A DNA stretch of 64,000 nucleotides. Source: Arachis hypogaea (Eukaryota; Streptophyta; Magnoliopsida; Fabales; Fabaceae). The notes beneath the pieces were generated by a model. The model ran no database searches and was not told the origin of the DNA. It saw only the letters and a list, made by a program, of their open reading frames with translations. This document shows positions 1 to 64,000 of this stretch, piece by piece (position 1 is the first letter of the stretch; every line of letters begins with the position of its first letter). Location: contig NC_092053.1 of the NCBI RefSeq assembly GCF_003086295.3, positions 91,236,745 to 91,300,744 of the forward strand, given 5' to 3'. Both the position numbers and the translations under genes were made by a program.

Positions 1-624
1 GCCAACATAGAAGAGGACACTGAGGTTACTATGGCACGATTTATGGGTGGTTTGAATAGAGAAATTGCTGATGTGGTGGAGTTACATCATTATGTGGAGA
101 TGGAGGATTTGGTCAGTATGGCAATGAAGGTGGAGAGGCAATAACAAAGAAGAGCACCAAGAGGATTATCGCATGCTAATCCAAAGTGGGAGTCTCGTAG
201 TGCTAACACAACAAAGACTAAGGGTGTTGAATCCAATGCATTGCTTGATGCTACGAAGAAGAAAGGTAATTCCAACTCTTCTTCTGCTACTTCTAGACAT
301 CGAGATATTAAATGCTTCAAGTGTCATGGTATGGGTCATTATGCTAGTGATTGCCCAAATAGGAGATTGATGGTTATTAGAGGAGATAATATTGTGTTTG
401 ATTCTGATCATGGTGATGACTCTGATCATAATAGTATGCCATCTTTGGAGGATTGTTCTGATGGTGATGTTGAGTATGCAGTCCATGGTGAATCTCTTGT
501 TGTTAGACGTGCTTTGAATTTGCAGGTGAAAGAAGATAGTCTAGAGCAAAGCCACAATCTTTTTCACACTAGATGCTTGGTGGGTGGAAAAGTGTGTAGT
601 CTAATTATTGATGGCGGGAGTTAG
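1..624 (+). pseudogene. gag C-terminal part and protease start (CRM-like element)
   Basis: Frame 1 is open from the window edge and reads as the end of a Retrotrans_gag domain ([14 protein letters not shown] motif), then a CX2CX4HX4C zinc knuckle near 313-354 (CFKCHGMGHYASDC), which binds element RNA in the particle. The frame leads into the retroviral-type protease core (LIIDGGS). A TAA at 142-144 breaks gag and a TAG at 622-624 sits directly after the catalytic Asp-Gly-Gly-Ser. Both stops are in the same frame as the downstream pol, so gag and pol were a single polyprotein. The protein is not functional as it stands. Confidence 0.8.
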
Positions 625-630
625 ACTAAT

Positions 631-3069
631 GTGGCTAGTACACTTATGGTGGAGAAATTGGGTTTGACATGTGTTCAACATCCTAAACCATATACGTTGC
701 AGTGGTTGAATGACAGTGGAGAGATCAAGGTTGACAAACAGGTGACAATTGCATTCTCTGTTGGCAAGTATGTTGATGAGGCATTGTGTGATGTGGTGCC
801 AATGCAAGCTTGTCATTTATTATTGGGGCGACCTTGGCAGTTCGACCGTCGAGCACTTCATGATGGTTACACGAATCGATTTTCCTTTGATTTTAATGGT
901 CGCAAGATCACTCTTGCTCCTTTATCACCTAAGGAGGTTTACCTTGACCAGTTGAAGCTTCAACAGGATACCAAGAGAAACATGGGATGTGAGATCACAG
1001 AAAAATCTGAGAGAAAAGAGGCTATGAGAGAAAAGAATATAGCAAAAGGCCCAAAGGTGAGTGAAAAGAAAGAAAAGAGTCCATGTCATGAGAGTAGTAC
1101 AAATACAAAAAAAATTGAGAAGGTTGAGAGCAAATTGTGTTTCTTCGCAAAAGAGAAAGATTCAAAGAGTGCTTTAATAGGCAAGAAAGCTTTGTTTATG
1201 GTTCGGTTTAGGGATACTTTATTCTCTGACACTGACCTTAACCTAGATTTGCCAAATAGCTTTGTCTCTTTGTTGCAGGAATTTGCCGATGTCTTTCCTA
1301 CTGACGTACCATGTGGTTTGCCTCCATTACGTGGGATTGAGCACCAAATTAATTTTATTCCTGGTGCTAGCATTCCTAATAGACCAGCCTATAGGAGTAA
1401 TTCTGAAGAGACAAAGGAGCTTCAAAGGCAAGTGGATGAGTTATTAGCCAAAGGTCATATATGGGAGAGTATGAGTCCATGTGCTGTACCAGTTTTGTTG
1501 GTTCCAAAGAAGGATGGTACTTGGCGAATGTGTGTGGATTGTCATGCAGTCAATAAAATTATGATAAAGTATCGTTATCCTATCCCTAGGTTAGATGACA
1601 TGCTTGATGAGTTATATGGTGCATGCATATTCACTAAAATTGATTTGAAAAGTGGGTATCATCAAATTAGAATGAAATCAGGGGATGAATGGAAGACTAC
1701 ATTTAAAACAAAACATGGGTTATATGAGTGGTTAGTAATGCCTTTTAGGTTAACTAATGCCCCTAGTACTTTTATGCGTCTAATGAACCATGTTTTGCGA
1801 GACTTTTTGGGTAAATTTGTTGTTGTTTATTTTGATGATATTCTCATTTATAGCACTTGTTTGGATGACCACTTGTCACATGTTTCAGCTGTTTTGGAAG
1901 TGCTTCGAAAAGAAAAATTATATGCTAATCTTAAAAAGTGCACTTTTTGTATTGATCGAGTTATATTTCTTGGTTTTGTTGTGAGCGCGAGTGGAATTGA
2001 AGTTGATGAGAAAAAGGTAAAGGCTATTCGTGAATGGCCAACGCCTAAGAATGCTTCTGAGGTACGAAGTTTTCATAGGTTAGCTGGGTTTTATAGAAGA
2101 TTTGTAAAAAATTTTTCTACCATTGCTGTGCCTCTCACAGAGGTTATAAAAAAGGATGTTGGATTTAAATGGGAAAGAGAACAAGACATTGCATTTCATG
2201 CCCTAAAAGACTGTTTGTGTTCTGCTCCTATTCTTGTTTTACCTAACTTTGATAAAACCTTTGAGATTGAATGTGATGCTTCTGGGATCGGTATAGGTGC
2301 TGTTTTAATGCAGGAAAAACGAGCCATTGCCTTCTTCAGTGAAAAGTTGAATTTAGCTCAGCGTAAATATTCAACATATGACAAAGAATTATATGCTTTG
2401 GTTCGGGCTTTAGAGGTTTGGCAACACTACCTCTTACCTAAGGAGTTTATGATTCACACGGATCATGAATCTTTGAAGCACTTAAAAGGACAAGGTAAGC
2501 TTGATAAAAGACATGCTAAATGGGTGGAATTTATTGAAACATTTCCTTATGTGATTGCCTTTAAACAAGGTAAAGATAATGTCGTTGCTGATGCTTTATC
2601 TTGGAGGTATGCTTTGATTACTACACTTACCTCTAAGTTATTGGGATTTGAGTTTTTAAAGGAGTTGTATGTCACTGATTCTGACTTTTCTGCTATTTAT
2701 GCCTCTTGTGAACATAGTGCATTTAACAAATTTTATAGACATGAAGGTTTTCTGTTTCGTGGTAATAGAATTTGTGTGCCTGCTTGTTCTGTGAGGGACT
2801 TACTTGTTCTTGAATCACATAATGGGGGTTTGATGGGTCATTTTGGTGTGCAAAAGACATTGGATGTGTTATCTGAACATTTTTACTGGCCACGCATGCG
2901 TAGAGATGTTGAAAAATTTTGTGCTAAGTGTGTTGCATGTAAACAGGCTAAATCTAAGTCTTTACCACATGGTTTGTATGCCCCTTTACCTGTTCCTATG
3001 CATCCGTGGGTTGATATTTCTATGGATTTTGTTCTTGGTTTGCCTCGAACAAAAAAAAGGTCGAGATAG
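631..3069 (+). pseudogene. pol polyprotein: protease, RT, RNase H, integrase N-terminus
   Basis: An 812-codon open stretch continues the gag frame after the TAG at 622-624; its first ATG is not a true start. The remaining protease half includes the LLLGRPWQ flap-type motif. RT follows, with [11 protein letters not shown] and the catalytic YFDD at about 1828-1839. RNase H has [11 protein letters not shown] near 2265 and the TDHESLKHL motif near 2458. The integrase HHCC zinc-binding segment is at about 2816-2945, followed by the start of the DDE core ([12 protein letters not shown]). The frame ends after an eight-A run at 3051-3058, where the usual reading moves to frame 2. This fits one added or lost A. 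Confidence 0.85.
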
Positions 3070-3852
3070 CATTTTTGTTGTGGTAGACAGATTTAGTAAA
3101 ATGACTCATTTTATTGCATGCCATAAAACTGATGATGCAACAAATATTGCTGATCTGTTCTTTAGAGAGGTTGTGTGTTTGCATGGTGTTCCCCAAACTA
3201 TTGTTTATGATCGTGACGTAAAATTTTTGAGTCATTTTTAGAAAGTTTTATGGGGTAAATTAGGCACAAAATTATTATACTCCACTACTTGTCATCCTCA
3301 AACTGATGGTCAAACTGAAGTAGTAAATAGAACATTAGGGACCTTATTACGTGCTGTTGTTGGTAAGAATTTGAAAACTTGGGAAGATTGTTTACCTTTT
3401 ATTGAGTTTGCTTATAATAGAACTATTCATTCTTCTACTGGATTTTCTCCTTTTGAACTTGTTTATGGTTTTAATCCTTTAACTATTTTAGACTTATTAC
3501 CTTTGCCTTTGAGTGATATTGTTACCTTGGATGTAGAAGGTAAAGCTGAAAAGGTTAAAGCAATGCACTTGAAAGCACGTGAATCGCTTGAACAGAAAAA
3601 TAAGTTGATAGCCCAACGGGTGAATAAAGGTCGAAGACAACTTATCTTTGAACCTGGTGACTGGGTATGGGTTCATTTGAGAAAGGAGAGATTTCCTACT
3701 CAAAGAAAATCCAAGTTAGACCCTAGGGGTGATGGTCCATTTCAAGTGCTCGAAAGGGTCAATAACAATGCTTACAAGATTGACCTTCCGGGTGAGTATA
3801 ATGTATCGGCTACTTTTAATGTCTCTGACCTATCTCCTTTTGCTTGTGATGC

Positions 3853-3870
3853 AGATTCGAGGACGAATCT
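3853..3870 (+). other. Hairpin with AGGA loop just before the polypurine tract
   Basis: Arms AGATTCG and CGAATCT pair perfectly (7 bp) around an AGGA loop. Five nucleotides (TTTTC) separate the hairpin from the polypurine tract. Here the hairpin lies inside the integrase reading frame; equivalent hairpins in the other elements are noncoding. Confidence 0.75.
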
Positions 3871-3875
3871 TTTTC

Positions 3876-3888
3876 AGGAGGGAGGGAA
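3876..3888 (+). other. Polypurine tract, plus-strand DNA primer site
   Basis: AGGAGGGAGGGAA abuts the TG of the 3' LTR at 3889 and is preceded by a T-rich stretch. In LTR retrotransposons this RNA segment resists RNase H and primes plus-strand synthesis. Confidence 0.85.
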
Positions 3889-4449
3889 TGATACGAGCCC
3901 TATGGGACAAACTGAGAACTATCATATGCCAATTGGTCCAATTACAAGAGCAACAACTAAGAGAATAAAAGAAGGTTTTACAAATATGGCTAAATCATGT
4001 GTTCAGGAGATGCATCAAGAATTGGGCAAGACAATGATTAACGATTATCAAAAGTCACACGTCTTACTATTTTACAAGATGCATTGAAGACTCTCATTAG
4101 TCAAGATGAATTAAACGAGACATCACTTTCTTAGAATTTATTCTATATTTATTTTATTTTTGTTATTTGTTTGTTTTATGCCCAATTATGATTTGGCCCA
4201 TATTTTATTCTAGTGAACTTATGAGTTAGGGATTTAATTTTAAGAGGTATAAAAACCCTCTAAAATCTAGTAGCCATTTTTTTTCCTTAATTTTAATGAA
4301 TGAAATTTTCTTTGAGTTTCTTTGAGAAACTTGGGTGTGAACAGGTGAGGTAGAGTGATTTCCTTAACTGTTGCATCAGGAAATCAAATTGAGGTAGAGG
4401 AGTCCCTTTCTTTGATCTTCCATCTTATCCTGGGTTACGTTCCGTATCA
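3889..4449 (+). repeat. 3' LTR of the CRM-like element
   Basis: Begins TGATACG and ends CGTATCA, a perfect 7-bp inverted terminal repeat, directly after the polypurine tract. It contains the last ~200 bp of the integrase frame and a TATA-like box at 4248-4255. The partner LTR is outside the window. Confidence 0.85.
4248..4255 (+). promoter_or_regulatory. TATA-like box in the CRM-like LTR
   Basis: TATAAAAA about 360 bp into the 561-bp LTR, a plausible U3 promoter position. No transcription start can be seen from sequence alone. Confidence 0.5.
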
Positions 4450-4477
4450 TTATAGGTTGTACTCTTTTACATAGCAA

Positions 4478-4750
4478 GCTTACACCGACCAACATGCTCC
4501 TAACAACAATGCAGGTTATGGCTACCAGGCACCCCAAGATCCTGCCTATGCTAGTGGCACTGCAACCACATATATATAGTGTAGCACCAAGTGGTCATCC
4601 AGGATTATGTTCAACCTGCACCAACTCAGATTGGCTATGAGCAGTCTATTCCCCAGTCTGTTGGTTATGTAGTTGTACAGGCGAGTACTCCAGCTACATA
4701 TGGCAAGACAGTGTCCCCTTAGCCTACTTACCAGTTAATGCAGAATTAGA
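4478..4750 (+). pseudogene. Fragment of a Gln/Tyr/Pro-rich protein, possibly a KH-domain RNA-binding protein tail
   Basis: Two short stretches read as a low-complexity Q/Y/P/A-rich protein: 4478-4579 (NNNAGYGYQAPQDPAYASG) and, after a frameshift, 4600-4722 (PAPTQIGYEQSIPQSVGY, then YGKTVSP). The pattern resembles the C-terminal tail of plant KH-domain/FUBP-like proteins, from memory only. Stops and the frame change show it is dead. It is wedged between an LTR end and another LTR, so it could be a captured or processed gene fragment. No intron or poly(A) tail is seen to decide. Confidence 0.4.
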
Positions 4751-6200
4751 ATACCACAACTAAACCGGCAAGTGCACTGGGTCGTACCAAGTAATACCTC
4801 AGGTGAGTAAGGATCGATCCCACGAGGATTGATGGATCAAGCAACAATGGTTGATTAATTTACTTAGTTAGACAAGCAGAAAAGAGTGTTTGGGTCTCAA
4901 TTGCTTTAAACAGTAAATTCAGAAAATTAGAAAAGAAGCAGTAAATGGGTTGTGAAATATATGAGTAAAACAGTTAAGGTTTCAGAGATGTTTATTTTCT
5001 GGATTAACTTTTCTTACCAACTACTTTAATCATGAAAGATTCAATTCATGAAAAATTATATGTGACTAAACTCTAATTCCTTAAACCTTTTTAGTCTCCT
5101 CTAACCTTCATCAACCGCCAATTCCTTGGTCACTTGACTCTGATTAGAGGGTTAAGTTCAAAACTAATTTATGTGCCACAGAAATCCTAATTATCTAAAT
5201 ATAAGATGATTATATGTCACATATCCTGTTAAGTACAGATAATTAGTGATTTAGGAGAATTTGTTTTCAAGCTGTTGTTAAGGTAAATTGCTTTTTCAAG
5301 GTTTACAAAAACTCAATTAGAATAAGGATCATACTTCCGTTCCACCCAGATTCATAAGACGAAGAACGAAAATAATTTCTTGGAATTGAAATTAATACAT
5401 GAATTAAAATAGAAAAGTAATAGTATCAATCCATACAATAAACAGAGCTCCTAACCTTAACAGTGGAGGTTTAGTTGCTCATGGTTTAGAGAGAAAACAA
5501 GGATTCTGAAAAACTGTAAAAGTGCAGAATGAGGTAAGAGAGAAGAGAAGAGTCCTCGAAGGGCTAAATCTTTTTCCTTTTATATCTAATCCTAATTAAT
5601 GTAAAATATACTTTCTAAAACTAAATAATATATTTTCCTATTGTAAAATAAAATAAAATTTAATCAAAATAAATAAAATTGATTTTGTGCTGCTCCTTGG
5701 ACGAATAGGAACCACCTTAGGATTAGTTGTGGCGCTAAACTTGGGATGGGCCAAGTTTGGCGCCACCATACCCGTATAAAATCTAACAATTACAGTGATC
5801 ATGAAGTCAAATTTAGGAAATTCCAAGTTTGACTTCACTTCAACGCCATAAAATTCCTGGGGTGAGTGATCATGAAGCCAAACTTGGAATATTCCAAATT
5901 TGACTTGATGCAGTGATTCTTGAGTCGCGTGAGTGTGGCGCCAAATTTGGAATTTTCCAAGTTTGGCTTCACTGAGACCAAATGCAATGGGAGATTATAG
6001 CGCTCTTGGCGCCACTTCTTTGGATTTGTCGTGGCTCTGTTTTTTCACGTAAATTCTGTCAAATTTATTCAAAATGCTATTTGAAATAAACTAAATTATA
6101 CACAATTCAAAGTAGCATTTATAATGACTAAAAAATATTTAAATATTGATTAAACTTATAAATTTAAATACAAATTCACTTAAAAAAAAAGGAAAAATGC
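4740..6200 (-). repeat. Probable solo LTR or LTR-derived element, ends approximate
   Basis: The segment from about 4765 (accggcaagtgcactgggtc, then a 'gatcgatcccacgaggattgatgga' style stretch) matches the left end of the LTRs at 47732 and 56420 with moderate divergence, so it is an LTR of a related family in minus orientation. A minus-strand TATA-like box lies at about 5578-5585 and strong inverted repeats at 5729-5970. No internal region, primer site or polypurine tract is attached. I could not identify a clean target duplication, so both ends are estimates. Confidence 0.55.
5729..5970. repeat. Array of inverted repeats upstream of the LTR TATA box
   Basis: At least four dyads with related arms: 5729-5766 (GTGGCGC...GCGCCAC, 16-nt arms with one G-U, loop GATGGG), 5803-5836 (GAAGTCAAA.../...TTTGACTTC), about 5874-5906, and about 5936-5970. 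They lie upstream of the minus-strand TATA-like box at 5578-5585. Confidence 0.7.
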
Positions 6201-6307
6201 TCCACGCATCACCGTTATGACTCCGCCCAAATGTATGATGCACTGCGATAATTGTTTTTGTAGTGACCGCATTATTATAGTATTAGATGCTATAGTTGAT
6301 GTCTTAG

Positions 6308-6489
6308 AACCAACTTGGGTTGGTCGAGTGGTCAGCTCATTTGTTCGCTTAAACAAATGTTGGGGGTTTGAATCCCGCCTTGTACATGCAGCAACCCATT
6401 GGCCAGCGACAAACTCTTAAATAGAGCTCCGATCTGCGACGGATTAATCCTTTGTCTGTTGGACTGGAGGATACCATGGAAAAAAAAAA
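6308..6489 (+). mobile_element. tRNA-derived SINE with 14-bp target duplication
   Basis: A ~180-bp element with a tRNA-like head: an A-box-like segment (tggtcgagtgg, about 6321) and a B-box GGTTTGAATCC at 6365-6375, one mismatch from GGTTCGANTCC. It ends in an A-run at 6480-6489. Flanking copies agttgatgtcttag (6294-6307) and agttgacgtcttag (6489-6502) differ at one position and form the target duplication. The body resembles a common legume SINE. The internal Pol III boxes would drive transcription in an active copy; mobility depends on LINE enzymes. Confidence 0.85.
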
Positions 6490-6502
6490 GTTGACGTCTT
6501 AG

Positions 6503-7560
6503 TGTAACTTTTTATTTGCTGTAATCTGTACCGCATCATATTATGGACATCACAAGATCTAATTTTTCATCGGTGCACTGAATGCTTTTGTTTATCATCA
6601 ATGTGTTCCTAATTAATATGCTCTAAACTGTCAATCTGAGATTTGGTTATAAGAATTTGAAAAAATATAGCTAGTATGAGTAAAACATAATCTACTGGTA
6701 GACGAAACTGATCAATAGTTTTTAAAACTGGGCAGCTAGATTAGCAATATAAGCCAATAATAATTACAAATGTTGAAAAATTATATTTATTTTAATAATT
6801 TTTATTTATATAATTGTTTTTTAAAATAATTGATTATACGAGATAATTAATTTGTTTGGATATTTTAACTGAAGTAATTTTAAGATAATTTATTGTATTT
6901 GAAATATATGAAAAAATGGATTATTTTAAGTGATATAATCACAAAAAATGAGTATGAAATTATTATTTGAATTATTTAATATTATTATTTTATATGTATC
7001 TTAGAAGTTAGTTTTCTTTTTTATACTATTTTGGACAATATTATAATTTTGTTGCAATTAAATAAAATTCACTTGCCTTTGAAAAAAAAAATTATGAATC
7101 AGTCATCAAGTATAAATATATATTTGATATCTTATAAAAAAATTATACTATTGTAAATTATTTTGTTGAATGGTTTTCATCCAGGAAAACAAAAATTCCT
7201 AGAAAAGAGTTCAAAGGGGCTATCTATATGGTCTCACTAGAATTTTGGATAATTGTAATTTAATAGGACTAGTTGTTTGAGTTTCGGACACCTAACCCAA
7301 CAAAGAAGTAACGTTTAAATGCGAAAGGACGTTATCTTTTTCAACCTTTGCTAGCGCCATCGCCACTCTAGGAGTCTAGGAGTATAAGTACCGAACCAAT
7401 GCTAAACCAAAATTTACCACAATCGAATTAAAAGAAAAACGTTTTTTTATAAAACTGACCGGTTCGGTCGGTTTTCGATTGACGCGATGAAACCGAACCG
7501 AACCAAACTGAACGGAGGGTTAGCCTACAGTGATGGGATTTTACTATTTTGGCCCTTAAC
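6503..7560. other. AT-rich intergenic stretch, no gene seen
   Basis: No coding frame or recognisable element. It is AT-rich to about 7300. Around 7455-7510 there is a low-complexity pair of complementary stretches built from CGGTT and AACCG units (cggttcggtcgg and accgaaccgaacc), which can pair; these may be the edge of an undetermined repeat. Confidence 0.6.
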
Positions 7561-7898
7561 CTAGAAACAAAACCCTGGCCCTAACCTTAAGCGAGTCACG
7601 CGGCACCTCCCTCCCTCATTTTTTTTTTGTTCTGAATTCCCATCCTTCCCTCGATGTATGCTCTGAGAGAGTGAGCACTGAGCAGTCCATCCTCCATTCG
7701 ACCATTCCTCCTCCTCCATCCTTCTCACGCAGGAGCAGTGGTGCCTTCGTCATCGCGAGTCCCAACCGCAGCGCTCTTCTCCGTCGCAGCCGTAGCAGAG
7801 AGCGCCAGCCGTCGTGATAAACCGAGCAGCCCTCTCCTCGCCGAGCAATAGCAGAAGTTCAAGACCTCTCCTGCAACTCAACAATGTCTTCTTCGGAG
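7561..7898 (+). promoter_or_regulatory. Promoter and leader exon of the L7 gene
   Basis: The GC-richer segment ahead of the L7 coding exons ends at a donor site (cttcggag|gtcagt, GT at 7899-7900). An acceptor at 8270-8271 joins it to coding exon 1. An AAACCCTGG sequence at 7570-7578 resembles the telo-box of plant ribosomal protein promoters. An ATG at 7884 would splice in frame and add six residues (MSSSEN) before the conserved start at 8275. The transcription start is not determined. Confidence 0.55.
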
Positions 7899-8274
7899 GT
7901 CAGTATATTCACCAATTTTTGGAGTAAATTTGTTGCTGTTACTGGCCCTAATTTGTTGTTGGTGGTCCTAATTTTTTATTTGATAATAATTCCTAATTTT
8001 TGGTTTTTTGTTGTTGTTTGAGAACAGATTTTTGGTTAGAGCACTGATATAGTGATAGTTGTATCTGAATCTTTGTTAATTTGATGTTGCTGCTCCTAAT
8101 CTGTTGTTGATGGTCCTAATTTTTAGTTTTCAGTAAAATTTGTTGTTATTGCTGGTCCTAATTTGTTGGGATTTCTCATCTACTATACCTTCTTCGCCGG
8201 TGACTCTCTCTTCTCTCTGTGTGTGTGTGTGCTCTAATTTCTAAGCTGCAAGGTTTGTATGCAAATAGCAGAAT

Positions 8275-10059
8275 ATGGCAGAAGAGGAATCAAAACCATT
8301 GAACTTCATACCAGAGGTTATACTCAAGAAGCGAAAAAGCAACGAAGCATGGGCTCTTAGGAAAAAGGCTCAATTAGAGCGCTCCAACTTCCAACCTAAC
8401 AAGAACAAGGACGCTACCATAAAAAAGCCCGAGGATTTTGTTATTCAATATCGCAACATGGTAACTCCTATCACTCTCTGTCTCTGCCAGAACATGATTC
8501 ATTCTATTTCTGAGTTGCGTGATTGTTGCTATAATCATGTGTAGGAGCTGGACCTTATTAGAATGAAGCGCAGAGTAAAGAGGAAACTTCCACAGCTGAA
8601 CTCAGACTCCAAGCCCTTAATTGTCATTCGGATTCACGGGTGTGTACCTCTCTCATTGTCTCTCCTTTTTGGTTATGTGAATACAAGGAAGTGTTTGTAT
8701 CCTCCCTTTTGTTATTTTAGGAAAAATGATATGCATCCGAAAACAAGAAAGAATTTGTACAGCTTGGGGTTGAGAAGAGTATTCAATGCTGTCTTTTTGA
8801 AGCCATCAGATGGAGTGTTAGCCAAGTTGCAGAGGGTGGAACCATTTGTTACCTATGGGTAAGACCAACATTTTTTTAATTTGTTCTATAACTAGTTAAA
8901 TATAAATATTTGTTATGGGGTGATTATGTTTCTAGCTGTCATTGGCAAGGGTAGCTTTATGGAGCTTCCATAAAATTTGAAGTTGAATTGGTTTTTAGCT
9001 GTGGAGTTGTATAGAATTAGGAGTGTGTTTTGTGTTGGTACCGAACTATTAAATTTGGAATTATCACTTCAAGTTAACTGCAGTTGGTTGTATTATATCT
9101 TCCATCCTGGGGCTGAAACATTTACTATTATATAATTGTATATTATGTAGTTTATTATGTCTTGATATGAATAGAATTTTTCGCTTCAATTGTAGGCATA
9201 GCAAGGTCAAATGAGTTACTTGATAACTTATATACGATATTTTGTGTTTCATATCTATTTGGTAGTTGCTTTTTTATGTTGAAGATATTTTGTACTGAAG
9301 ATTTTAACTATTATTATACTACATAAGTTTTAGTTAATTATAAGTTGTTTTAATTTAACTTCAGACTTGAGACCAAGTAACTAGCTACATTGCTTGTGAG
9401 TGAACCTAAGATGCTCATGGGAGTCAGGACTACATTAATGTAAATAAAACTAGAGAAAGTTTATTAGATGAATATGATTGAAATTTCCATATGGATGTTT
9501 ATGTATTGTTGATGTTAGATTGTTAGTTGGGCTTATCTGTGTTGAAGAATAAATCTTCAAATAATGGCTCAGTGTTTACTTATTACGTATAGTATCGTAA
9601 GTAATGGTTTAGCGGATGATGTTAAAATTATTCTTGATTTCTTGAAAATCTGTTTCTTTTGTAGATACCCAAATCTTAAGAGCATAAAGGAGCTAATCTA
9701 CAAGAAGGGGCACATGAAAATAGAGAAGCGGAAAGTTCCGTTGACAGATAATAACATTGTTGAGCAGGTAATATATGGTGTTCCTCGTTTAACTGTGATT
9801 TCCCCCTTCATTGTATTTGCGATTAATATTCTTTTATTTGTAGGAATTGGGGAAGTATGGTATTGTATGCATAGAAGACATGGTGCATCAGATATATAAT
9901 GTTGGTCCACACTTTAAGGAAGTTATCCAACTTATGTGGCCCTTCGATCTCAACAAACCAGTCGGAGGATTGACAGGATCAAAAACCCTTTTCAAGGATG
10001 GTGGAGACTCTGGGAATCGGGAGGATGTCATCAACGAATTAATCTCTAAAATGAATTAA
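8275..10059 (+). CDS. RPL7: 60S ribosomal protein L7 (uL30 family), L7-1-like
   Basis: Structural protein of the large cytosolic ribosomal subunit. Coding exons by splice sites and frame: 8275-8460, 8545-8639, 8721-8858, 9665-9767 and 9844-10059. All introns are GT-AG and phases join cleanly to give 245 residues, normal for plant L7. The lysine-rich N-terminal extension is followed by the L30/L7 fold with [29 protein letters not shown] and the conserved tail [18 protein letters not shown]. The start at 8275 (MAEEESK) matches what I recall of plant L7-1 proteins and has A at -3 and G at +4. An in-frame ATG in the leader exon (7884) is an alternative. No lesion is seen, so it is probably functional. 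It is the only intact host gene visible. Confidence 0.9.
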
Positions 10060-10860
10060 CCTTGATCATATATATTGTATCAAAATTTTGATCATGTTTT
10101 TGATGCCCCTAGGATCTTGGCTTCAAGGTATCTCATTTTCTAGTTACTATTGATATTGATGTTCTTCAGATAAATTAAGATATGTTAGTCTTTCTTTTCT
10201 TTTGCTCTGTGTTTTGATTACCAATTTTTTTGACTTAAATGGTGTTTAAATTTTAGAGAAGTAATATATTACTGATGATATTTCAATGTATTAGAACAAA
10301 TAGATAATATCAAATGTAGATTTCATAACTAATGAGAAGTGCTGTTAGATTAATGCTGCTTGTCTCATCTTTTCTTCGGTCCTTGTCTTATCAAATCCGG
10401 TTATCTTTAATTAAAAGAATTAAAAGTAATAAAAAAAATTTAGAAGATGAAATTTGAACTATGCTGGCTAATGAAACAAATATAAATAAATATCCAAATT
10501 ACATACTTACATTAGTTAATGTATTTTAAATTTGGATTTTTTAAATAAAATAAAAATTTTAATTTTAGAAAAACATTAATCTATCTTTATTTTTCAAGAT
10601 CTATTTTTTTTTCATTGGAAAAAGTTCCATCCCAACCCCTAGGCAAGCTGAATAAAATTAGTTATAATTCGCCTTAGCCTTAGGTGAATTTCATGCAACC
10701 CACCAAATTGGGACAGAAAAATTGGTTATAAACTTTTAGAGTGGAATCATACAATAATAGACATATAAAACTAACAGCTCCAACCACGAAAAAAAAAAAA
10801 ATAGCCGTTTTCTCTCCGTACAACTTTCATTTTCTGTCCGTTTGAAATTTTTCCAGCCTG
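10060..10860. other. L7 3' flank and LINE 5' region, no gene seen
   Basis: AT-rich sequence containing the L7 3' untranslated region and, toward 10780-10860, a probable LINE 5' leader. The exact LINE 5' end and its target duplication cannot be placed. Confidence 0.5.
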
Positions 10861-12685
10861 ATGTCCGGTGCCGGAGGTCCTACGGGACCCTCTCATGAGC
10901 ATCAACAAGACCAACTTAAGAGAAGTATTAAAAAGGTAAGAAAAGATGGAGAAGGTTTTACTGGCACTCAACTTCTCCTACCAAGAGATGAGGAATGGAT
11001 GCGAGACAGCATGGAATTAGAGGGGAACTTTAAAGCTGAAAAATCTTTTGCCCAAATGGTAAGAGGTGGACTCACTAAAGACCAAATGGAAGAAGACATC
11101 ATTGAACTTAGTAAAGAAGGAAACATAAGCAGTGAAGATGGCAAAGAAGAGAAAGAGCATCGAGAAGAGGAAACTGACACTTGCAACACAGAGAACATAA
11201 GAGTAGAGAAGACTAAAGAGGGCCTCTATAATATCGTCATTAGTGATGCACTGATGCTATTGAGAGAGAACTTTGGAAGCCATGGTGGAATACCTTAATA
11301 GTAAAGTTGATGGGTAAAAGGGTGGGATATGCTGTCAAAAGAAGGTTAGAGGCCATGTGGAACAAAAAAGGGACCGTAGACGTTATTGACTTAAGCAACG
11401 ATTTTTATCTAGTCAAATTCTATGCTAGTGAGGATTTTGACTTTGCCCTCATGGAGGGGCTTTGGAAGGTTTATGACCACTACCTAACTGTCAGGCTGTG
11501 GGAGCCAAATTTTAATCCACTAAGAGCTATAATTGACAAAATCACAGCATGGGTGAGGTTACCGGGTTTGCCGATTGAGCTTTATAACGGAACCATATTG
11601 AGGAAAATAGGTAATCTTATTGGAAGAACGGTAAAGGTTGATAATAACACAGCCAATCTGTGTAGAGGAAAATTCGCCCTGCTATGTGTAGAGGTAGATC
11701 TCACCAAACCTTTGATGGGAAAGTATTTGATTAATGGAGAAGAGTACCATGTGGAGTATGAAGGAATCCACCAAATCTGTTTTATATGTGGAAGAATAGA
11801 CCATGATCAACAGCATTGCAATATAAGAAAAGAGAAAGAGGTGGCAGCAGGAGTGGAAAGCAGCGAACAAAGCACATATGAAAAAGAAGAAAATCAGTAT
11901 GAAAAACAAAATGAGCAAATTGCAGAAGAACCAGCAATGGAAAATAATTTGAACAAAAAAGAGAAAAGCAAGCAAATTATGATAGAGCAGAATGACAACT
12001 ATGGAGCATGGATGGTAGTGCAGAGGCCAAAAAGGGGAAAGAAGAATGAAGAAACCAAACAGGGAGGTGGATCAAGCAGAGCTAAAGAGAAGCAAAGCAA
12101 CAAAGAAAACCAGTCCAGATATAGTGTTCTACAAGTGGAAGACTCGACACCAGAGCATGAGGAAAGGATTGAAGTAGCACAAGGAGAAGAGCAAGGAAAC
12201 AACAATGATACTACAAAGGAAAACAAAACGACAAAAAGAGAAAATACACAAACAAAAAGAAGAAGAACGCAGAAAACAAACAGATCCAACCCAAAGGAAA
12301 AATAACAGAAGTGGATAATAGTAAAACAGGTAGTAAAGCTACAGGAAGTTCCTTGACAGCACCACAATACAAGAAATAAGGAGAAAGACAAATAGAAAAA
12401 AAAGCACACAACAAAGACCACAAAGAAGTCATTCACCATGAAGAAAATTGGGTAGAGGAAAATTTCTCTTCACCAACAATAATGGAAGAAGAGATTGCAC
12501 CCTCAATCCAATCCCCACCAAATGAAAGAAAACCACCTGATCCCATGATCACAGATGAAGGAGGAAAGGAGATGATGGAGACAGAGAACGAAGAGAAAGA
12601 TACACATCAAAGCTTACTTAAGGGAGTTGATTTTACAACCCCTGTCAATAGTGTGCTGAATGACACTCAGATGCACTTAGCCTGA
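10861..12685 (+). pseudogene. LINE ORF1, RNA-binding protein, frame-shifted
   Basis: Start ATG at 10861 opens 145 codons; the frame is lost near 11280-11300 and the conserved part resumes in another frame (11307-12305). That part reads as a DUF4283 domain (LMGKRVGYAV..., LWKVYDHYLTVRLWEP) followed by a CX2CX4HX4C knuckle, CFICGRIDHDQQHC, near 11779-11820. The highly charged C-terminal tail (E/K/N/Q-rich) breaks at 12305 and continues in a third frame to 12685. In active LINEs ORF1 coats the RNA. At least two frame breaks make this copy non-functional. Confidence 0.8.
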
Positions 12686-12737
12686 TGTGGTTTCTTATGT
12701 ATCCTTTGGTTTTTATTTATTTTTTCGTTTCTGTTTA

Positions 12738-13916
12738 ATGATTAGTTTAATTTGGAATGTGAGAGGTGCGGCTAGTGGTACTTTTAGACGCACTCTTAAA
12801 AATATGATAAACCAATACAAACCTGACATCACTATTCTTCTTGAAATTAAATGTAGTAGAGATACAGCCACTAGAGTTATTCAACATCTTGGTTTTACTA
12901 AATCCATAAGAGAGGAAGCTCAAGGGTTTGTGGGTGGAATTTGGATTCTCTGGAATAGGATGGACATTGACATCACCATGATGGAAATGCATAGTCAATA
13001 CATACATGTTAGAGTTCAAGTCAACGGAGAGAAAGAAAGGTATTTAACTGCGGTCTATGCTAGTCCAAATAATCAAATCAGAAAACTTTTGTGGCCAAAG
13101 CTTGTGCACATTGCGAACTCAATGGCAGGAGATTGGCTCGTAGCTGGAGATTTTAATGAAATTAAGGAAGCATCGGAAAAGAAAGGAGGGGCAGCTGTGA
13201 ATATCAGAGCTTGCAATATTTTTTCAAATTGGATCAATAGTTGCAGACTCATAGATCTAGGGTTCGTTGGCCCTAGATTTACCTGGAAAGGTCCTAAATG
13301 GGAAGGTCAAGACAGAGTCTTTAAGAGACTGGATAGAGCCCTATCAAACCACTTTTGGAGAACGAGATTTCATAAAGCGACTACTGAAGTTCTTACCAGA
13401 ACAAACTCAGATCATCATCCCATCCTCATTCAGAATGTGAAGCTTATTAACGGAGAAGGAAAAAAGCCCTTTAGATTTGAGGCTATGTGGACTCACCATC
13501 CAGACTTTCAACACTGCCTCAAAGACAGCTGGAACAGAGATAATACACTCCCTTCGGCATTAAGAAACCTAAAGAATGATCTGCTGAAGTGGAATAAAGA
13601 TATTTTTGGAAACATATTCAAAGCTAATAGAACTATATTGAACAGAATCACAGGGATCCAAAGGAGTGCCTCTTATGGAAATAACCCCTTTTTGGAGGAG
13701 TTAGAGCAAAAATTAAATAAAGAACTCAATGACATTTTGGATAGAGAGAAAACCTTTTGGATGCAGAAATCTAGGCAAAATTGGATTATCGAGGGAGATA
13801 GAAATACTAGATACTATCATACAAAAACCATCGTAAGAAGAGGAAAGAATAAGATTTTAAAGTTAAGAGATACAAACGAAAATTGGATAGAAGATGAAGA
13901 TACCTTAAAGACTCAC
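12738..13916 (+). pseudogene. LINE ORF2, endonuclease domain only, truncated
   Basis: The ATG at 12738 opens the AP-endonuclease-like domain (MISLIWNVRGA), which nicks target DNA. Visible motifs are the catalytic Glu region (LLEIKC), VYASPN, GDFNEI and the SDHHPI active-site His. About 390 codons are open without a stop up to the E1 insertion at 13917, so this half was intact when E1 arrived. The reverse transcriptase domain is missing from the window. Confidence 0.85.
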
Positions 13917-15698
13917 TGACGAACGATTGTCCCCAAGGGTGTATTGGTAAAGATTTTCTTCAATAAAATTGCGTTGCAAGTATAGCTCTACCAACAACAA
14001 TCCTCGGGTGTCAAATTTAGAAGAGGGATTTGGTTGTCACAAGTTCAACCCTAATAGAAATAACCGAAGTATTCAAACCTCGGGTCGTCTCACAAGGAAT
14101 GGGCAAACATATGCTTCAACATTAGTTAGAAATCCGGGGTTGTGAGTTATGAGCATGAAAATAAATGGGAATCTTAACAAGCAAGTAATCTTAAATTGCA
14201 ACAAACTAATTCAATTAACTAAGCAAAACATGAGCAATTCCAATGAATAAGTAACATTCCACTTAATTCTATTATAAACCAAACAAGTAACTATAACTAA
14301 AGCAAATAATTGAGAAAGTTGGTTTTCAAATATGAATAATAAAAGCAACTCTTGGCTAGGCATGGGAATTGGGATCACCATCCTTGTCTAACAACCATAT
14401 CTGGACAATTATAAGGAACCAAGCTCATTAAGTCTACCCTCAAAGTCTTAAGTACGTGATATCTACTCCTAGACTTGAAGTACGTCAAATGGCTTTGATC
14501 ACATCAACCCATAAGTCCCAACCTACCTACTAATTAGATTAGTAGTGGGTTGGCGTCAATGAGTATCAAATTGACCACTAAGGGCTCCCAAATCATCAAA
14601 TCCATTAGACCCAATGACTCAAGTTTACCCAATTCCCTTGACCTAGGCCAAGAGTAAAGAAGACTACTCCATAATCAAAGTAAACAATTCATCGAACACA
14701 TGGTAAGCATTAACAAAAGACATGTTTAAAATAGCAATTAAATTGGAATCTACAAATACCCACTAACAATTATCAACATACAATCATCAAAACAACAAGA
14801 CTAAACATAGAAATCATCAATGTAACATCAACAAGTCAAGAATCACAACATTCATGAAATGGGTATAAAATGACAAGTAACAAGGATTCATAAACTATCA
14901 CAAGATATAAGCAAAATTGTAGCAAGGAATTCAAATTGAACAATTAAAACTAGCAATTAACAAGATCCAATTCATAAATCAACAAGGGAAGATCAAATTA
15001 AAACTAGATCTAGAGAGGAACAAGGGTTTCTCTCTCTAGAATCACCCAAGAACCAAAAACTAGCTAAAAATTATGTCCTAGTGTAAAATGATTGATCCCC
15101 CCTTTCCCTCTAGCATCCTTGGGTCTTTTTCCAAGCAAAAACAGCTTGAAATTGGGCCACATGAGCCTCAGAAATCGCCAGGCACAATTTCCTTTAATGA
15201 GGTCACGTGCAGCTTCCCACGCGTGCGCGCCATACGTGCATGCGCACCGATTGCTTTTGCGATCCACGCGTGCGCGCCAAGCGTGCGTGCGCATCGATAG
15301 GAATCTTCTGATCCGCGCGGATGCGTTCATCCTTGCGCGCCGCTTCCAGCCAACCTCATCCACGCGTGCGCGTGGAGTGCGCGGGCGCGCCGATGCTGCT
15401 TTTTCCAAGATCTCAATTCTTCATGTTCCTCCCTTTTTGTACATGCTTTCTCCCTCTCTTCTAAGTCATTCCTACCCTATAACTCCTAAAATTACTCAAC
15501 AAATACATCACGGCATTGAATGGCAATAGAAGAGGATTAAAATATGGCAATTTTAAGGCAAAATAAGCATATTTTCCATCATGGAGCAATATTGGGAAGT
15601 GAACACAAAACCATGCATTTTTTGCGAATAAGTGTGAGAAATGTTGATAAAATCCCCCAAAATAAGCACAAGATAAACCACAAAATTAGGGTTTATCA
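13917..15698 (-). repeat. E1 3' LTR, complete (1,782 bp)
   Basis: On the plus strand it runs from TGACGAACG to GGGTTTATCA, that is TGATAAACCC...CGTTCGTCA in element orientation. It aligns with 46380-47730 across the part of that LTR that survives. A CpG-rich patch of GCGTGCGCGC-type dyads lies at about 15215-15395. Confidence 0.9.
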
Positions 15699-15736
15699 AA
15701 TCTCCCCACACTTAAACCAAGCATGTCCTCATGCTT
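15699..15736 (-). other. E1 polypurine tract with AGGA-loop hairpin
   Basis: In element orientation: arms AAGCATG/CATGCTT (7 bp, plus-strand 15719-15736) around an AGGA loop, then 5 nt, then AAGTGTGGGGAGATT (15713-15699) abutting the LTR. Confidence 0.85.
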
Positions 15737-17196
15737 AAAATAAAAAGACCAAAGATCATGATTAGAAAGGGTTTATGAAATGAAAACTACCTAAGTGGAT
15801 GCATGCAACTAATGTAAAATCATCTACCTACTTGGTCAAGAGTGAATCTATCCTCCAAGAATACGTGTGAGCATATAGGGTGAAAATAGTATGTAATTCA
15901 TGAATCCTACCAAATTGAATATCACTAAGGAGTGCATATAACTTGCTAAGCAAACGCTTGTGAAAGCCGGGAACAAGCATTGAGCATCGAACCCTCACCG
16001 GAAGTGTATCCACTCTATTCGCTCAAGTGTATAGGGTTCGTCACTCAATCTTCTCCTAATCATGCTTTTCAAGATTTGTCTTTCATCTAACAATCAACAA
16101 TTACTCAATGCATGCTTACAAGTATCATGAGGTCTTATTCATGGGTTGTAATGGGGCTAGGGTGAAGGTAAAGATGTATATGGCCAAGTGGGCTTAAAAT
16201 TTGAGTCCTTGATCAACCTAGGATCCACTAGACACATAGAACAACCTATACAACTACAATACATTACCTAGCTACCCTTGAGTTTTACTCTTTTTGCATA
16301 CTCATGCATTATTTTCAATTCACACCCATATGCATTATTTTTTTTTTGTTGCTTTATCTTGGGGCATCTTTGTCCCCTTTCATTGCTTTCTCTCTTTTCT
16401 TTTCTCTTCTCTCTTTTTTTTTATTATCCCATTTTCTTAGGGTTTCTTTGTGAACAAAAGTTTCAATGCATACAGTTTAATCATTCAACACATGAGTATG
16501 TTCCCAAATTCTAGAATTTTTAATTACACTACAATTACACACCTATATATCTACCCGAATTTCCCAAGTATACCCTCCTATTTGAATGATACACATCCTA
16601 ACTTACCTAAACTAATCAAGGATTCAAATTTAGGGACATTCATAGTTTTTCACTTAGGGTTGTTGATGTGCTCTTTTCAAGAACAAAGAGGGTTCATCAT
16701 AGGCTCAAAATGGGTTAGCAATGGTAGATGAAAGGGTTAAGGCCATTTGGGAAAAGTGACTATTGAAATGATGGCCTCAATCATGTAAATGCATTCATAC
16801 ACAAAGCAATGGATATATAGAATCAGACAAAGCAAGGATCGCAATCATAGAGAGAGATATGCACACAAGAATGGAAATAATGGTTAGAAGATGTAACCAT
16901 GCAATAGGCTCAAAACTTTCATGCTTGTGTTCTTAGCTCAATCACTATGTTCCAAATACATTCTTAAAGCAAGTTCACTGCAAAAATTTTTTAGAATTTT
17001 GGTAGGTCACCCAAAACACAGTTTCTTGATAAGGAAGTTATTGTTTTGACCAAGTAACTCTATAGAAACTAACTATCATGCAAAGGGTATTTACAAGCAA
17101 AACTAACTACACATGCAATATACTAACTTCTAAGCAAAAGATAAATCCATGGGTATTGAAGGGAAGAGATTGTTACCCATGGAGATCAGTCGAACG
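15737..17196. other. E1 3' noncoding region
   Basis: About 1.46 kb with no supported gene, between the LTR-proximal polypurine tract and the upstream polypurine-like module. It is homologous to 34712-36217 in E2. Contains a pyrimidine-rich run near 16380-16430. Confidence 0.7.
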
Positions 17197-17235
17197 ACCT
17201 CCCCACACTTTAGAAATTAGCACGGTCCTCCGCGC
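17197..17235 (-). other. E1 second hairpin-plus-polypurine module, upstream copy
   Basis: In element orientation: arms GCGCGG/CCGTGC (6 bp with one G-U, plus-strand 17220-17235) around AGGA, then 9 nt, then AAGTGTGGGGAGGT (17210-17197). It lies at the end of ORF3, about 1.5 kb upstream of the LTR-proximal module. The equivalent is at 36218-36256 in E2. Confidence 0.7.
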
Positions 17236-17361
17236 TACGAATAATACGCAAGAGACGGTCGGGACCGGAACCTTCACCATCCCCTTCATCAGAGCTCCCA
17301 TCACTTGGGTTTGAGGTGGATGTGAATATTTCGGGTTCCTCCATGCTAGGGGTAACACAAC
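17210..17361 (-). pseudogene. E1 ORF3, C-terminal tail, split off by Feral-like insertion
   Basis: The minus frame continues ORF3 from 27822 across the insertion. About 50 codons, acidic and Ser/Asp/Gly-rich (SDGSSDEGDGEGSG), ending at TAA (plus-strand 17210-17212) that overlaps the second polypurine module. The ACAAC target duplication of the insertion lies at 17357-17361. Confidence 0.65.
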
Positions 17362-19017
17362 TGATGAGCGGATAATTTATACGCTTTTTGGCATTATTTT
17401 TAGTATGTTTTTAGTAGGATCTAGTTACTTTTAGGGATGTTTTTATTAGTTTTTATGTTAAATTCACATTTCTGGACTTTACTATGAGTTTGTGTGTTTT
17501 TCTGTGATTTCAGGTATTTTCTGGCTGAAATTGAGGGACTTGAACAAAAATCAGATTCAGAGGTTGAAGAAGGACTGCTGATGCTGTTGGATTCTGACCT
17601 CCCTGCACTCAAAGTGGATTTTCTGGAGCTACAGAACTCCAAATGGCGCGCTCTCAATGGCGTTGGAAATTAGACATCCAGGGCTTTCCAGAAATATATA
17701 ATAGTTCATACTTTGCCTAAGTTTAGACGACGTAAAAGGGCGTTGAACGCCAGTTCTACGCTGCAGTCTGGAGTTAAACGCCAGAAACACGTCACAAACC
17801 AGAGTTGAACGCCAAAAACACGTTACAACTTGGCGTTCAACTCCAAAAGAAGCCTCTGCACGTGTAAACTTCAAGCTCAGCCCAAGCACACACCAAGTGG
17901 GCCCCGGAAGTGGATTTATGCATCAATTACTTACTTCTGTAAACCCTAGTAGCTAGTCTAGTATATATAGAACTTTTTATCATTGTATTCACAGTCTTAG
18001 TCTTGGTTACTCCGGTTCCCCTCTGGGGCCGAGACCAATGAACTCCATTATCACTTATGTATTTTCAATGGTAGAGTTTCTGCACTCCATAGATTAAGGT
18101 GTGGAGCTCTGCTGTTCCTCATGATTTAATGCAAAGTACTACTGTTTTTCTATTCAATTCAACTTATTTCGCTTCTAAGATATCCATTCGCACCGAAGAA
18201 CATGATGAATGTGATGATTATGTGACGCTCATCATCATTCTCACTTATGAACGCATGCCTGACAAACACTTCCGTTCTACATGCAAACAAGCTAGAATGA
18301 GTATCTCTTAGATATCTAATACAGAGGACCGAGTCCGAGATATTAGAATCTTCGTGGTATAAGTTAGAACCCATGGATGGCCATTCCTGAGATCCGGAAA
18401 CTCTAAACCTTGTCTGTGGTATTCCGAGTAGGATCTGGGAAGGGATGGCTGTGACGAACTTCAAACTCGCGAGTGCTGGGCGTAGTGACAGACGCAAAAG
18501 GAGGGTGAATCCTATTCCAGTATGATCGAGAACCTCCAGATGATTAGCCGTGCCGTGACAAAGCATTTGGACCTTTTTCACAAAGAGAATGAGATGTAGC
18601 CATTGACAACGGTGATGCCTTACAGAAAGCTTGCCATGGAAAGGAGTAGGACTGGTTGGATGAAGACAGCAGGAAAGCAGAGGTTCAGAGGAACGAAAGC
18701 ATCTCTATACGCTTATCTGAAATTCTCACCAATGAATTACATAAGTATTTCTATCTTTATTTTCTGTTTATTTATTATTATCATTCGAAAACTCCATAAC
18801 CATTTGATATCTGCCTGACTGAGATTTACAAGATGACCATAGCTTGCTTCATACCAACAATCTCCGTGGGATCGACCCTTACTCACGTAAGGTTTTATTA
18901 CTTGGACGACCCAGTGCACTTACTGGTTAGTTGCATCGAAGTTGTGACAAATTATGAATTAAGATTAGAGCACCAAGTTTTTGGAGCCATTACCAGGGAT
19001 CCCAATTTCGTGCACCA
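17362..19017 (+). repeat. 5' LTR of the Feral-like element (1,656 bp)
   Basis: Starts TGATGAGCGG and ends GTGCACCA. It includes a TATATATAG box at 17962-17970 and, upstream of it, inverted repeats of the GGCGTT...AACGCC type at about 17733-17850. The paired 3' LTR lacks ~52 bp of that array. Confidence 0.95.
17962..17970 (+). promoter_or_regulatory. TATA box in the Feral-like LTR
   Basis: TATATATAG, about 600 bp into the LTR, downstream of the dyad array; the same box is in the 3' LTR at 26762-26770. Confidence 0.65.
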
Positions 19018-19023
19018 AGTTTT

Positions 19024-19041
19024 TGGTGCCGTTGTCGAGGA
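19024..19041 (+). other. Primer binding site, tRNA-Asp type, degenerate
   Basis: TGGTGCCGTTGTCGAGGA, six nt after the LTR, with three mismatches to the complement of the tRNA-Asp 3' end (TGGCGCCGTTGCCGGGGA). The intact form is at 46356-46373 in E1. Confidence 0.8.
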
Positions 19042-20727
19042 TTGTTCGAGTTTGGACAACTGACGGTTCATCTTGTTGCTCAGATTAGGTAATTTTCTTT
19101 TTGTTTTATTTTCAAAAAAATTTTTTTTTTCAAAAATCTTTCAAAAAAAATTTTCCCTTTGTTTTCGAAAATTATTTAAAAAATTTTAAGAATGAATTCT
19201 AAAGTTTCAAAATGGTATGCTGAAGTTTGGCTGGCCATCAAGCTTTAGACTAACCTGGTATGATTCCTGAAATCTTGATTGAGGACTTTGAATTCATTGC
19301 TTCTTTTTCCCTATAAGTTTTCAAAAAAAAAATAAAAATATAAAAAAATCCAAAAAAAAAATTTAATAAAATCATAAAATCAAAAATCTTTTTTTGTTTC
19401 TTGTTTGAGTCTTGAGTCAATTTTTAAGTTTGGTGTCAACTGCATTTTTTCTAAAAATTTATGCATTTTTCGAAAATTCATGCATTCATAGTGTTCTTCA
19501 TGATCTTCAAGTTGTTCTTGGTAAGTCTTCTTGTTTGATCTTGATGTTTTCTTATTTTGTGTCTTTTGTTGTTTTCTATGTGCATCTTTGCATTCATAGT
19601 GTCTAAGCATTAAAGATTTCTAAAATATGTTCTTGATGTTCATCATAATCTTCAAAGTGTTCTTGGTGTTCATCTTGACATTCATAGTGTTCTTGCATGC
19701 ATCATGTGTTTTGATTCATAATTTTCATGTTGTGAGTCATTTTTTATGTTTTTCTCTCTCATCATTAAAAATTCAAAAATAAAAAAATATATCTTTCCCG
19801 TTTTCTCTCATAAATTTTCGAAAATTTGAGTTGACTTTTTCAAAATTTTTAAAATCTAGTTGTTTCTTATGAGTCAAATCAAATTTTCAAATTAAAAATC
19901 TTATCTTTTTCAAAATCTTTTTCAAAAATCATATCTTTTTCATTTTTCTTATTTTTTTCGAAAATTTTAAGAATATTTTTCAAAAATCTTTTTTTTTCTT
20001 AATTTTACATCATATTTTCGAAAATATCATCAAAAATTAATGTTTTGATTCAAAAATTTTAAGTTTGTTACTTACCTGTTAAGAAAGATTCAAACTTTAA
20101 GTTCTAGAATCATATCTTGTGATTTCTTGTGAATCAAGTCATTAATTGTGATTTTAAAAATCAAATCTTTTTCAAAACTAATTTCAATCATATCTCGTCA
20201 AAAATATTTTTTTTATCTTATCTTTTTCAAAATCATATCTTTCTAATCATATCTTTTCATATCATATCTTTTTCAAATATCTTTTCTAACTTCTTATCTT
20301 TTAAAAATTGATTTTCAAAAATTGTTTCAACTAACTAATTAACTTTTTGTTTGTTTCTTATCTCTTTCAAAACTACCTAACTAACTATCCCTCTCTAATT
20401 TTCGAAAATACCTCCCTCTTTTTCAAAAATTCTTTTTAATTAATTAATTGTTTAAATTTTAATTTTAAGTTTAACTCTCCTTTAATTTTCGAAAATCATT
20501 AACTCTTTTTCAAAATTTAATTTTCAAAATTCTCTCTCTCATATCCTTCTATTTATTTATTCATCTACTAACACTTCTCTTCACCCAAAATTTGAACCCC
20601 TTCCTCTCCTCTGAGTTCGAATTCTTCTCTTCTACATTCTTATTCTTCTTTTTTTCTACTCACACAAGGGAACCTCTATACTGTGGTAAAGGGGATCCCC
20701 GGTATCTTTAGTCCCCTTCTTTTTCAT
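19042..20727. other. Long AT-rich leader of the Feral-like element
   Basis: About 1.7 kb with no supported ORF, made of poly(A)/poly(T)-rich, loosely repeated units such as ttttcaaaaatc and catatctttttc. It becomes pyrimidine-rich just before gag. Confidence 0.75.
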
Positions 20728-22439
20728 ATGAGCAGGAGCAAGGACAAGAACATTCTTGTTGAAGCAGACCCTGAACCTGAAAGGACTCTGAAGCAGAAAC
20801 TGAGAGAAGCTAAAATACAACAATCTAGAGACAACCTTACAGAAAATTTTGAAAAGGAAGAGGAGATGGCAGCCGAAAATAATAATAATGCAAGGAGGAT
20901 GCTTGGTGACTTTACTGCACCTAATTCCAATTTACATGGAAGAAGCATCTCCATTCCTGCCATTGGAGCAAACAATTTTGAGCTGAAACCTCAATTAGTT
21001 TCTCTGATGCAGCAGAACTGCAAGTTTCATGGACTTCCATCTGAAGATCCTTTTCAGTTCTTAACTGAATTCTTGCAGATCTGTGATACTGTTAAGACCA
21101 ATGGGGTTGATCCCGAGGTCTACAGGCTTATGCTTTTCCCGTTTACTGTAAGAGATAGAGCTAGAGTATGGTTGGACTCTCAACCTAAGGATAGCCTGAA
21201 CTCTTGGGATAAGCTGGTCACGGCTTTCTTAGCCAAGTTCTTCCCTCCTCAAAAGCTTAGTAAGCTTAGAGTGGATGTTCAAACCTTCAGACAGAAAGAA
21301 GGTGAATCCCTCTATGAAGCTTGGGAGAGATACAAGCAACTGACCAAAAAGTGTCCTTCTGACATGCTTTCAGAATGGACCATCCTGGATATATTCTATG
21401 ATGGTCTGTCTGAATTAGCTAAGATGTCATTGGATACTTCTGCAGGTGGATCCATTCACCTAAAGAAAACTCCTGCAGAAGCTCAAGAACTTATTGACAT
21501 GGTTGCTAACAACCAGTTTATGTACACTTTTGAGAGGAATCCTGTGAGTAATGGGACACCTCAGAAGAAGGGAGTTCTTGAAATTGATGCTCTGAATGCC
21601 ATATTGGCTCAGAACAAACTATTGACTCAGCAGGTCAATATGATTTTTCAGAGTCTGAATGGAATGCAAGCTGCATCCAACAGTACTCAAGAGGCATCTT
21701 CTGAAGAAGAAGCTTATGATCCTGAGAACCCTATGGAAACACCTATAACCCCTCATGGAGAAATCACCCAAATCTCTCATGGAAGGATCAACAAAAGCCT
21801 CAACAAGGCTTTACTAATGGTGGAAGAAACAGGTTTAACAATAGTAAACCTTTTCCATCATCCACTCAGCAACAGACAGAGAATTCTGAACAGAATCCAT
21901 CTAGCTTAGCAAATTTAGTCTCTGATCTATCTAAAGCCACTCTGAGTTTCATGAATGAAACAAGGTCCTCCATTAGAAATCTAGAAGCACAAGTGGGCCA
22001 GCTGAGTAAAAGGATCACTAAAACCCCTCCTAGTACTCTCCCAAGCAATACAGAAGAGAATCCAAAGAGAGATTGCAAGGCCATTGATATAACCATCATG
22101 GCCGAATCCAAGGAGGAAGGGGAGGACGTGAATCCCAAGGAGGAAGACCTCCTGGGACGTCTAGTGATCAACAAGGAGTTTCCCTTTGAGGAACCAAAGG
22201 AATCTGAGGCTCATTTAGAGACCATAGAGATTCCATTGAACCTCCTTATGCCCTTCATGAGCTCTGATGAGTATTCTTCTTCTGAAGAGAATGAGGATGT
22301 TACTGAAGAGCAAGTTGCCAAGTACCTTGGTGCAATCGTGAAGTTGAATGCCAAATTATTTGGTAATGAGACTTGGGAAGAAGAACCTCCCTTGCTCACC
22401 AATGAACTGAGTGATCTGGATCAACTGAGATTGCCTTAG
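20728..22439 (+). pseudogene. gag of the Feral-like element, frame-shifted
   Basis: I chose the ATG at 20728 (MSRSKDKN), the counterpart of the T-element gag start MSGTGRS. An in-frame ATG at 20683 is also open. The retrotransposon gag domain is clear: FELKPQLVSLMQQNCKFHG, then DRARVWLDSQP, LAKFFPPQKL and YEAWERYKQLTKKCP. The frame is lost near 21755-21790, where the conserved reading (FNNSKPFPSSTQQQ, then LSFMNETRSSIRNLEAQVG) moves to frame 3 and runs to a TAG at 22437-22439. Gag forms the particle and packages RNA. No CCHC knuckle is seen; the region where it would lie is damaged. Confidence 0.85.
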
Positions 22440-23027
22440 AAGAAACAGGATTCTGGAAAATTCCTAATACCTTGTACCAAAGGCACCATGACCTTTGAGA
22501 AGGCTCTATGTGACCTGGGGTCAGGAATAAACCTCATGCCACTTTCTGTAATGGAGAAACTGGGAATCTTTGAGGTACAAGCTGCTAGAATCTCATTAGA
22601 GATGGCAGACAATTCCAGAAAACAGGCTTATAGACAAGTAGAGGACATGTCAGTAAAGGTTGAAGGCCTTTACATCCCTGCTGATTTCATAATCCTAGAT
22701 ACTGGGAAGGATGAGGATGAATCCATCATCCTTGGAAGACCCTTCCTAGCCACAGCAAAAGCTGTGATTGATGTGGACAGAGGAGAATTGATCCTTCAAC
22801 TAAATGAGGACAACCTTGTGTTTAAAACTCAAGGATCTCTCTCTGTAACCATAGAGAGGAAGCATGAAAAGCTTCTCTCACTGCAGAGTCAACCAGAGCC
22901 CCCACAGTCAAACTCTAAGTTTGGTGTTGGGAGGCCACAACCAAACTCTAAGTTTGGTGTTGAACTCCCATATCCAAACTCTAAGTTTGGTGTTGGAAAG
23001 TCTCAACAATGCTCTGAACATCTATGA
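22440..23027 (+). pseudogene. Aspartic protease domain and tail of gag-pro
   Basis: Continues the frame of 21951-22439 beyond the in-frame TAG. The protease core is CDLGSGINLMPLSV (Asp-Leu-Gly as active site) with IILGRPFLATAKAVIDV as the second half, matching the T and E1 proteases. The C-terminus carries three 11-residue repeats (PNSKFGVG core), encoded by 33-nt units that each contain AAGTTTGGTGTTG, the polypurine core of this element. The stop at 23027 is followed by the double hairpin at 23047-23093. Confidence 0.8.
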
Positions 23028-23046
23028 GGCTCCATGAGAGCTCACT

Positions 23047-23093
23047 GTCAAGCTATTGACATTAAAGAAGCACTTGTTGGGAGGCAACCCAAT
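23047..23093 (+). other. Double hairpin after the gag-pro stop (Feral-like copy)
   Basis: Hairpin 1: GTCAA-GCTA-TTGAC (23047-23060). Linker ATTAAAGAAGCACTT. Hairpin 2: stem GTTGGG/CCCAAT with a closing G-U (23076-23081 and 23088-23093) around AGGCAA. It begins 19 nt after the stop. Homologues with different paired bases are at 30401-30452, 37524-37573 and 53196-53243. Confidence 0.75.
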
Positions 23094-23227
23094 TTTTATC
23101 TAATTTTATTTTCATTCTTATTGTTCTTTCATGTTTTATTAGGTTCATGATCATGTGGAGTCACAAAATAAATAGAAAAATTAAAAACAGAATCAAAAAC
23201 AGCAGAAGAAAAATCACACCCTGGAGG

Positions 23228-23485
23228 AAGGGCTTACTGGCGTTTAAACGCCAGTAAGGAGCATCTGGCTGGCGTTCAACGCCAGAACAGAGCATGGATC
23301 TGGTGTTGAATGCCAGAAACAAGCAGTATCCTGGTGTTCAGACGCCAGGAATGCACACTGAGGAAAGCTGGCGCTGAACGCCAGAAACAAGCATAGAACT
23401 AGCGTTCAACGCCAGAAACATGCTGCATCTGGGCGTTGAACGCCCAGAACAAGCATCAATTCGGTGTTTAAACGCCAGAATTGCA
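23228..23485. repeat. Array of TGGCGTT/AACGCCA dyads
   Basis: About seven imperfect units of ~35-40 bp, each centred on a palindrome such as GGCGTTCAACGCC, GGCGTTGAACGCC or GCGCTGAACGCC and separated by 'agaaacaagca'-like linkers. The same palindrome family occurs in this element's LTR upstream of its TATA box. Confidence 0.85.
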
Positions 23486-23966
23486 TGCAAAGGCATTTTA
23501 CATGCCTCAATGGTGCAGGGATGTAAATCCTTGACACCTCAGGATCTGTGGACTCCACAGGATCATCTCAGCATCTGTGGACCCCACAGGATCCCCACCT
23601 ACCTCCACTCATACTCTCCCCTCTTCTCATTCATCCTCTCTTCCCAATAAACACCTTTCCCCAAAACCCTTCACCAATCACCTCAATCTCTCTCTTCCCT
23701 ATTACCTATTCACCACTCACATCTATCCACTCTTCCCCATAAACCTACCTCATAAACCCCACCTACCTTCAAAATTCAAAATCACTTTCCCACCCAAACC
23801 CACCCCATATGGCCGAACCTTAACCCCTCTCCCTCCACTATATAAACCCCTCCATTCTTCTTCATTTTCACACAACACAACCCTCTCTTCCTCTTCTTGG
23901 CCGAAACACAACTCTCTCTCTCTCTCTCCTCCATTTCTTCTTCTTCTTCATCTATTCTTTCTTCTC
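23486..23966. other. Spacer between the dyad array and ORF3
   Basis: Noncoding, C/T-rich, including a ccctccactatataaacccc stretch near 23840 (TATATAA), which could be an internal promoter-like TATA box ahead of ORF3. A (TC)n run lies near 23910-23930. Confidence 0.5.
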
Positions 23967-24003
23967 TTGCTTGAGGGCGAGCAATATTCTAAGTTTGGTG
24001 TGG
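23967..24003 (+). other. Hairpin plus polypurine-like copy just before ORF3
   Basis: TTGCTTG/CGAGCAA (7 bp with one G-U) around AGGG, six nt, then AAGTTTGGTGTGG. It resembles the LTR-proximal module at 26175-26212 over about 35 nt and lies 30 nt before the ORF3 start at 24034. Confidence 0.7.
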
Positions 24004-24033
24004 TAAAAGCATAAGCTTTCTGAGTCATGGGAG

Positions 24034-25113
24034 ATGGAAATATTCATCTCCAAAGCCCATCAAGACCACTTCTATGATGTTGTGGCCAAGAAGAAGGTGA
24101 TCCCCGAGGTCCCTTTCAAACTCAAGAAAAATGAGTATCTAGAGATCCGACATGAGATCTAAAGAAGAGGTTGGGAAGTTCTAACAAACCCCATCCAACA
24201 AGTCGGAATTCTAATGGTTCAAGAGTTCTATGCTAATGCATGGATCACTAGGAACCATGATCAAAGTAAGAACCCGAACCCAAAGAATTATCTCACCATG
24301 GTTCGAGGGAATTACTTAGATTTTAGTCCAGAAAATGTGTGGTTGGCATTTAACTTGCCAATAATGGAAGAGAACGCACGCCACTACACAAGGAGAGTCA
24401 ACTTTGATCAAAGGTTGGACCAAGTCCTCATGGACATATGTGTGGAAGGAGATCAATGGAAGATTGACTCAAAAGGCAAACCAATTCAACTAAGAAGACT
24501 GGACCTTAAGCCTGTAGCTAGAGGATGGTTGGAGTTCATTCAACGCTCAATCACTCCCACTAGCAACCGGTCTGAAGTTACTGTAGACCGGGCCATCATG
24601 ATCCATAGCATCATGATTGGAAAAGAGGTGGAGGTTCATGAGATTATACCTCAAGAACTCTACAAGGTGGCTGACAAGTCCTCCACTATGGCAAGGTTAG
24701 CTTTTCCTCACCTCATTTGCCATCTATGCAATTCGGCTGGGATTGACATAGAGGGAGATATCCTCATTGATGAGGACAAGCCCATCACTAAGAAAAGGAT
24801 GGAGCCAACAAGAGAGCATATTCATGGATCTCAAGGGACGCATGAAGAAGCTCATCACCAAGAAATCCCTGAGATGCCTCAAGGGATGCACTTTCCTCCA
24901 CAGAATTTTTGGGAGCAAATCAACACCTCCCTAGGAGAATTAAGTTCCAACATGGGACAATTAAGGGTAGAACATCAAGAGCACTCCATCATCCTTCATG
25001 AAATTAGAGAAGATCAGAGAGCAATGAGGGAGGAGCAACAGAGACAAGGAAGAGACATAGAAGAGCTCAAGGACATCATTGGTTCTTCAAGAAGGAAACG
25101 TCACCATCACTAA
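24034..25113 (+). pseudogene. ORF3: plant-transposon-protein-like domain (Feral-like element)
   Basis: Open from ATG 24034 (MEIFISKAHQ) apart from a TAA at 24160-24162. Conserved landmarks shared with ORF3 of E1 and T: RRGWEVL, VQEFYANAW, an LKPVARGWLEFIQRSI-type helix, SEVTVDRAIMIHSIMIGKEVEVHEII, then IGSSRRKRHHH at the C-terminus. It resembles the family annotated in plant genomes as 'putative plant transposon protein'; its role is unknown to me. The last third (about 24890-25080) is polar and heptad-like (LGELSSNMGQLRVEHQE), suggesting a coiled coil. In the full E1 element the equivalent ORF lies 3' of integrase, where Athila carries its env-like gene, but no clear membrane segment is seen here. 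Confidence 0.7.
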
Positions 25114-26174
25114 GGTGGACTCATTCCTTGTTCTCAAATTTTCTGTTTTTTGTTTTCTTTATGTTAAGTGCTTATCTATGTTAGTGTCTTATTACATGAT
25201 CATTAGTATTTAGTAACTTTGTCTTAAAGTTATGAATGTCCTATGAATCCATCACCTCTCTTAAATGAAAAATGTTTTTAATTCAAAAGAACAAGAAGTA
25301 CATGAGTTTCGAATTTATCCTTGAACTTAGTTTAATTATATTGATGTGGTGACAATACATTTTGTTTTCTGAATGAATGCTTGAACATTGGATATGTCTT
25401 TTGAAGTTGTTGTTTATGAATGTTAAATATGTTGGCTCTTGAAAGAATGATGACAAGGAGACATGTTATTTGATAATCTGAAAAAATCATAAAAATGATT
25501 CTTGAAGCAAGAAAAAGCAGTGAATACAAAGCTTGCAGAAAAAAAAAAGAGAGAGAGAAAAGAAAAAGCAAGCAGAAAAAGCCAATAGCCCTTAAAACCA
25601 AAAGGCAAGGGTAATAAAAAGGATCCCAAGGCTTTGAGCATCAGTGGATAGGAGGGCCTAAAGGAATAAAATCCTGTCCTAAGCGGCTAAACCAAGCTGT
25701 CCCTAACCATGTGCTTGTGGCGTGAAGGTGTCAAGTGAAACCTTGAGACTGAGCGGTTAAAGTCCAGGTCCAAAGTAAAAAAAAAAAGAGTGTGCTTAAG
25801 AACCCTGGACACCTCTAATTGGGGACTTTAGCAAAGCTGAGTCACAATCTGAAAAGGTTCACCCAATTATGTGTCTATGGCATTTATGTATCTGGTGGTA
25901 ATACTGGAAAACAAAGTGCTTAGGGCCACGGCCAAGACTCATAAAGTAGCTGTGTTCAAGAATCAACATACTGAACTAGGAGAATCAATAACACTATCTG
26001 AACTTTGAGTTCCTATAGATGCCAATCATTCTGAACCTCAATGGATAAAGTGAGATGCCAAAACTATTCAAGAGGCAAAAAGCTGCAAGTCCCGCTCATC
26101 TGATTGGAGCTATGTTTCATTGATATTTTGAAATTTATAGTATATTCTCTTCTTTTTATCCTGTTTGATTTTCA
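25114..26174. other. 3' noncoding region of the Feral-like element
   Basis: No supported gene. Purine-rich (gagagagagaaaagaaaaagc) near 25548-25580. Runs to the PPT-proximal hairpin. Confidence 0.7.
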
Positions 26175-26212
26175 GTTGCTTGGGGACAAGCAACAATTTA
26201 AGTTTGGTGTTG
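26175..26212 (+). other. RGGA-loop hairpin and polypurine tract (Feral-like)
   Basis: GTTGCTTG/CAAGCAAC (8 bp) around GGGA (26183-26186), five nt, then AAGTTTGGTGTTG (26200-26212), directly abutting the 3' LTR at 26213. Confidence 0.85.
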
Positions 26213-27816
26213 TGATGAGCGGATAATTTATACGCTTTTTGGCATTGTTTTTAGTATGTTTTTAGTAGGATCTAGTTACTTTTAGGGATGTTTTTATTAG
26301 TTTTTATGTTAAATTCACATTTCTGGACTTTACTATGAGTTTGTGTATTTTTCTGTGATTTCAGGTATTTTTTGGCTAAAATTGAGGGACTTGAGCAAAA
26401 ATTAGATTCAGAGGTTGAAGAAGGACTACTGATGCTGTTGGATTCTGACCTCCCTGCACTCAAAGTGGATTTTCTGGAGCTACAAAACTCCAAATGGCGC
26501 GCTCTCAATGGCGTTGGAAAGTAGACATCTAGGGCTTTCCAGCAATATATAATAGTCCATACTTTGCTCAAGTTTAGACGCCAGAAACACATCACAAACC
26601 AGAGTTAAACGCCAAAAACACGTTACAACTTGGCGTTCAACTCCAAAAGAAGCCTCTGCACGTGTAAACTTCAAGCTCAGCCCAAGCACACACTAAGTGG
26701 GCCACGGAAGTGGATTTATGCATCAATTACTTACTTCTATAAACCCTAGTAGCTAGTCTAGTATATATAGAACTTTTTATCATTGTATTCACAGTCTTAG
26801 TCTTGGTTACTCCGGTTCCCCTCTGGGGCCGAGACCAATGAACTCCATTATCACTTATGTATTTTCAATGGTAGAGTTTTTGCACTCCATAGATTAAGGT
26901 GTGGAGCTCTGCTGTTCCTCATGATTTAATGCAAAGTACTACTGTTTTTCTATTCAATTCAACTTATTCCGCTTCTAAGATATCCATTCGCACCGAAGAA
27001 CATGATGAATGTGATGATTATGTGACCCTCATCATCATTCTCACTTATGAACGCGTGCCTGACAAACACTTCCGTTCTACATGCAAACAAGCTAGAATGA
27101 GTACCTCTTAGATATCTAATACAGAGGACCGAGTCCGAGATATTAGAATCTTCGTGGTATAAGTTAGAACCCATGGATGGCCATTCCTGAGATCCGAAAA
27201 GTCTAAACTTGTCTGTGGTATTCCGAGTAGGATCTGGGAAGGGATGGCTGTGACGAACTTCAAACTCGCGAGTGCTGGGCGTAGTGACAGACGCAAAAGG
27301 AGGGTGAATCCTATTCTAGTATGATCGAGAACCTCCAAATGATTAGCCGTGCCGTGACAGAGCATTTGGACCTTTTTCACAGAGAGGATGGGATGTAGCC
27401 ATTGACAACGGTGATGCCTTACAGAAAGCTTGCCATGGAAAGGAGTAGGACTGGTTGGATGAAGACAGCAGGAAAGCAGAGGTTCAGAGGAACGAAAGCA
27501 TCTCTATACGCTTATCTGAAATTCTCACCAATGAATTACATAAGTATTTCTATCTTTATTTTCTGTTTATTTATTATTATTATTCGAAAACTCCATAACC
27601 ATTTGATATCCGCCTGACTGAGATTTACAAGATGACCATAGCTTGCTTCATACCAACAATCTCCGTGGGATTGACCCTTACTCACGTAAGGTTTTATTAC
27701 TTGGACGACCCAGTGCACTTGCTGGTTAGTTGCATCGAAGTTGTGACAAATTATGAATTAAGATTAGAGCACCAAGTTTTTGGAGCCATTACTAGGGATC
27801 ACAATTTCGTGCACCA
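26213..27816 (+). repeat. 3' LTR of the Feral-like element (1,604 bp)
   Basis: Matches 17362-19017 end to end apart from scattered substitutions and the ~52-bp segment missing inside the dyad array. The ACAAC target duplication follows at 27817-27821. Confidence 0.95.
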
Positions 27817-27821
27817 ACAAC

Positions 27822-28917
27822 CCAAAAGCTTCTTGATGTAAGTGTATCGGCGGTAGTTGCGCTGCTCATATCTATCAAGCTTCCGGTGAAGATCTTCTAT
27901 CCTTTGATGTGTGGATCTCAGTGGTGGGGATGATGAGCTAGAAGGAAAAAGAAGTGGCGGGGCCATGTCGAGGCTTGGTTTGTTCATGGGAAGGTGTAGG
28001 TATTTTCCGCTTGGGACTACATCGCCCTTAGCTAGAACTACAATCTTTTTATCCTTGGCTTCCCAAGAAACATCCGCAGCAGCAACTAAGTCAGATACCA
28101 ATGCTGGAAATGGCAAATTACCTCAGTCGTGAACTTGATCCATCGCTTGCTTGACAAGAAGCGGGATGTTCACCGGCTTCTCCGTGAGAACACACCAAAC
28201 AAGCAAGGCGAGGTCTGCCATGAGGGACGACTTGTGGGTGCTAGGTAGCACATAATGAGATAGGATCTGGGCCCAAGCTCTATCTTCCACAGTGAGGAAG
28301 CGAGCGTCAATGCTCTTGGGCCTCATCCGCAGTCGACCATGGATCCAAAATGCCTCTGGTTCAGCAATGACTCGGAGGATCGAGTCCCAATTGAATCCAA
28401 ACTTCTCTCGCTGACGTAGGACGTCTTGGTAGCCATCTATGTCACTTGGTACTGGTAGGACATTAAGCACTTGCTGAATAGCCTCTTCTAAAACTGAGAC
28501 TTGCTTCCGGCGCATGTATACCGATTGAAGAGAGGGAAGATGGTAGTTAGTGTAGAATTCTTCCACCCAAGAGAGGTTGATTTCCTTTGGTTTCCTCAAG
28601 AGAAACTCCCAGCCTCACTGTTCAATGCGGGGCAAAATATAAGGAGCAACCTTGTCCGGTAGAGCGAGTAGATGCTCAGGATGATAGTTCCTTACGGCTA
28701 TGGAAGGGAACATAAGTTCACAAAAGCGGTTGGGGAACCTTGAAGAATCTTTTGCTGGTTTGCCCTTTTCATTCACATCAATAGGAGAGGGTGTCTTCCC
28801 TTTCTTAGATAGGGGTTTGGCTCCTAATGAAGAGCGCGCCTTAGAGTTTGACCTTTGGGGTGCCCTCTTTGCGGCCGGTTTCCTCGAAGCTATCTCCTTG
28901 CCTTTCTTGGTGGCCAT
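27822..28917 (-). pseudogene. E1 ORF3 main part: plant-transposon-protein-like domain
   Basis: One minus frame runs from ATG 28917 (MATKKGKEIASRK, a strongly basic N-terminus) leftwards, broken by TGA at 28615-28617 and 28123-28125; both fit CGA to TGA changes. Conserved landmarks match ORF3 of Feral-like and T: GWEFLLRKP, VEEFYTNY, SSLMADLALLVWCVLTEKPVN. It continues after the Feral-like insertion at 17361-17210. Position 3' of integrase is where Athila elements carry an env-like ORF; I see no signal peptide or clear membrane helix, so envelope function is not supported. Confidence 0.7.
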
Positions 28918-28956
28918 CCTAAAAAGGAAGGGAAGGAAGGAAAACATTAAACCCAA

Positions 28957-30400
28957 TAATCAATTTGACAAAAACATGTAAGTGACTTGTAGTGTCCATG
29001 GTGAATGTAAAAACAAGGGTCATAACACTTGGCATGGGATGCAAGAGGAAGTAAAGCATGCAATGGCATGAGAAGAGTGATCTCAAGCATCCATAATAAA
29101 GAGCAAGTCATGTTCAATCAATATCTAATTGGCAAGTATGAACTTGAGGCACACAAATTAGACTCAATGCATTTAAGAGAAAACAAGTGAATGAGGAGGG
29201 AGCACCAATTTGAAAATCTTCAACTAAAATGAACCAAAGTGGTATGTGTGCATTACCTCGAACACTTGGCGTGCACTAATCAAGCAATGAGCAATTATGA
29301 GATACTAAACCAATTCAAAGCCCAAAATTGAACATCAATCATCACATAAACATCACACAATGGAAAAGATAAGAAAAAGAATGACAAAAGATCTATTAAT
29401 GCAAATTAAGCTCAAATTCAACATCCATGGAGAAATAAGAAAAAAGGAAAAGTAAGTAAACAAGTAAGAAACATCATCATGCAAGTGAAAGAGAAACTAA
29501 GTAAAGCAATAAGAAGCATCTAACTAGAAGAAATAATGCAAGAGAAAATAAAGAAGAGAAGTAGAAGAAGTGAAACCTTGAAAAGTATGAAGGAACAAGG
29601 TTGAATCTTCTTTTGTGAAGATGAGAAAGAAAATAGGAGAAGTGTAGTGCCAACGGAAAAGGTGGTTGTCGCCGGTGAGTGGCCGGAGATAGTGGTGGTG
29701 GATTATGGAGGAAGAAGGAAAAGAAACTAAGAAAGAAAAGGGGTTGAGATAAAGAAAAACAGGGCAAGGCGCGAAGGTATTAAACTGACTCGCGCAACCG
29801 GCGCGCGCGCGTCAGTGGCGCGCGCGCCCGAGGGAAGTTGTGCCTCAGGCACAGAAGTGGCACAAAGTTGGCTCAAGTCTCTAGTTTTTGTACCAGAGTG
29901 AATCAGTGAGGCAGGCGCGCGGACGTGCACCTTGCGCGGACGCATCAGTTTTGGCACAAGATTGGCCCAATTGTGGCACAACTCTATGGTTTTTGTACCA
30001 AAGAATCCACATATCTCCATCGGCGCGCGCGCGCACCGTGCGCTGACGCGTCGATGGTTAAATTGCAAGGGTTCGTGCAGGCGGCATGTACGTAAACGCG
30101 TGGGTGCCTGGCATGAGTTGGGCACAAAGTGGGCATGACTCTTGGGTATTTGGCCCAAGAATGGAATTTCGCCACCGGCGCGCGCGCACAATGTGCGCTG
30201 GCGCGTTGGTGCCCTGCTTCAAAGAAAAATTTTTGTTTTCTTTATCTTTTTCACATCCTATCTATATGAACATTCTACCTATCCAACAAAATCAACAAAG
30301 CTAGCATTTCTATGCATTCAATCAATCATCAAAAGATCACAAAATTCACAAGAAACTAAAGAATGCAAACAAGATGGTATAAACAAGGAAGATCTTACCA
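28957..30400. other. E1 spacer between integrase and ORF3, with CpG-rich repeats
   Basis: No supported gene. At about 29780-30210 there are several ~110-bp degenerate repeats pairing a CGCGCGCGC-type dyad with a recurring phrase (ggcacaactct, tttttgtacca). Related repeats occupy 36960-37340 in E2, and CpG dyads of the same kind occur in several LTRs. Long frames here come only from GC-rich composition. Confidence 0.75.
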
Positions 30401-30452
30401 CGGTGGGGTACCTCCCACCAAGCACTTTTCTTTAACGTCCTTAAGTTGGACG
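30401..30452 (-). other. Double hairpin after the E1 pol stop
   Basis: In element orientation: hairpin 1 CGTCC-AACTTAA-GGACG (30452-30436), linker TTAAAGAAAAGTGCT, hairpin 2 GGTGGG-AGGTAC-CCCACC (30419-30402) extended by a closing T-G. It begins about 10 nt after the integrase stop at 30462. Confidence 0.75.
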
Positions 30453-30461
30453 GTCCTTTTG

Positions 30462-31640
30462 TTAAACTTCCTCTCTTCTTGGTGCATCCTCCAATATGTA
30501 CACCTCTAGCTCTTTTGGGGGCTTGCACCCATGGTACTTCTTCACTCTATGTCCATTCACTTTGAAAGTTGCTTCACTCTTGGGATCAAACAATTCCACC
30601 ACTCCGTAGGGCTTCATCTCCTTCACCTTGAAAGGTCCTTCCCATCTAGAGCGGAGCTTGCCAGGCATAAATCGGAGCCTTGAGTTGTAGAGGAGGACCT
30701 CATCACTTTCTTGAAAGTCCTTCTTCCGGATGTGATGGTCATGGATTGCTTTAGTCTTTTCCTTCTAGATTCAGGAATTCTCATATGACTCGTTCCTCAA
30801 ACACTTAAGCTCCTCTAGTTGTAACTTCCTAGCTTCACCCACCTTGGCTAAATCCATGTTGCACTGCTTTACTGCCCAATAGGCTCGATGCTCAATCTCC
30901 ACCAGGAGGTGGCATGCCTTACCATAGACGATCCGGAAAGGACTCATCCCTATCGGAGTCTTGTAGGCCGTTCTATACGCCCATAGTGCATCTCCTAACC
31001 GGAGGCTCCAATCCTTTCTTTGCGGATTGACCACTTTCTCCAAGATTCTCTTGATTTCCCGATTGGACACTTCTGCTTGTCCATTTGTTTGCGGATGATA
31101 AGCAGTAGCAACCTTATGTGACACTCCATAGCGCTTGAGCTATGCTTCTACCTTCCTGTTACAAAAGTGGGATCGTTGGTCACTCACGATTGCTCGTGGT
31201 GACCCATAACGGCATACAATGTGATTCCTAATGAAAGACACAACGGCATTGGCGTCGTCAAGGCGGGTAGGTATGGCCTCTACCCACTTTGACACGTAGT
31301 CAACCGCTAACAGAATATACAGATACCCACTAGAGTTGGGAAACGGTCCCATAAAGTCAATGCCCCATACATCAAATATCTCACAGAACAACATAGGTTG
31401 TTGAGGCATTTCATCCTTTTGGGATGCATTTCCTGACTTCTGACACTGATGGCAAGACACACATAATCGGTTAGCATCCTTGAATAAGGTTGGCCACTAG
31501 AATCCACAATCCAACACTTTTTTAGCGGTCCTTTGTGGGCCAAAGTGGCCACCACATTCGGACGAATGACAAGCTTCAAGAATTGGTTGGAATTCAGACT
31601 CCGGGACACATCTTCGAATTACTTGGTCCACGCCCCTCTT
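30462..31640 (-). pseudogene. E1 integrase, degenerate
   Basis: Read leftwards in several frames: the HHCC segment ([13 protein letters not shown]), the core starting [30 protein letters not shown], a second Asp segment (IVSDQRSHF), the [20 protein letters not shown] Glu motif (here TNGQAEV), [19 protein letters not shown], and the C-terminal GPF-type domain (RSRWEGPFKVKEM) ending at 30462. At least three stops or frame breaks lie between 30668 and 31640. The motif set is Athila-like. It would join element DNA to the host genome if intact. Confidence 0.85.
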
Positions 31641-32979
31641 TCACAAGTGAGGGTCATTCCAAATATAGTATTTGGAATCACTCCTCAACTTGTCCTTTTG
31701 GTTTTTCGAAAAGTTGGGAGGGAAGATTTTTGTAACCAAGTAGTTCGCCATTGGGGCAAACCAAGAAAAGCTATCCGACACAGCATGCAAACTATCTAAT
31801 GGGAATGAGTCATTGATCGGAAATGGATCAATTTTTAAATTCTCAATGCGGCTTAAATGATCCGCAACCAGGTTTTGAGATCCATTCCGGTCCCTAATCT
31901 CAATGTCGAATTCTTGCAAAAGCAAGATCCAACGTATGAGTCTAGGTTTTGACTCATTCTTTGTCAATAAGTACTTTAAAGCTGTATGATCCGTGTATAC
32001 CACTATCTTTGAACCTAGCAAATAAGATCTGAATTTATCCAAAGCATGAACAATAGCTAGGAGTTCTTTTTCAGTAGTGGTATAGTTGGATTGTGCTGCA
32101 TCTAGTGTATTAGAAGAGTAAGCAATGACATAAGGGAGTTTACCATCGCGTTGTGCAAGCGCGGCACCTACAGCATGGTTTGACGCATCGCACATTATCT
32201 CAAATGGCAACGTCCAGTTGGGGCCTCGCACAATTGGTGCCGTGGTAAGAACTCTCCTTAGCTCTTCAAAAGCTTTTACACATTCACTATCAAACTCAAA
32301 ATCCACATCTTTTTGGAGTAGGCGCGACAAAGGCAAAGCAATCTTGCTGAAGTCCTTGATAAAGCGCCTATAAAATCCTGCATGTCCCAAAAACGAGTGG
32401 ACCTCCCTCACGGATGAGGGGTGAGGCAAAGTGGTGATAACATCGACCTTGGCCGGGTCTACAGAAATGCCTTCATGAGATACTACATGTCCTAACACTA
32501 TACCTTGTTGTACCATAAAGTGATATTTTTCAAAATTTAAGACAAGGTTAGTGTCAACACATCTAGCTAGGACCTTGGCCAAGCTCTCTAAACAATAATC
32601 AAACGAAGTACCATAAACGCTGAAGTCGTCCATAAAGACTTCCAGACAATTCTCCATTAGATCGGAGAAGACACTTGTCATGCACCGCTGAAAAGTAGCG
32701 GGTGCGTTACATAGTCCAAATGGCATCCTTTTATAGGCAAAGGTGCCAAACGGACAAGTGAACGTGGTCTTCTCCTGATCTTCAGGAGCAATATGTATCT
32801 GGAAGTAGCTAGTAAATCCATCAAGAAAGCAGTAGTGAGATTTACTTGCCAAGCGGTCTAGCATCTGATTGATGATGGGTAAGGGGTAATGGTCCTTCCG
32901 TGTAGCGGCGTTCAATCTTCTGTAGTCAATACATACTCGCCACGCATTTTGTACTCTTTTAGTGACCAATTCACCGTCG
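31641..32979 (-). pseudogene. E1 RT (palm onward) and RNase H, 3' of E2 insertion
   Basis: Continuous minus frame. RT shows [43 protein letters not shown] and the catalytic FMDD ([10 protein letters not shown]). RNase H shows [24 protein letters not shown] and [12 protein letters not shown]. The N-terminal RT part lies on the other side of E2, at 41666 onward. The stop near 31639-31641 separates this from integrase. Confidence 0.9.
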
Positions 32980-32984
32980 TCCTT

Positions 32985-34674
32985 TGATGAACGGATTTCT
33001 TGACGGTTTAGAATTTCATAAATGAATGAATTCTCGTTGTGAAGTATAGTTTCCAAACCAATCAAGAATTCTTTCATACAAAAATTTTGGTTGTCACAAA
33101 GAACAAACCCCAAATAAGAAATAACCGAAGTATTTTGGACTCCGGGTTGTCTCACAAAGAGTTGCAATGAAATGTATGATTATTGGCTATGAAAGGTATA
33201 GGGGGGTTTTGATTGGTGAGAGGGCAATAAAATAAAAAGACAAGAAAAGTAAATTGAGCAAGTAATTAAAGAAAGCAAGTAATAAAGAGAGACATTCATG
33301 GCAATGGATTGAGATCATAGGCTTTCTATCCTAGTCATGCATGATTAATTCATCTTATTTAGTTAACTCACACATCGGGAGAATGTCAAACAAGACTAAT
33401 CAAGCATACCACAATAATAACAAGAATTTATCTCATTACGTCAACTCCAACGATTGAGGAAGGCATCATATTATCCTCATACTCGGAGAAAGTCTAACGA
33501 GACTAGCTAATCTCAATCCAAAAGTCCTAACCAACTTACTAATTAAATTAGCAAAAGATTAGCGTCAATGGAAACAATACTAGCTAACAACTCTAGATCA
33601 CCAACATGAGTTGGGTTTTTATGACTCAAGATTGCCCAATTACTCTTTCCAAGCCAAGAATGCTCAAAATCTACTCTAAAGACCAACCAAGCATTTTGTC
33701 AAACACTTGGAAGGCATACATGAAAAGCATAATAAAAGTGCAAGAATAATAAAATCTACCAACTACAATTTGCAAGAAAAGTAAATCAACAATTCAAATT
33801 AACAATAAAAAGAACATCAAATATAAAATTGCATTAAAGAAAATTAAGATCCAACAATGTTCATCAACATAAAAGTAACAAAATAAAGGAAATGACAAGT
33901 AAAAAATAGAAGAGTAGAGATGTAACAACAAGAAATTAAAAGAAGAAACTAAATCAAAACAAGAATTAAAAGTGAGATTCAAGAAAATTAAACCTAAACT
34001 ACCCTAAATTCTAGAGAGAAGAGAGAGCTTCTCTCTCTAGAATTCTACCCTAAAACATCATGAAAACTAAACTATGACTACTTTTTTCATTCTCCCTTCA
34101 ATCTTTGGGTTCAATAGCATCAGAAATGGGTTGGATTGGGCCCAAAATGAGCTGCAAAATCGCTGAGGGCGATTTCATAAAAGTGGGCCACGGACAGCAT
34201 CGGCGCGCGCGCGCAAAGTGCGCATGCGCGCCCCTGAACGCGAAGCAACATATGACATAATTTATATCATTTCGAAGCCCCGGATGTTAGCTTTCCAACG
34301 CAACTGGAACCGCCTCATTTGGACCTCTGTAGCTCAAGTTATGGTCGTTTGAGTGAGAAGAGGTCAGACTTGACAGCTTTACGGTTCCTTCATTTCTTCA
34401 TGAGTTCTCCCACTTTGCATGCTTTTCTCCTCACTTCTTCCATCCAATACTTGCCTTATGAACATGAAATCACTCAACAAACACATCAAGGCATCAAATG
34501 AAATTAAAGTGAATTAAATTTAGCTATTTTAAGGCCTAAAAAGCATGTTCTTACATTTAAGCACAAATCAAGGGAGAATTACAAAACCATGCTATTTCAT
34601 TGAATAAATGTGAGAAAAGGTGACAAAATCCCCCAAAATAAGCACAAGATAAACCACAAAATCGGGGTTTATCA
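32985..34674 (-). repeat. E2 3' LTR (1,690 bp)
   Basis: Pairs with 39972-41660. A GCGCGCGCGC-type dyad lies near 34201-34233. The first ~20 bp at its left edge differ noticeably from the other LTR, unlike the rest. Confidence 0.9.
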
Positions 34675-34711
34675 AATCTCCCCACACTTAAACCAAGCAT
34701 GTCCTCATGCT
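34675..34711 (-). other. E2 polypurine tract with AGGA-loop hairpin
   Basis: In element orientation: AGCATG/CATGCT (6 bp, 34711-34696) around AGGA, six nt, then AAGTGTGGGGAGATT (34689-34675) abutting the LTR. Confidence 0.85.
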
Positions 34712-35399
34712 AAGAATAAAGAAGGACAAGAAAAGGGTATGAACATTTATTCAATGCAAAGAAGCTATATGCACCTATCTATATGCATGCAACTAAATGC
34801 AAAATGATTCTACCTACTTGGTTAAAAGTAAATCAATCTCCAAAAACATATATGCACATATAGGGCTAAGTAGTATGATGATTCATGAATCCTACCAATT
34901 CAAATATTAAAATGAAGTTCAAATAGACTTGCAAGAAGAACGCTCATGAAAGCCGGGAACAAGGAATTGAGTATCGAACCCTCACCGGATGTGTATCCGC
35001 TCTAGTCGCTCTAGTGTATAGGGTCGATCATTCAATTCTCTTCTACTCATGCTTTCTAAGATTTGTTTTTCATCTAACAATCAACAATTATTCAATGCAT
35101 GCATACATTCATCATGAGGACTTATTCATAGGTTGTAATGGGGCTAGGGTAAAGGTAGGGATGTATATGGTCAAGTGAGCTTGAAATTTGAATCATTGAT
35201 TAACCTAAGCTCTCACCAAACACATATGACAACCTATACAATTCTAATACAATGCCTAGCTACCCATGATTCCCACTTTTTTACATACTCATGCATTCTC
35301 TTTAATTCACATTCCATATGCATTGATTTTTATTGAACTTTACCTTGGGGCATTTTTGTCCACTTTTTATTTCTTTTTCTATATATTTTTCTTTTTCTC

Positions 35400-35443
<44 letters not shown>

Positions 35444-36217
35444 TTTTTTATTTCATTTTTTTAAAGTATATACAAACATATCAATGCATATGGTTTTACA
35501 TATTTAATGCATAAGCATGTACCCAATTCCCAAAAATCTTCAACAAAAATACAAAAACAGACTTTTCTCTCAACCAATGTCCCAAGTTTCCCATACCCAA
35601 ATGATACACACCCTCACTAGCCTAAGCTAATCAAAGATCCAAATTAAGGACATTTATTGTTTTTCACTTAGGGGTAGTGATGTGCTAACATTAAGAACAA
35701 AAGGGATTAAATAGGCTCAAATTTGGCTAACAATGGTTGATGAAAGGTAGGCTATTTGGGTAAGTGAGCTAAATGAAATGATGGCCTTAATCATATAAAT
35801 GCATGTATACATGGAATAATGGACATAAGGAATCAAACAAATCAAAGATTACAATCATAGAGAGAGAATAATGCACACAAGAATGAAAATAAGTGGTTAT
35901 AAGATGTAACCACGCAATTGGGTACAAAACTCACATGCTTGTGTTCTTAGCTTAAAAACCATGTTCCAAAATAAATTCTTCAAGCAAGTTCAACAAAATT
36001 TTTTTTTTCAAATTGGTAGGGTGCCCTAAAACAATTTTTTTCTTTGAAAAGATATCATCACCCTAACCAAGTAGTCCTAACATAAAAAGAAGTGGTAAAA
36101 TATATACAAATTATAACTAATATGCAACCTATCATGCAATGCAACAACTAATCTAACAAAGACAAAAAAAAATTGGTGTTGAAATGGAAATTGTTACCCA
36201 TGGAGATCGGTCGGACG
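34712..36217. other. E2 3' noncoding region, homologous to E1 15737-17196
   Basis: No supported gene. Contains a (TA)n run at about 35404-35440. Confidence 0.75.
35404..35440. repeat. (TA)n microsatellite
   Basis: About 18 uninterrupted TA dinucleotides within E2 noncoding DNA; the homologous E1 position has a pyrimidine run instead. Confidence 0.9.
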
Positions 36218-36256
36218 ACCTCCCCACACTTAGAAATTTGCACCGTCCTCGGTGCA
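36218..36256 (-). other. E2 second hairpin-plus-polypurine module
   Basis: In element orientation: TGCACCG/CGGTGCA (7-bp perfect stem, 36256-36239) around AGGA, seven nt, then AAGTGTGGGGAGGT (36231-36218). The surrounding ~60 bp match E1 17180-17235, but the hairpin arms differ with pairing kept. Confidence 0.75.
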
Positions 36257-36959
36257 TGCAAAGGAGAGCAGGGTGGATGGGTTGCTACAATTGATGAGCT
36301 CCTTCAAAAGGTTGTGCGGGTGAACTTGTTTGTTGCCCCATTTAAAAGTCTTTCTAATCCTTCCCTTCTTGGTGGCCAACCTCAAAGGAGAGAAAAAGAA
36401 AGAAAATTAAGCCTACAACAAAGATATCAAAACAAATAGAATGTAGGCGGGGGCTAATGCCAAATAAGAGTAAGGTTCTCACTACATGTTAGCTACACAT
36501 GTAAGTGAAAAGACAATATAGGCAAAGGGCATATCAATTAATACTTGATGCAAGAACAAGTTAAAGCATGAAGAGCATATTGAGCATCAAGCTTAATCAA
36601 TAATTGACACAAACAAGATTAGTGGTAAGCGTGAGAGCATTTGGTCCCATCCTAACTCAATGATGATGAGGTATAAAAACAAGGAATCATGAGTTAGGAA
36701 GGACTAAAGCACTAATCTTGTGTGTAGAGCAAATATTGCAATTAATGTCAAACAAGTCACAAAGCACCGAGATTAACCAAGAAATCCTCAACAATTAAAT
36801 ATAAGAATCCAACACCATTATTAAAATAAGAACTTAGAAAAGAGAATATAAACAAGCTATAAAAACAAAATTAAAATGCAATGAATGAAAATAGGCAAAT
36901 TCAATAAAAGAAAATGGAAGAAAAAAGAAAAAAAAATTTTATTTTTTTTATTTTTTTAT
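36257..36959. other. E2 noncoding spacer
   Basis: AT-rich, no supported gene. Confidence 0.6.
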
Positions 36960-37340
36960 TATTTTTTTTACCGGCGCAGACGCGTAAAGTGCGCGCACGC
37001 GCAGGTGGCAGGCACAGAATAGGCACAAAAGTGGCACAACTCTCTGGAAAATGTACCAGGAGTGCAAATGGGTGATCGGCGCGCGCGCAAGGTGCGCTAG
37101 CGCGTCGATCCGTGAATTGCTAAAAGGGCACGTACGCGCCAGGTGCGCGCATGCGTGGTTGGTTTGTGTCTCGCGCACAAAGTAGGCGCAAGTTAGGCAC
37201 AACTCTCTGGAATTTGGCTTGGAGGTGAAATCTTTGCATCCACGCGTACGCGTACATGGCGCGTCCGCGTGGATGTTCGAAAATGCTTGAGGCGCGCGTA
37301 CGCGCCAGGTGCGCGCACGCGCAGATTGGTGCTCTATTTT
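36960..37340. repeat. CpG-rich dyad repeats in E2 spacer
   Basis: Units combine GGCGCGCGCGC/GCGCACGCGC-type segments with the phrase ggcacaactctctgg. They correspond to the E1 repeats at 29780-30210. Confidence 0.8.
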
Positions 37341-37523
37341 TCAAAATTTTCCAAGTTCTTGCATCAAACCAAGCATTCCAAACCTCCAAACAGCTACCCA
37401 AATACCACAAAAGCCTTATTCAACATACTATACTACCAAATATACTCAACAAACTCAACAAAACATGAACTTAAACTAATTACCAATATGTACAAAAAAG
37501 GGAAAATGAAAAGATATCACCAT

Positions 37524-37573
37524 GGTGGGGTGTCTCCCACCTAGCACTTTTGTTTATTGTCCTTAAGTTGGAC
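37524..37573 (-). other. Double hairpin after the E2 ORF stop
   Basis: In element orientation: hairpin 1 GTCC-AACTTAA-GGAC (37573-37559), linker AATAAACAAAAGTGCTA, hairpin 2 GGTGGG-AGACAC-CCCACC (37541-37524). It begins 18 nt after the stop at 37591. Confidence 0.75.
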
Positions 37574-37590
37574 TTATGGGGAGCTCTTCA

Positions 37591-39837
37591 TCAAGGTGGC
37601 TTGTGCTTGAATCCATCCTTGAACATCCACCAATGCTTGGATTTCCATTGTGCTTCATCATTCAAAGTTAGTAACTCCAAGCTTTGATGGAGTTTTTCAC
37701 AAACCATAGGCTCCCAAAGTTGATCTTCCTTGTGCGATCCGGGATCCCACACTTTGTTTTGACACCCATCTTGGAGTTGATCATGGTGATTTCCTCCGGG
37801 TGGCAAGAGAGATGAATTCTCATAGGAGCACCAATCTATTCTCCTAGACCCATCCAATTGAGCACTAGTCCAACCCTTGCTCTTTGAAGCTTCAACCATG
37901 ATGAGCCTAGACTTACAACGCCAACCACTAAACATCCTCCTCTTACGTTTAATTCCACAAAGCGTCCTAAGTTGGCCATCCGTTTCAAGCAAACCAAATT
38001 CAAGTGAGAAAGTGAAACTTAGGGATAGAAATTTTACCCACTTGGATGTTGTATTGGATGGTGACTTAGGAAGGGGTGGTCCTAATGATCTTGCAAGTTC
38101 CACTCCTTTGTGCTCTTCCATGATTACCTCCACCTCTTTGCAACTTTCGTCAACTTCAACCTCTTCCTCTTGGTGGCTTGCTTCCAATTCAATTTCTTCT
38201 TCATTGCTCACCAAGGGCATGAGAGGTTGTGCATCTTCTTCTTTGATCTCCATGTCAAGCCCAATGGGAGAGGATTCAATTGTACATAGGAATTCCTCAA
38301 TGATTGAATCCATCTCTTGGTCAACCTCTTCAAAGTTTTCCACCATGATATGCCTTGGAGGTTGTACACCCTCCTCAACATCAATATCAAGCTTCTTGGA
38401 AGAGGGCTCTATGACTTCACATTCCCATGGACTTCCAACATCTCCTAGGTCTTCAACCACTTCTTCCGGCTCAATTGTCTTAACTTCCTCCCCTTGTGAC
38501 AATTCTTGCTTCAACTCTTCTTCTTCACCTTGAAGCTCTAAACTCACTCCCTCACTATGCTCCTTGGTTTCTTCTCCACATTCGTCAATGGAAGTTCCTT
38601 GATTGCTTAGTTGAGAGGAGGCCATATTGCTAACGGCTTCCACTAGGATAGCCATCTTGACTCCTAGCTCTTTAAACTTCTTTTCATCCTCCTCTTGTCG
38701 CCTTAAGATATGAGATTCAAGATCTCTCAATTCTTGCATGGGGGCTTCATCGGGAGGTGATGGTGGAAGAGAAGGTTCATTGTTTGGGAGAAAAGTTTCA
38801 AGATCTTCAAATTCTTCATCATTCATTATATGCTCAGGAGGTTGCACATTATCCTCCTCAACACCAAATTCAAGCTCATTGGAAGAAGGTTCAAGAACTT
38901 CCACAAAATCATCAACAATGTTACTCGGTGTGGAAGTGCTCTTAAGTTTGAAATCCACCTCTTGTTCAACTTCCTCTAACTCTTCAACCACTTCTTCTTC
39001 TTCAACAATCTCTCCCTCCTCCACTTGTTGCAAGATATACCCTATCTCCTTGTCCTCATGTTGAGATTCTAAAATCTCCTTCATGCTCCTTTCTTCGGTT
39101 GATTTCTCACACTCATCCGTGGAGATGCTTTGCTTGTTACATGAGTCCCATGAGTCTAAGTTGGCTTTAATTTTGGCAAGGTTAGCCTCAATAGCTTCAT
39201 AATTCCTCCTTTGGGCTTCCTCTTGCTCCTTTTGACGGATTATTGCTTGAAGCCGATCCATTTCTTCCTTGAGATGATCCATTGGCTCTTGGATGGATGG
39301 ATATGGGTGTTCTTCCATAGAGGGTTGTGGTGGAAAGGGGAATTCATTTTGTGGTTGAAAGTTATCATACATGGGAGGTGATTCATCTTGGTAATAGTAT
39401 GGAGGTGGTGGTTCTTGAGGGTATTGGTGGTGGAATTGGGGTGGTTCTTCATATGGTTCATATGGTTCACAAGGTGGTTGGTATGGTGGATATGGGTTGG
39501 GGTCATATGGAGGTGGTTGGTGAAAAGGAGCTTGTGAGTAAGGTGGTTCAAAGTCATGTTGAGGGGGTGGTTCATAGGCATGTGGTGGTGGTTGTTGACA
39601 ATCACAATAAGGGTCACCACATCCATTAGATTGATATGCATTAGGATTAGAATTATACCCATAAGAAACCGGAGGGGGTTGTTGCCAAGAAGGGTGATCA
39701 ATCCTTTGAGGCTCTTCCCATCTTTGATTATTCCATCCTTGATGCATATCCTCATTGTAGTTTCCATTTCCCACAACATAATTTGAGACAAACTCATAGC
39801 CAAAGTAGTGGGAATTCATAGTAGCAAACAAAAACAA
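37591..39837 (-). CDS. E2 ORF, 748 residues, unassigned low-complexity acidic protein
   Basis: Long open minus frame; the start could be 39837 or the second Met at 39819 (MNSHYFGYEF), about 115-155 nt inside the primer site. The first ~190 residues are Pro/Gln/Tyr-rich (QPPPHAYEPPPQ). A Glu/Arg/Gln-rich stretch follows, then ~300 strongly acidic residues with repeated EEVVEEL-like segments and three partly repeated blocks (PPEHIMNDEEFEDLE; PPRHIMVENFEEVD). The C-terminus is basic and Trp-rich. I see no gag, knuckle, protease or polymerase motif. It is uninterrupted for 2.2 kb, so it may have been under selection or be young. The function is unknown. Confidence 0.6.
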   Translation of the reverse strand: MFLFATMNSHYFGYEFVSNYVVGNGNYNEDMHQGWNNQRWEEPQRIDHPSWQQPPPVSYGYNSNPNAYQSNGCGDPYCDCQQPPPHAYEPPPQHDFEPPYSQAPFHQPPPYDPNPYPPYQPPCEPYEPYEEPPQFHHQYPQEPPPPYYYQDESPPMYDNFQPQNEFPFPPQPSMEEHPYPSIQEPMDHLKEEMDRLQAIIRQKEQEEAQRRNYEAIEANLAKIKANLDSWDSCNKQSISTDECEKSTEERSMKEILESQHEDKEIGYILQQVEEGEIVEEEEVVEELEEVEQEVDFKLKSTSTPSNIVDDFVEVLEPSSNELEFGVEEDNVQPPEHIMNDEEFEDLETFLPNNEPSLPPSPPDEAPMQELRDLESHILRRQEEDEKKFKELGVKMAILVEAVSNMASSQLSNQGTSIDECGEETKEHSEGVSLELQGEEEELKQELSQGEEVKTIEPEEVVEDLGDVGSPWECEVIEPSSKKLDIDVEEGVQPPRHIMVENFEEVDQEMDSIIEEFLCTIESSPIGLDMEIKEEDAQPLMPLVSNEEEIELEASHQEEEVEVDESCKEVEVIMEEHKGVELARSLGPPLPKSPSNTTSKWVKFLSLSFTFSLEFGLLETDGQLRTLCGIKRKRRMFSGWRCKSRLIMVEASKSKGWTSAQLDGSRRIDWCSYENSSLLPPGGNHHDQLQDGCQNKVWDPGSHKEDQLWEPMVCEKLHQSLELLTLNDEAQWKSKHWWMFKDGFKHKPP

Positions 39838-39950
39838 AAACTAACAAAAATAAGCAACAAGGTCCTAAGCCTAACAAAAACTAACAAATAATCAAAAGGC
39901 AAACATATTCACAATATTCATAATAGCCATTAATATAACACCATTGCAAC

Positions 39951-39968
39951 TCCCCGGCAACGGTGCCA
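39951..39968 (-). other. E2 primer binding site, tRNA-Asp type
   Basis: In element orientation TGGCACCGTTGCCGGGGA, one mismatch to the tRNA-Asp complement, three nt from the 5' LTR. Confidence 0.9.
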
Positions 39969-39971
39969 TTT

Positions 39972-41660
39972 TGATAATCGAACTCTTGACGGTTTAGAAT
40001 TTCATAAATGAATGAATTCTCGTTGTGAAGTATAGTTTCCAAACCAATCAAGAATCCTTTCATACAAAAATTTTGGTTGTCACAAAGAACAAACCCCAAA
40101 TAAGAAATAACCGGAGTATTTTGGACTCCGGATCGTCTCACAAAGAGTTGCAATGAAATGTATAATTATTGGCTATGAAAGGTATAGGGGGGTTTTGATT
40201 GGTGAGAGGGCAATAAAATAAAAAGACAAGAAAAGTAAATTGAGCAAGTAATTAAAGAAAGCAAGTAATAAAGAGAGACATTCATGGCAATGGATTGAGA
40301 TCATAGGCTTTCTATCATAGTCATGCATGATTAATTCATCTTATTTAGTTAACTCACACATCGGGAGAATGTCAAACAAGACTAATCAAGCATACCACAA
40401 TAATAACAAGAATTTATCTCATTACGTCAACTCCAACGATTGAGGAAGGCATCATATTATCCTCATACTCGGAGAAAGTCTAACGAGACTAGCTAATCTC
40501 AATCCAAAAGTCCTAACCAACTTACTAATTAAATTAGCAAAAGATTAGCGTCAATGGAAACAATACTAGCTAACAACTCTAGATCACCAACATGAGTTGG
40601 GTTTTTATGACTCAAGATTGCCCAATTACTCTTTCCAAGCCAAGAATGCTCAAAATCTACTCTAAAGACCAACCAAGCATTTTGTCAAACACTTGGAAGG
40701 CATACATGGAAAGCATAATAAAAGTGCAAGAATAATAAAATCTACCAACTACAATTTGCAAGAAAAGTAAATCAACAATTCAAATTAACAATAAAAAGAA
40801 CATCAAATATAAAATTGCATTAAAGAAAATTAAGATCCAACAATGTTCATCAACATAAAAGTAACAAAATAAAGGAAATGACAAGTAAAAACTAGAAGAG
40901 TAGAGATGTAACAACAAGAAATTAAAAGAAGAAACTAAATCAAAACAAGAATTAAAAGTGAGATTCAAGAAAATTAAACCTAAACTACCCTAAATTCTAG
41001 AGAGAAGAGAGAGCTTCTCTCTCTAGAATTATACCTTAAAACATCATGAAAACTAAACTATGACTACTTTTTTCATTCCCCCTTCAATCCTTGGGTTCAA
41101 TAGCATCAGAAATGGGTTGGATTGGGCCCAAAATGAGCTGCAAAATCACTGGGGGCGATTTCATAAAAGTGGGCCACGGACAGCATCGGCGCGCGCGCGC
41201 AAAGTGCGCGTGCGCGCCCCTGAACGCGAAGCAACATATGACATAATTTATATCATTTTGATGCCCCGGATGTTATCTTTCCAATGCAACTGGAACCGCC
41301 TCATTTGGACCTCTGTAGCTCAAGTTATGGTCGTTTGAGTGAGAAGAGGTCAGGCTTGACAGCTTTACGGTTCCTTCATTTCTTCATGAGTTCTCCCACT
41401 TTGCATGCTTTTCTCCTCACTTCTTCCATCCAATACTTGCCTTATGAACATGAAATCACTCAACAAACACATCAAGGCATCAAATGAAATTAAAGTGAAT
41501 TAAATTTAGCTATTTTAAGGCCTAAAAAGCATGTTTTCACATTTAAGCACAAATCAAGGGAGAATTACAAAACCATGCTATTTCATTGAATAAATGTGAA
41601 AAAAGGTGATAAAATCCCCCAAAATAAGCACAAGATAAACCACAAAATCGGGGTTTATCA
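39972..41660 (-). repeat. E2 5' LTR (1,689 bp)
   Basis: Matches 32985-34674. TCCTT follows at 41661-41665. The CpG dyad is near 41185-41218. Confidence 0.9.
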
Positions 41661-41665
41661 TCCTT

Positions 41666-42842
41666 CTTGACCGTTATGATGCCCGACTTCTTGGGGACAA
41701 CCTGAACCGGGCTCACCCACTCACTGTCGGAGATTGGGTATATGATATCCGCATCCATTAATCGGGACCTCTTTCTTCACTACATCAAGGATGGTTGGGT
41801 TGAGCCTCCTTTGCGGTTGCCTAACTGGCTTAGCTCCATCTTGGAGAAATATCCTATACATGCACTTGCGGAGGTCAATTCCCACAATATCCGCTAGGCT
41901 CCATCCTATTGCTTTCTTGTACTTTCTTAGAACATCTAAGAGCTTTCTCTCTTCTTCACTTGAGAGCTCACTAGCAATAATGACTGGAAACCTTTGGTTA
42001 TCCTCTAAGAAAGCATACTTCAAATGAGATGGAAGGGGCTTCAGTTCACTTTTTGTCTCAAGATGAGGTTCCTTTTCATCGAGCTCATGGGACTCATTCT
42101 TGACAACTTCCTCATGTTCATCTTCTTGGTCATCCATCTCCTCAACAATGGGGTAGCACAACTTGTCATGGTCTTCTTCTTGCACTTTCGCTACCACTTC
42201 ATCAATCACATCACATCGGAGCACAGAATGTTCTTCGGGAGGATGTTTCATGGCTTCCTCTAAATTGAACTTGATAATCTTGTCTCCAACCCCAAAGGAA
42301 TATATACTGGTGAAGGCATCTAACTTGAATTTGGAGGTTTTGAGGAAGGGTCTACCAAGTAGAACGGAGGATGAGCTTCTATTTTCTGCTGGAGGCATTT
42401 CAAGGATGTAAAAGTCAACCGAAAAAACCAAGTCCTTAATTGCCACGAGTATATCTTTCGCTATCCCCATCACTGTGATCACACTTTTATCGGCTAAGGT
42501 AAACCTCGCCGCCGACTTCTTCAATAGAGCTAAATTTAACCGCACATAGATAGAAAGTGGCATGATGCTTACACAAGCTCCCAAGTCACACATACAATCA
42601 TGAAAAGTGTGTCCACCAATACAATAAGACACTAAGCACGGTCCAGGGTCACCACATTTTCTTGGAATAGGTTCCATCAAGGAAGAAATTGAACTACCCA
42701 AGGATAATGTCTCCAATTCTCCTATCCTATCCTTGTGTGTACACAAGTCTTTCAAAAATTTTGCATACTTTGGAATTTGTTGAATAGCATCAAGGAGTGG
42801 TATGGTTACCTCAACCTTTTTGAATACTTGAAGCATGTTCAA
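41666..42842 (-). pseudogene. E1 protease and N-terminal RT, 5' of E2 insertion
   Basis: The minus frame opens near 42842. Upstream fold VEVTIPLLDAIQQIPKYAKFLKDLC, then the protease core CDLGACVSIMPLSIY (Asp active site) and VLLGRPFLKTSKFKLD, then an acidic linker and the start of RT (KKAIGWSLADIVGI, PVRQPQRRLNP). The frame breaks near 41740-41765; the next RT segment (YPISDSEWVSPVQVVPKKSG) is in another frame and runs to the E2 insertion. A one-base frame change near 42845 separates it from gag. Confidence 0.85.
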
Positions 42843-43714
42843 ATCAAAACTCCGGTGTTTTCTTTGCCTTCTTCACCATAGAAGGGAATGGAATAGGAAT
42901 GGACTCATCCACTATAGCTTTCCTCTTGGGTTCCTTGAGGTTTATTCCTTCTTCCTCATGCCTTTTGTCTACCACCTCTTCTTCATGTGGAGCTTCAACA
43001 ACTACCTCTTCCTCATGAATTTCTCCCATGACCCTTGGAGGTATCTCTTCTAATGTAGTCCCCGACCGTAGAGTGATGGCATTGAGACCGCCTCTTGGGT
43101 TTGGTTAGGGTTGGGATGGAAGGTTAGAGGAACTTGAGGGTTGGTTGGTGTTGTTATTGGGGGTTGGTGGTTGGCTTGACATGTTCATCTTTGAAAGCAT
43201 GTTGGTGAGGTTGGCCAATTGAGTATTCAAGGCCTTGAATTGAGCCTTGTTGCTCTCATCTCGTTTTTCCATGGCGGCTCTAAGTTCATCAACTTGATTG
43301 TTGGAAGATGGAGGGGTTTGGTTTTAGTTTTGTTGTCTATGGTGTGGTGCTTGGTACTTGGTGTAGTTGTTTTGGTTTTGGTTGGAGTGGCCTTGGTTGG
43401 CTTGGTAGTTGGTGTTGTTATGGTGATATTGGGATGAAGATTGGTTGTTGTTGTGATGAGAAGAAGAGTTGTTCCACCTTTGGTTTTGATTGCTTCCTTG
43501 TGCATTATCTCTCCACCCTTGATGTTGATTACCACCTTGATGGTAATTGTTTTGACCTTGAGGAGGGTAGGGTGGACGGTTGTTGTAATTCACATTGGCT
43601 ACCACAAGAGCATGTTCCTCTTGAATTTGATGGCATTGGTCGGTGTAATGTGAGGTGCTAGAGCACAAACCACAAATCCTAGGAGGGCCTTCAAGTTGAG
43701 CAACCGGAGGTGGG
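42843..43714 (-). pseudogene. E1 gag C-terminal part with zinc knuckle
   Basis: Reads from the solo LTR leftwards: CGLCSSTSHYTDQC (CX2CX4HX4C knuckle, near 43675-43634), an Asn/Gln/His-rich linker, a coiled-coil-like stretch with NAITLRSG-type Athila gag motif near 43090, then an acidic E/V-rich segment. A stop follows the Asn/Gln-rich region near 43324, and others precede the protease. The N-terminal part is at 45210-46233. Confidence 0.8.
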
Positions 43715-45209
43715 TGATAAACCACTATTTTATGGTTTGTAGTATGTTTAATTGTGTGGTTTTATCATGATCCTGACCCACTTATTCATTAAAATAGCAT
43801 GCATTTATATTTCCTTCCTGAAATTATTACATGAGTGAAAACTGCTTCCTAGAGACTTTTAATTATACATTTTACTTCTCCTTTATTCCATTCGATGCCG
43901 TGATCTGTGTGTTAAGCGTTTCAGACTTTATAGGGCAAGAATGAGTTGGAGATTGGGAAGGAAGCTAGCAAAAATGTAAGGAACACAAGAAATTGAGGAG
44001 ATGACCAGCGAGAAGCGACGCGGTCGCATGGACGACGCGACCGCGCGGAGAAGATCAAATCGTAGTGACACGGTCGCATGGATGACGCGACCGCGCGAAA
44101 TAAAAAAGCACGAGCGACGCGGAGGCGTGGACGACGCGCCCGCGTGGTGAAGCGAAACGCGAATGACGCGTCCGCATGAGCGACGCGATCGTGTGGCATG
44201 CGCGATCTGCATAAATTGCAGAATCGCTGGGGGCGATTTTGGACCCTATTTTGACCCAATTTTTGGCCCAGAACAGCAGACGAGAGCCAAAGAACATGCA
44301 GAAACCAGGGACAACATTCATTCTACACAGTTTTAGTTTTTAGGTCTAGTTTTTACTCTTCCTCTAGGTTTTTCTCTCTACACATTCATAGTTCTTAGGA
44401 TTTTAGTTTCTCTTACTTTTTTTGGCATTGGAACACTGAGAAGAGTTATTGCCTCATCAAGACTTCGTCATTCTAGTTCGTTTTCTTTACTTGGTTTACT
44501 CTTCCATGTTCTTTGCTTTGTTAATTTTACCATTGGAATATTCTTAGGATTATTTAATACAAGGATCACTTTTATTTTTAATTGACTATTTTAATTTTTA
44601 TTTACAATGTCTTTCTTTAATTCCTTTTCATATGCTATGAATTTTACCTTTACAATGAGTGAGTAGTTCCCTAACTTGATAGGGAATTGATTGAAAGGAA
44701 CCCTTGAGTTGGAAGGCTTGAAAGAAAAATTGTAATTGGGTTTATGGTTGGATTGCCTCCTAATCACTAACACCAATCCCTTTTAATTAAGTGGATTGCA
44801 ACTTGTGAACGGACGTAGCATTCCAACTTGTTTGACTTTCCTTCACCTAGTGAAGGATAACTAAACAGGATAACCTTTAATTGTCAATTAATCTTGAGAA
44901 CATTCCAACAATAATAGGGATTCTAACTAATCAATTCTCAGTCAAGGCTTTTATTTACATTATTCAAATTCATCAATTTAATTTCCTGTTAGCCCAATTC
45001 AAATCTTTTTGAAAACCTCTGATTAATAGAATAGCACACTTTTCTGCAACTCGTTGGGAGACGACCTGGGATTCATACTCCCAGTATTTTACATTCAATT
45101 TTCTGTGACACCTTTCTAAATTGATAGGCGGATTTCTGGCGAATTAAGAACTATACTTGCAACGTATATATTTTAATAATTTTTAATTCGCTAATTTCTG
45201 CCCGCATCA
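43715..45209 (+). mobile_element. Solo LTR (1,495 bp) inserted in E1 gag
   Basis: TGATAAACCAC...CCCGCATCA flanked by a perfect GTGGG target duplication (43710-43714 and 45210-45214). No internal sequence remains, the signature of LTR-LTR recombination. Contains GCGACGCGGTCGC-type CpG-rich dyads at about 44004-44215. Confidence 0.9.
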
Positions 45210-46233
45210 GTGGGGCTTGGACGGCTTGGATGGAGTAGTATTTCTTTTGATCCCTTTGGATTTGTGTAAGGATGGTGGTCATATCCCCAAGTGCTTTGGT
45301 TAAACTTGATTCGAAAGGGGATGGTTCTACCACACCCTTGAGAGGATTACTTCTCACCCTTGTGTGTTATATAGCTTCGGCAACATCCTTTATCAAATTC
45401 CAAGCTTCTCCCTCCGTCTTGTTTTTCGAAAGGGAACCACCACTAGAAGCGGTGAGCAATCTTCCATCTTCCGCACAAAGACCTCCGGTAAAGTAGCTAA
45501 TGAGCAAGTGAGTGGTCATTCTGTGGTGTGGACATGACTCCAATAGCCTCTTGAACCGAGACCAATATTCATACAAACTCTCTTGGTCTCTTTGCATTAT
45601 ACCCGAAATCTCTTTCCGGATGTAGTCAGTCTTCTCCGGTGGGAAGAACTTATCAAGAAACTCTCTTCTCAAGAAATCCCAATTAGTCACAATCTCATCA
45701 GGTAGCGAATAGAACCATGTCTTTGCTTGCGCTTCAAGAGAGAAAGGGAAGGCAAAAACCATGATAGCTACCTCATCGGCTCCATGCCTTCAAGCCGTAG
45801 AACAAGCAACTTGAAAATCTTTCAAATGTCGGATGGGGTCTTGACCCGGCAACCCATGATACTTAGGAAGTAGATTTATCAAGCTACTCTTCAACTCAAA
45901 GTTCGGATCAAGGTTAGGATACCTTGCTTGCAATGGTTGAAGTATGATATCCGGAGCTCCTTGCTCATGCAAAGTGATCTGGCGTGGCTCCGCCATGTGT
46001 GGCTCACCTGTAGGATGCAAAGATGTATTAGTAGTGTCAACAGAAGAATAGGAAGTAGCGGACTCCAAGTCACTCTCGGTGACGTCTAGTGATTCGGTAT
46101 TTTCCTCAAGAGAGGCCGAAGTACTAGGCGTATAGTCCAACCGCCGTCTAGCTTGCTGAGTGTGTAACAAAGTTCTTTCAATCTCGGGATCAAAATTGGA
46201 TAAGCTAGAATTCGGTTGAGACCGAGTCATCAA
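45210..46233 (-). pseudogene. E1 gag N-terminal part
   Basis: Start at 46233 (MMTRSQPNSSL). Gag landmarks are FELKSSLINLLPKYHGLPGQDP, LEAQAKTWFYSLP, FLDKFFPPEKT and LYEYWSRFKRLLESCP, corresponding to those in the Feral-like and T gags. A TGA at 45790-45792 interrupts the frame (fits CGA to TGA), and the solo LTR splits it at 45209. Confidence 0.85.
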
Positions 46234-46355
46234 ACTTGAAAGTCATAGCACAAATGCAAAAGAAATCTAAACTATAGCTAAGTATTGGAAGAAGTAAAAT
46301 ATCTACAATATTCACATATTCACATAACCAATATCAAGGCACATGTTGCAACCAT

Positions 46356-46373
46356 TCCCCGGCAACGGCGCCA
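46356..46373 (-). other. E1 primer binding site, exact tRNA-Asp match
   Basis: In element orientation TGGCGCCGTTGCCGGGGA, complementary without mismatch to the 3' end of plant tRNA-Asp(GUC) with CCA, six nt from the 5' LTR. Confidence 0.95.
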
Positions 46374-46379
46374 AAAATT

Positions 46380-47730
46380 TGACGAACGATTGTCCCCAAG
46401 GGTGTATTGGTAAAGATTTTCTTCAATAAAATTACGTTGCAAGTATAGCTCTACCAACAACAATCCTCGGGTGTCAAATTTAGAAGAGGGATTTGGTTGT
46501 CACAAGTTCAACCCCAATAGAAATAACCGAAGTATTCAAACCTCTGGTCGTCTCACAAGGAATGGGCAAACATATGCTTCAACATTTGTTAGAAATCCGA
46601 GGTTGTGAGTTATGAGCATGAAAATAAATGAAAATCTTAACAAGCAAGTAATCTTAAATTGCAACAAACTAATTCAATTAACTAAGCAAAACATGAGCAA
46701 TTCCAATGAATAAGTAACATTCCACTTAATTCTATTATAAACCAAACAAGTAACTATAACTAAAGCAAATAATTGAGAAAGTTGGTTTTCAAATATGAAT
46801 AATAAAAGCAACTCTTGGCTAGGCATGGGAATTGGGATCACCATCCTTGTCTAACAACCATATCTTGACAATTATAAGGAACCAAGCTCATTAAGTCTAC
46901 CCTCAAAGTCTTAAGTACGTGATATCTACTCCTAGACTTGAAGTACGTCAAATGGCTTTGATCACATCAACCCATAAGTCCCAACCTACCTACTAATTAG
47001 ATTAGTAGTGGGTTGGCGTCAATGAGTATCAAATTGACCATCAAGGGCTCCCAAATCATCAAATCCATTAGACCCAATGACTCAAGTTTACCCAATTCCC
47101 TTGACCTAGGCCAAGAGTAAAGAAGACTACTCCATAATCAAAGTAAACAATTCATCGAACACATGGTAAGCATTAACAAAAGACATGTTCAAAATAGCAA
47201 TTAAATTAGAATCTACAAATACCCACTAACAATTATCAACATACAATCATCAAAACAACAAGACTAAACATAGAAATCATCAATGTAACATCAACAAGTC
47301 AAGAATCACAACATTCATGAAATGGGTATAAAATGACAAGTAACAAGGATTCATAAACTAGCACAAGATATAAGCAAAATTGTAGCAAGGAATTCAAATT
47401 GAACAATTAAAACTAGCAATTAACAAGATCCAATTCATAAATCAACAAGGGAAGATCAAATTAAAACTAGATCTAGAGAGGAACAAGGGTTTCTCTCTCT
47501 AGAATCACCCAAGAACCAAAAACTAGCTAAAAATTATGTCCTAGTGTAAAATGATTGATCCCCCCTTTCCCCCTAGCATCCTTGGGTCTTTTTCCATGCA
47601 GAAACAGCTTGAAATTGGGCCTCATAAGCCTCAGAAATTGCCAGACATGATTTCCTTTAATGAGGTCACGTGCAGCTTCCCACGCGTGCGCGCCATGCGT
47701 GCGTGCGCGTCGATTGCTTTTGCGATCCAC
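46380..47730 (-). repeat. E1 5' LTR, truncated by element T
   Basis: Aligns with 13917-15270 and stops at 47730/47731, where T's LTR (TGATGTGCG) begins. The rest should lie beyond T's far end, outside the window. CCACA at 47727-47731 is the expected left target duplication of T. Confidence 0.9.
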
Positions 47731-48615
47731 ATGATGTGCGAAAAACGATCTGACACAAAACTCACCGGCAAGTGCACCGGGTCGCATCAAGTAATAATAA
47801 CTCACGGGAGTGAGGTCGATCCCACAGGGATTGAAGGATTGAGCAATTTTAGTTTAGTGGTTGATTTAGTCAAGCGAATCAAGATTTGGTTGAGTGATTT
47901 GTGATTTGCAGAATTTAAATTGCATGGAAAATAAAGGGAATGGGTAATTGGCATGAAATTAAAGAGAACAGGAAATAAAGTGCTGAATCTTAAAGAGCAA
48001 GAAATTAAATGGCAGAAACTTAGAACGCAAGAAATGTAAATTGCAGAATCTTAAAGTGCAAGAAATGTAAATGGCTTAAATTGTAAAGGGAATTGGGAGT
48101 TGGATTTGCAGAAATTAAACAAGGAAAAGTAAAATTCAACAAACAGAAGAGTAAAAGATGGCTTGGATTGAACCGGATCTAAAAACAAAAATGTAAATGA
48201 GCTTGAAAGCAGTAAACAGAGAATGTAAAATGATAATTCAGATCTCAGGACCCAAGAGACTAGATAACCAAGTCTAGATCTCAATGCCTTCCTAGATCCA
48301 ACAAGAACAATTGCAAAGGAAATGTAAATTGCAGAGAAAGTAGATGAAGAAGCAATTAACAGAAATTTAAATTCAATTGTGCAGTAAAGAAACAAAGAGT
48401 TCTCAGGATGAGATTGAAACAGAATTCCTTCAATTCTCCAACCCAAGATCCAAGACAATTGTAATTGAAATTGAAAGCAAGAAGACTAAGAGGAAGGGAA
48501 TTCAATTCTCCTTCCCCGAGACTTAGAAATTAAAATTCACTCAACACCAAAAGCTCTCCGAAAACTCTCTATGAAAACTAAAAGGAAAAAGCTCTTTAAA
48601 AACTTAAATCCTATG

Positions 48616-48624
48616 CTATTTATA
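48616..48624 (-). promoter_or_regulatory. TATA box in T left LTR
   Basis: TATAAATAG on the minus strand. In the middle LTR the same site (57304-57312) reads TTTAAATAG. Confidence 0.7.
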
Positions 48625-48754
48625 CACTTTCTTCAAATGGTCTTCAATCCTTCAATTGGGCCTTTTCTCTTGATGGAATTGGGTTGATAGAGGCCTTGGT
48701 TGATTGCTCTTGGAGTTTGGAGAAGAACCGAAGTGAACCGGGTTTGGAATCATG

Positions 48755-49225
48755 AAAGCTTGAGTAAAAGTTTGAGTAAAAGTTTGAGGCAAACTTTTAC
48801 TCAAACTTTTCATATCAGCCACCCCATTTTGCTGCTACCAACGTTTGAGCTAAAGTTTGGGGTCAAACTTTTGCTCAAACGTTGGCTCCCCTTGCACACT
48901 CATGGCGCCAACGTTTGCCAAAATGTTTGAGGCAAACGTTGGCGCAAGCTTTTGCTCTCCAGGGTGTGTTGTTCATGGCGCCAACGTTTGCCAAAAAGTT
49001 TGAGGCAAACGTTGGCGCAAACTTTTGCTCTCCAGGGTGTTGATTTGTGATGCCAAAAGTTTGCCAAAAAGTTTGAGGCAAACTTTTGCTCAAGCTTTTT
49101 GCCCAAAAGTTTGCACAAAAGTTTGAGGCAAACTTTTGGTCAAGCTTTTTGCTCCCTGGTTCGTTTTCACTTATTCCAAAAGTTTGAGCTAAAGTTTGAG
49201 GCAAACTTTTGCTCAAACCTTTTGT
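48755..49225. repeat. Nested inverted-repeat array in T LTR
   Basis: Many units of AAAGTTTGAGGCAAACTTTTG and GCCAACGTTTGCC. The clearest hairpin has 15-bp perfect arms, GCGCCAACGTTTGCC (48978-48992) and its complement (49004-49018), with an 11-nt loop. The array lies 130-600 bp upstream of the TATA box. A copy is at 57447-57912. Confidence 0.9.
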
Positions 49226-49527
49226 CCTCTCTTCCTCCTAGCCATTCCTTCTTGCTTCAACCTTTCTCCAAGCTTTCTTCACCTATCATTAATAAACCAA
49301 ACACATCAAAGCTATGCTCAAAATCATGAGATATTCATTCTTTCATAATATGTGACAATTATAGCATAAAACCTCATGAAATTGCATTAATTCATCTATG
49401 GTTGATTAAATCAAAGGAAGCATGAAAATCTACCCAATTGGCTTGCTTATGGCTCAAGAAAGTGCATAATTCAATTGAAAACAAAAGAAAAAGGCTAGTG
49501 AAACTAGGCTAAGATGACTTGTCATCA

Positions 49528-49564
49528 CAACACCAAACTTAAAGCTTGCTTGTCCCCAAGCAAG
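49528..49564 (-). other. RGGA-loop hairpin and polypurine tract, T copy 1
   Basis: In element orientation: CTTGCTTG/CAAGCAAG (8 bp, 49564-49545) around GGGA, four nt, then AAGTTTGGTGTTG (49540-49528) abutting the LTR. Confidence 0.85.
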
Positions 49565-50562
49565 AAAAGATTTATTGAGAAGAAAGAATGAAATGGAAGA
49601 GGATGTTCATGCTAGTAGAGTGTTATTGGTAGTTCATGGGATTTTATGTGGATATGTAAACACTCACTTTTTATTGACTCTTAAGCCTAGAAAGTCTCCT
49701 TCAAGCTTCAAGTAACATACTGCTATGACCTCTCGTTATTCCTTTATCCTTGGCTATTATTTTGTTCATAAGCTTTATTTGAGTGTCATGTGTAGCAAGT
49801 TCATTTTATTTTCTTTATACTTGACACATTATTCACTATAGACACTTGGCTCACATTCCTTCTTAAAACATTGATGCCCAGCACCTCTTTGGGCTACTAA
49901 ATGCCTTGTAGTTAGGTTGCTCTTGATAGTGGACTTTCAGCTGATGATCCCGGGTTAGTTAACCCAAGTCACCGAGTGTTGATGCACTCCAAAGAACTTA
50001 GTAGTCCAAGCAGATCCTAATACAAAGACACCACAGGCATATATTCTAAGGTTCAAGCTATTGGTGTCCAGCTTTGTTTCTTTTTTGTTTTCTTTTGTTC
50101 TGCCACTCTTTCGCTATTTCTTTTTCTCCCCTTTTTTTCTTTCTTTTTGTTTTTCTTTCTAACCAAGGATTTTTATTTGATTGAGATTCATAGACAGTAG
50201 GCCACTTTCTACTTAGAGGGAGACATCCTAGTTCTCTTATTCACTAAAAGTGAGCTATCATACAATCACACATACATACCACCACTTACTTTTATTATAC
50301 TTCTATCTAACAGAGAACTATCTCACTTCATTTTCAAATATTTCTTTTATTGAATTAAAGATGCAGGGGACAAAACATGCTTTTTGTTCAGTGAAAGTAA
50401 ACACACAAGTACACACATAGAATAGCTTACTTATTTTAAGAGGAACAAACATAATGCAAAGACTATTAATTATAATAACTACTTAAAGATGCAAAGACAA
50501 CTTAAAACAGATACAATGCATGCTTTTTCTTTGTAGTGATGAACAAGGAGCAAGTCCACCTT
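49565..50562. other. T 3' noncoding region
   Basis: No supported gene between ORF3 and the polypurine tract; contains a T-rich run near 50080-50160. Confidence 0.7.
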
Positions 50563-52170
50563 TCATTTGTCATGCTTTTTCTTTCTTCTTTCATACACTT
50601 GGTTGCTGGTGTTCCCTGTGTCCATGTCTGTTGTCTGTTGATCCCGCCAGAAACCAGCTCTATTCATCGCTTCCTCTACTCTATCTTCCAGTTTCATAGC
50701 ATTGCTTACTTCTATCTCACTTCTCCTTTTGAAGAATTCATCGAAGGTTGGAAATGCTGGATCCATGTTGTGCAGATGCTCTCCAATATAGTTCAGCTTG
50801 ATTTGACTATTTATGTTGTAGTCGGCTTGGGCTTCATATCTTGCATCTTGGAGGATTGTGAACTCTTTGAGAGCCCTCAAATTTTCAGCTTGCATTTGTT
50901 CCAACTTTCCAAATGATTCATGAGATTGAAAAGCATGCTCTTCTTGCATCACAAGGAATTTTGACTCAAATTCACTTTGTTTGTTCATCATTCTTAGCTC
51001 CCGTTCTTCTTGCTCTTGTTGGTTTTTCATGTATAGTGAATGGTATTCCTCTTGCCTTTCTTGAATTCTCATGTACTGTTGTGATAATCTTCCAATTGCT
51101 TCCTGCATTTGAGTCATATCCAGGTTGTTATGTGGGGGAATGTACTGCTGTTCCTCTTCCTCTTGTGGCTCTTCTTCCTCTTGTAACTCTTCTTCCTCCA
51201 TTGGTTCTTCTCTTTGCCTTCTTCCATGTGGTCTTCGGCCTTGATGTGCTTCAGGAGCCATCATCATTCTTTCAATGGTTATAGGCATGCCTTGGCTCAA
51301 CCACGTTGGATTCTCCTCTTCCATTGGCACTTTAGCCTTTGCACACAACCTCCAAATGGTACTTGGATAGTATAACCAAGACCCGGCCGAGTTCTTCTCA
51401 GCAAGCTTTTGAATGTCTTTTGCCAAGATTTCATGAACTTTTACCTCTCCTCCCACAATGATGCAATGCAACATAACAGCTCTCTTCCTGTTAACTTCTG
51501 AGGTGTTTACTGTGCCCAGAATTGATCTTTTCAACAACTCATACCATCCCTTTGCTTCCGGGGTAAGGTTACCTCTCTTCAGATACTTGTATTTGTTCTT
51601 GTCATCTCCTTCCCACTCTGAGTTCTCCATACAAATATCTCTAGCAATCCCATCATAATCCGGATCATCATTTACCCTTTGGTGGTATCCCGGTTCACTA
51701 AAGCAGACTGATTTTAGTCCCAAGACTTTCTTAATTGCATCCGAGCTAAAGTCTACTTCCACTCCCCGCACATAGCTCTTGTATGTTGGGGCCTCACTCA
51801 TGTCAAGCCTTGAAACATTGGCATAGAACTCTATTATGATATTAGCATTGATCCGGGTGATTGGTGATATGAGTTCCTCCCACCTCCTCTTTCGAATTTT
51901 GTCCTTCATTTCTTGGCATCCATCATCCGGCAGCAAGAGTGGAATTTCTGGATATATCTTCTTCTCATTCATCCATTCAATTTGCATCTGATGGTACCGA
52001 GATTTGAATCTCCATCGGTCATATTCAGGGGTGCTCTCCTCCACCATGGGATATTTCCTTTTCTTCGTTTGGTTCTTGAGGAAGAGGCCATGATCACTTG
52101 GTTGTTTGAGACTCTTGAGGTTAAAGGGAGTGTGAAGAATATTGGAGATTTTGATGTATATTTGGAGCAA
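50563..52170 (-). CDS. ORF3, copy 1: plant-transposon-protein-like
   Basis: 535-codon open minus frame. Landmarks shared with other ORF3s: RKRRWEELISP, EFYANVSRLD, SSDAIKKVLGL, LTPEAKGWYELLKRSILGTVNTSEVNRKRAVMLHC (cut into short segments in the paralogues) and VKVHEILAKDI. A Glu-rich segment (EEEELQEEEE) and a long Gln/Glu-rich, probably coiled-coil C-terminal half follow, ending KKKHDK. The upstream ATG at 52091 (MASSSRTKRRK) is in a different frame, so the original start may be lost by a one-base change near 52062 that both copies share. Function unknown; no pol domain nearby. Confidence 0.6.
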   Translation of the reverse strand: MLQIYIKISNILHTPFNLKSLKQPSDHGLFLKNQTKKRKYPMVEESTPEYDRWRFKSRYHQMQIEWMNEKKIYPEIPLLLPDDGCQEMKDKIRKRRWEELISPITRINANIIIEFYANVSRLDMSEAPTYKSYVRGVEVDFSSDAIKKVLGLKSVCFSEPGYHQRVNDDPDYDGIARDICMENSEWEGDDKNKYKYLKRGNLTPEAKGWYELLKRSILGTVNTSEVNRKRAVMLHCIIVGGEVKVHEILAKDIQKLAEKNSAGSWLYYPSTIWRLCAKAKVPMEEENPTWLSQGMPITIERMMMAPEAHQGRRPHGRRQREEPMEEEELQEEEEPQEEEEQQYIPPHNNLDMTQMQEAIGRLSQQYMRIQERQEEYHSLYMKNQQEQEERELRMMNKQSEFESKFLVMQEEHAFQSHESFGKLEQMQAENLRALKEFTILQDARYEAQADYNINSQIKLNYIGEHLHNMDPAFPTFDEFFKRRSEIEVSNAMKLEDRVEEAMNRAGFWRDQQTTDMDTGNTSNQVYERRKKKHDK

Positions 52171-53195
52171 GAAGAGATTTGAGGCTGAGCTTATTATGAT
52201 GAGAAATGATGAAGGGAATGGAGTTTAAATGGTTGTGGTGCAATGATTCGGTCATATGCATGGCTTGAAGGTGGTGTGTGTCATTTAAATGAACAATGAA
52301 GGGCTAGGATGCAATTGGATACTATGTGAATCAACGGTGTGCATGTAAGGATGAATGAAGACAAAGCTTGCTTCTTCAATTGTCTTTGCCGTGATCATCT
52401 CAAGGAGTGGCAGATTCTCCTTTTGAGGCATGTGATGAGATTCTGTCCTCATGCTATGCTTTCCTTTGTCTTGTCTTTTTCATTGAGTGTTCTTTTGACC
52501 ACCTAGTCATCACAACAAGACAACATATATTAGCATAATCAAACCGTGGCAAGAATGCTTCCTTCTTTAACACTATATGAATCATCATTCCTTATATCCA
52601 TTTGAACCGTGACTTTTCTTGGAGGACACCAAACTTAATGTTTGGTCATATAGTTACAAATGTGTCTCTTCCTCCAACTAGTGAAATCCCAATGTCACTC
52701 TTGATTACATGTTTATAAGAAATGTTTTCATCATAATTTTTCTTTTTCTCCTTTTTTTTTTTCATGAAGGATCAATTGTGTCTCTAAATCAGTGCATCAA
52801 GGTTTGATGAACACCAAACTTGTCTCTTGCTTAAGGGGTAAATGTGAGATGCTAGTAGTTAATCACAATTGATGCCTTCATCACAGAATGTGATTTCTTT
52901 TTAATTGAAAAGTCTCAGTAAGAGATAATGTATGATCATTGATGCATGATTTTTTTTTTAATTTTCATGAGAAGAGAAACACCAAACTTAGTGTTTGGTC
53001 ATATGCTAGGCATATAGTATGAAAATGTTTGTAACCTGGTTTGGTGTGCTTGAAGGCACACCAAACTTTAGAAGTCTTAGCATATGTAAAAAAAAAAAAA
53101 TTGTATGCATTCATTAAGTATGTCCATGAAAAGAAAAAAAATTCATGCTCAGGTGATCATAGCTTATTGAATTTAAAATGACATAAATCTTAAAT
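52171..53195. other. T spacer between ORF3 and gag-pro, with polypurine-core copies
   Basis: Noncoding. Four minus-strand AAGTTTGGTG copies (plus-strand 52627-52636, 52812-52821, 52980-52989, 53059-53068). Two sit in a dyad CCAAAC-N5-GTTTGG (52629-52647, 52982-53000); another dyad, GTTTGGTGTGC/GCACACCAAAC, is at about 53039-53066. Confidence 0.75.
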
Positions 53196-53243
53196 CATGG
53201 GTTGCCTCCCATGGAGCGCTCTTTTATTGTCACTAGCTTGACA
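53196..53243 (-). other. Double hairpin after the gag-pro stop, T copy 1
   Basis: In element orientation: hairpin 1 TGTCA-AGCTAG-TGACA (53243-53228), linker ATAAAAGAGCGCTC, hairpin 2 CATGGG-AGGCAA-CCCATG (53213-53196). It starts 14 nt after the stop at 53257. Confidence 0.75.
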
Positions 53244-53256
53244 TTGGAGCTTTCTT

Positions 53257-56223
53257 TTATGGTGGTTGAGGATTGTAGTGCCTCAACTTGTCTCCCCTGA
53301 CTGTGATCCTCCTCTTTGTTCTCTGGTGTTCAATTTCAGCATGTTCCAACGAGAGTATGTTGCTGACAGTGTAATAGTCATCAGTTTGTTGGCTTGCTCC
53401 CAGTTGTTGATATATCAATTGCACTTTGTCACCTTTGGAAAGCCCCTCTGTTGGAATCTTCCAGTTCTTCCAACCCCTTTTTGTTTTGTTTTTGCATTTC
53501 ATCCCCTTTTTTGTTGATCTTTCTTTTCTGGCTGTAGGCTTACCTTGGGGATCTCTTTCTTCAGTGGCTAATACTCCAATATCCTCTTGGACTTTCTCAT
53601 CCTTCTGCACAATCTTCTGCCTTGGGATGTTGTTGTGAATCACCTTGTCAATTTCCATATAGTCCCTTTTCTCATTGTTAAACTGGGCTTCTGGTAATAC
53701 CTTCAGAGTGACACTCTTATCATGCATCCTGAGAGTTAGTTCTCCTTGCTCTATGTCTATGATAGCTCTAGCAGTGGCCAAGAATGGCCTTCCCAGTATA
53801 ATAGAGTTACCATCATCCCCATCTGAATCTAGAACCACAAAATCTACAGGGTATATGAAATTGTCCACCTTGACCAGAAGGTTTTCAATCATACCCCTGG
53901 GGTATACCGTTGACTTATCTACTAGCTCTAGAGATATCTGTACCGGTTTAACTTCCTCTATACGCAGCTTTTTCACCAAGGAGGATGGTATTAAGTTAAT
54001 ACTTGCTCCTAGATCGCACATTGCTTTAGTGATGGTTAATTCCCCAATGGTGCAAGGCAGCAAGAAGCTCCCTGGGTCCTCAAGCTTTGGAGGAAGCCCT
54101 TTTTGAATCAAGGCCCTGCATTCCTCAGTAAGCAGTATGGTTTCTTTCTCATCCCAACTTCTTTTCTTATTGATAAGCTCCTTCAAAAAATTGGCATACA
54201 GAGGTATTTGCTCAAGTGCTTCAGCCAAGGGAATATTGATCTCCAGCTTCTTGAGAGTCTCAAGGAACTTATGAAATTGTTGGTCCTTTGCCTCCTTGTT
54301 GAATCTTTGGGGATATGGTAGTGGAGGCACAAAGGCCTTCTCTGCTTGTTGCTTTTGATTCTTTGTTGGCTCTTCAATTGCTTCATTCCCCTTTTTTGGA
54401 ATTTTTGATTGTTCCTCCTTTTCTTGAATTTGCTTTGAAGCTTGCTTGCTTGCCATTGCATCATCATCATTGGCTTCTTCTGTGTGTGTTGACTATTTAT
54501 CCTTCTCTTTGAGTTTCTCAGTGCTCTTGTTTAGCATCACAACTTGATCTTTGGCTTCATCTTCCTTTGTTTGCTCCTCATCTTCTATTGGCCTTTTGCT
54601 GCTCTCTGCTTGCTTCCTTGTAGTGTCATTGTTGCTCATCAATATTCTCCCACTCCTTAATTGTATTGCCTTGCATTCTTCCTTAGGATTTGGGATTGTG
54701 TCACTCGTCAGTGAGCTTGAAGGTCTCTCAACAGAAATCTGTTTGGAGATTTGCCCAATTTGTCTCTCTAGGCTCTTTATGGAAGCTTCATGGTTCTTGG
54801 TAGTCATTTCCTGGTGTTTCAACATTTTGTCTATCAAGGTCTCCAAGTTAGTGAGTCTTTGAGATTCAGGTGATACTTGAGGTGGGTTGTGAGATGTGGG
54901 TGGTGGATGGTAGGCATTTTGGTTGGTGGGTTGGTTATTGGATTGGTATTGGTTGGGGTTGGGGTAGTTGTTTTGAGGTTTTCTGTAGGGGTTCTGGTTA
55001 GTTTGCTGTTGGTTGTGGTTTTGGTTGCTTCTTGGGTTGTTTTGGTTTGAGTTCCTCTGCCATGGTTGTTAGTTTTGGGTGTGATTATCTCCCCATCTGA
55101 GGTTTGGGTGGTTCTTCCAGGATGGATTGTATGTATCACCATACACTTCATTTGGTCCTTAGTTGTGCATGTACTGTACTTGCTATTGTTGTTGCTCTTC
55201 TTGAGTTTCTTCATTTTGCCCCCATGTGGATGATGGTTGGCTTGTGTTAACTGCTGCAACTTGGAGGCTATCAATCCTCTTGGCCATTTGCTCAAATTGT
55301 TGTTGAATTTGCTGCTGCATCATCTTGTTTTGAGCCAAGATTGAGTCCACTCCTTCTAGCTCCATTACTCCTCTCCTTTGTGATGGTTGGCGGTTTCTTT
55401 GATGAGCAAAGAAATATTGATTGTTGGCCACCATGTCAATAAGATTTTGAGCTTCTTCTGCTGTTTTCATCAGTTGCAATGATCCTCCAGCTGAGTGGTC
55501 AAGTGATTCTTGAGCCTTTAGAGTGAGTCCTTCATAGAAGTTCTGTAGCTTGTCCCACTCAGTGAACATTTCTGGTGGACATTTCCTCAGTAGAGCCTTG
55601 TATCTCTCCCATGCTTCATACAGATTTTCAGCATCCAATTGCGTGAATGTTTGCACCTCAGTCTTCAGCCTGATGACTCTTTGAGGTGGATAGAATTTGG
55701 CTAAAAATTTAGTCACCAAATCATCCCAGCTAGTGATGCTTCCTTGAGGAAAAGTTTCAAGCCATTGTGCGGCCTTGTCCCTTAATGAGAACGGGAACAG
55801 CAGAAGCTTGTAAGTTTCAGGATTCACGCCATTGGACTTGACAGTGTCACAAATCCTTAAGAAGGTAGATAGATGTTGATTTGGATCTTCCAATGGTCCT
55901 CCCCCAAACGAGCAATTGTTTTGGACCAATGTAATGAGTTGTGGCTTCAATTCAAAGTTATTTGCATTGACATTAGGGTTGAGAATGCTGCTTCCACAAT
56001 GTCTAGCATTTGCAAAGGTATAGGAGGCCAATACTCTCCTCTGCTGTGGGTTATTGTTAACCCCTCCTCCTGGATTAGATGGATCTCCTTCCATCTCGTG
56101 ATATTCTTCCTCAGATTCTTCCTCTCCAACAATGTTTTTCCCTCTTTCAGCTCTTCTCAACCTTCTAAGAGTTCTCTGGTCAGTTTCAGATAAAACAAGA
56201 ATGGATCTCCCTGTACCTGACAT
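53257..56223 (-). pseudogene. gag-pro polyprotein, T copy 1, with several stops
   Basis: A single 989-codon minus frame from 56223 (MSGTGRSILV) to 53257. Gag (FELKPQLITLVQNNCSF, LRDKAAQWLETFP, FLAKFYPPQRV, YEAWERYKALLRKCPPEMF), then a Gln/Asn-rich linker, a coiled-coil-like stretch (IKSLERQIGQISKQI), and the protease (CDLGASINLIPSSLV, IILGRPFLATARAIID). In-frame stops: TAG 55183-55185, a TAA near 55159, a TAA near 55069 and TAG 54493-54495. Some are shared with copy 2, some private. No CCHC knuckle is obvious in the linker. Inactive. Confidence 0.85.
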
Positions 56224-56395
56224 ACAAACAAAACAAAAGAAACACCACCAGTACTTCTTCAGTCTATTGCTAGAATGAAGTTTAGTTTAAGCAAAATTTC
56301 AAACAGTTAGCGTGTTAGTTAAAGATTAGAGAAACAGAAAATAAAAATGCTAGATCTAGATCACCTCCTCACTTAATCATTGTCAATCTAATCAA
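56224..56395. other. Short gag leader, T copy 1
   Basis: AT-rich 170 nt between gag start and primer site; no ORF. Confidence 0.6.
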
Positions 56396-56413
56396 TCCCC
56401 GACAACGGTGCCA
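56396..56413 (-). other. T primer binding site, tRNA-Asp type
   Basis: In element orientation TGGCACCGTTGTCGGGGA, two mismatches to the tRNA-Asp complement, six nt from the LTR. Confidence 0.85.
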
Positions 56414-56419
56414 AAAACT

Positions 56420-58216
56420 TGATGTGCGGAAAACGATCCGACACAAAACTCACCGGCAAGTGCACCGGGTCGCATCAAGTAATAATAACTCACGGGAGTG
56501 AGGTCGATCCCACAGGGATTGAAGGATTGAGCAATTTTAGTTTAGTGGTTGATTTAGTCAAGCGAATCAAGATTTGGTTGAGTGATTTGTGATTTGCAGA
56601 ATTTAAATTGCATGGAAAATAAAGGGAATGGGTAATTGGCATGAAATTAAAGAGAACAGGAAATAAAGTGCTGAATCTTAAAGAGCAAGAAATTAAATGG
56701 CAGAAACTTAGAACGCAAGAAATGTAAATTGCAGAATCTTAAAGTACAAGAAATGTAAATGGCTTAAATTGTAAAGGGAATTGGGAGTTGGATTTGCAGA
56801 AATTAAACAAGGAAAAGTAAAATTCAACAAACAGAAGAGTAAAAGATGGCTTGGATTGAACCGGATCTAAAAACAGAAATGTAAATGAGCTTGAAAGCAG
56901 TAAACAGAGAATGTAAAATGATAATTCAGATCTCAGGACCCAAGAGACTAGATAACCAAGTCTAGATCTCAATGCCTTCCTAGATCCAACAAGAACAATT
57001 GCAAAGGAAATGTAAATTGCAGAGAAAGTAGATGAAGAAGCAATTAACAGAAATTTAAATTCAATTGTGCAGTAAAGAAACAAAGAGGTCTCAGGATGAG
57101 ATTGAAACAGAATTCCTTCAATTCTCCAACCCAAGATCCAAGACAATTGTAATTGAAATTGAAAGCAAGAAAACTAAGAGGAAGGGAATTCAATTCTCCT
57201 TCCCCGAGACTTAGAAATTAAAATTCACTCAACACCAAAAGCTCTCCGAAAACTCTCTATGAAAACTAAAAGGAAAAAGCTCTTTAAAAACTTAAATCCT
57301 ATGCTATTTAAAAACTTTCTTCAAATGGTCTTCAATCCTTCAATTGGGCCTTTTCTCTTGATGGAATTGGGTTGATAGAGGCCTTGGTTGATTGCTCTTG
57401 GAGTTTGGAGAAGAACCGAAGTGAACCGGGTTTGGAATCATGAAAGCTTGAGTAAAAGTTTGAGTAAAAGTTTGAGGCAAACTTTTACTCAAACTTTTCA
57501 TATCAGCCACCCCATTTTGCTGCTACCAACGTTTGAGCTAAAGTTTGGGGTCAAACTTTTGCTCAAACGTTGGCCTCCCCTTGCACACTCATGGCGCCAA
57601 CGTTTGCCAAAAAGTTTGAGGCAAACGTTGGCGCAAGCTTTTGCTCTCCAGGGTGTGTTGTTCATGGCGCCAACGTTTGCCAAAAAGTTTGAGGCAAACG
57701 TTGGCGCAAACTTTTGCTCTCCAGGGTGTTGATTTGTGATGCCAAAAGTTTGCCAAAAAGTTTGAGGCAAACTTTTGCTCAAGCTTTTTGCCCAAAAGTT
57801 TGCACAAAAGTTTGAGGCAAACTTTTGGTCAAGCTTTTTGCTCCCTGGTTCGTTTTCACTTATTCCAAAAGTTTGAGCTAAAGTTTGAGGCAAACTTTTG
57901 CTCAAACCTTTTGTCCTCTCTTCCTCCTAGCCATTCCTTCTTGCTTCAACCTTTCTCCAAGCTTTCTTCACCTATCATTAATAAACCAAACACATCAAAG
58001 CTATGCTCAAAATCATGAGATATTCATTCTTTCATAATATGTGACAATTATAGCATAAAACCTCATGAAATTGCATTAATTCATCTATGGTTGATTAAAT
58101 CAAAGGAAGCATGAAAATCTACCCAATTGGCTTGCTTATGGCTCAAGAAAGTGCATAATTCAATTGAAAACAAAAGAAAAAGGCTAGTGAAACTAGGCTA
58201 AGATGACTTGTCATCA
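56420..58216 (-). repeat. T middle LTR, shared between the tandem units (1,797 bp)
   Basis: Serves as 5' LTR for the left internal region and 3' LTR for the right one. It matches 47732-49527 closely. The TATA site is altered. The dyad array is at 57447-57912. Confidence 0.95.
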
Positions 58217-58253
58217 CAACACCAAACTTAAAGCTTGCTTGTCCCCAAGCAAG
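58217..58253 (-). other. RGGA-loop hairpin and polypurine tract, T copy 2
   Basis: Same as 49528-49564: CTTGCTTG/CAAGCAAG around GGGA (58253-58234), then AAGTTTGGTGTTG. Confidence 0.85.
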
Positions 58254-59251
58254 AAAAGATTTATTGAGAAGAAAGAATGAAATGGAAGAGGATGTTCATT
58301 CTAGTAGAGTGTTATTGGTAGTTCATGGGATTTTATGTGGATATGTAAACACTCACTTTTTATTGACTCTTAAGCCTAGAAAGTCTCCTTCAAGCTTCAA
58401 GTAACATACTGCTATGACCTCTCGTTATTCCTTTATCCTTGGCTATTATTTTGTTCATAAGCTTTATTTGAGTGTCATGTGTAGCAAGTTCATTTTATTT
58501 TCTTTATACTTGACACATTATTCACTATAGACACTTGGCTCACATTCCTTCTTAAAACATTGATGCCCAGCACCTCTTTGGGCTACTAAATGCCTTGTAG
58601 TTAGGTTGCTCTTGATAGTGGACTTTCAGCTGATGATCCCGGGTTAGTTAACCCAAGTCACCGAGTGTTGATGCACTCCAAAGAACTTAGTAGTCCAAGC
58701 AGATCCTAATACAAAGACACCACAGGCATATATTCTAAGGTTCAAGCTATTGGTGTCCAGCTTTGTTTCTTTTTTGTTTTCTTTTGTTCTGCCACTCTTT
58801 CGCTATTTCTTTTTCTCCCCTTTTTTTCTTTCTTTTTGTTTTTCTTTCTAACTAAGGATTTTTATTTGATTGAGATTCATAGACAGTAGGCCACTTTCTA
58901 CTTAGAGGGAGACATCCTAGTTCTCTTATTCACTAAAAGTGAGCTATCATACAATCACACATACATACCACCACTTACTTTTATTATACTTCTATCTAAC
59001 AGAGAACTATCTCACTTCATTTTCAAATATTTCTTTTATTGAATTAAAGATGCAGGGGACAAAACATGCTTTTTGTTCAGTGAAAGTAAACACACAAGTA
59101 CACACATAGAATAGCTTACTTATTTTAAGAGGAACAAACATAATGCAAAGACTATTAATTATAATAACTACTTAAAGATGCAAAGACAACTTAAAACAGA
59201 TACAATGCATGCTTTTTCTTTGTAGTGATGAACAAGGAGCAAGTCCACCTT
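58254..59251. other. T 3' noncoding region, copy 2
   Basis: Same layout as copy 1; no supported gene. Confidence 0.7.
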
Positions 59252-60859
59252 TCATTTGTCATGCTTTTTCTTTCTTCTTTCATACACTTGGTTGCTGGTG
59301 TTCCCTGTGTCCATGTCTGTTGTCTGTTGATCCCGCCAGAAACTAGCTCTATTCATCGCTTCCTCTACTCTATCTTCCAGTTTCATAGCATTGCTTACTT
59401 CTATCTCACTTCTCCTTTTGAAGAATTCATCGAAGGTTGGAAATGCTGGATCCATGTTGTGCAGATGCTCTCCAATATAGTTCAGCTTGATTTGACTATT
59501 TATGTTGTAGTCGGCTTGGACTTCATATCTTGCATCTTGGAGGATTGTGAACTCTTTGAGAGTCCTCAAATTTTCAGCTTGCATTTGTTCCAACTTTCCA
59601 AATGATTCATGAGATTGAAAAGCATGCTCTTCTTGCATCACAAGGAATTTTGACTCAAATTCACTTTGTTTGTTCATCATTCTTAGCTCCCGTTCTTCTT
59701 GCTCTTGTTGGTTTTTCATGTATAGTGAATGGTATTCCTCTTGCCTTTCTTGAATTCTCATGTACTGTTGTGATAATCTTCCAATTGCTTCCTGCATTTG
59801 AGTCATATCCAGGTTGTTATGTGGGGGAATGTACTGCTGTTCCTCTTCCTCTTGTGGCTCTTCTTCCTCTTGTAACTCTTCTTCCTCCATTGGTTCTTCT
59901 CTTTGCCTTCTTCCATGTGGTCTTCGGCCTTGATGTGCTTCAGGAGCCATCATCATTCTTTCAATGGTTATAGGCATGCCTTGGCTCAACCACGTTGGAT
60001 TCTCCTCTTCCATTGGCACTTTAGCCTTTGCACACAACCTCCAAATGGTACTTGGATAGTATAACCAAGACCCGGCCGAGTTCTTCTCAGCAAGCTTTTG
60101 AATGTCTTTTGCCAAGATTTCATGAACTTTTACCTCTCCTCCCACAATGATGCAATGCAACATAACAGCTCTCTTCCTGTTAACTTCTGAGGTGTTTACT
60201 GTGCCCAGAATTGATCTTTTCAACAACTCATACCATCCCTTTGCTTCCGGGGTAAGGTTACCTCTCTTCAGATACTTGTATTTGTTCTTGTCATCTCCTT
60301 CCCACTCTGAGTTCTCCATACAAATATCTCTAGCAATCCCATCATAATCCGGATCATCATTTACCCTTTGGTGGTATCCCGGTTCACTAAAGCGGACTGA
60401 TTTTAGTCCCAAGACTTTCTTGATTGCATCCGAGCTAAAGTCTACTTCCACTCCCCGCACATAGCTCTTGTATGTTGGGGCCTCACTCATGTCAAGCCTT
60501 GAAACATTGGCATAGAACTCTCTTATGATATTAGCATTGATCCGGGTGATTGGTGATATGAGTTCCTCCCACCTCCTCTTTCGAATTTTGTCCTTCATTT
60601 CTTGGCATCCATCATCCGGCAGCAAGAGTGAACTTTCTGGATATATCTTCTTCTCATTCATCCATTCAATTTGCATCTGATGGTACCGAGATTTGAATCT
60701 CCATCGGTCATATTCAGGGGTGCTCTCCTCCACCATGGGATATTTCCTTTTCTTCGTTTGGTTCTTGAGGAAGAGGCCATGATCACTTGGTTGTTTGAGA
60801 CTCTTGAGGTTAAAGGGAGTGTGAAGAATATTGGAGATTTTGATGTATATTTGGAGCAA
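59252..60859 (-). CDS. ORF3, copy 2: plant-transposon-protein-like
   Basis: 535-codon open frame, six residue differences from copy 1 (for example SSLLL for IPLLL, IIREF for IIIEF, SVRF for SVCF). It carries the same offset upstream ATG, so that frame change predates the duplication. Both copies staying open while gag-pro has shared stops is noteworthy. Function unknown. Confidence 0.6.
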   Translation of the reverse strand: MLQIYIKISNILHTPFNLKSLKQPSDHGLFLKNQTKKRKYPMVEESTPEYDRWRFKSRYHQMQIEWMNEKKIYPESSLLLPDDGCQEMKDKIRKRRWEELISPITRINANIIREFYANVSRLDMSEAPTYKSYVRGVEVDFSSDAIKKVLGLKSVRFSEPGYHQRVNDDPDYDGIARDICMENSEWEGDDKNKYKYLKRGNLTPEAKGWYELLKRSILGTVNTSEVNRKRAVMLHCIIVGGEVKVHEILAKDIQKLAEKNSAGSWLYYPSTIWRLCAKAKVPMEEENPTWLSQGMPITIERMMMAPEAHQGRRPHGRRQREEPMEEEELQEEEEPQEEEEQQYIPPHNNLDMTQMQEAIGRLSQQYMRIQERQEEYHSLYMKNQQEQEERELRMMNKQSEFESKFLVMQEEHAFQSHESFGKLEQMQAENLRTLKEFTILQDARYEVQADYNINSQIKLNYIGEHLHNMDPAFPTFDEFFKRRSEIEVSNAMKLEDRVEEAMNRASFWRDQQTTDMDTGNTSNQVYERRKKKHDK

Positions 60860-61883
60860 GAAGAGATTTGAGGCTGAGCTTATTATGATGAGAAATGATG
60901 AAGGGAATGGAGTTTAAATGGTTGTGGTGCAATGATTCGGTCATATGCATGGCTTGAAGGTGGTGTGTGTCATTTAAATGAACAATGAAGGGCTAGGATG
61001 CAATTGGATACTATGTGAATCAACGGTGTGCATGTAAGGATGAATGAAGACAAAGCTTGCTTCTTCAATTGTCTTTGCCGTGATCATCTCAAGGAGTGGC
61101 AGATTCTCCTTTTGAGGCATGTGATGAGATTTTGTCCTCATGCTATGCTTTCCTTTGTCTTGTCTTTTTCATTGAGTGTTCTTTTGACCACCTAGTCTTC
61201 ACAACAAGACAACATATATTAGCATAATCAAACCGTGGCAAGAATGCTTCCTTCTTTAACACTATATGAATCATCATTCCTTATATCCATTTGAACCGTG
61301 ACTTTTCTTGGAGGACACCAAACTTAATGTTTGGTCATATAGTTACAAAATGTGTCTCTTCCTCCAACTAGTGAAATCCCAATGTCACTCTTGATTACAT
61401 GTTTATAAGAAATGTTTTCATCATAATTTTTCTTTTTCTCCTTTTTTATTTTTCATGAAGGATCAATTGTGTCTCTAAATCAGTGCATCAAGGTTTGATG
61501 AACACCAAACTTGTCTCTTGCTTAAGGGGTAAATGTGAGATGCTAGTAGTTAATCACAATTGATGTCTTCATCACAGAATGTGATTTCTTTTTAATTGAA
61601 AAGTCTCAGTAAGAGATAATGTATGATCATTGATGCATGATTTTTTTTTTAATTTTCATGAGAAGAGAAACACCAAACTTAGTGTTTGGTCATATGCTAG
61701 GCATATAGTATGAAAATGTTTGTAACCTGGTTTGGTGTGCTTGAAGGCACACCAAACTTTAGAAGTCTTAGCATATGTAAAAAAAAAATTGTATGCATTC
61801 ATTAAGTATGTCCATGAAAAGAAAAAAAATTCATGCTCAGGTGATCATAGCTTATTGAATTTAAAATGACATAAATCTTAAAT
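60860..61883. other. T spacer, copy 2
   Basis: Same polypurine-core dyads as copy 1; no supported gene. Confidence 0.7.
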
Positions 61884-61931
61884 CATGGGTTGCCTCCCAT
61901 GGAGCGCTCTTTTATTGTCACTAGCTTGACA
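61884..61931 (-). other. Double hairpin, T copy 2
   Basis: Identical arrangement to 53196-53243: TGTCA/TGACA then CATGGG/CCCATG around AGGCAA. Confidence 0.75.
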
Positions 61932-61944
61932 TTGGAGCTTTCTT

Positions 61945-64000
61945 TTATGGTGGTTGAGGATTGTAGTGCCTCAACTTGTCTCCCCTGACTGTGATCCTCC
62001 TCTTTGTTCTCTGGTGTTCAATTTCAGCATGTTCCAACGAGAGTATGTTGCTGACAGTGTAATAGTCATCAGTCTGTTGGCTTGCTCCCAGTTGTTGATA
62101 TATCAATTGCACTTTGTCACCTTTGGAAAGCCCCTCTGTTGGAATCTTCCAGTTCTTCCAACCCCTTTTTGTTTTGTTTTTGTGTTTCATCCCCTTTTTT
62201 GTTGATCTTTCTTTTCTGGCTGTAGGCTTACCTTGGGGATCTCTTTCTTCAGTGGCTAATACTCCAATATCCTCTTGGACTTTCTCATCCTTCTGCACAA
62301 TCTTCTGCCTTGGGATGTTGTTGTGAATCACCTTGTCAATTTCCATATAGTCCCTTTTCTCATTGTTAAACTGGGCTTCTGGTAATACCTTCAGAGTGAC
62401 ACTCTTATCATGCATCCTGAGAGTTAGTTCTCCTTGCCCTATGTCTATGATAGCTCTAGCAGTGGCCAAGAATGGCCTTCCCAGTATAATAGAGTTACCA
62501 TCATCCCCATCTGAATCTAGAACCACAAAATCTGCAGGGTATATGAAATTGTCCACCTTGACCAGAAGGTTTTCAATCATACCCCTGGGGTATACCGTTG
62601 ACTTATCTACTAGCTCTAGAGATATCTGTACCGGTTTAACTTCCTCTATACGCAGTTTTTTCACCAAGGAGGATGGTATTAAGTTAATACTTGCTCCTAG
62701 ATCGCACATTGCTTTAGTGATGGTTAATTCCCCAATGGTGCAAGGCAGCAAGAAGCTCCCTGGGTCCTCAAGCTTTGGAGGAAGCCCTTTTTGAATCAAG
62801 GCCCTGCATTCCTCAGTAAGCAGTATGGTTTCTTTCTCATCCCAACTTCTTTTCTTATTGATAAGCTCCTTCAAAAAATTGGCATACAGAGGTATTTGCT
62901 CAAGTGCTTCAGCCAAGGGAATATTGATCTCCAGCTTCTTGAGAGTCTCAAGGAACTTATGAAATTGTTGGTCCTTTGCCTCCTTGTTGAATCTCTGGGG
63001 ATATGGTAGTGGAGGCACAAAGGCCTTCTCTGCTTGTTGCTTTTGATTCTTTGTTGGCTCTTCAATTGCTTCATTCCCCTTTTTTGGAATTTTTGATTGT
63101 TCCTCCTTTTCTTGAATTTGCTTTGAAGCTTGCTTGCTTGCCATTGCATCATCATCATTGGCTTCTTCTGTGTGTGTTGACTATTTATCCTTCTCTTTGA
63201 GTTTCTCAGTGCTCTTGTTTAGCATCACAACTTGATCTTTGGCTTCATCTTCCTTTGTTTGCTCCTCATCTTCTATTGGCCTTTTGCTGCTCTCTGCTTG
63301 CTTCCTTGTAGTGTCATTGTTGCTCATCAATATTCTCCCACTCCTTAATTGTATTGCCTTGCATTCTTCCTTAGGATTTGGGATTGTGTCACTCGGCAGT
63401 GAGCTTGAAGGTCTCTCAACAGAAATCTGTTTGGAGATTTGCCAATTTGCCTCTCTAGGCTCTTTATGGAAGCTTCATGGTTCTTGGTAGTCATTTCCTG
63501 GTGTTTCAACATTTTGTCTATCAAGGTCTCCAAGTTAGTGAGTCTTTGAGATTCAGGTGATACTTGAGGTGGGTTGTGAGATGTGGGTGGTGGATGGTAG
63601 GCATTTTGGTTGGTGGGTTGGTTATTGGATTGGTATTGGTTGGGGTTGGGGTAGTTGTTTTGAGGTTTTCTGTAGGGGTTTTGGTTAGTTTGCTGTTGGT
63701 TGTGGTTTTGGTTGCTTCTTGGGTTGTTTTGGTTTGAGTTCCTCTACCATGGTTGTTGGTTTTGGGTGTGATTATCTCCCCATCTGAGGTTTGGGTGGTT
63801 CTTCCAGGATGGATTGTATGTATCACCATACACTTCATTTGGTCCTTGGTTGTGCATGTACTGTACTTGCTATTGTTGTTGCTCTTTTTGAGTTTCTTCA
63901 TTTTGCCCCCATGTGGATGATGGTTGGCTTGTGTTAACCGCTGCAACTTGGAGGCTATCAATCCTTTTGGCCATTTGCTCAAATTGTTGTTGAATTTGCT
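61945..64000 (-). pseudogene. gag-pro, T copy 2, partial at window edge
   Basis: Protease and the gag linker match copy 1; the gag N-terminus is off the window. It shares the TAG at the position of 54493-54495. Private changes include a one-base deletion near 63441 (frame break in the SLERQIG region) and a TAG near 63747, where copy 1 has TGG. Positions where copy 1 has private stops (near 55159, 55069) are intact here. Confidence 0.85.

What the first reader, a model, noticed from the sequence alone, without database searches (positions are those of the whole stretch)
3853..3888. Hairpin with RGGA loop 4-6 nt before the polypurine tract in five unrelated-looking element families
Seen directly. 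Arms (element orientation): CRM-like AGATTCG/CGAATCT, loop AGGA (3853-3870); E1 AAGCATG/CATGCTT, AGGA (15719-15736); E2 AGCATG/CATGCT, AGGA (34696-34711); Feral-like GTTGCTTG/CAAGCAAC, GGGA (26175-26194); T GTTG-less variant CTTGCTTG/CAAGCAAG, GGGA (49545-49564, 58234-58253). The loop is always closed by G-C (GRGGAC), the stems differ with pairing kept, and spacing to the tract is 4-6 nt. In the CRM-like element it lies inside a coding frame, elsewhere in noncoding DNA, so protein constraint cannot explain it. Inference: a structural signal for plus-strand priming, RNA packaging or 3' processing. A T-rich 'U-box' before the tract is known; I do not recall this hairpin being described.
Basis: partly seen in the sequence, partly recalled or inferred. 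Interest (0 to 1): 0.88.

Follow-up and report, generated by a model that had tools for sequence, protein, structure and literature searches.

The report
Conserved hairpin beside retrotransposon plus-strand primer
Many plant jumping genes of the Ty3/gypsy type carry a small RNA hairpin a fixed distance before the purine-rich stretch thought to prime their second DNA strand; its shape is kept while its letters change, so it is probably a working part of how they copy themselves.

Summary
All six hairpins exist. In the window's own 2.56 Gb genome, GRGGAC lies 9-13 nt before TAAGTKTGGKG at 119,579 sites (reversed-pattern control 3); for GAGGAC, spacing 14-33 gives 56 against 76,603. In 24 distinct 20-mers chosen on loop and PPT, not on stem, 87% of pair cells are paired (59% shuffled, 0/500). 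Loop to LTR is 24-28 nt in 19 distinct modules of Athila-like and chromovirus-type families. One chromovirus-like family, found by its LTR pair alone, has the same stem and spacing with loop UGGG. A Tat-like family lacks the hairpin (0 of 20). I conclude it is a selected structure forming one module with the PPT. The likeliest role is placing reverse transcriptase/RNase H to define the plus-strand primer; Gag/nucleocapsid binding is the main rival. Mechanism is inferred; other plant species could not be tested at DNA level. I found no description in the open papers searched.

The parts
3853..3870 (+). CRM-like element, 3' hairpin AGATTCG-AGGA-CGAATCT, inside the integrase C-terminal frame (..DSRTNLFQEGGND..)
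3876..3888 (+). CRM-like PPT AGGAGGGAGGGAA; 3' LTR taken to start at 3889 (TGATACG)
   Evidence: LTR start inferred from TG and from related copies, the other LTR was not found in the window
15719..15736 (-). E1 3' hairpin AAGCATG-AGGA-CATGCTT
15699..15718 (-). E1 spacer plus PPT (AAGTGTGGGGAG); 3' LTR taken to start at 15698 (TGATAAACC, by likeness to E2)
17218..17237 (-). E1 internal hairpin TAGCGCGG-AGGA-CCGTGCTA (one G-U pair), followed by PPT-like AAAGTGTGGGGAGG
34696..34711 (-). E2 3' hairpin AGCATG-AGGA-CATGCT
34675..34695 (-). E2 spacer plus PPT; 3' LTR starts at 34674
36239..36256 (-). E2 internal hairpin TGCACCG-AGGA-CGGTGCA followed by PPT-like AAGTGTGGGGAGG
26175..26194 (+). Feral-like 3' hairpin GTTGCTTG-GGGA-CAAGCAAC
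26195..26212 (+). Feral-like spacer plus PPT (AAGTTTGGTGTTG); 3' LTR starts at 26213
23967..23984 (+). Feral-like internal hairpin TTGCTTG-AGGG-CGAGCAA (one G-U pair), before PPT-like AAGTTTGGTG at 23991 and the ORF 24163-25113 (PF20167)
49545..49564 (-). T element 3' hairpin CTTGCTTG-GGGA-CAAGCAAG; LTR starts at 49527
   Evidence: LTR start also from a related LTR pair (block B2)
58234..58253 (-). T element, second near-identical copy of the same hairpin; LTR starts at 58216

Best explanation
It is a conserved cis-acting nucleic-acid structure of plant Ty3/gypsy elements: a stem of about 6-8 bp with a four-base loop (RGGA; also AGGG or UGGG) closed by G-C, then a short T/C-rich spacer, then the PPT, with 24-28 nt from loop to the first LTR base. 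Hairpin and PPT act as one plus-strand priming module, present next to the 3' LTR and, in several Athila-like families, again at a second PPT-like tract about 1-2.3 kb upstream. Most likely working: while minus-strand DNA is copied from the RNA, reverse transcriptase passes the PPT and then meets the hairpin base. Stalling or docking there (with the loop possibly held by RT or nucleocapsid) would put its RNase H, about 13 bp (Ty3) to 17-18 bp (HIV, recalled) behind, near the PPT/U3 border 16-21 nt away, so the primer is cut at a defined place. Shown: structure by covariation, fixed spacing, coupling to PPTs, two-module anatomy. Inferred: that it acts in priming, the stalling step, and any protein partner.
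For: Own genome: GAGGACN{9,13}TAAGTKTGGKG 76,603 sites (control 3) and the GGGGAC form 42,976 (control 0); GAGGAC at spacing 14-33 only 56 (control 11); first loop base T only 364 (control 25; C not tested). Covariation on 24 distinct 20-mers chosen on loop and PPT, not stem: 87.0% cells paired against 59.1% shuffled, 51 two-side-changed cells against 17.5, score 0.691 against 0.192 (each 0/500); slid controls 23-41%. Of 20 stretches fetched around such sites, mostly with distinct 3' arms, 17 have >=6 contiguous pairs counting G-U. Chosen by PPT plus LTR start only: 10 of 14 have a >=6 bp Watson-Crick hairpin and 12 of 14 GRGGAC; random positions 7.8% and 0.9%. In window plus 200 kb, 13 of 13 perfect GNGGAC hairpins lie before a PPT. 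A family found by LTR pair without regard to hairpins has the same stem and 26 nt spacing with loop UGGG. Loop to LTR 24-28 nt in 19 distinct 3' modules, 25-27 in 17 (the script looked no further than 30 nt and only at stems of 5 or more). Ty3 active-site spacing ~13 bp: review PMC5371799, passages.
Against: No experiment. A plain stall needs a stem but not a conserved loop; the near-fixed loop points to a binding partner. 16-21 nt exceeds Ty3's ~13 bp, and the true RNase H cut sites of these elements are unknown. Local folding is mostly not better than shuffled sequence. A Tat-like family does without the hairpin (0 of 20), so it is not needed for plus-strand priming in general. At the PPT-like sites upstream in T no RGGA hairpin was seen. 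Relatedness inflates the shuffle test, one of its five measures (pairs with any two-sided change) is not above shuffles (7 vs 6.4, 252/500), and all sequences come from one genome.
Confidence: 0.5

Rival explanations
1. The hairpin is a binding site for Gag/nucleocapsid (packaging or chaperone recruitment): exposed G-rich loop read by the zinc knuckle, stem only a scaffold.
For: Where sites were chosen without regard to the loop, 12 of 14 have GRGGAC, and T as first loop base is rare (364 against 119,579), while stems vary: what a loop-reading protein would leave. G-rich loops bound by nucleocapsid are known in retroviruses (recalled, e.g. HIV-1 SL3). PMC3616985 says that nucleocapsid enhances PPT specificity (passage).
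Against: Strict distance to the PPT and a second copy at the internal PPT-like tract are not needed for packaging; the L134 family has loop UGGG.
Confidence: 0.25
2. The structure acts as DNA or as RNA in another step: hairpin in the exposed minus-strand DNA fixing the primer's 5' edge, RNA dimer or 5'-3' pairing, or splicing of the env-like message.
For: Pyrimidine-rich stretches and, in several, TTTTCAG just upstream of the module resemble a splice acceptor; minus-strand DNA would form the same hairpin.
Against: No GTCCTC or GTCCCC (complement of the loop) in -200 to +400 around the taken 5' LTR ends of Feral, E1 and E2 (the PBS motif was found only in the E1 stretch, so the other two borders are uncertain, and T was not looked at). 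For the 3' copies, which stand directly before the LTR, a role as splice acceptor of an env-like message is unlikely (inference).
Confidence: 0.15
3. No selected structure: a conserved peptide (CRM) or shared ancestry plus chance makes the hairpins.
For: The CRM peptide at this place recurs in homologs (80 of 120); families are related; the number of pairs with any two-sided change is not above shuffles (7 vs 6.4).
Against: No long frame crosses the Athila-like 3' modules and stops fill all three frames upstream of L053, L055 and L056; stems differ at most positions yet pair; same geometry with a different loop in L134.
Confidence: 0.04

Closest known systems
Inverted repeat around the PPT/3' LTR junction in Sireviruses and about half of the other Ty1/copia elements studied (Bousios 2010, PMC2829016)
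   Same: Structure at the PPT, precisely placed, left arm borders the PPT (section 8 read)
   Different: There the PPT and LTR start lie in the loop and the right arm is inside the LTR; here both arms are upstream, the loop is 4 nt, and the upstream tract also has one (theirs lack it)
Extra PPT of Athila4/Calypso (Wright and Voytas 2002, as cited in PMC2829016, passage; original not read) and PPTa of Bongo3 in beet (PMC3605345, passages)
   Same: A second PPT in the region after pol
   Different: No hairpin is mentioned in the passages seen
U-box/T-box upstream of PPTs in retroviruses and Ty1 (named in PMC10085805, passages)
   Same: Upstream cis element that helps plus-strand priming
   Different: T-rich sequence, not a hairpin
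PPT/cPPT RNA structure of HIV-1 and SIV (PMC3616985, passages)
   Same: Structured RNA at both 3' and central PPT
   Different: There the G-rich half of the PPT is itself paired, and the authors think it unlikely that RNA structure modulates priming

Membership tests
LTR-element plus-strand priming site (PPT) | Purine-rich tract directly before the 3' LTR | tested here: met
   LTR starts fixed by LTR pairs for E2 and Feral and a T relative; the tract is partly pyrimidine in Feral/T
LTR-element plus-strand priming site (PPT) | RNase H-resistant tract cut at its 3' end and used as primer | not testable with these tools
   needs biochemistry
Central/extra PPT | Second PPT-like tract inside the element with the same layout | tested here: met
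   E1 17.2k, E2 36.2k, Feral 24.0k, L012, L013, L020
Central/extra PPT | Used as a second plus-strand origin | not testable with these tools
   needs mapping of cDNA ends
Sirevirus/copia PPT inverted repeat | PPT in the loop, right arm inside the 3' LTR | tested here: not met
   both arms lie upstream of the PPT
GNRA tetraloop | First loop base G | tested here: not met
   A at 76,603 sites, G at 42,976
Known Rfam family | Match at the curated gathering score | tested here: not met
   window scan: only snoR71, elsewhere
Athila lineage (E1, E2, Feral, T) | Env-like ORF and extra PPT; RT phylogeny | tested here: inconclusive
   PF20167 ORF in Feral and T (that this is the env-like ORF is inferred), internal tract in E1/E2/Feral; no RT tree made
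Chromovirus (CRM-like window element; L134 family) | RT, RNase H, integrase with Tf2-1-like SH3 domain | tested here: met
Chromovirus (L134 family) | Chromodomain after the integrase | tested here: inconclusive
   no Pfam match in the one 76 aa frame tried, in a copy with broken frames

The most novel reading that the evidence does not exclude
The hairpin is a built-in ruler for reverse transcriptase, ancestral to the plant chromovirus and Athila-type branches of Ty3/gypsy and absent or lost in Tat-like elements: RT held at the hairpin places its RNase H at the PPT/U3 border, at the 3' end and again at an internal second origin. It would be a structured plus-strand priming signal of a kind I found no description of for LTR elements.
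Probability: 0.35. Interest if true: 0.87.

Novelty: new variant of a known kind. Interest (0 to 1): 0.77.

Why it matters
The molecular details of PPT-primed plus-strand initiation were called largely unknown in a review (PMC3185511; start of abstract, passages). A local hairpin at fixed distance, with about 120,000 matching sites in one crop genome, gives a directly testable signal for how the primer end is chosen. It would also serve as a partly sequence-independent landmark for 3' LTR borders and internal priming sites in plant genomes. Some copies have lost the pairing (L018, L027, L041, L046), as expected if selection acts only while elements are active.

Tried and rejected
Rejected: GNRA tetraloop (A is the commonest first loop base); loop pairing with the 5' end (no GTCCTC/GTCCCC near the taken 5' LTR ends of Feral, E1, E2; T not looked at); general folding stability as the argument; a PPT-junction inverted repeat in the Tat-like family as a substitute (12 distinct arm pairs: 5.25 pairs observed, 5.19 shuffled, 865 of 2000 shuffles at least as high).

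Led nowhere: pol protein and hairpin patterns in IMG/VR (none; 56 contigs, of which 3 have 6 or more Watson-Crick pairs, taken as chance); a G-run PPT pattern (16 hits, control 1, mostly unrelated); the first pattern (none of the 8 loci has a stem of 3 or more). Of the 20 stretches, L049 and L050 come from the pattern and have no stem, L061 has 4 bp (taken as chance), and the other 17 have 5-10 bp, of which the inner 4 were set by the pattern. L040 (a tandem repeat) was kept in the pair count. In the 50 kb block no GNGGAC hairpin of 6 or more was printed (part of it reads N). The PF24626 family search did not complete. Protein structure prediction and RNA covariance models were not used.

Full report
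WHAT WAS CHECKED. The six hairpins are present as described. All perfect hairpins (stem >=6, loop 4) of the window were scanned on both strands: seven have loop RGGA closed by G-C; shuffles give 0.067 on average, at most 1 in 30 shuffles. Self-comparison shows nested elements: E1 LTR copies from 13917 (3' side) and from 46380 (where the T sequence begins at 47.7k), E2 LTRs 32983-34674/39970-41660, Feral LTRs 17362-19018/26213-27817, and a T repeat with period about 8.69 kb from 47.7k to the window end.

WHERE IT SITS. The missed hairpins are inside elements, each followed by a PPT-like tract of the same kind as at the 3' end. In the Feral-like element the internal one lies just before an ORF matching PF20167 (24163-25113). 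In a 200 kb sample taken at fixed coordinates (L009-L028), 6 of 6 perfect GNGGAC hairpins precede TAAGTTTGGTG. Pairs of modules 2.1-2.3 kb apart recur there (L012 3213/5300, L020 5968/8035; L013 4790/7071, the first with loop AGGA closed by G-U).

GENOME SCALE. The window lies in a 2,557,474,382-base assembly, probably peanut (inferred from size and recalled repeat names). Counts on both strands, with the reversed pattern as control in brackets: GAGGACN{9,13}TAAGTKTGGKG 76,603 (3); GGGGAC form 42,976 (0); GAGGAC at spacing 14-33 56 (11); GTGGAC form 364 (25) (GCGGAC not tested). Chromovirus form TTCGRGGACGAAN{4,24}GGAGGRR: 211 (1). These counts include decayed copies and a few very large families; they show fixed spacing and loop, not independent events, and they do not test the stem.

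STEM COVARIATION. I fetched 20 short stretches from the first places listed (all on one contig), mostly with distinct 3' arms and without knowing the 5' arm: 17 of 20 have 6 or more contiguous pairs counting G-U; exceptions are L040 (a tandem repeat), L041 and L046. With the window and the 200 kb sample this gives 37 sites, 24 distinct 20-mers, chosen on loop and PPT only. On these, 87.0% of cells pair against 59.1% in shuffles, 51 cells have changes on both sides against 17.5, and the covariation score is 0.691 against 0.192, each 0 of 500; further pair types 18 against 14.8 (18/500); sliding the partner by 1-3 columns drops pairing to 23-41%. The count of pairs with any two-sided change is not above shuffles (7 vs 6.4, 252/500), and related sequences inflate this test. 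Shuffling whole 3' arms among the 24 gives 3.73 of 7 pairs (at most 4.71 in 2000), observed 5.96. Five further GGGGAC sites keep 8-9 pairs counting G-U (5 of 5).

TESTS BLIND TO THE HAIRPIN. (a) Sites chosen by PPT plus LTR start alone: 14 in window plus 200 kb (mostly Feral- and T-type); 10 have a Watson-Crick stem of 6 or more and 12 have GRGGAC. At 20,000 random positions the figures are 1,563 and 183. (b) In a further 50 kb block (L133-L137) LTR pairs pointed to a family with LTR start TGTAAGACCC. Directly before its 3' LTR stands GAATTTTG-TGGG-CAAAATTC: 8 bp, four-base loop, G-C closed, 18 nt before the LTR. The two copies lie in a near-identical duplication, so this counts as one family. 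Its frames match gag, protease, RT, RNase H and SH3_Tf2-1 domains, so it is chromovirus-like; a chromodomain was not matched. Stem, loop size and distance are kept with another loop.

DISTANCE. In 19 distinct 3' modules, 24-28 nt separate the last loop base from the first LTR base (25-27 in 17 of 19); from stem base to LTR 16-21 nt. That script took LTR starts by motif, looked no further than 30 nt and only at stems of 5 or more, so it cannot show longer distances. It covers one CRM-like copy (L059), the TGTAAGAA-type copies (L053-L056, lineage not established), Feral, T and E families with quite different PPTs. LTR starts of E2 and Feral agree with LTR-pair ends, that of a T relative too. The window's CRM-like element has 25 nt by position, its LTR start being inferred.

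CODING OR NOT. In the CRM-like element the hairpin reads S-R-T-N in the integrase tail. Of the best 120 homologs listed (of 3,846; several bear names of flowering plants), 80 show an [SL][RW][TSA]N motif there and 40 show none under my expression; 14 sequences were printed. So protein constraint may act in CRM. In the Athila-like 3' modules no long frame crosses the hairpin, and upstream of L053, L055 and L056 stops occur in all three frames.

WHERE IT IS NOT. A Tat-like family (PPT ..AGCAGGGGCAC|TGTTC; 5,339 genomic matches to CAGGGGCACTGTT, control 2) shows no GRGGAC in the 75 nt before the LTR in 20 of 20 copies fetched, and a stem of 6 in 1 of 20; one more copy in L016 has none either. The name Tat-like rests on layout and recall; domains gag, RT and integrase were matched. 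Ty1/copia elements were not sampled. At the upstream PPT-like sites of T no RGGA hairpin was seen. The hairpin matches no Rfam family at gathering score in the window.

HOW IT MAY WORK. The hairpin goes with PPTs, also with the second tract, at fixed distance; this couples it to plus-strand priming. During minus-strand synthesis RT crosses the PPT and then reaches the hairpin base; its RNase H trails by about 13 bp in Ty3 (PMC5371799, passages) and 17-18 bp in HIV (recalled). The LTR border lies 16-21 nt away, or about 2 nt less if the cut leaves two bases before TG (recalled for retroviruses). That makes stalling or docking at the hairpin a reasonable way to place the cut. The near-fixed loop suggests that RT or nucleocapsid may also read it. 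No step of this is shown by experiment.

LITERATURE. Searches for PPT with hairpin, stem-loop or structure terms, for Athila, CRM and Ty3 priming, and for the hairpin strings themselves (listings) brought no description of this hairpin that I saw. The library holds open-licence papers only, figures and supplements were not seen, and Wright and Voytas 2002 was not read. Closest is the copia/Sirevirus inverted repeat with the PPT in its loop (PMC2829016, passages, section 8). Also seen as passages only: PMC3601003 (names a PPT-in-loop stem in SIRE and HIV and calls for a search in other elements), PMC1142308, PMC11963269, PMC6317226, PMC11381356 (Ty3 PPT lies in a paired region), PMC3185511, PMC3059260 (group A CRM PPT highly similar between distant species), PMC3605345, PMC3616985 and PMC10085805.

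VERDICT. A real, selected structure, coupled to PPTs, in at least two branches of Ty3/gypsy in this genome. Its role in plus-strand priming is probable, its mechanism open, its spread across plants untested here at DNA level.

Noticed in passing
window 22917-22992 (+); 52636-53068 and 61325-61759 (-): Repeated PPT-like motif AAGTTTGGTG without the RGGA hairpin; at 22.9k in steps of 33 bases and partly self-complementary (ACCAAACTCTAAGTTTGGT). Resembles the multiple PPT copies reported in Sireviruses (PMC2829016).
   Followed up: partly
window 47729-64000: T element sequence repeated with period about 8,688 bases at 99.4% identity: tandem LTR-element arrangement.
   Followed up: no
window 13.9k-47.7k: E1 appears to be an outer element interrupted by a Feral-like element and by E2.
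   Followed up: partly
window 21262-21369 (-): Rfam snoR71 match (43.6 bits, cut-off 40) on the strand opposite the gag-type ORF of the Feral-like element.
   Followed up: no
L138-L157 and L016:4201-4340: Tat-like PPT/LTR junctions have short arms on both sides (such as AGCTCGAG..GTCGAGCT), like the copia junction repeat, but pairing is not above shuffled arms.
   Followed up: yes
G000 matches: A recurrent site GTGGACCTTGCATTGTCTAAGTGTGGGG with a PPT-like end but another 3' arm; structure not examined.
   Followed up: no
G000 C12:98353322-98355021 and C11:143503249-143504108: CRM-like PPT regions repeated at about 830 base spacing: perhaps tandem repeats derived from a retrotransposon end.
   Followed up: no
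window 12681-13916 (+): ORF with Exo_endo_phos domain, possibly LINE-derived, next to E1.
   Followed up: no
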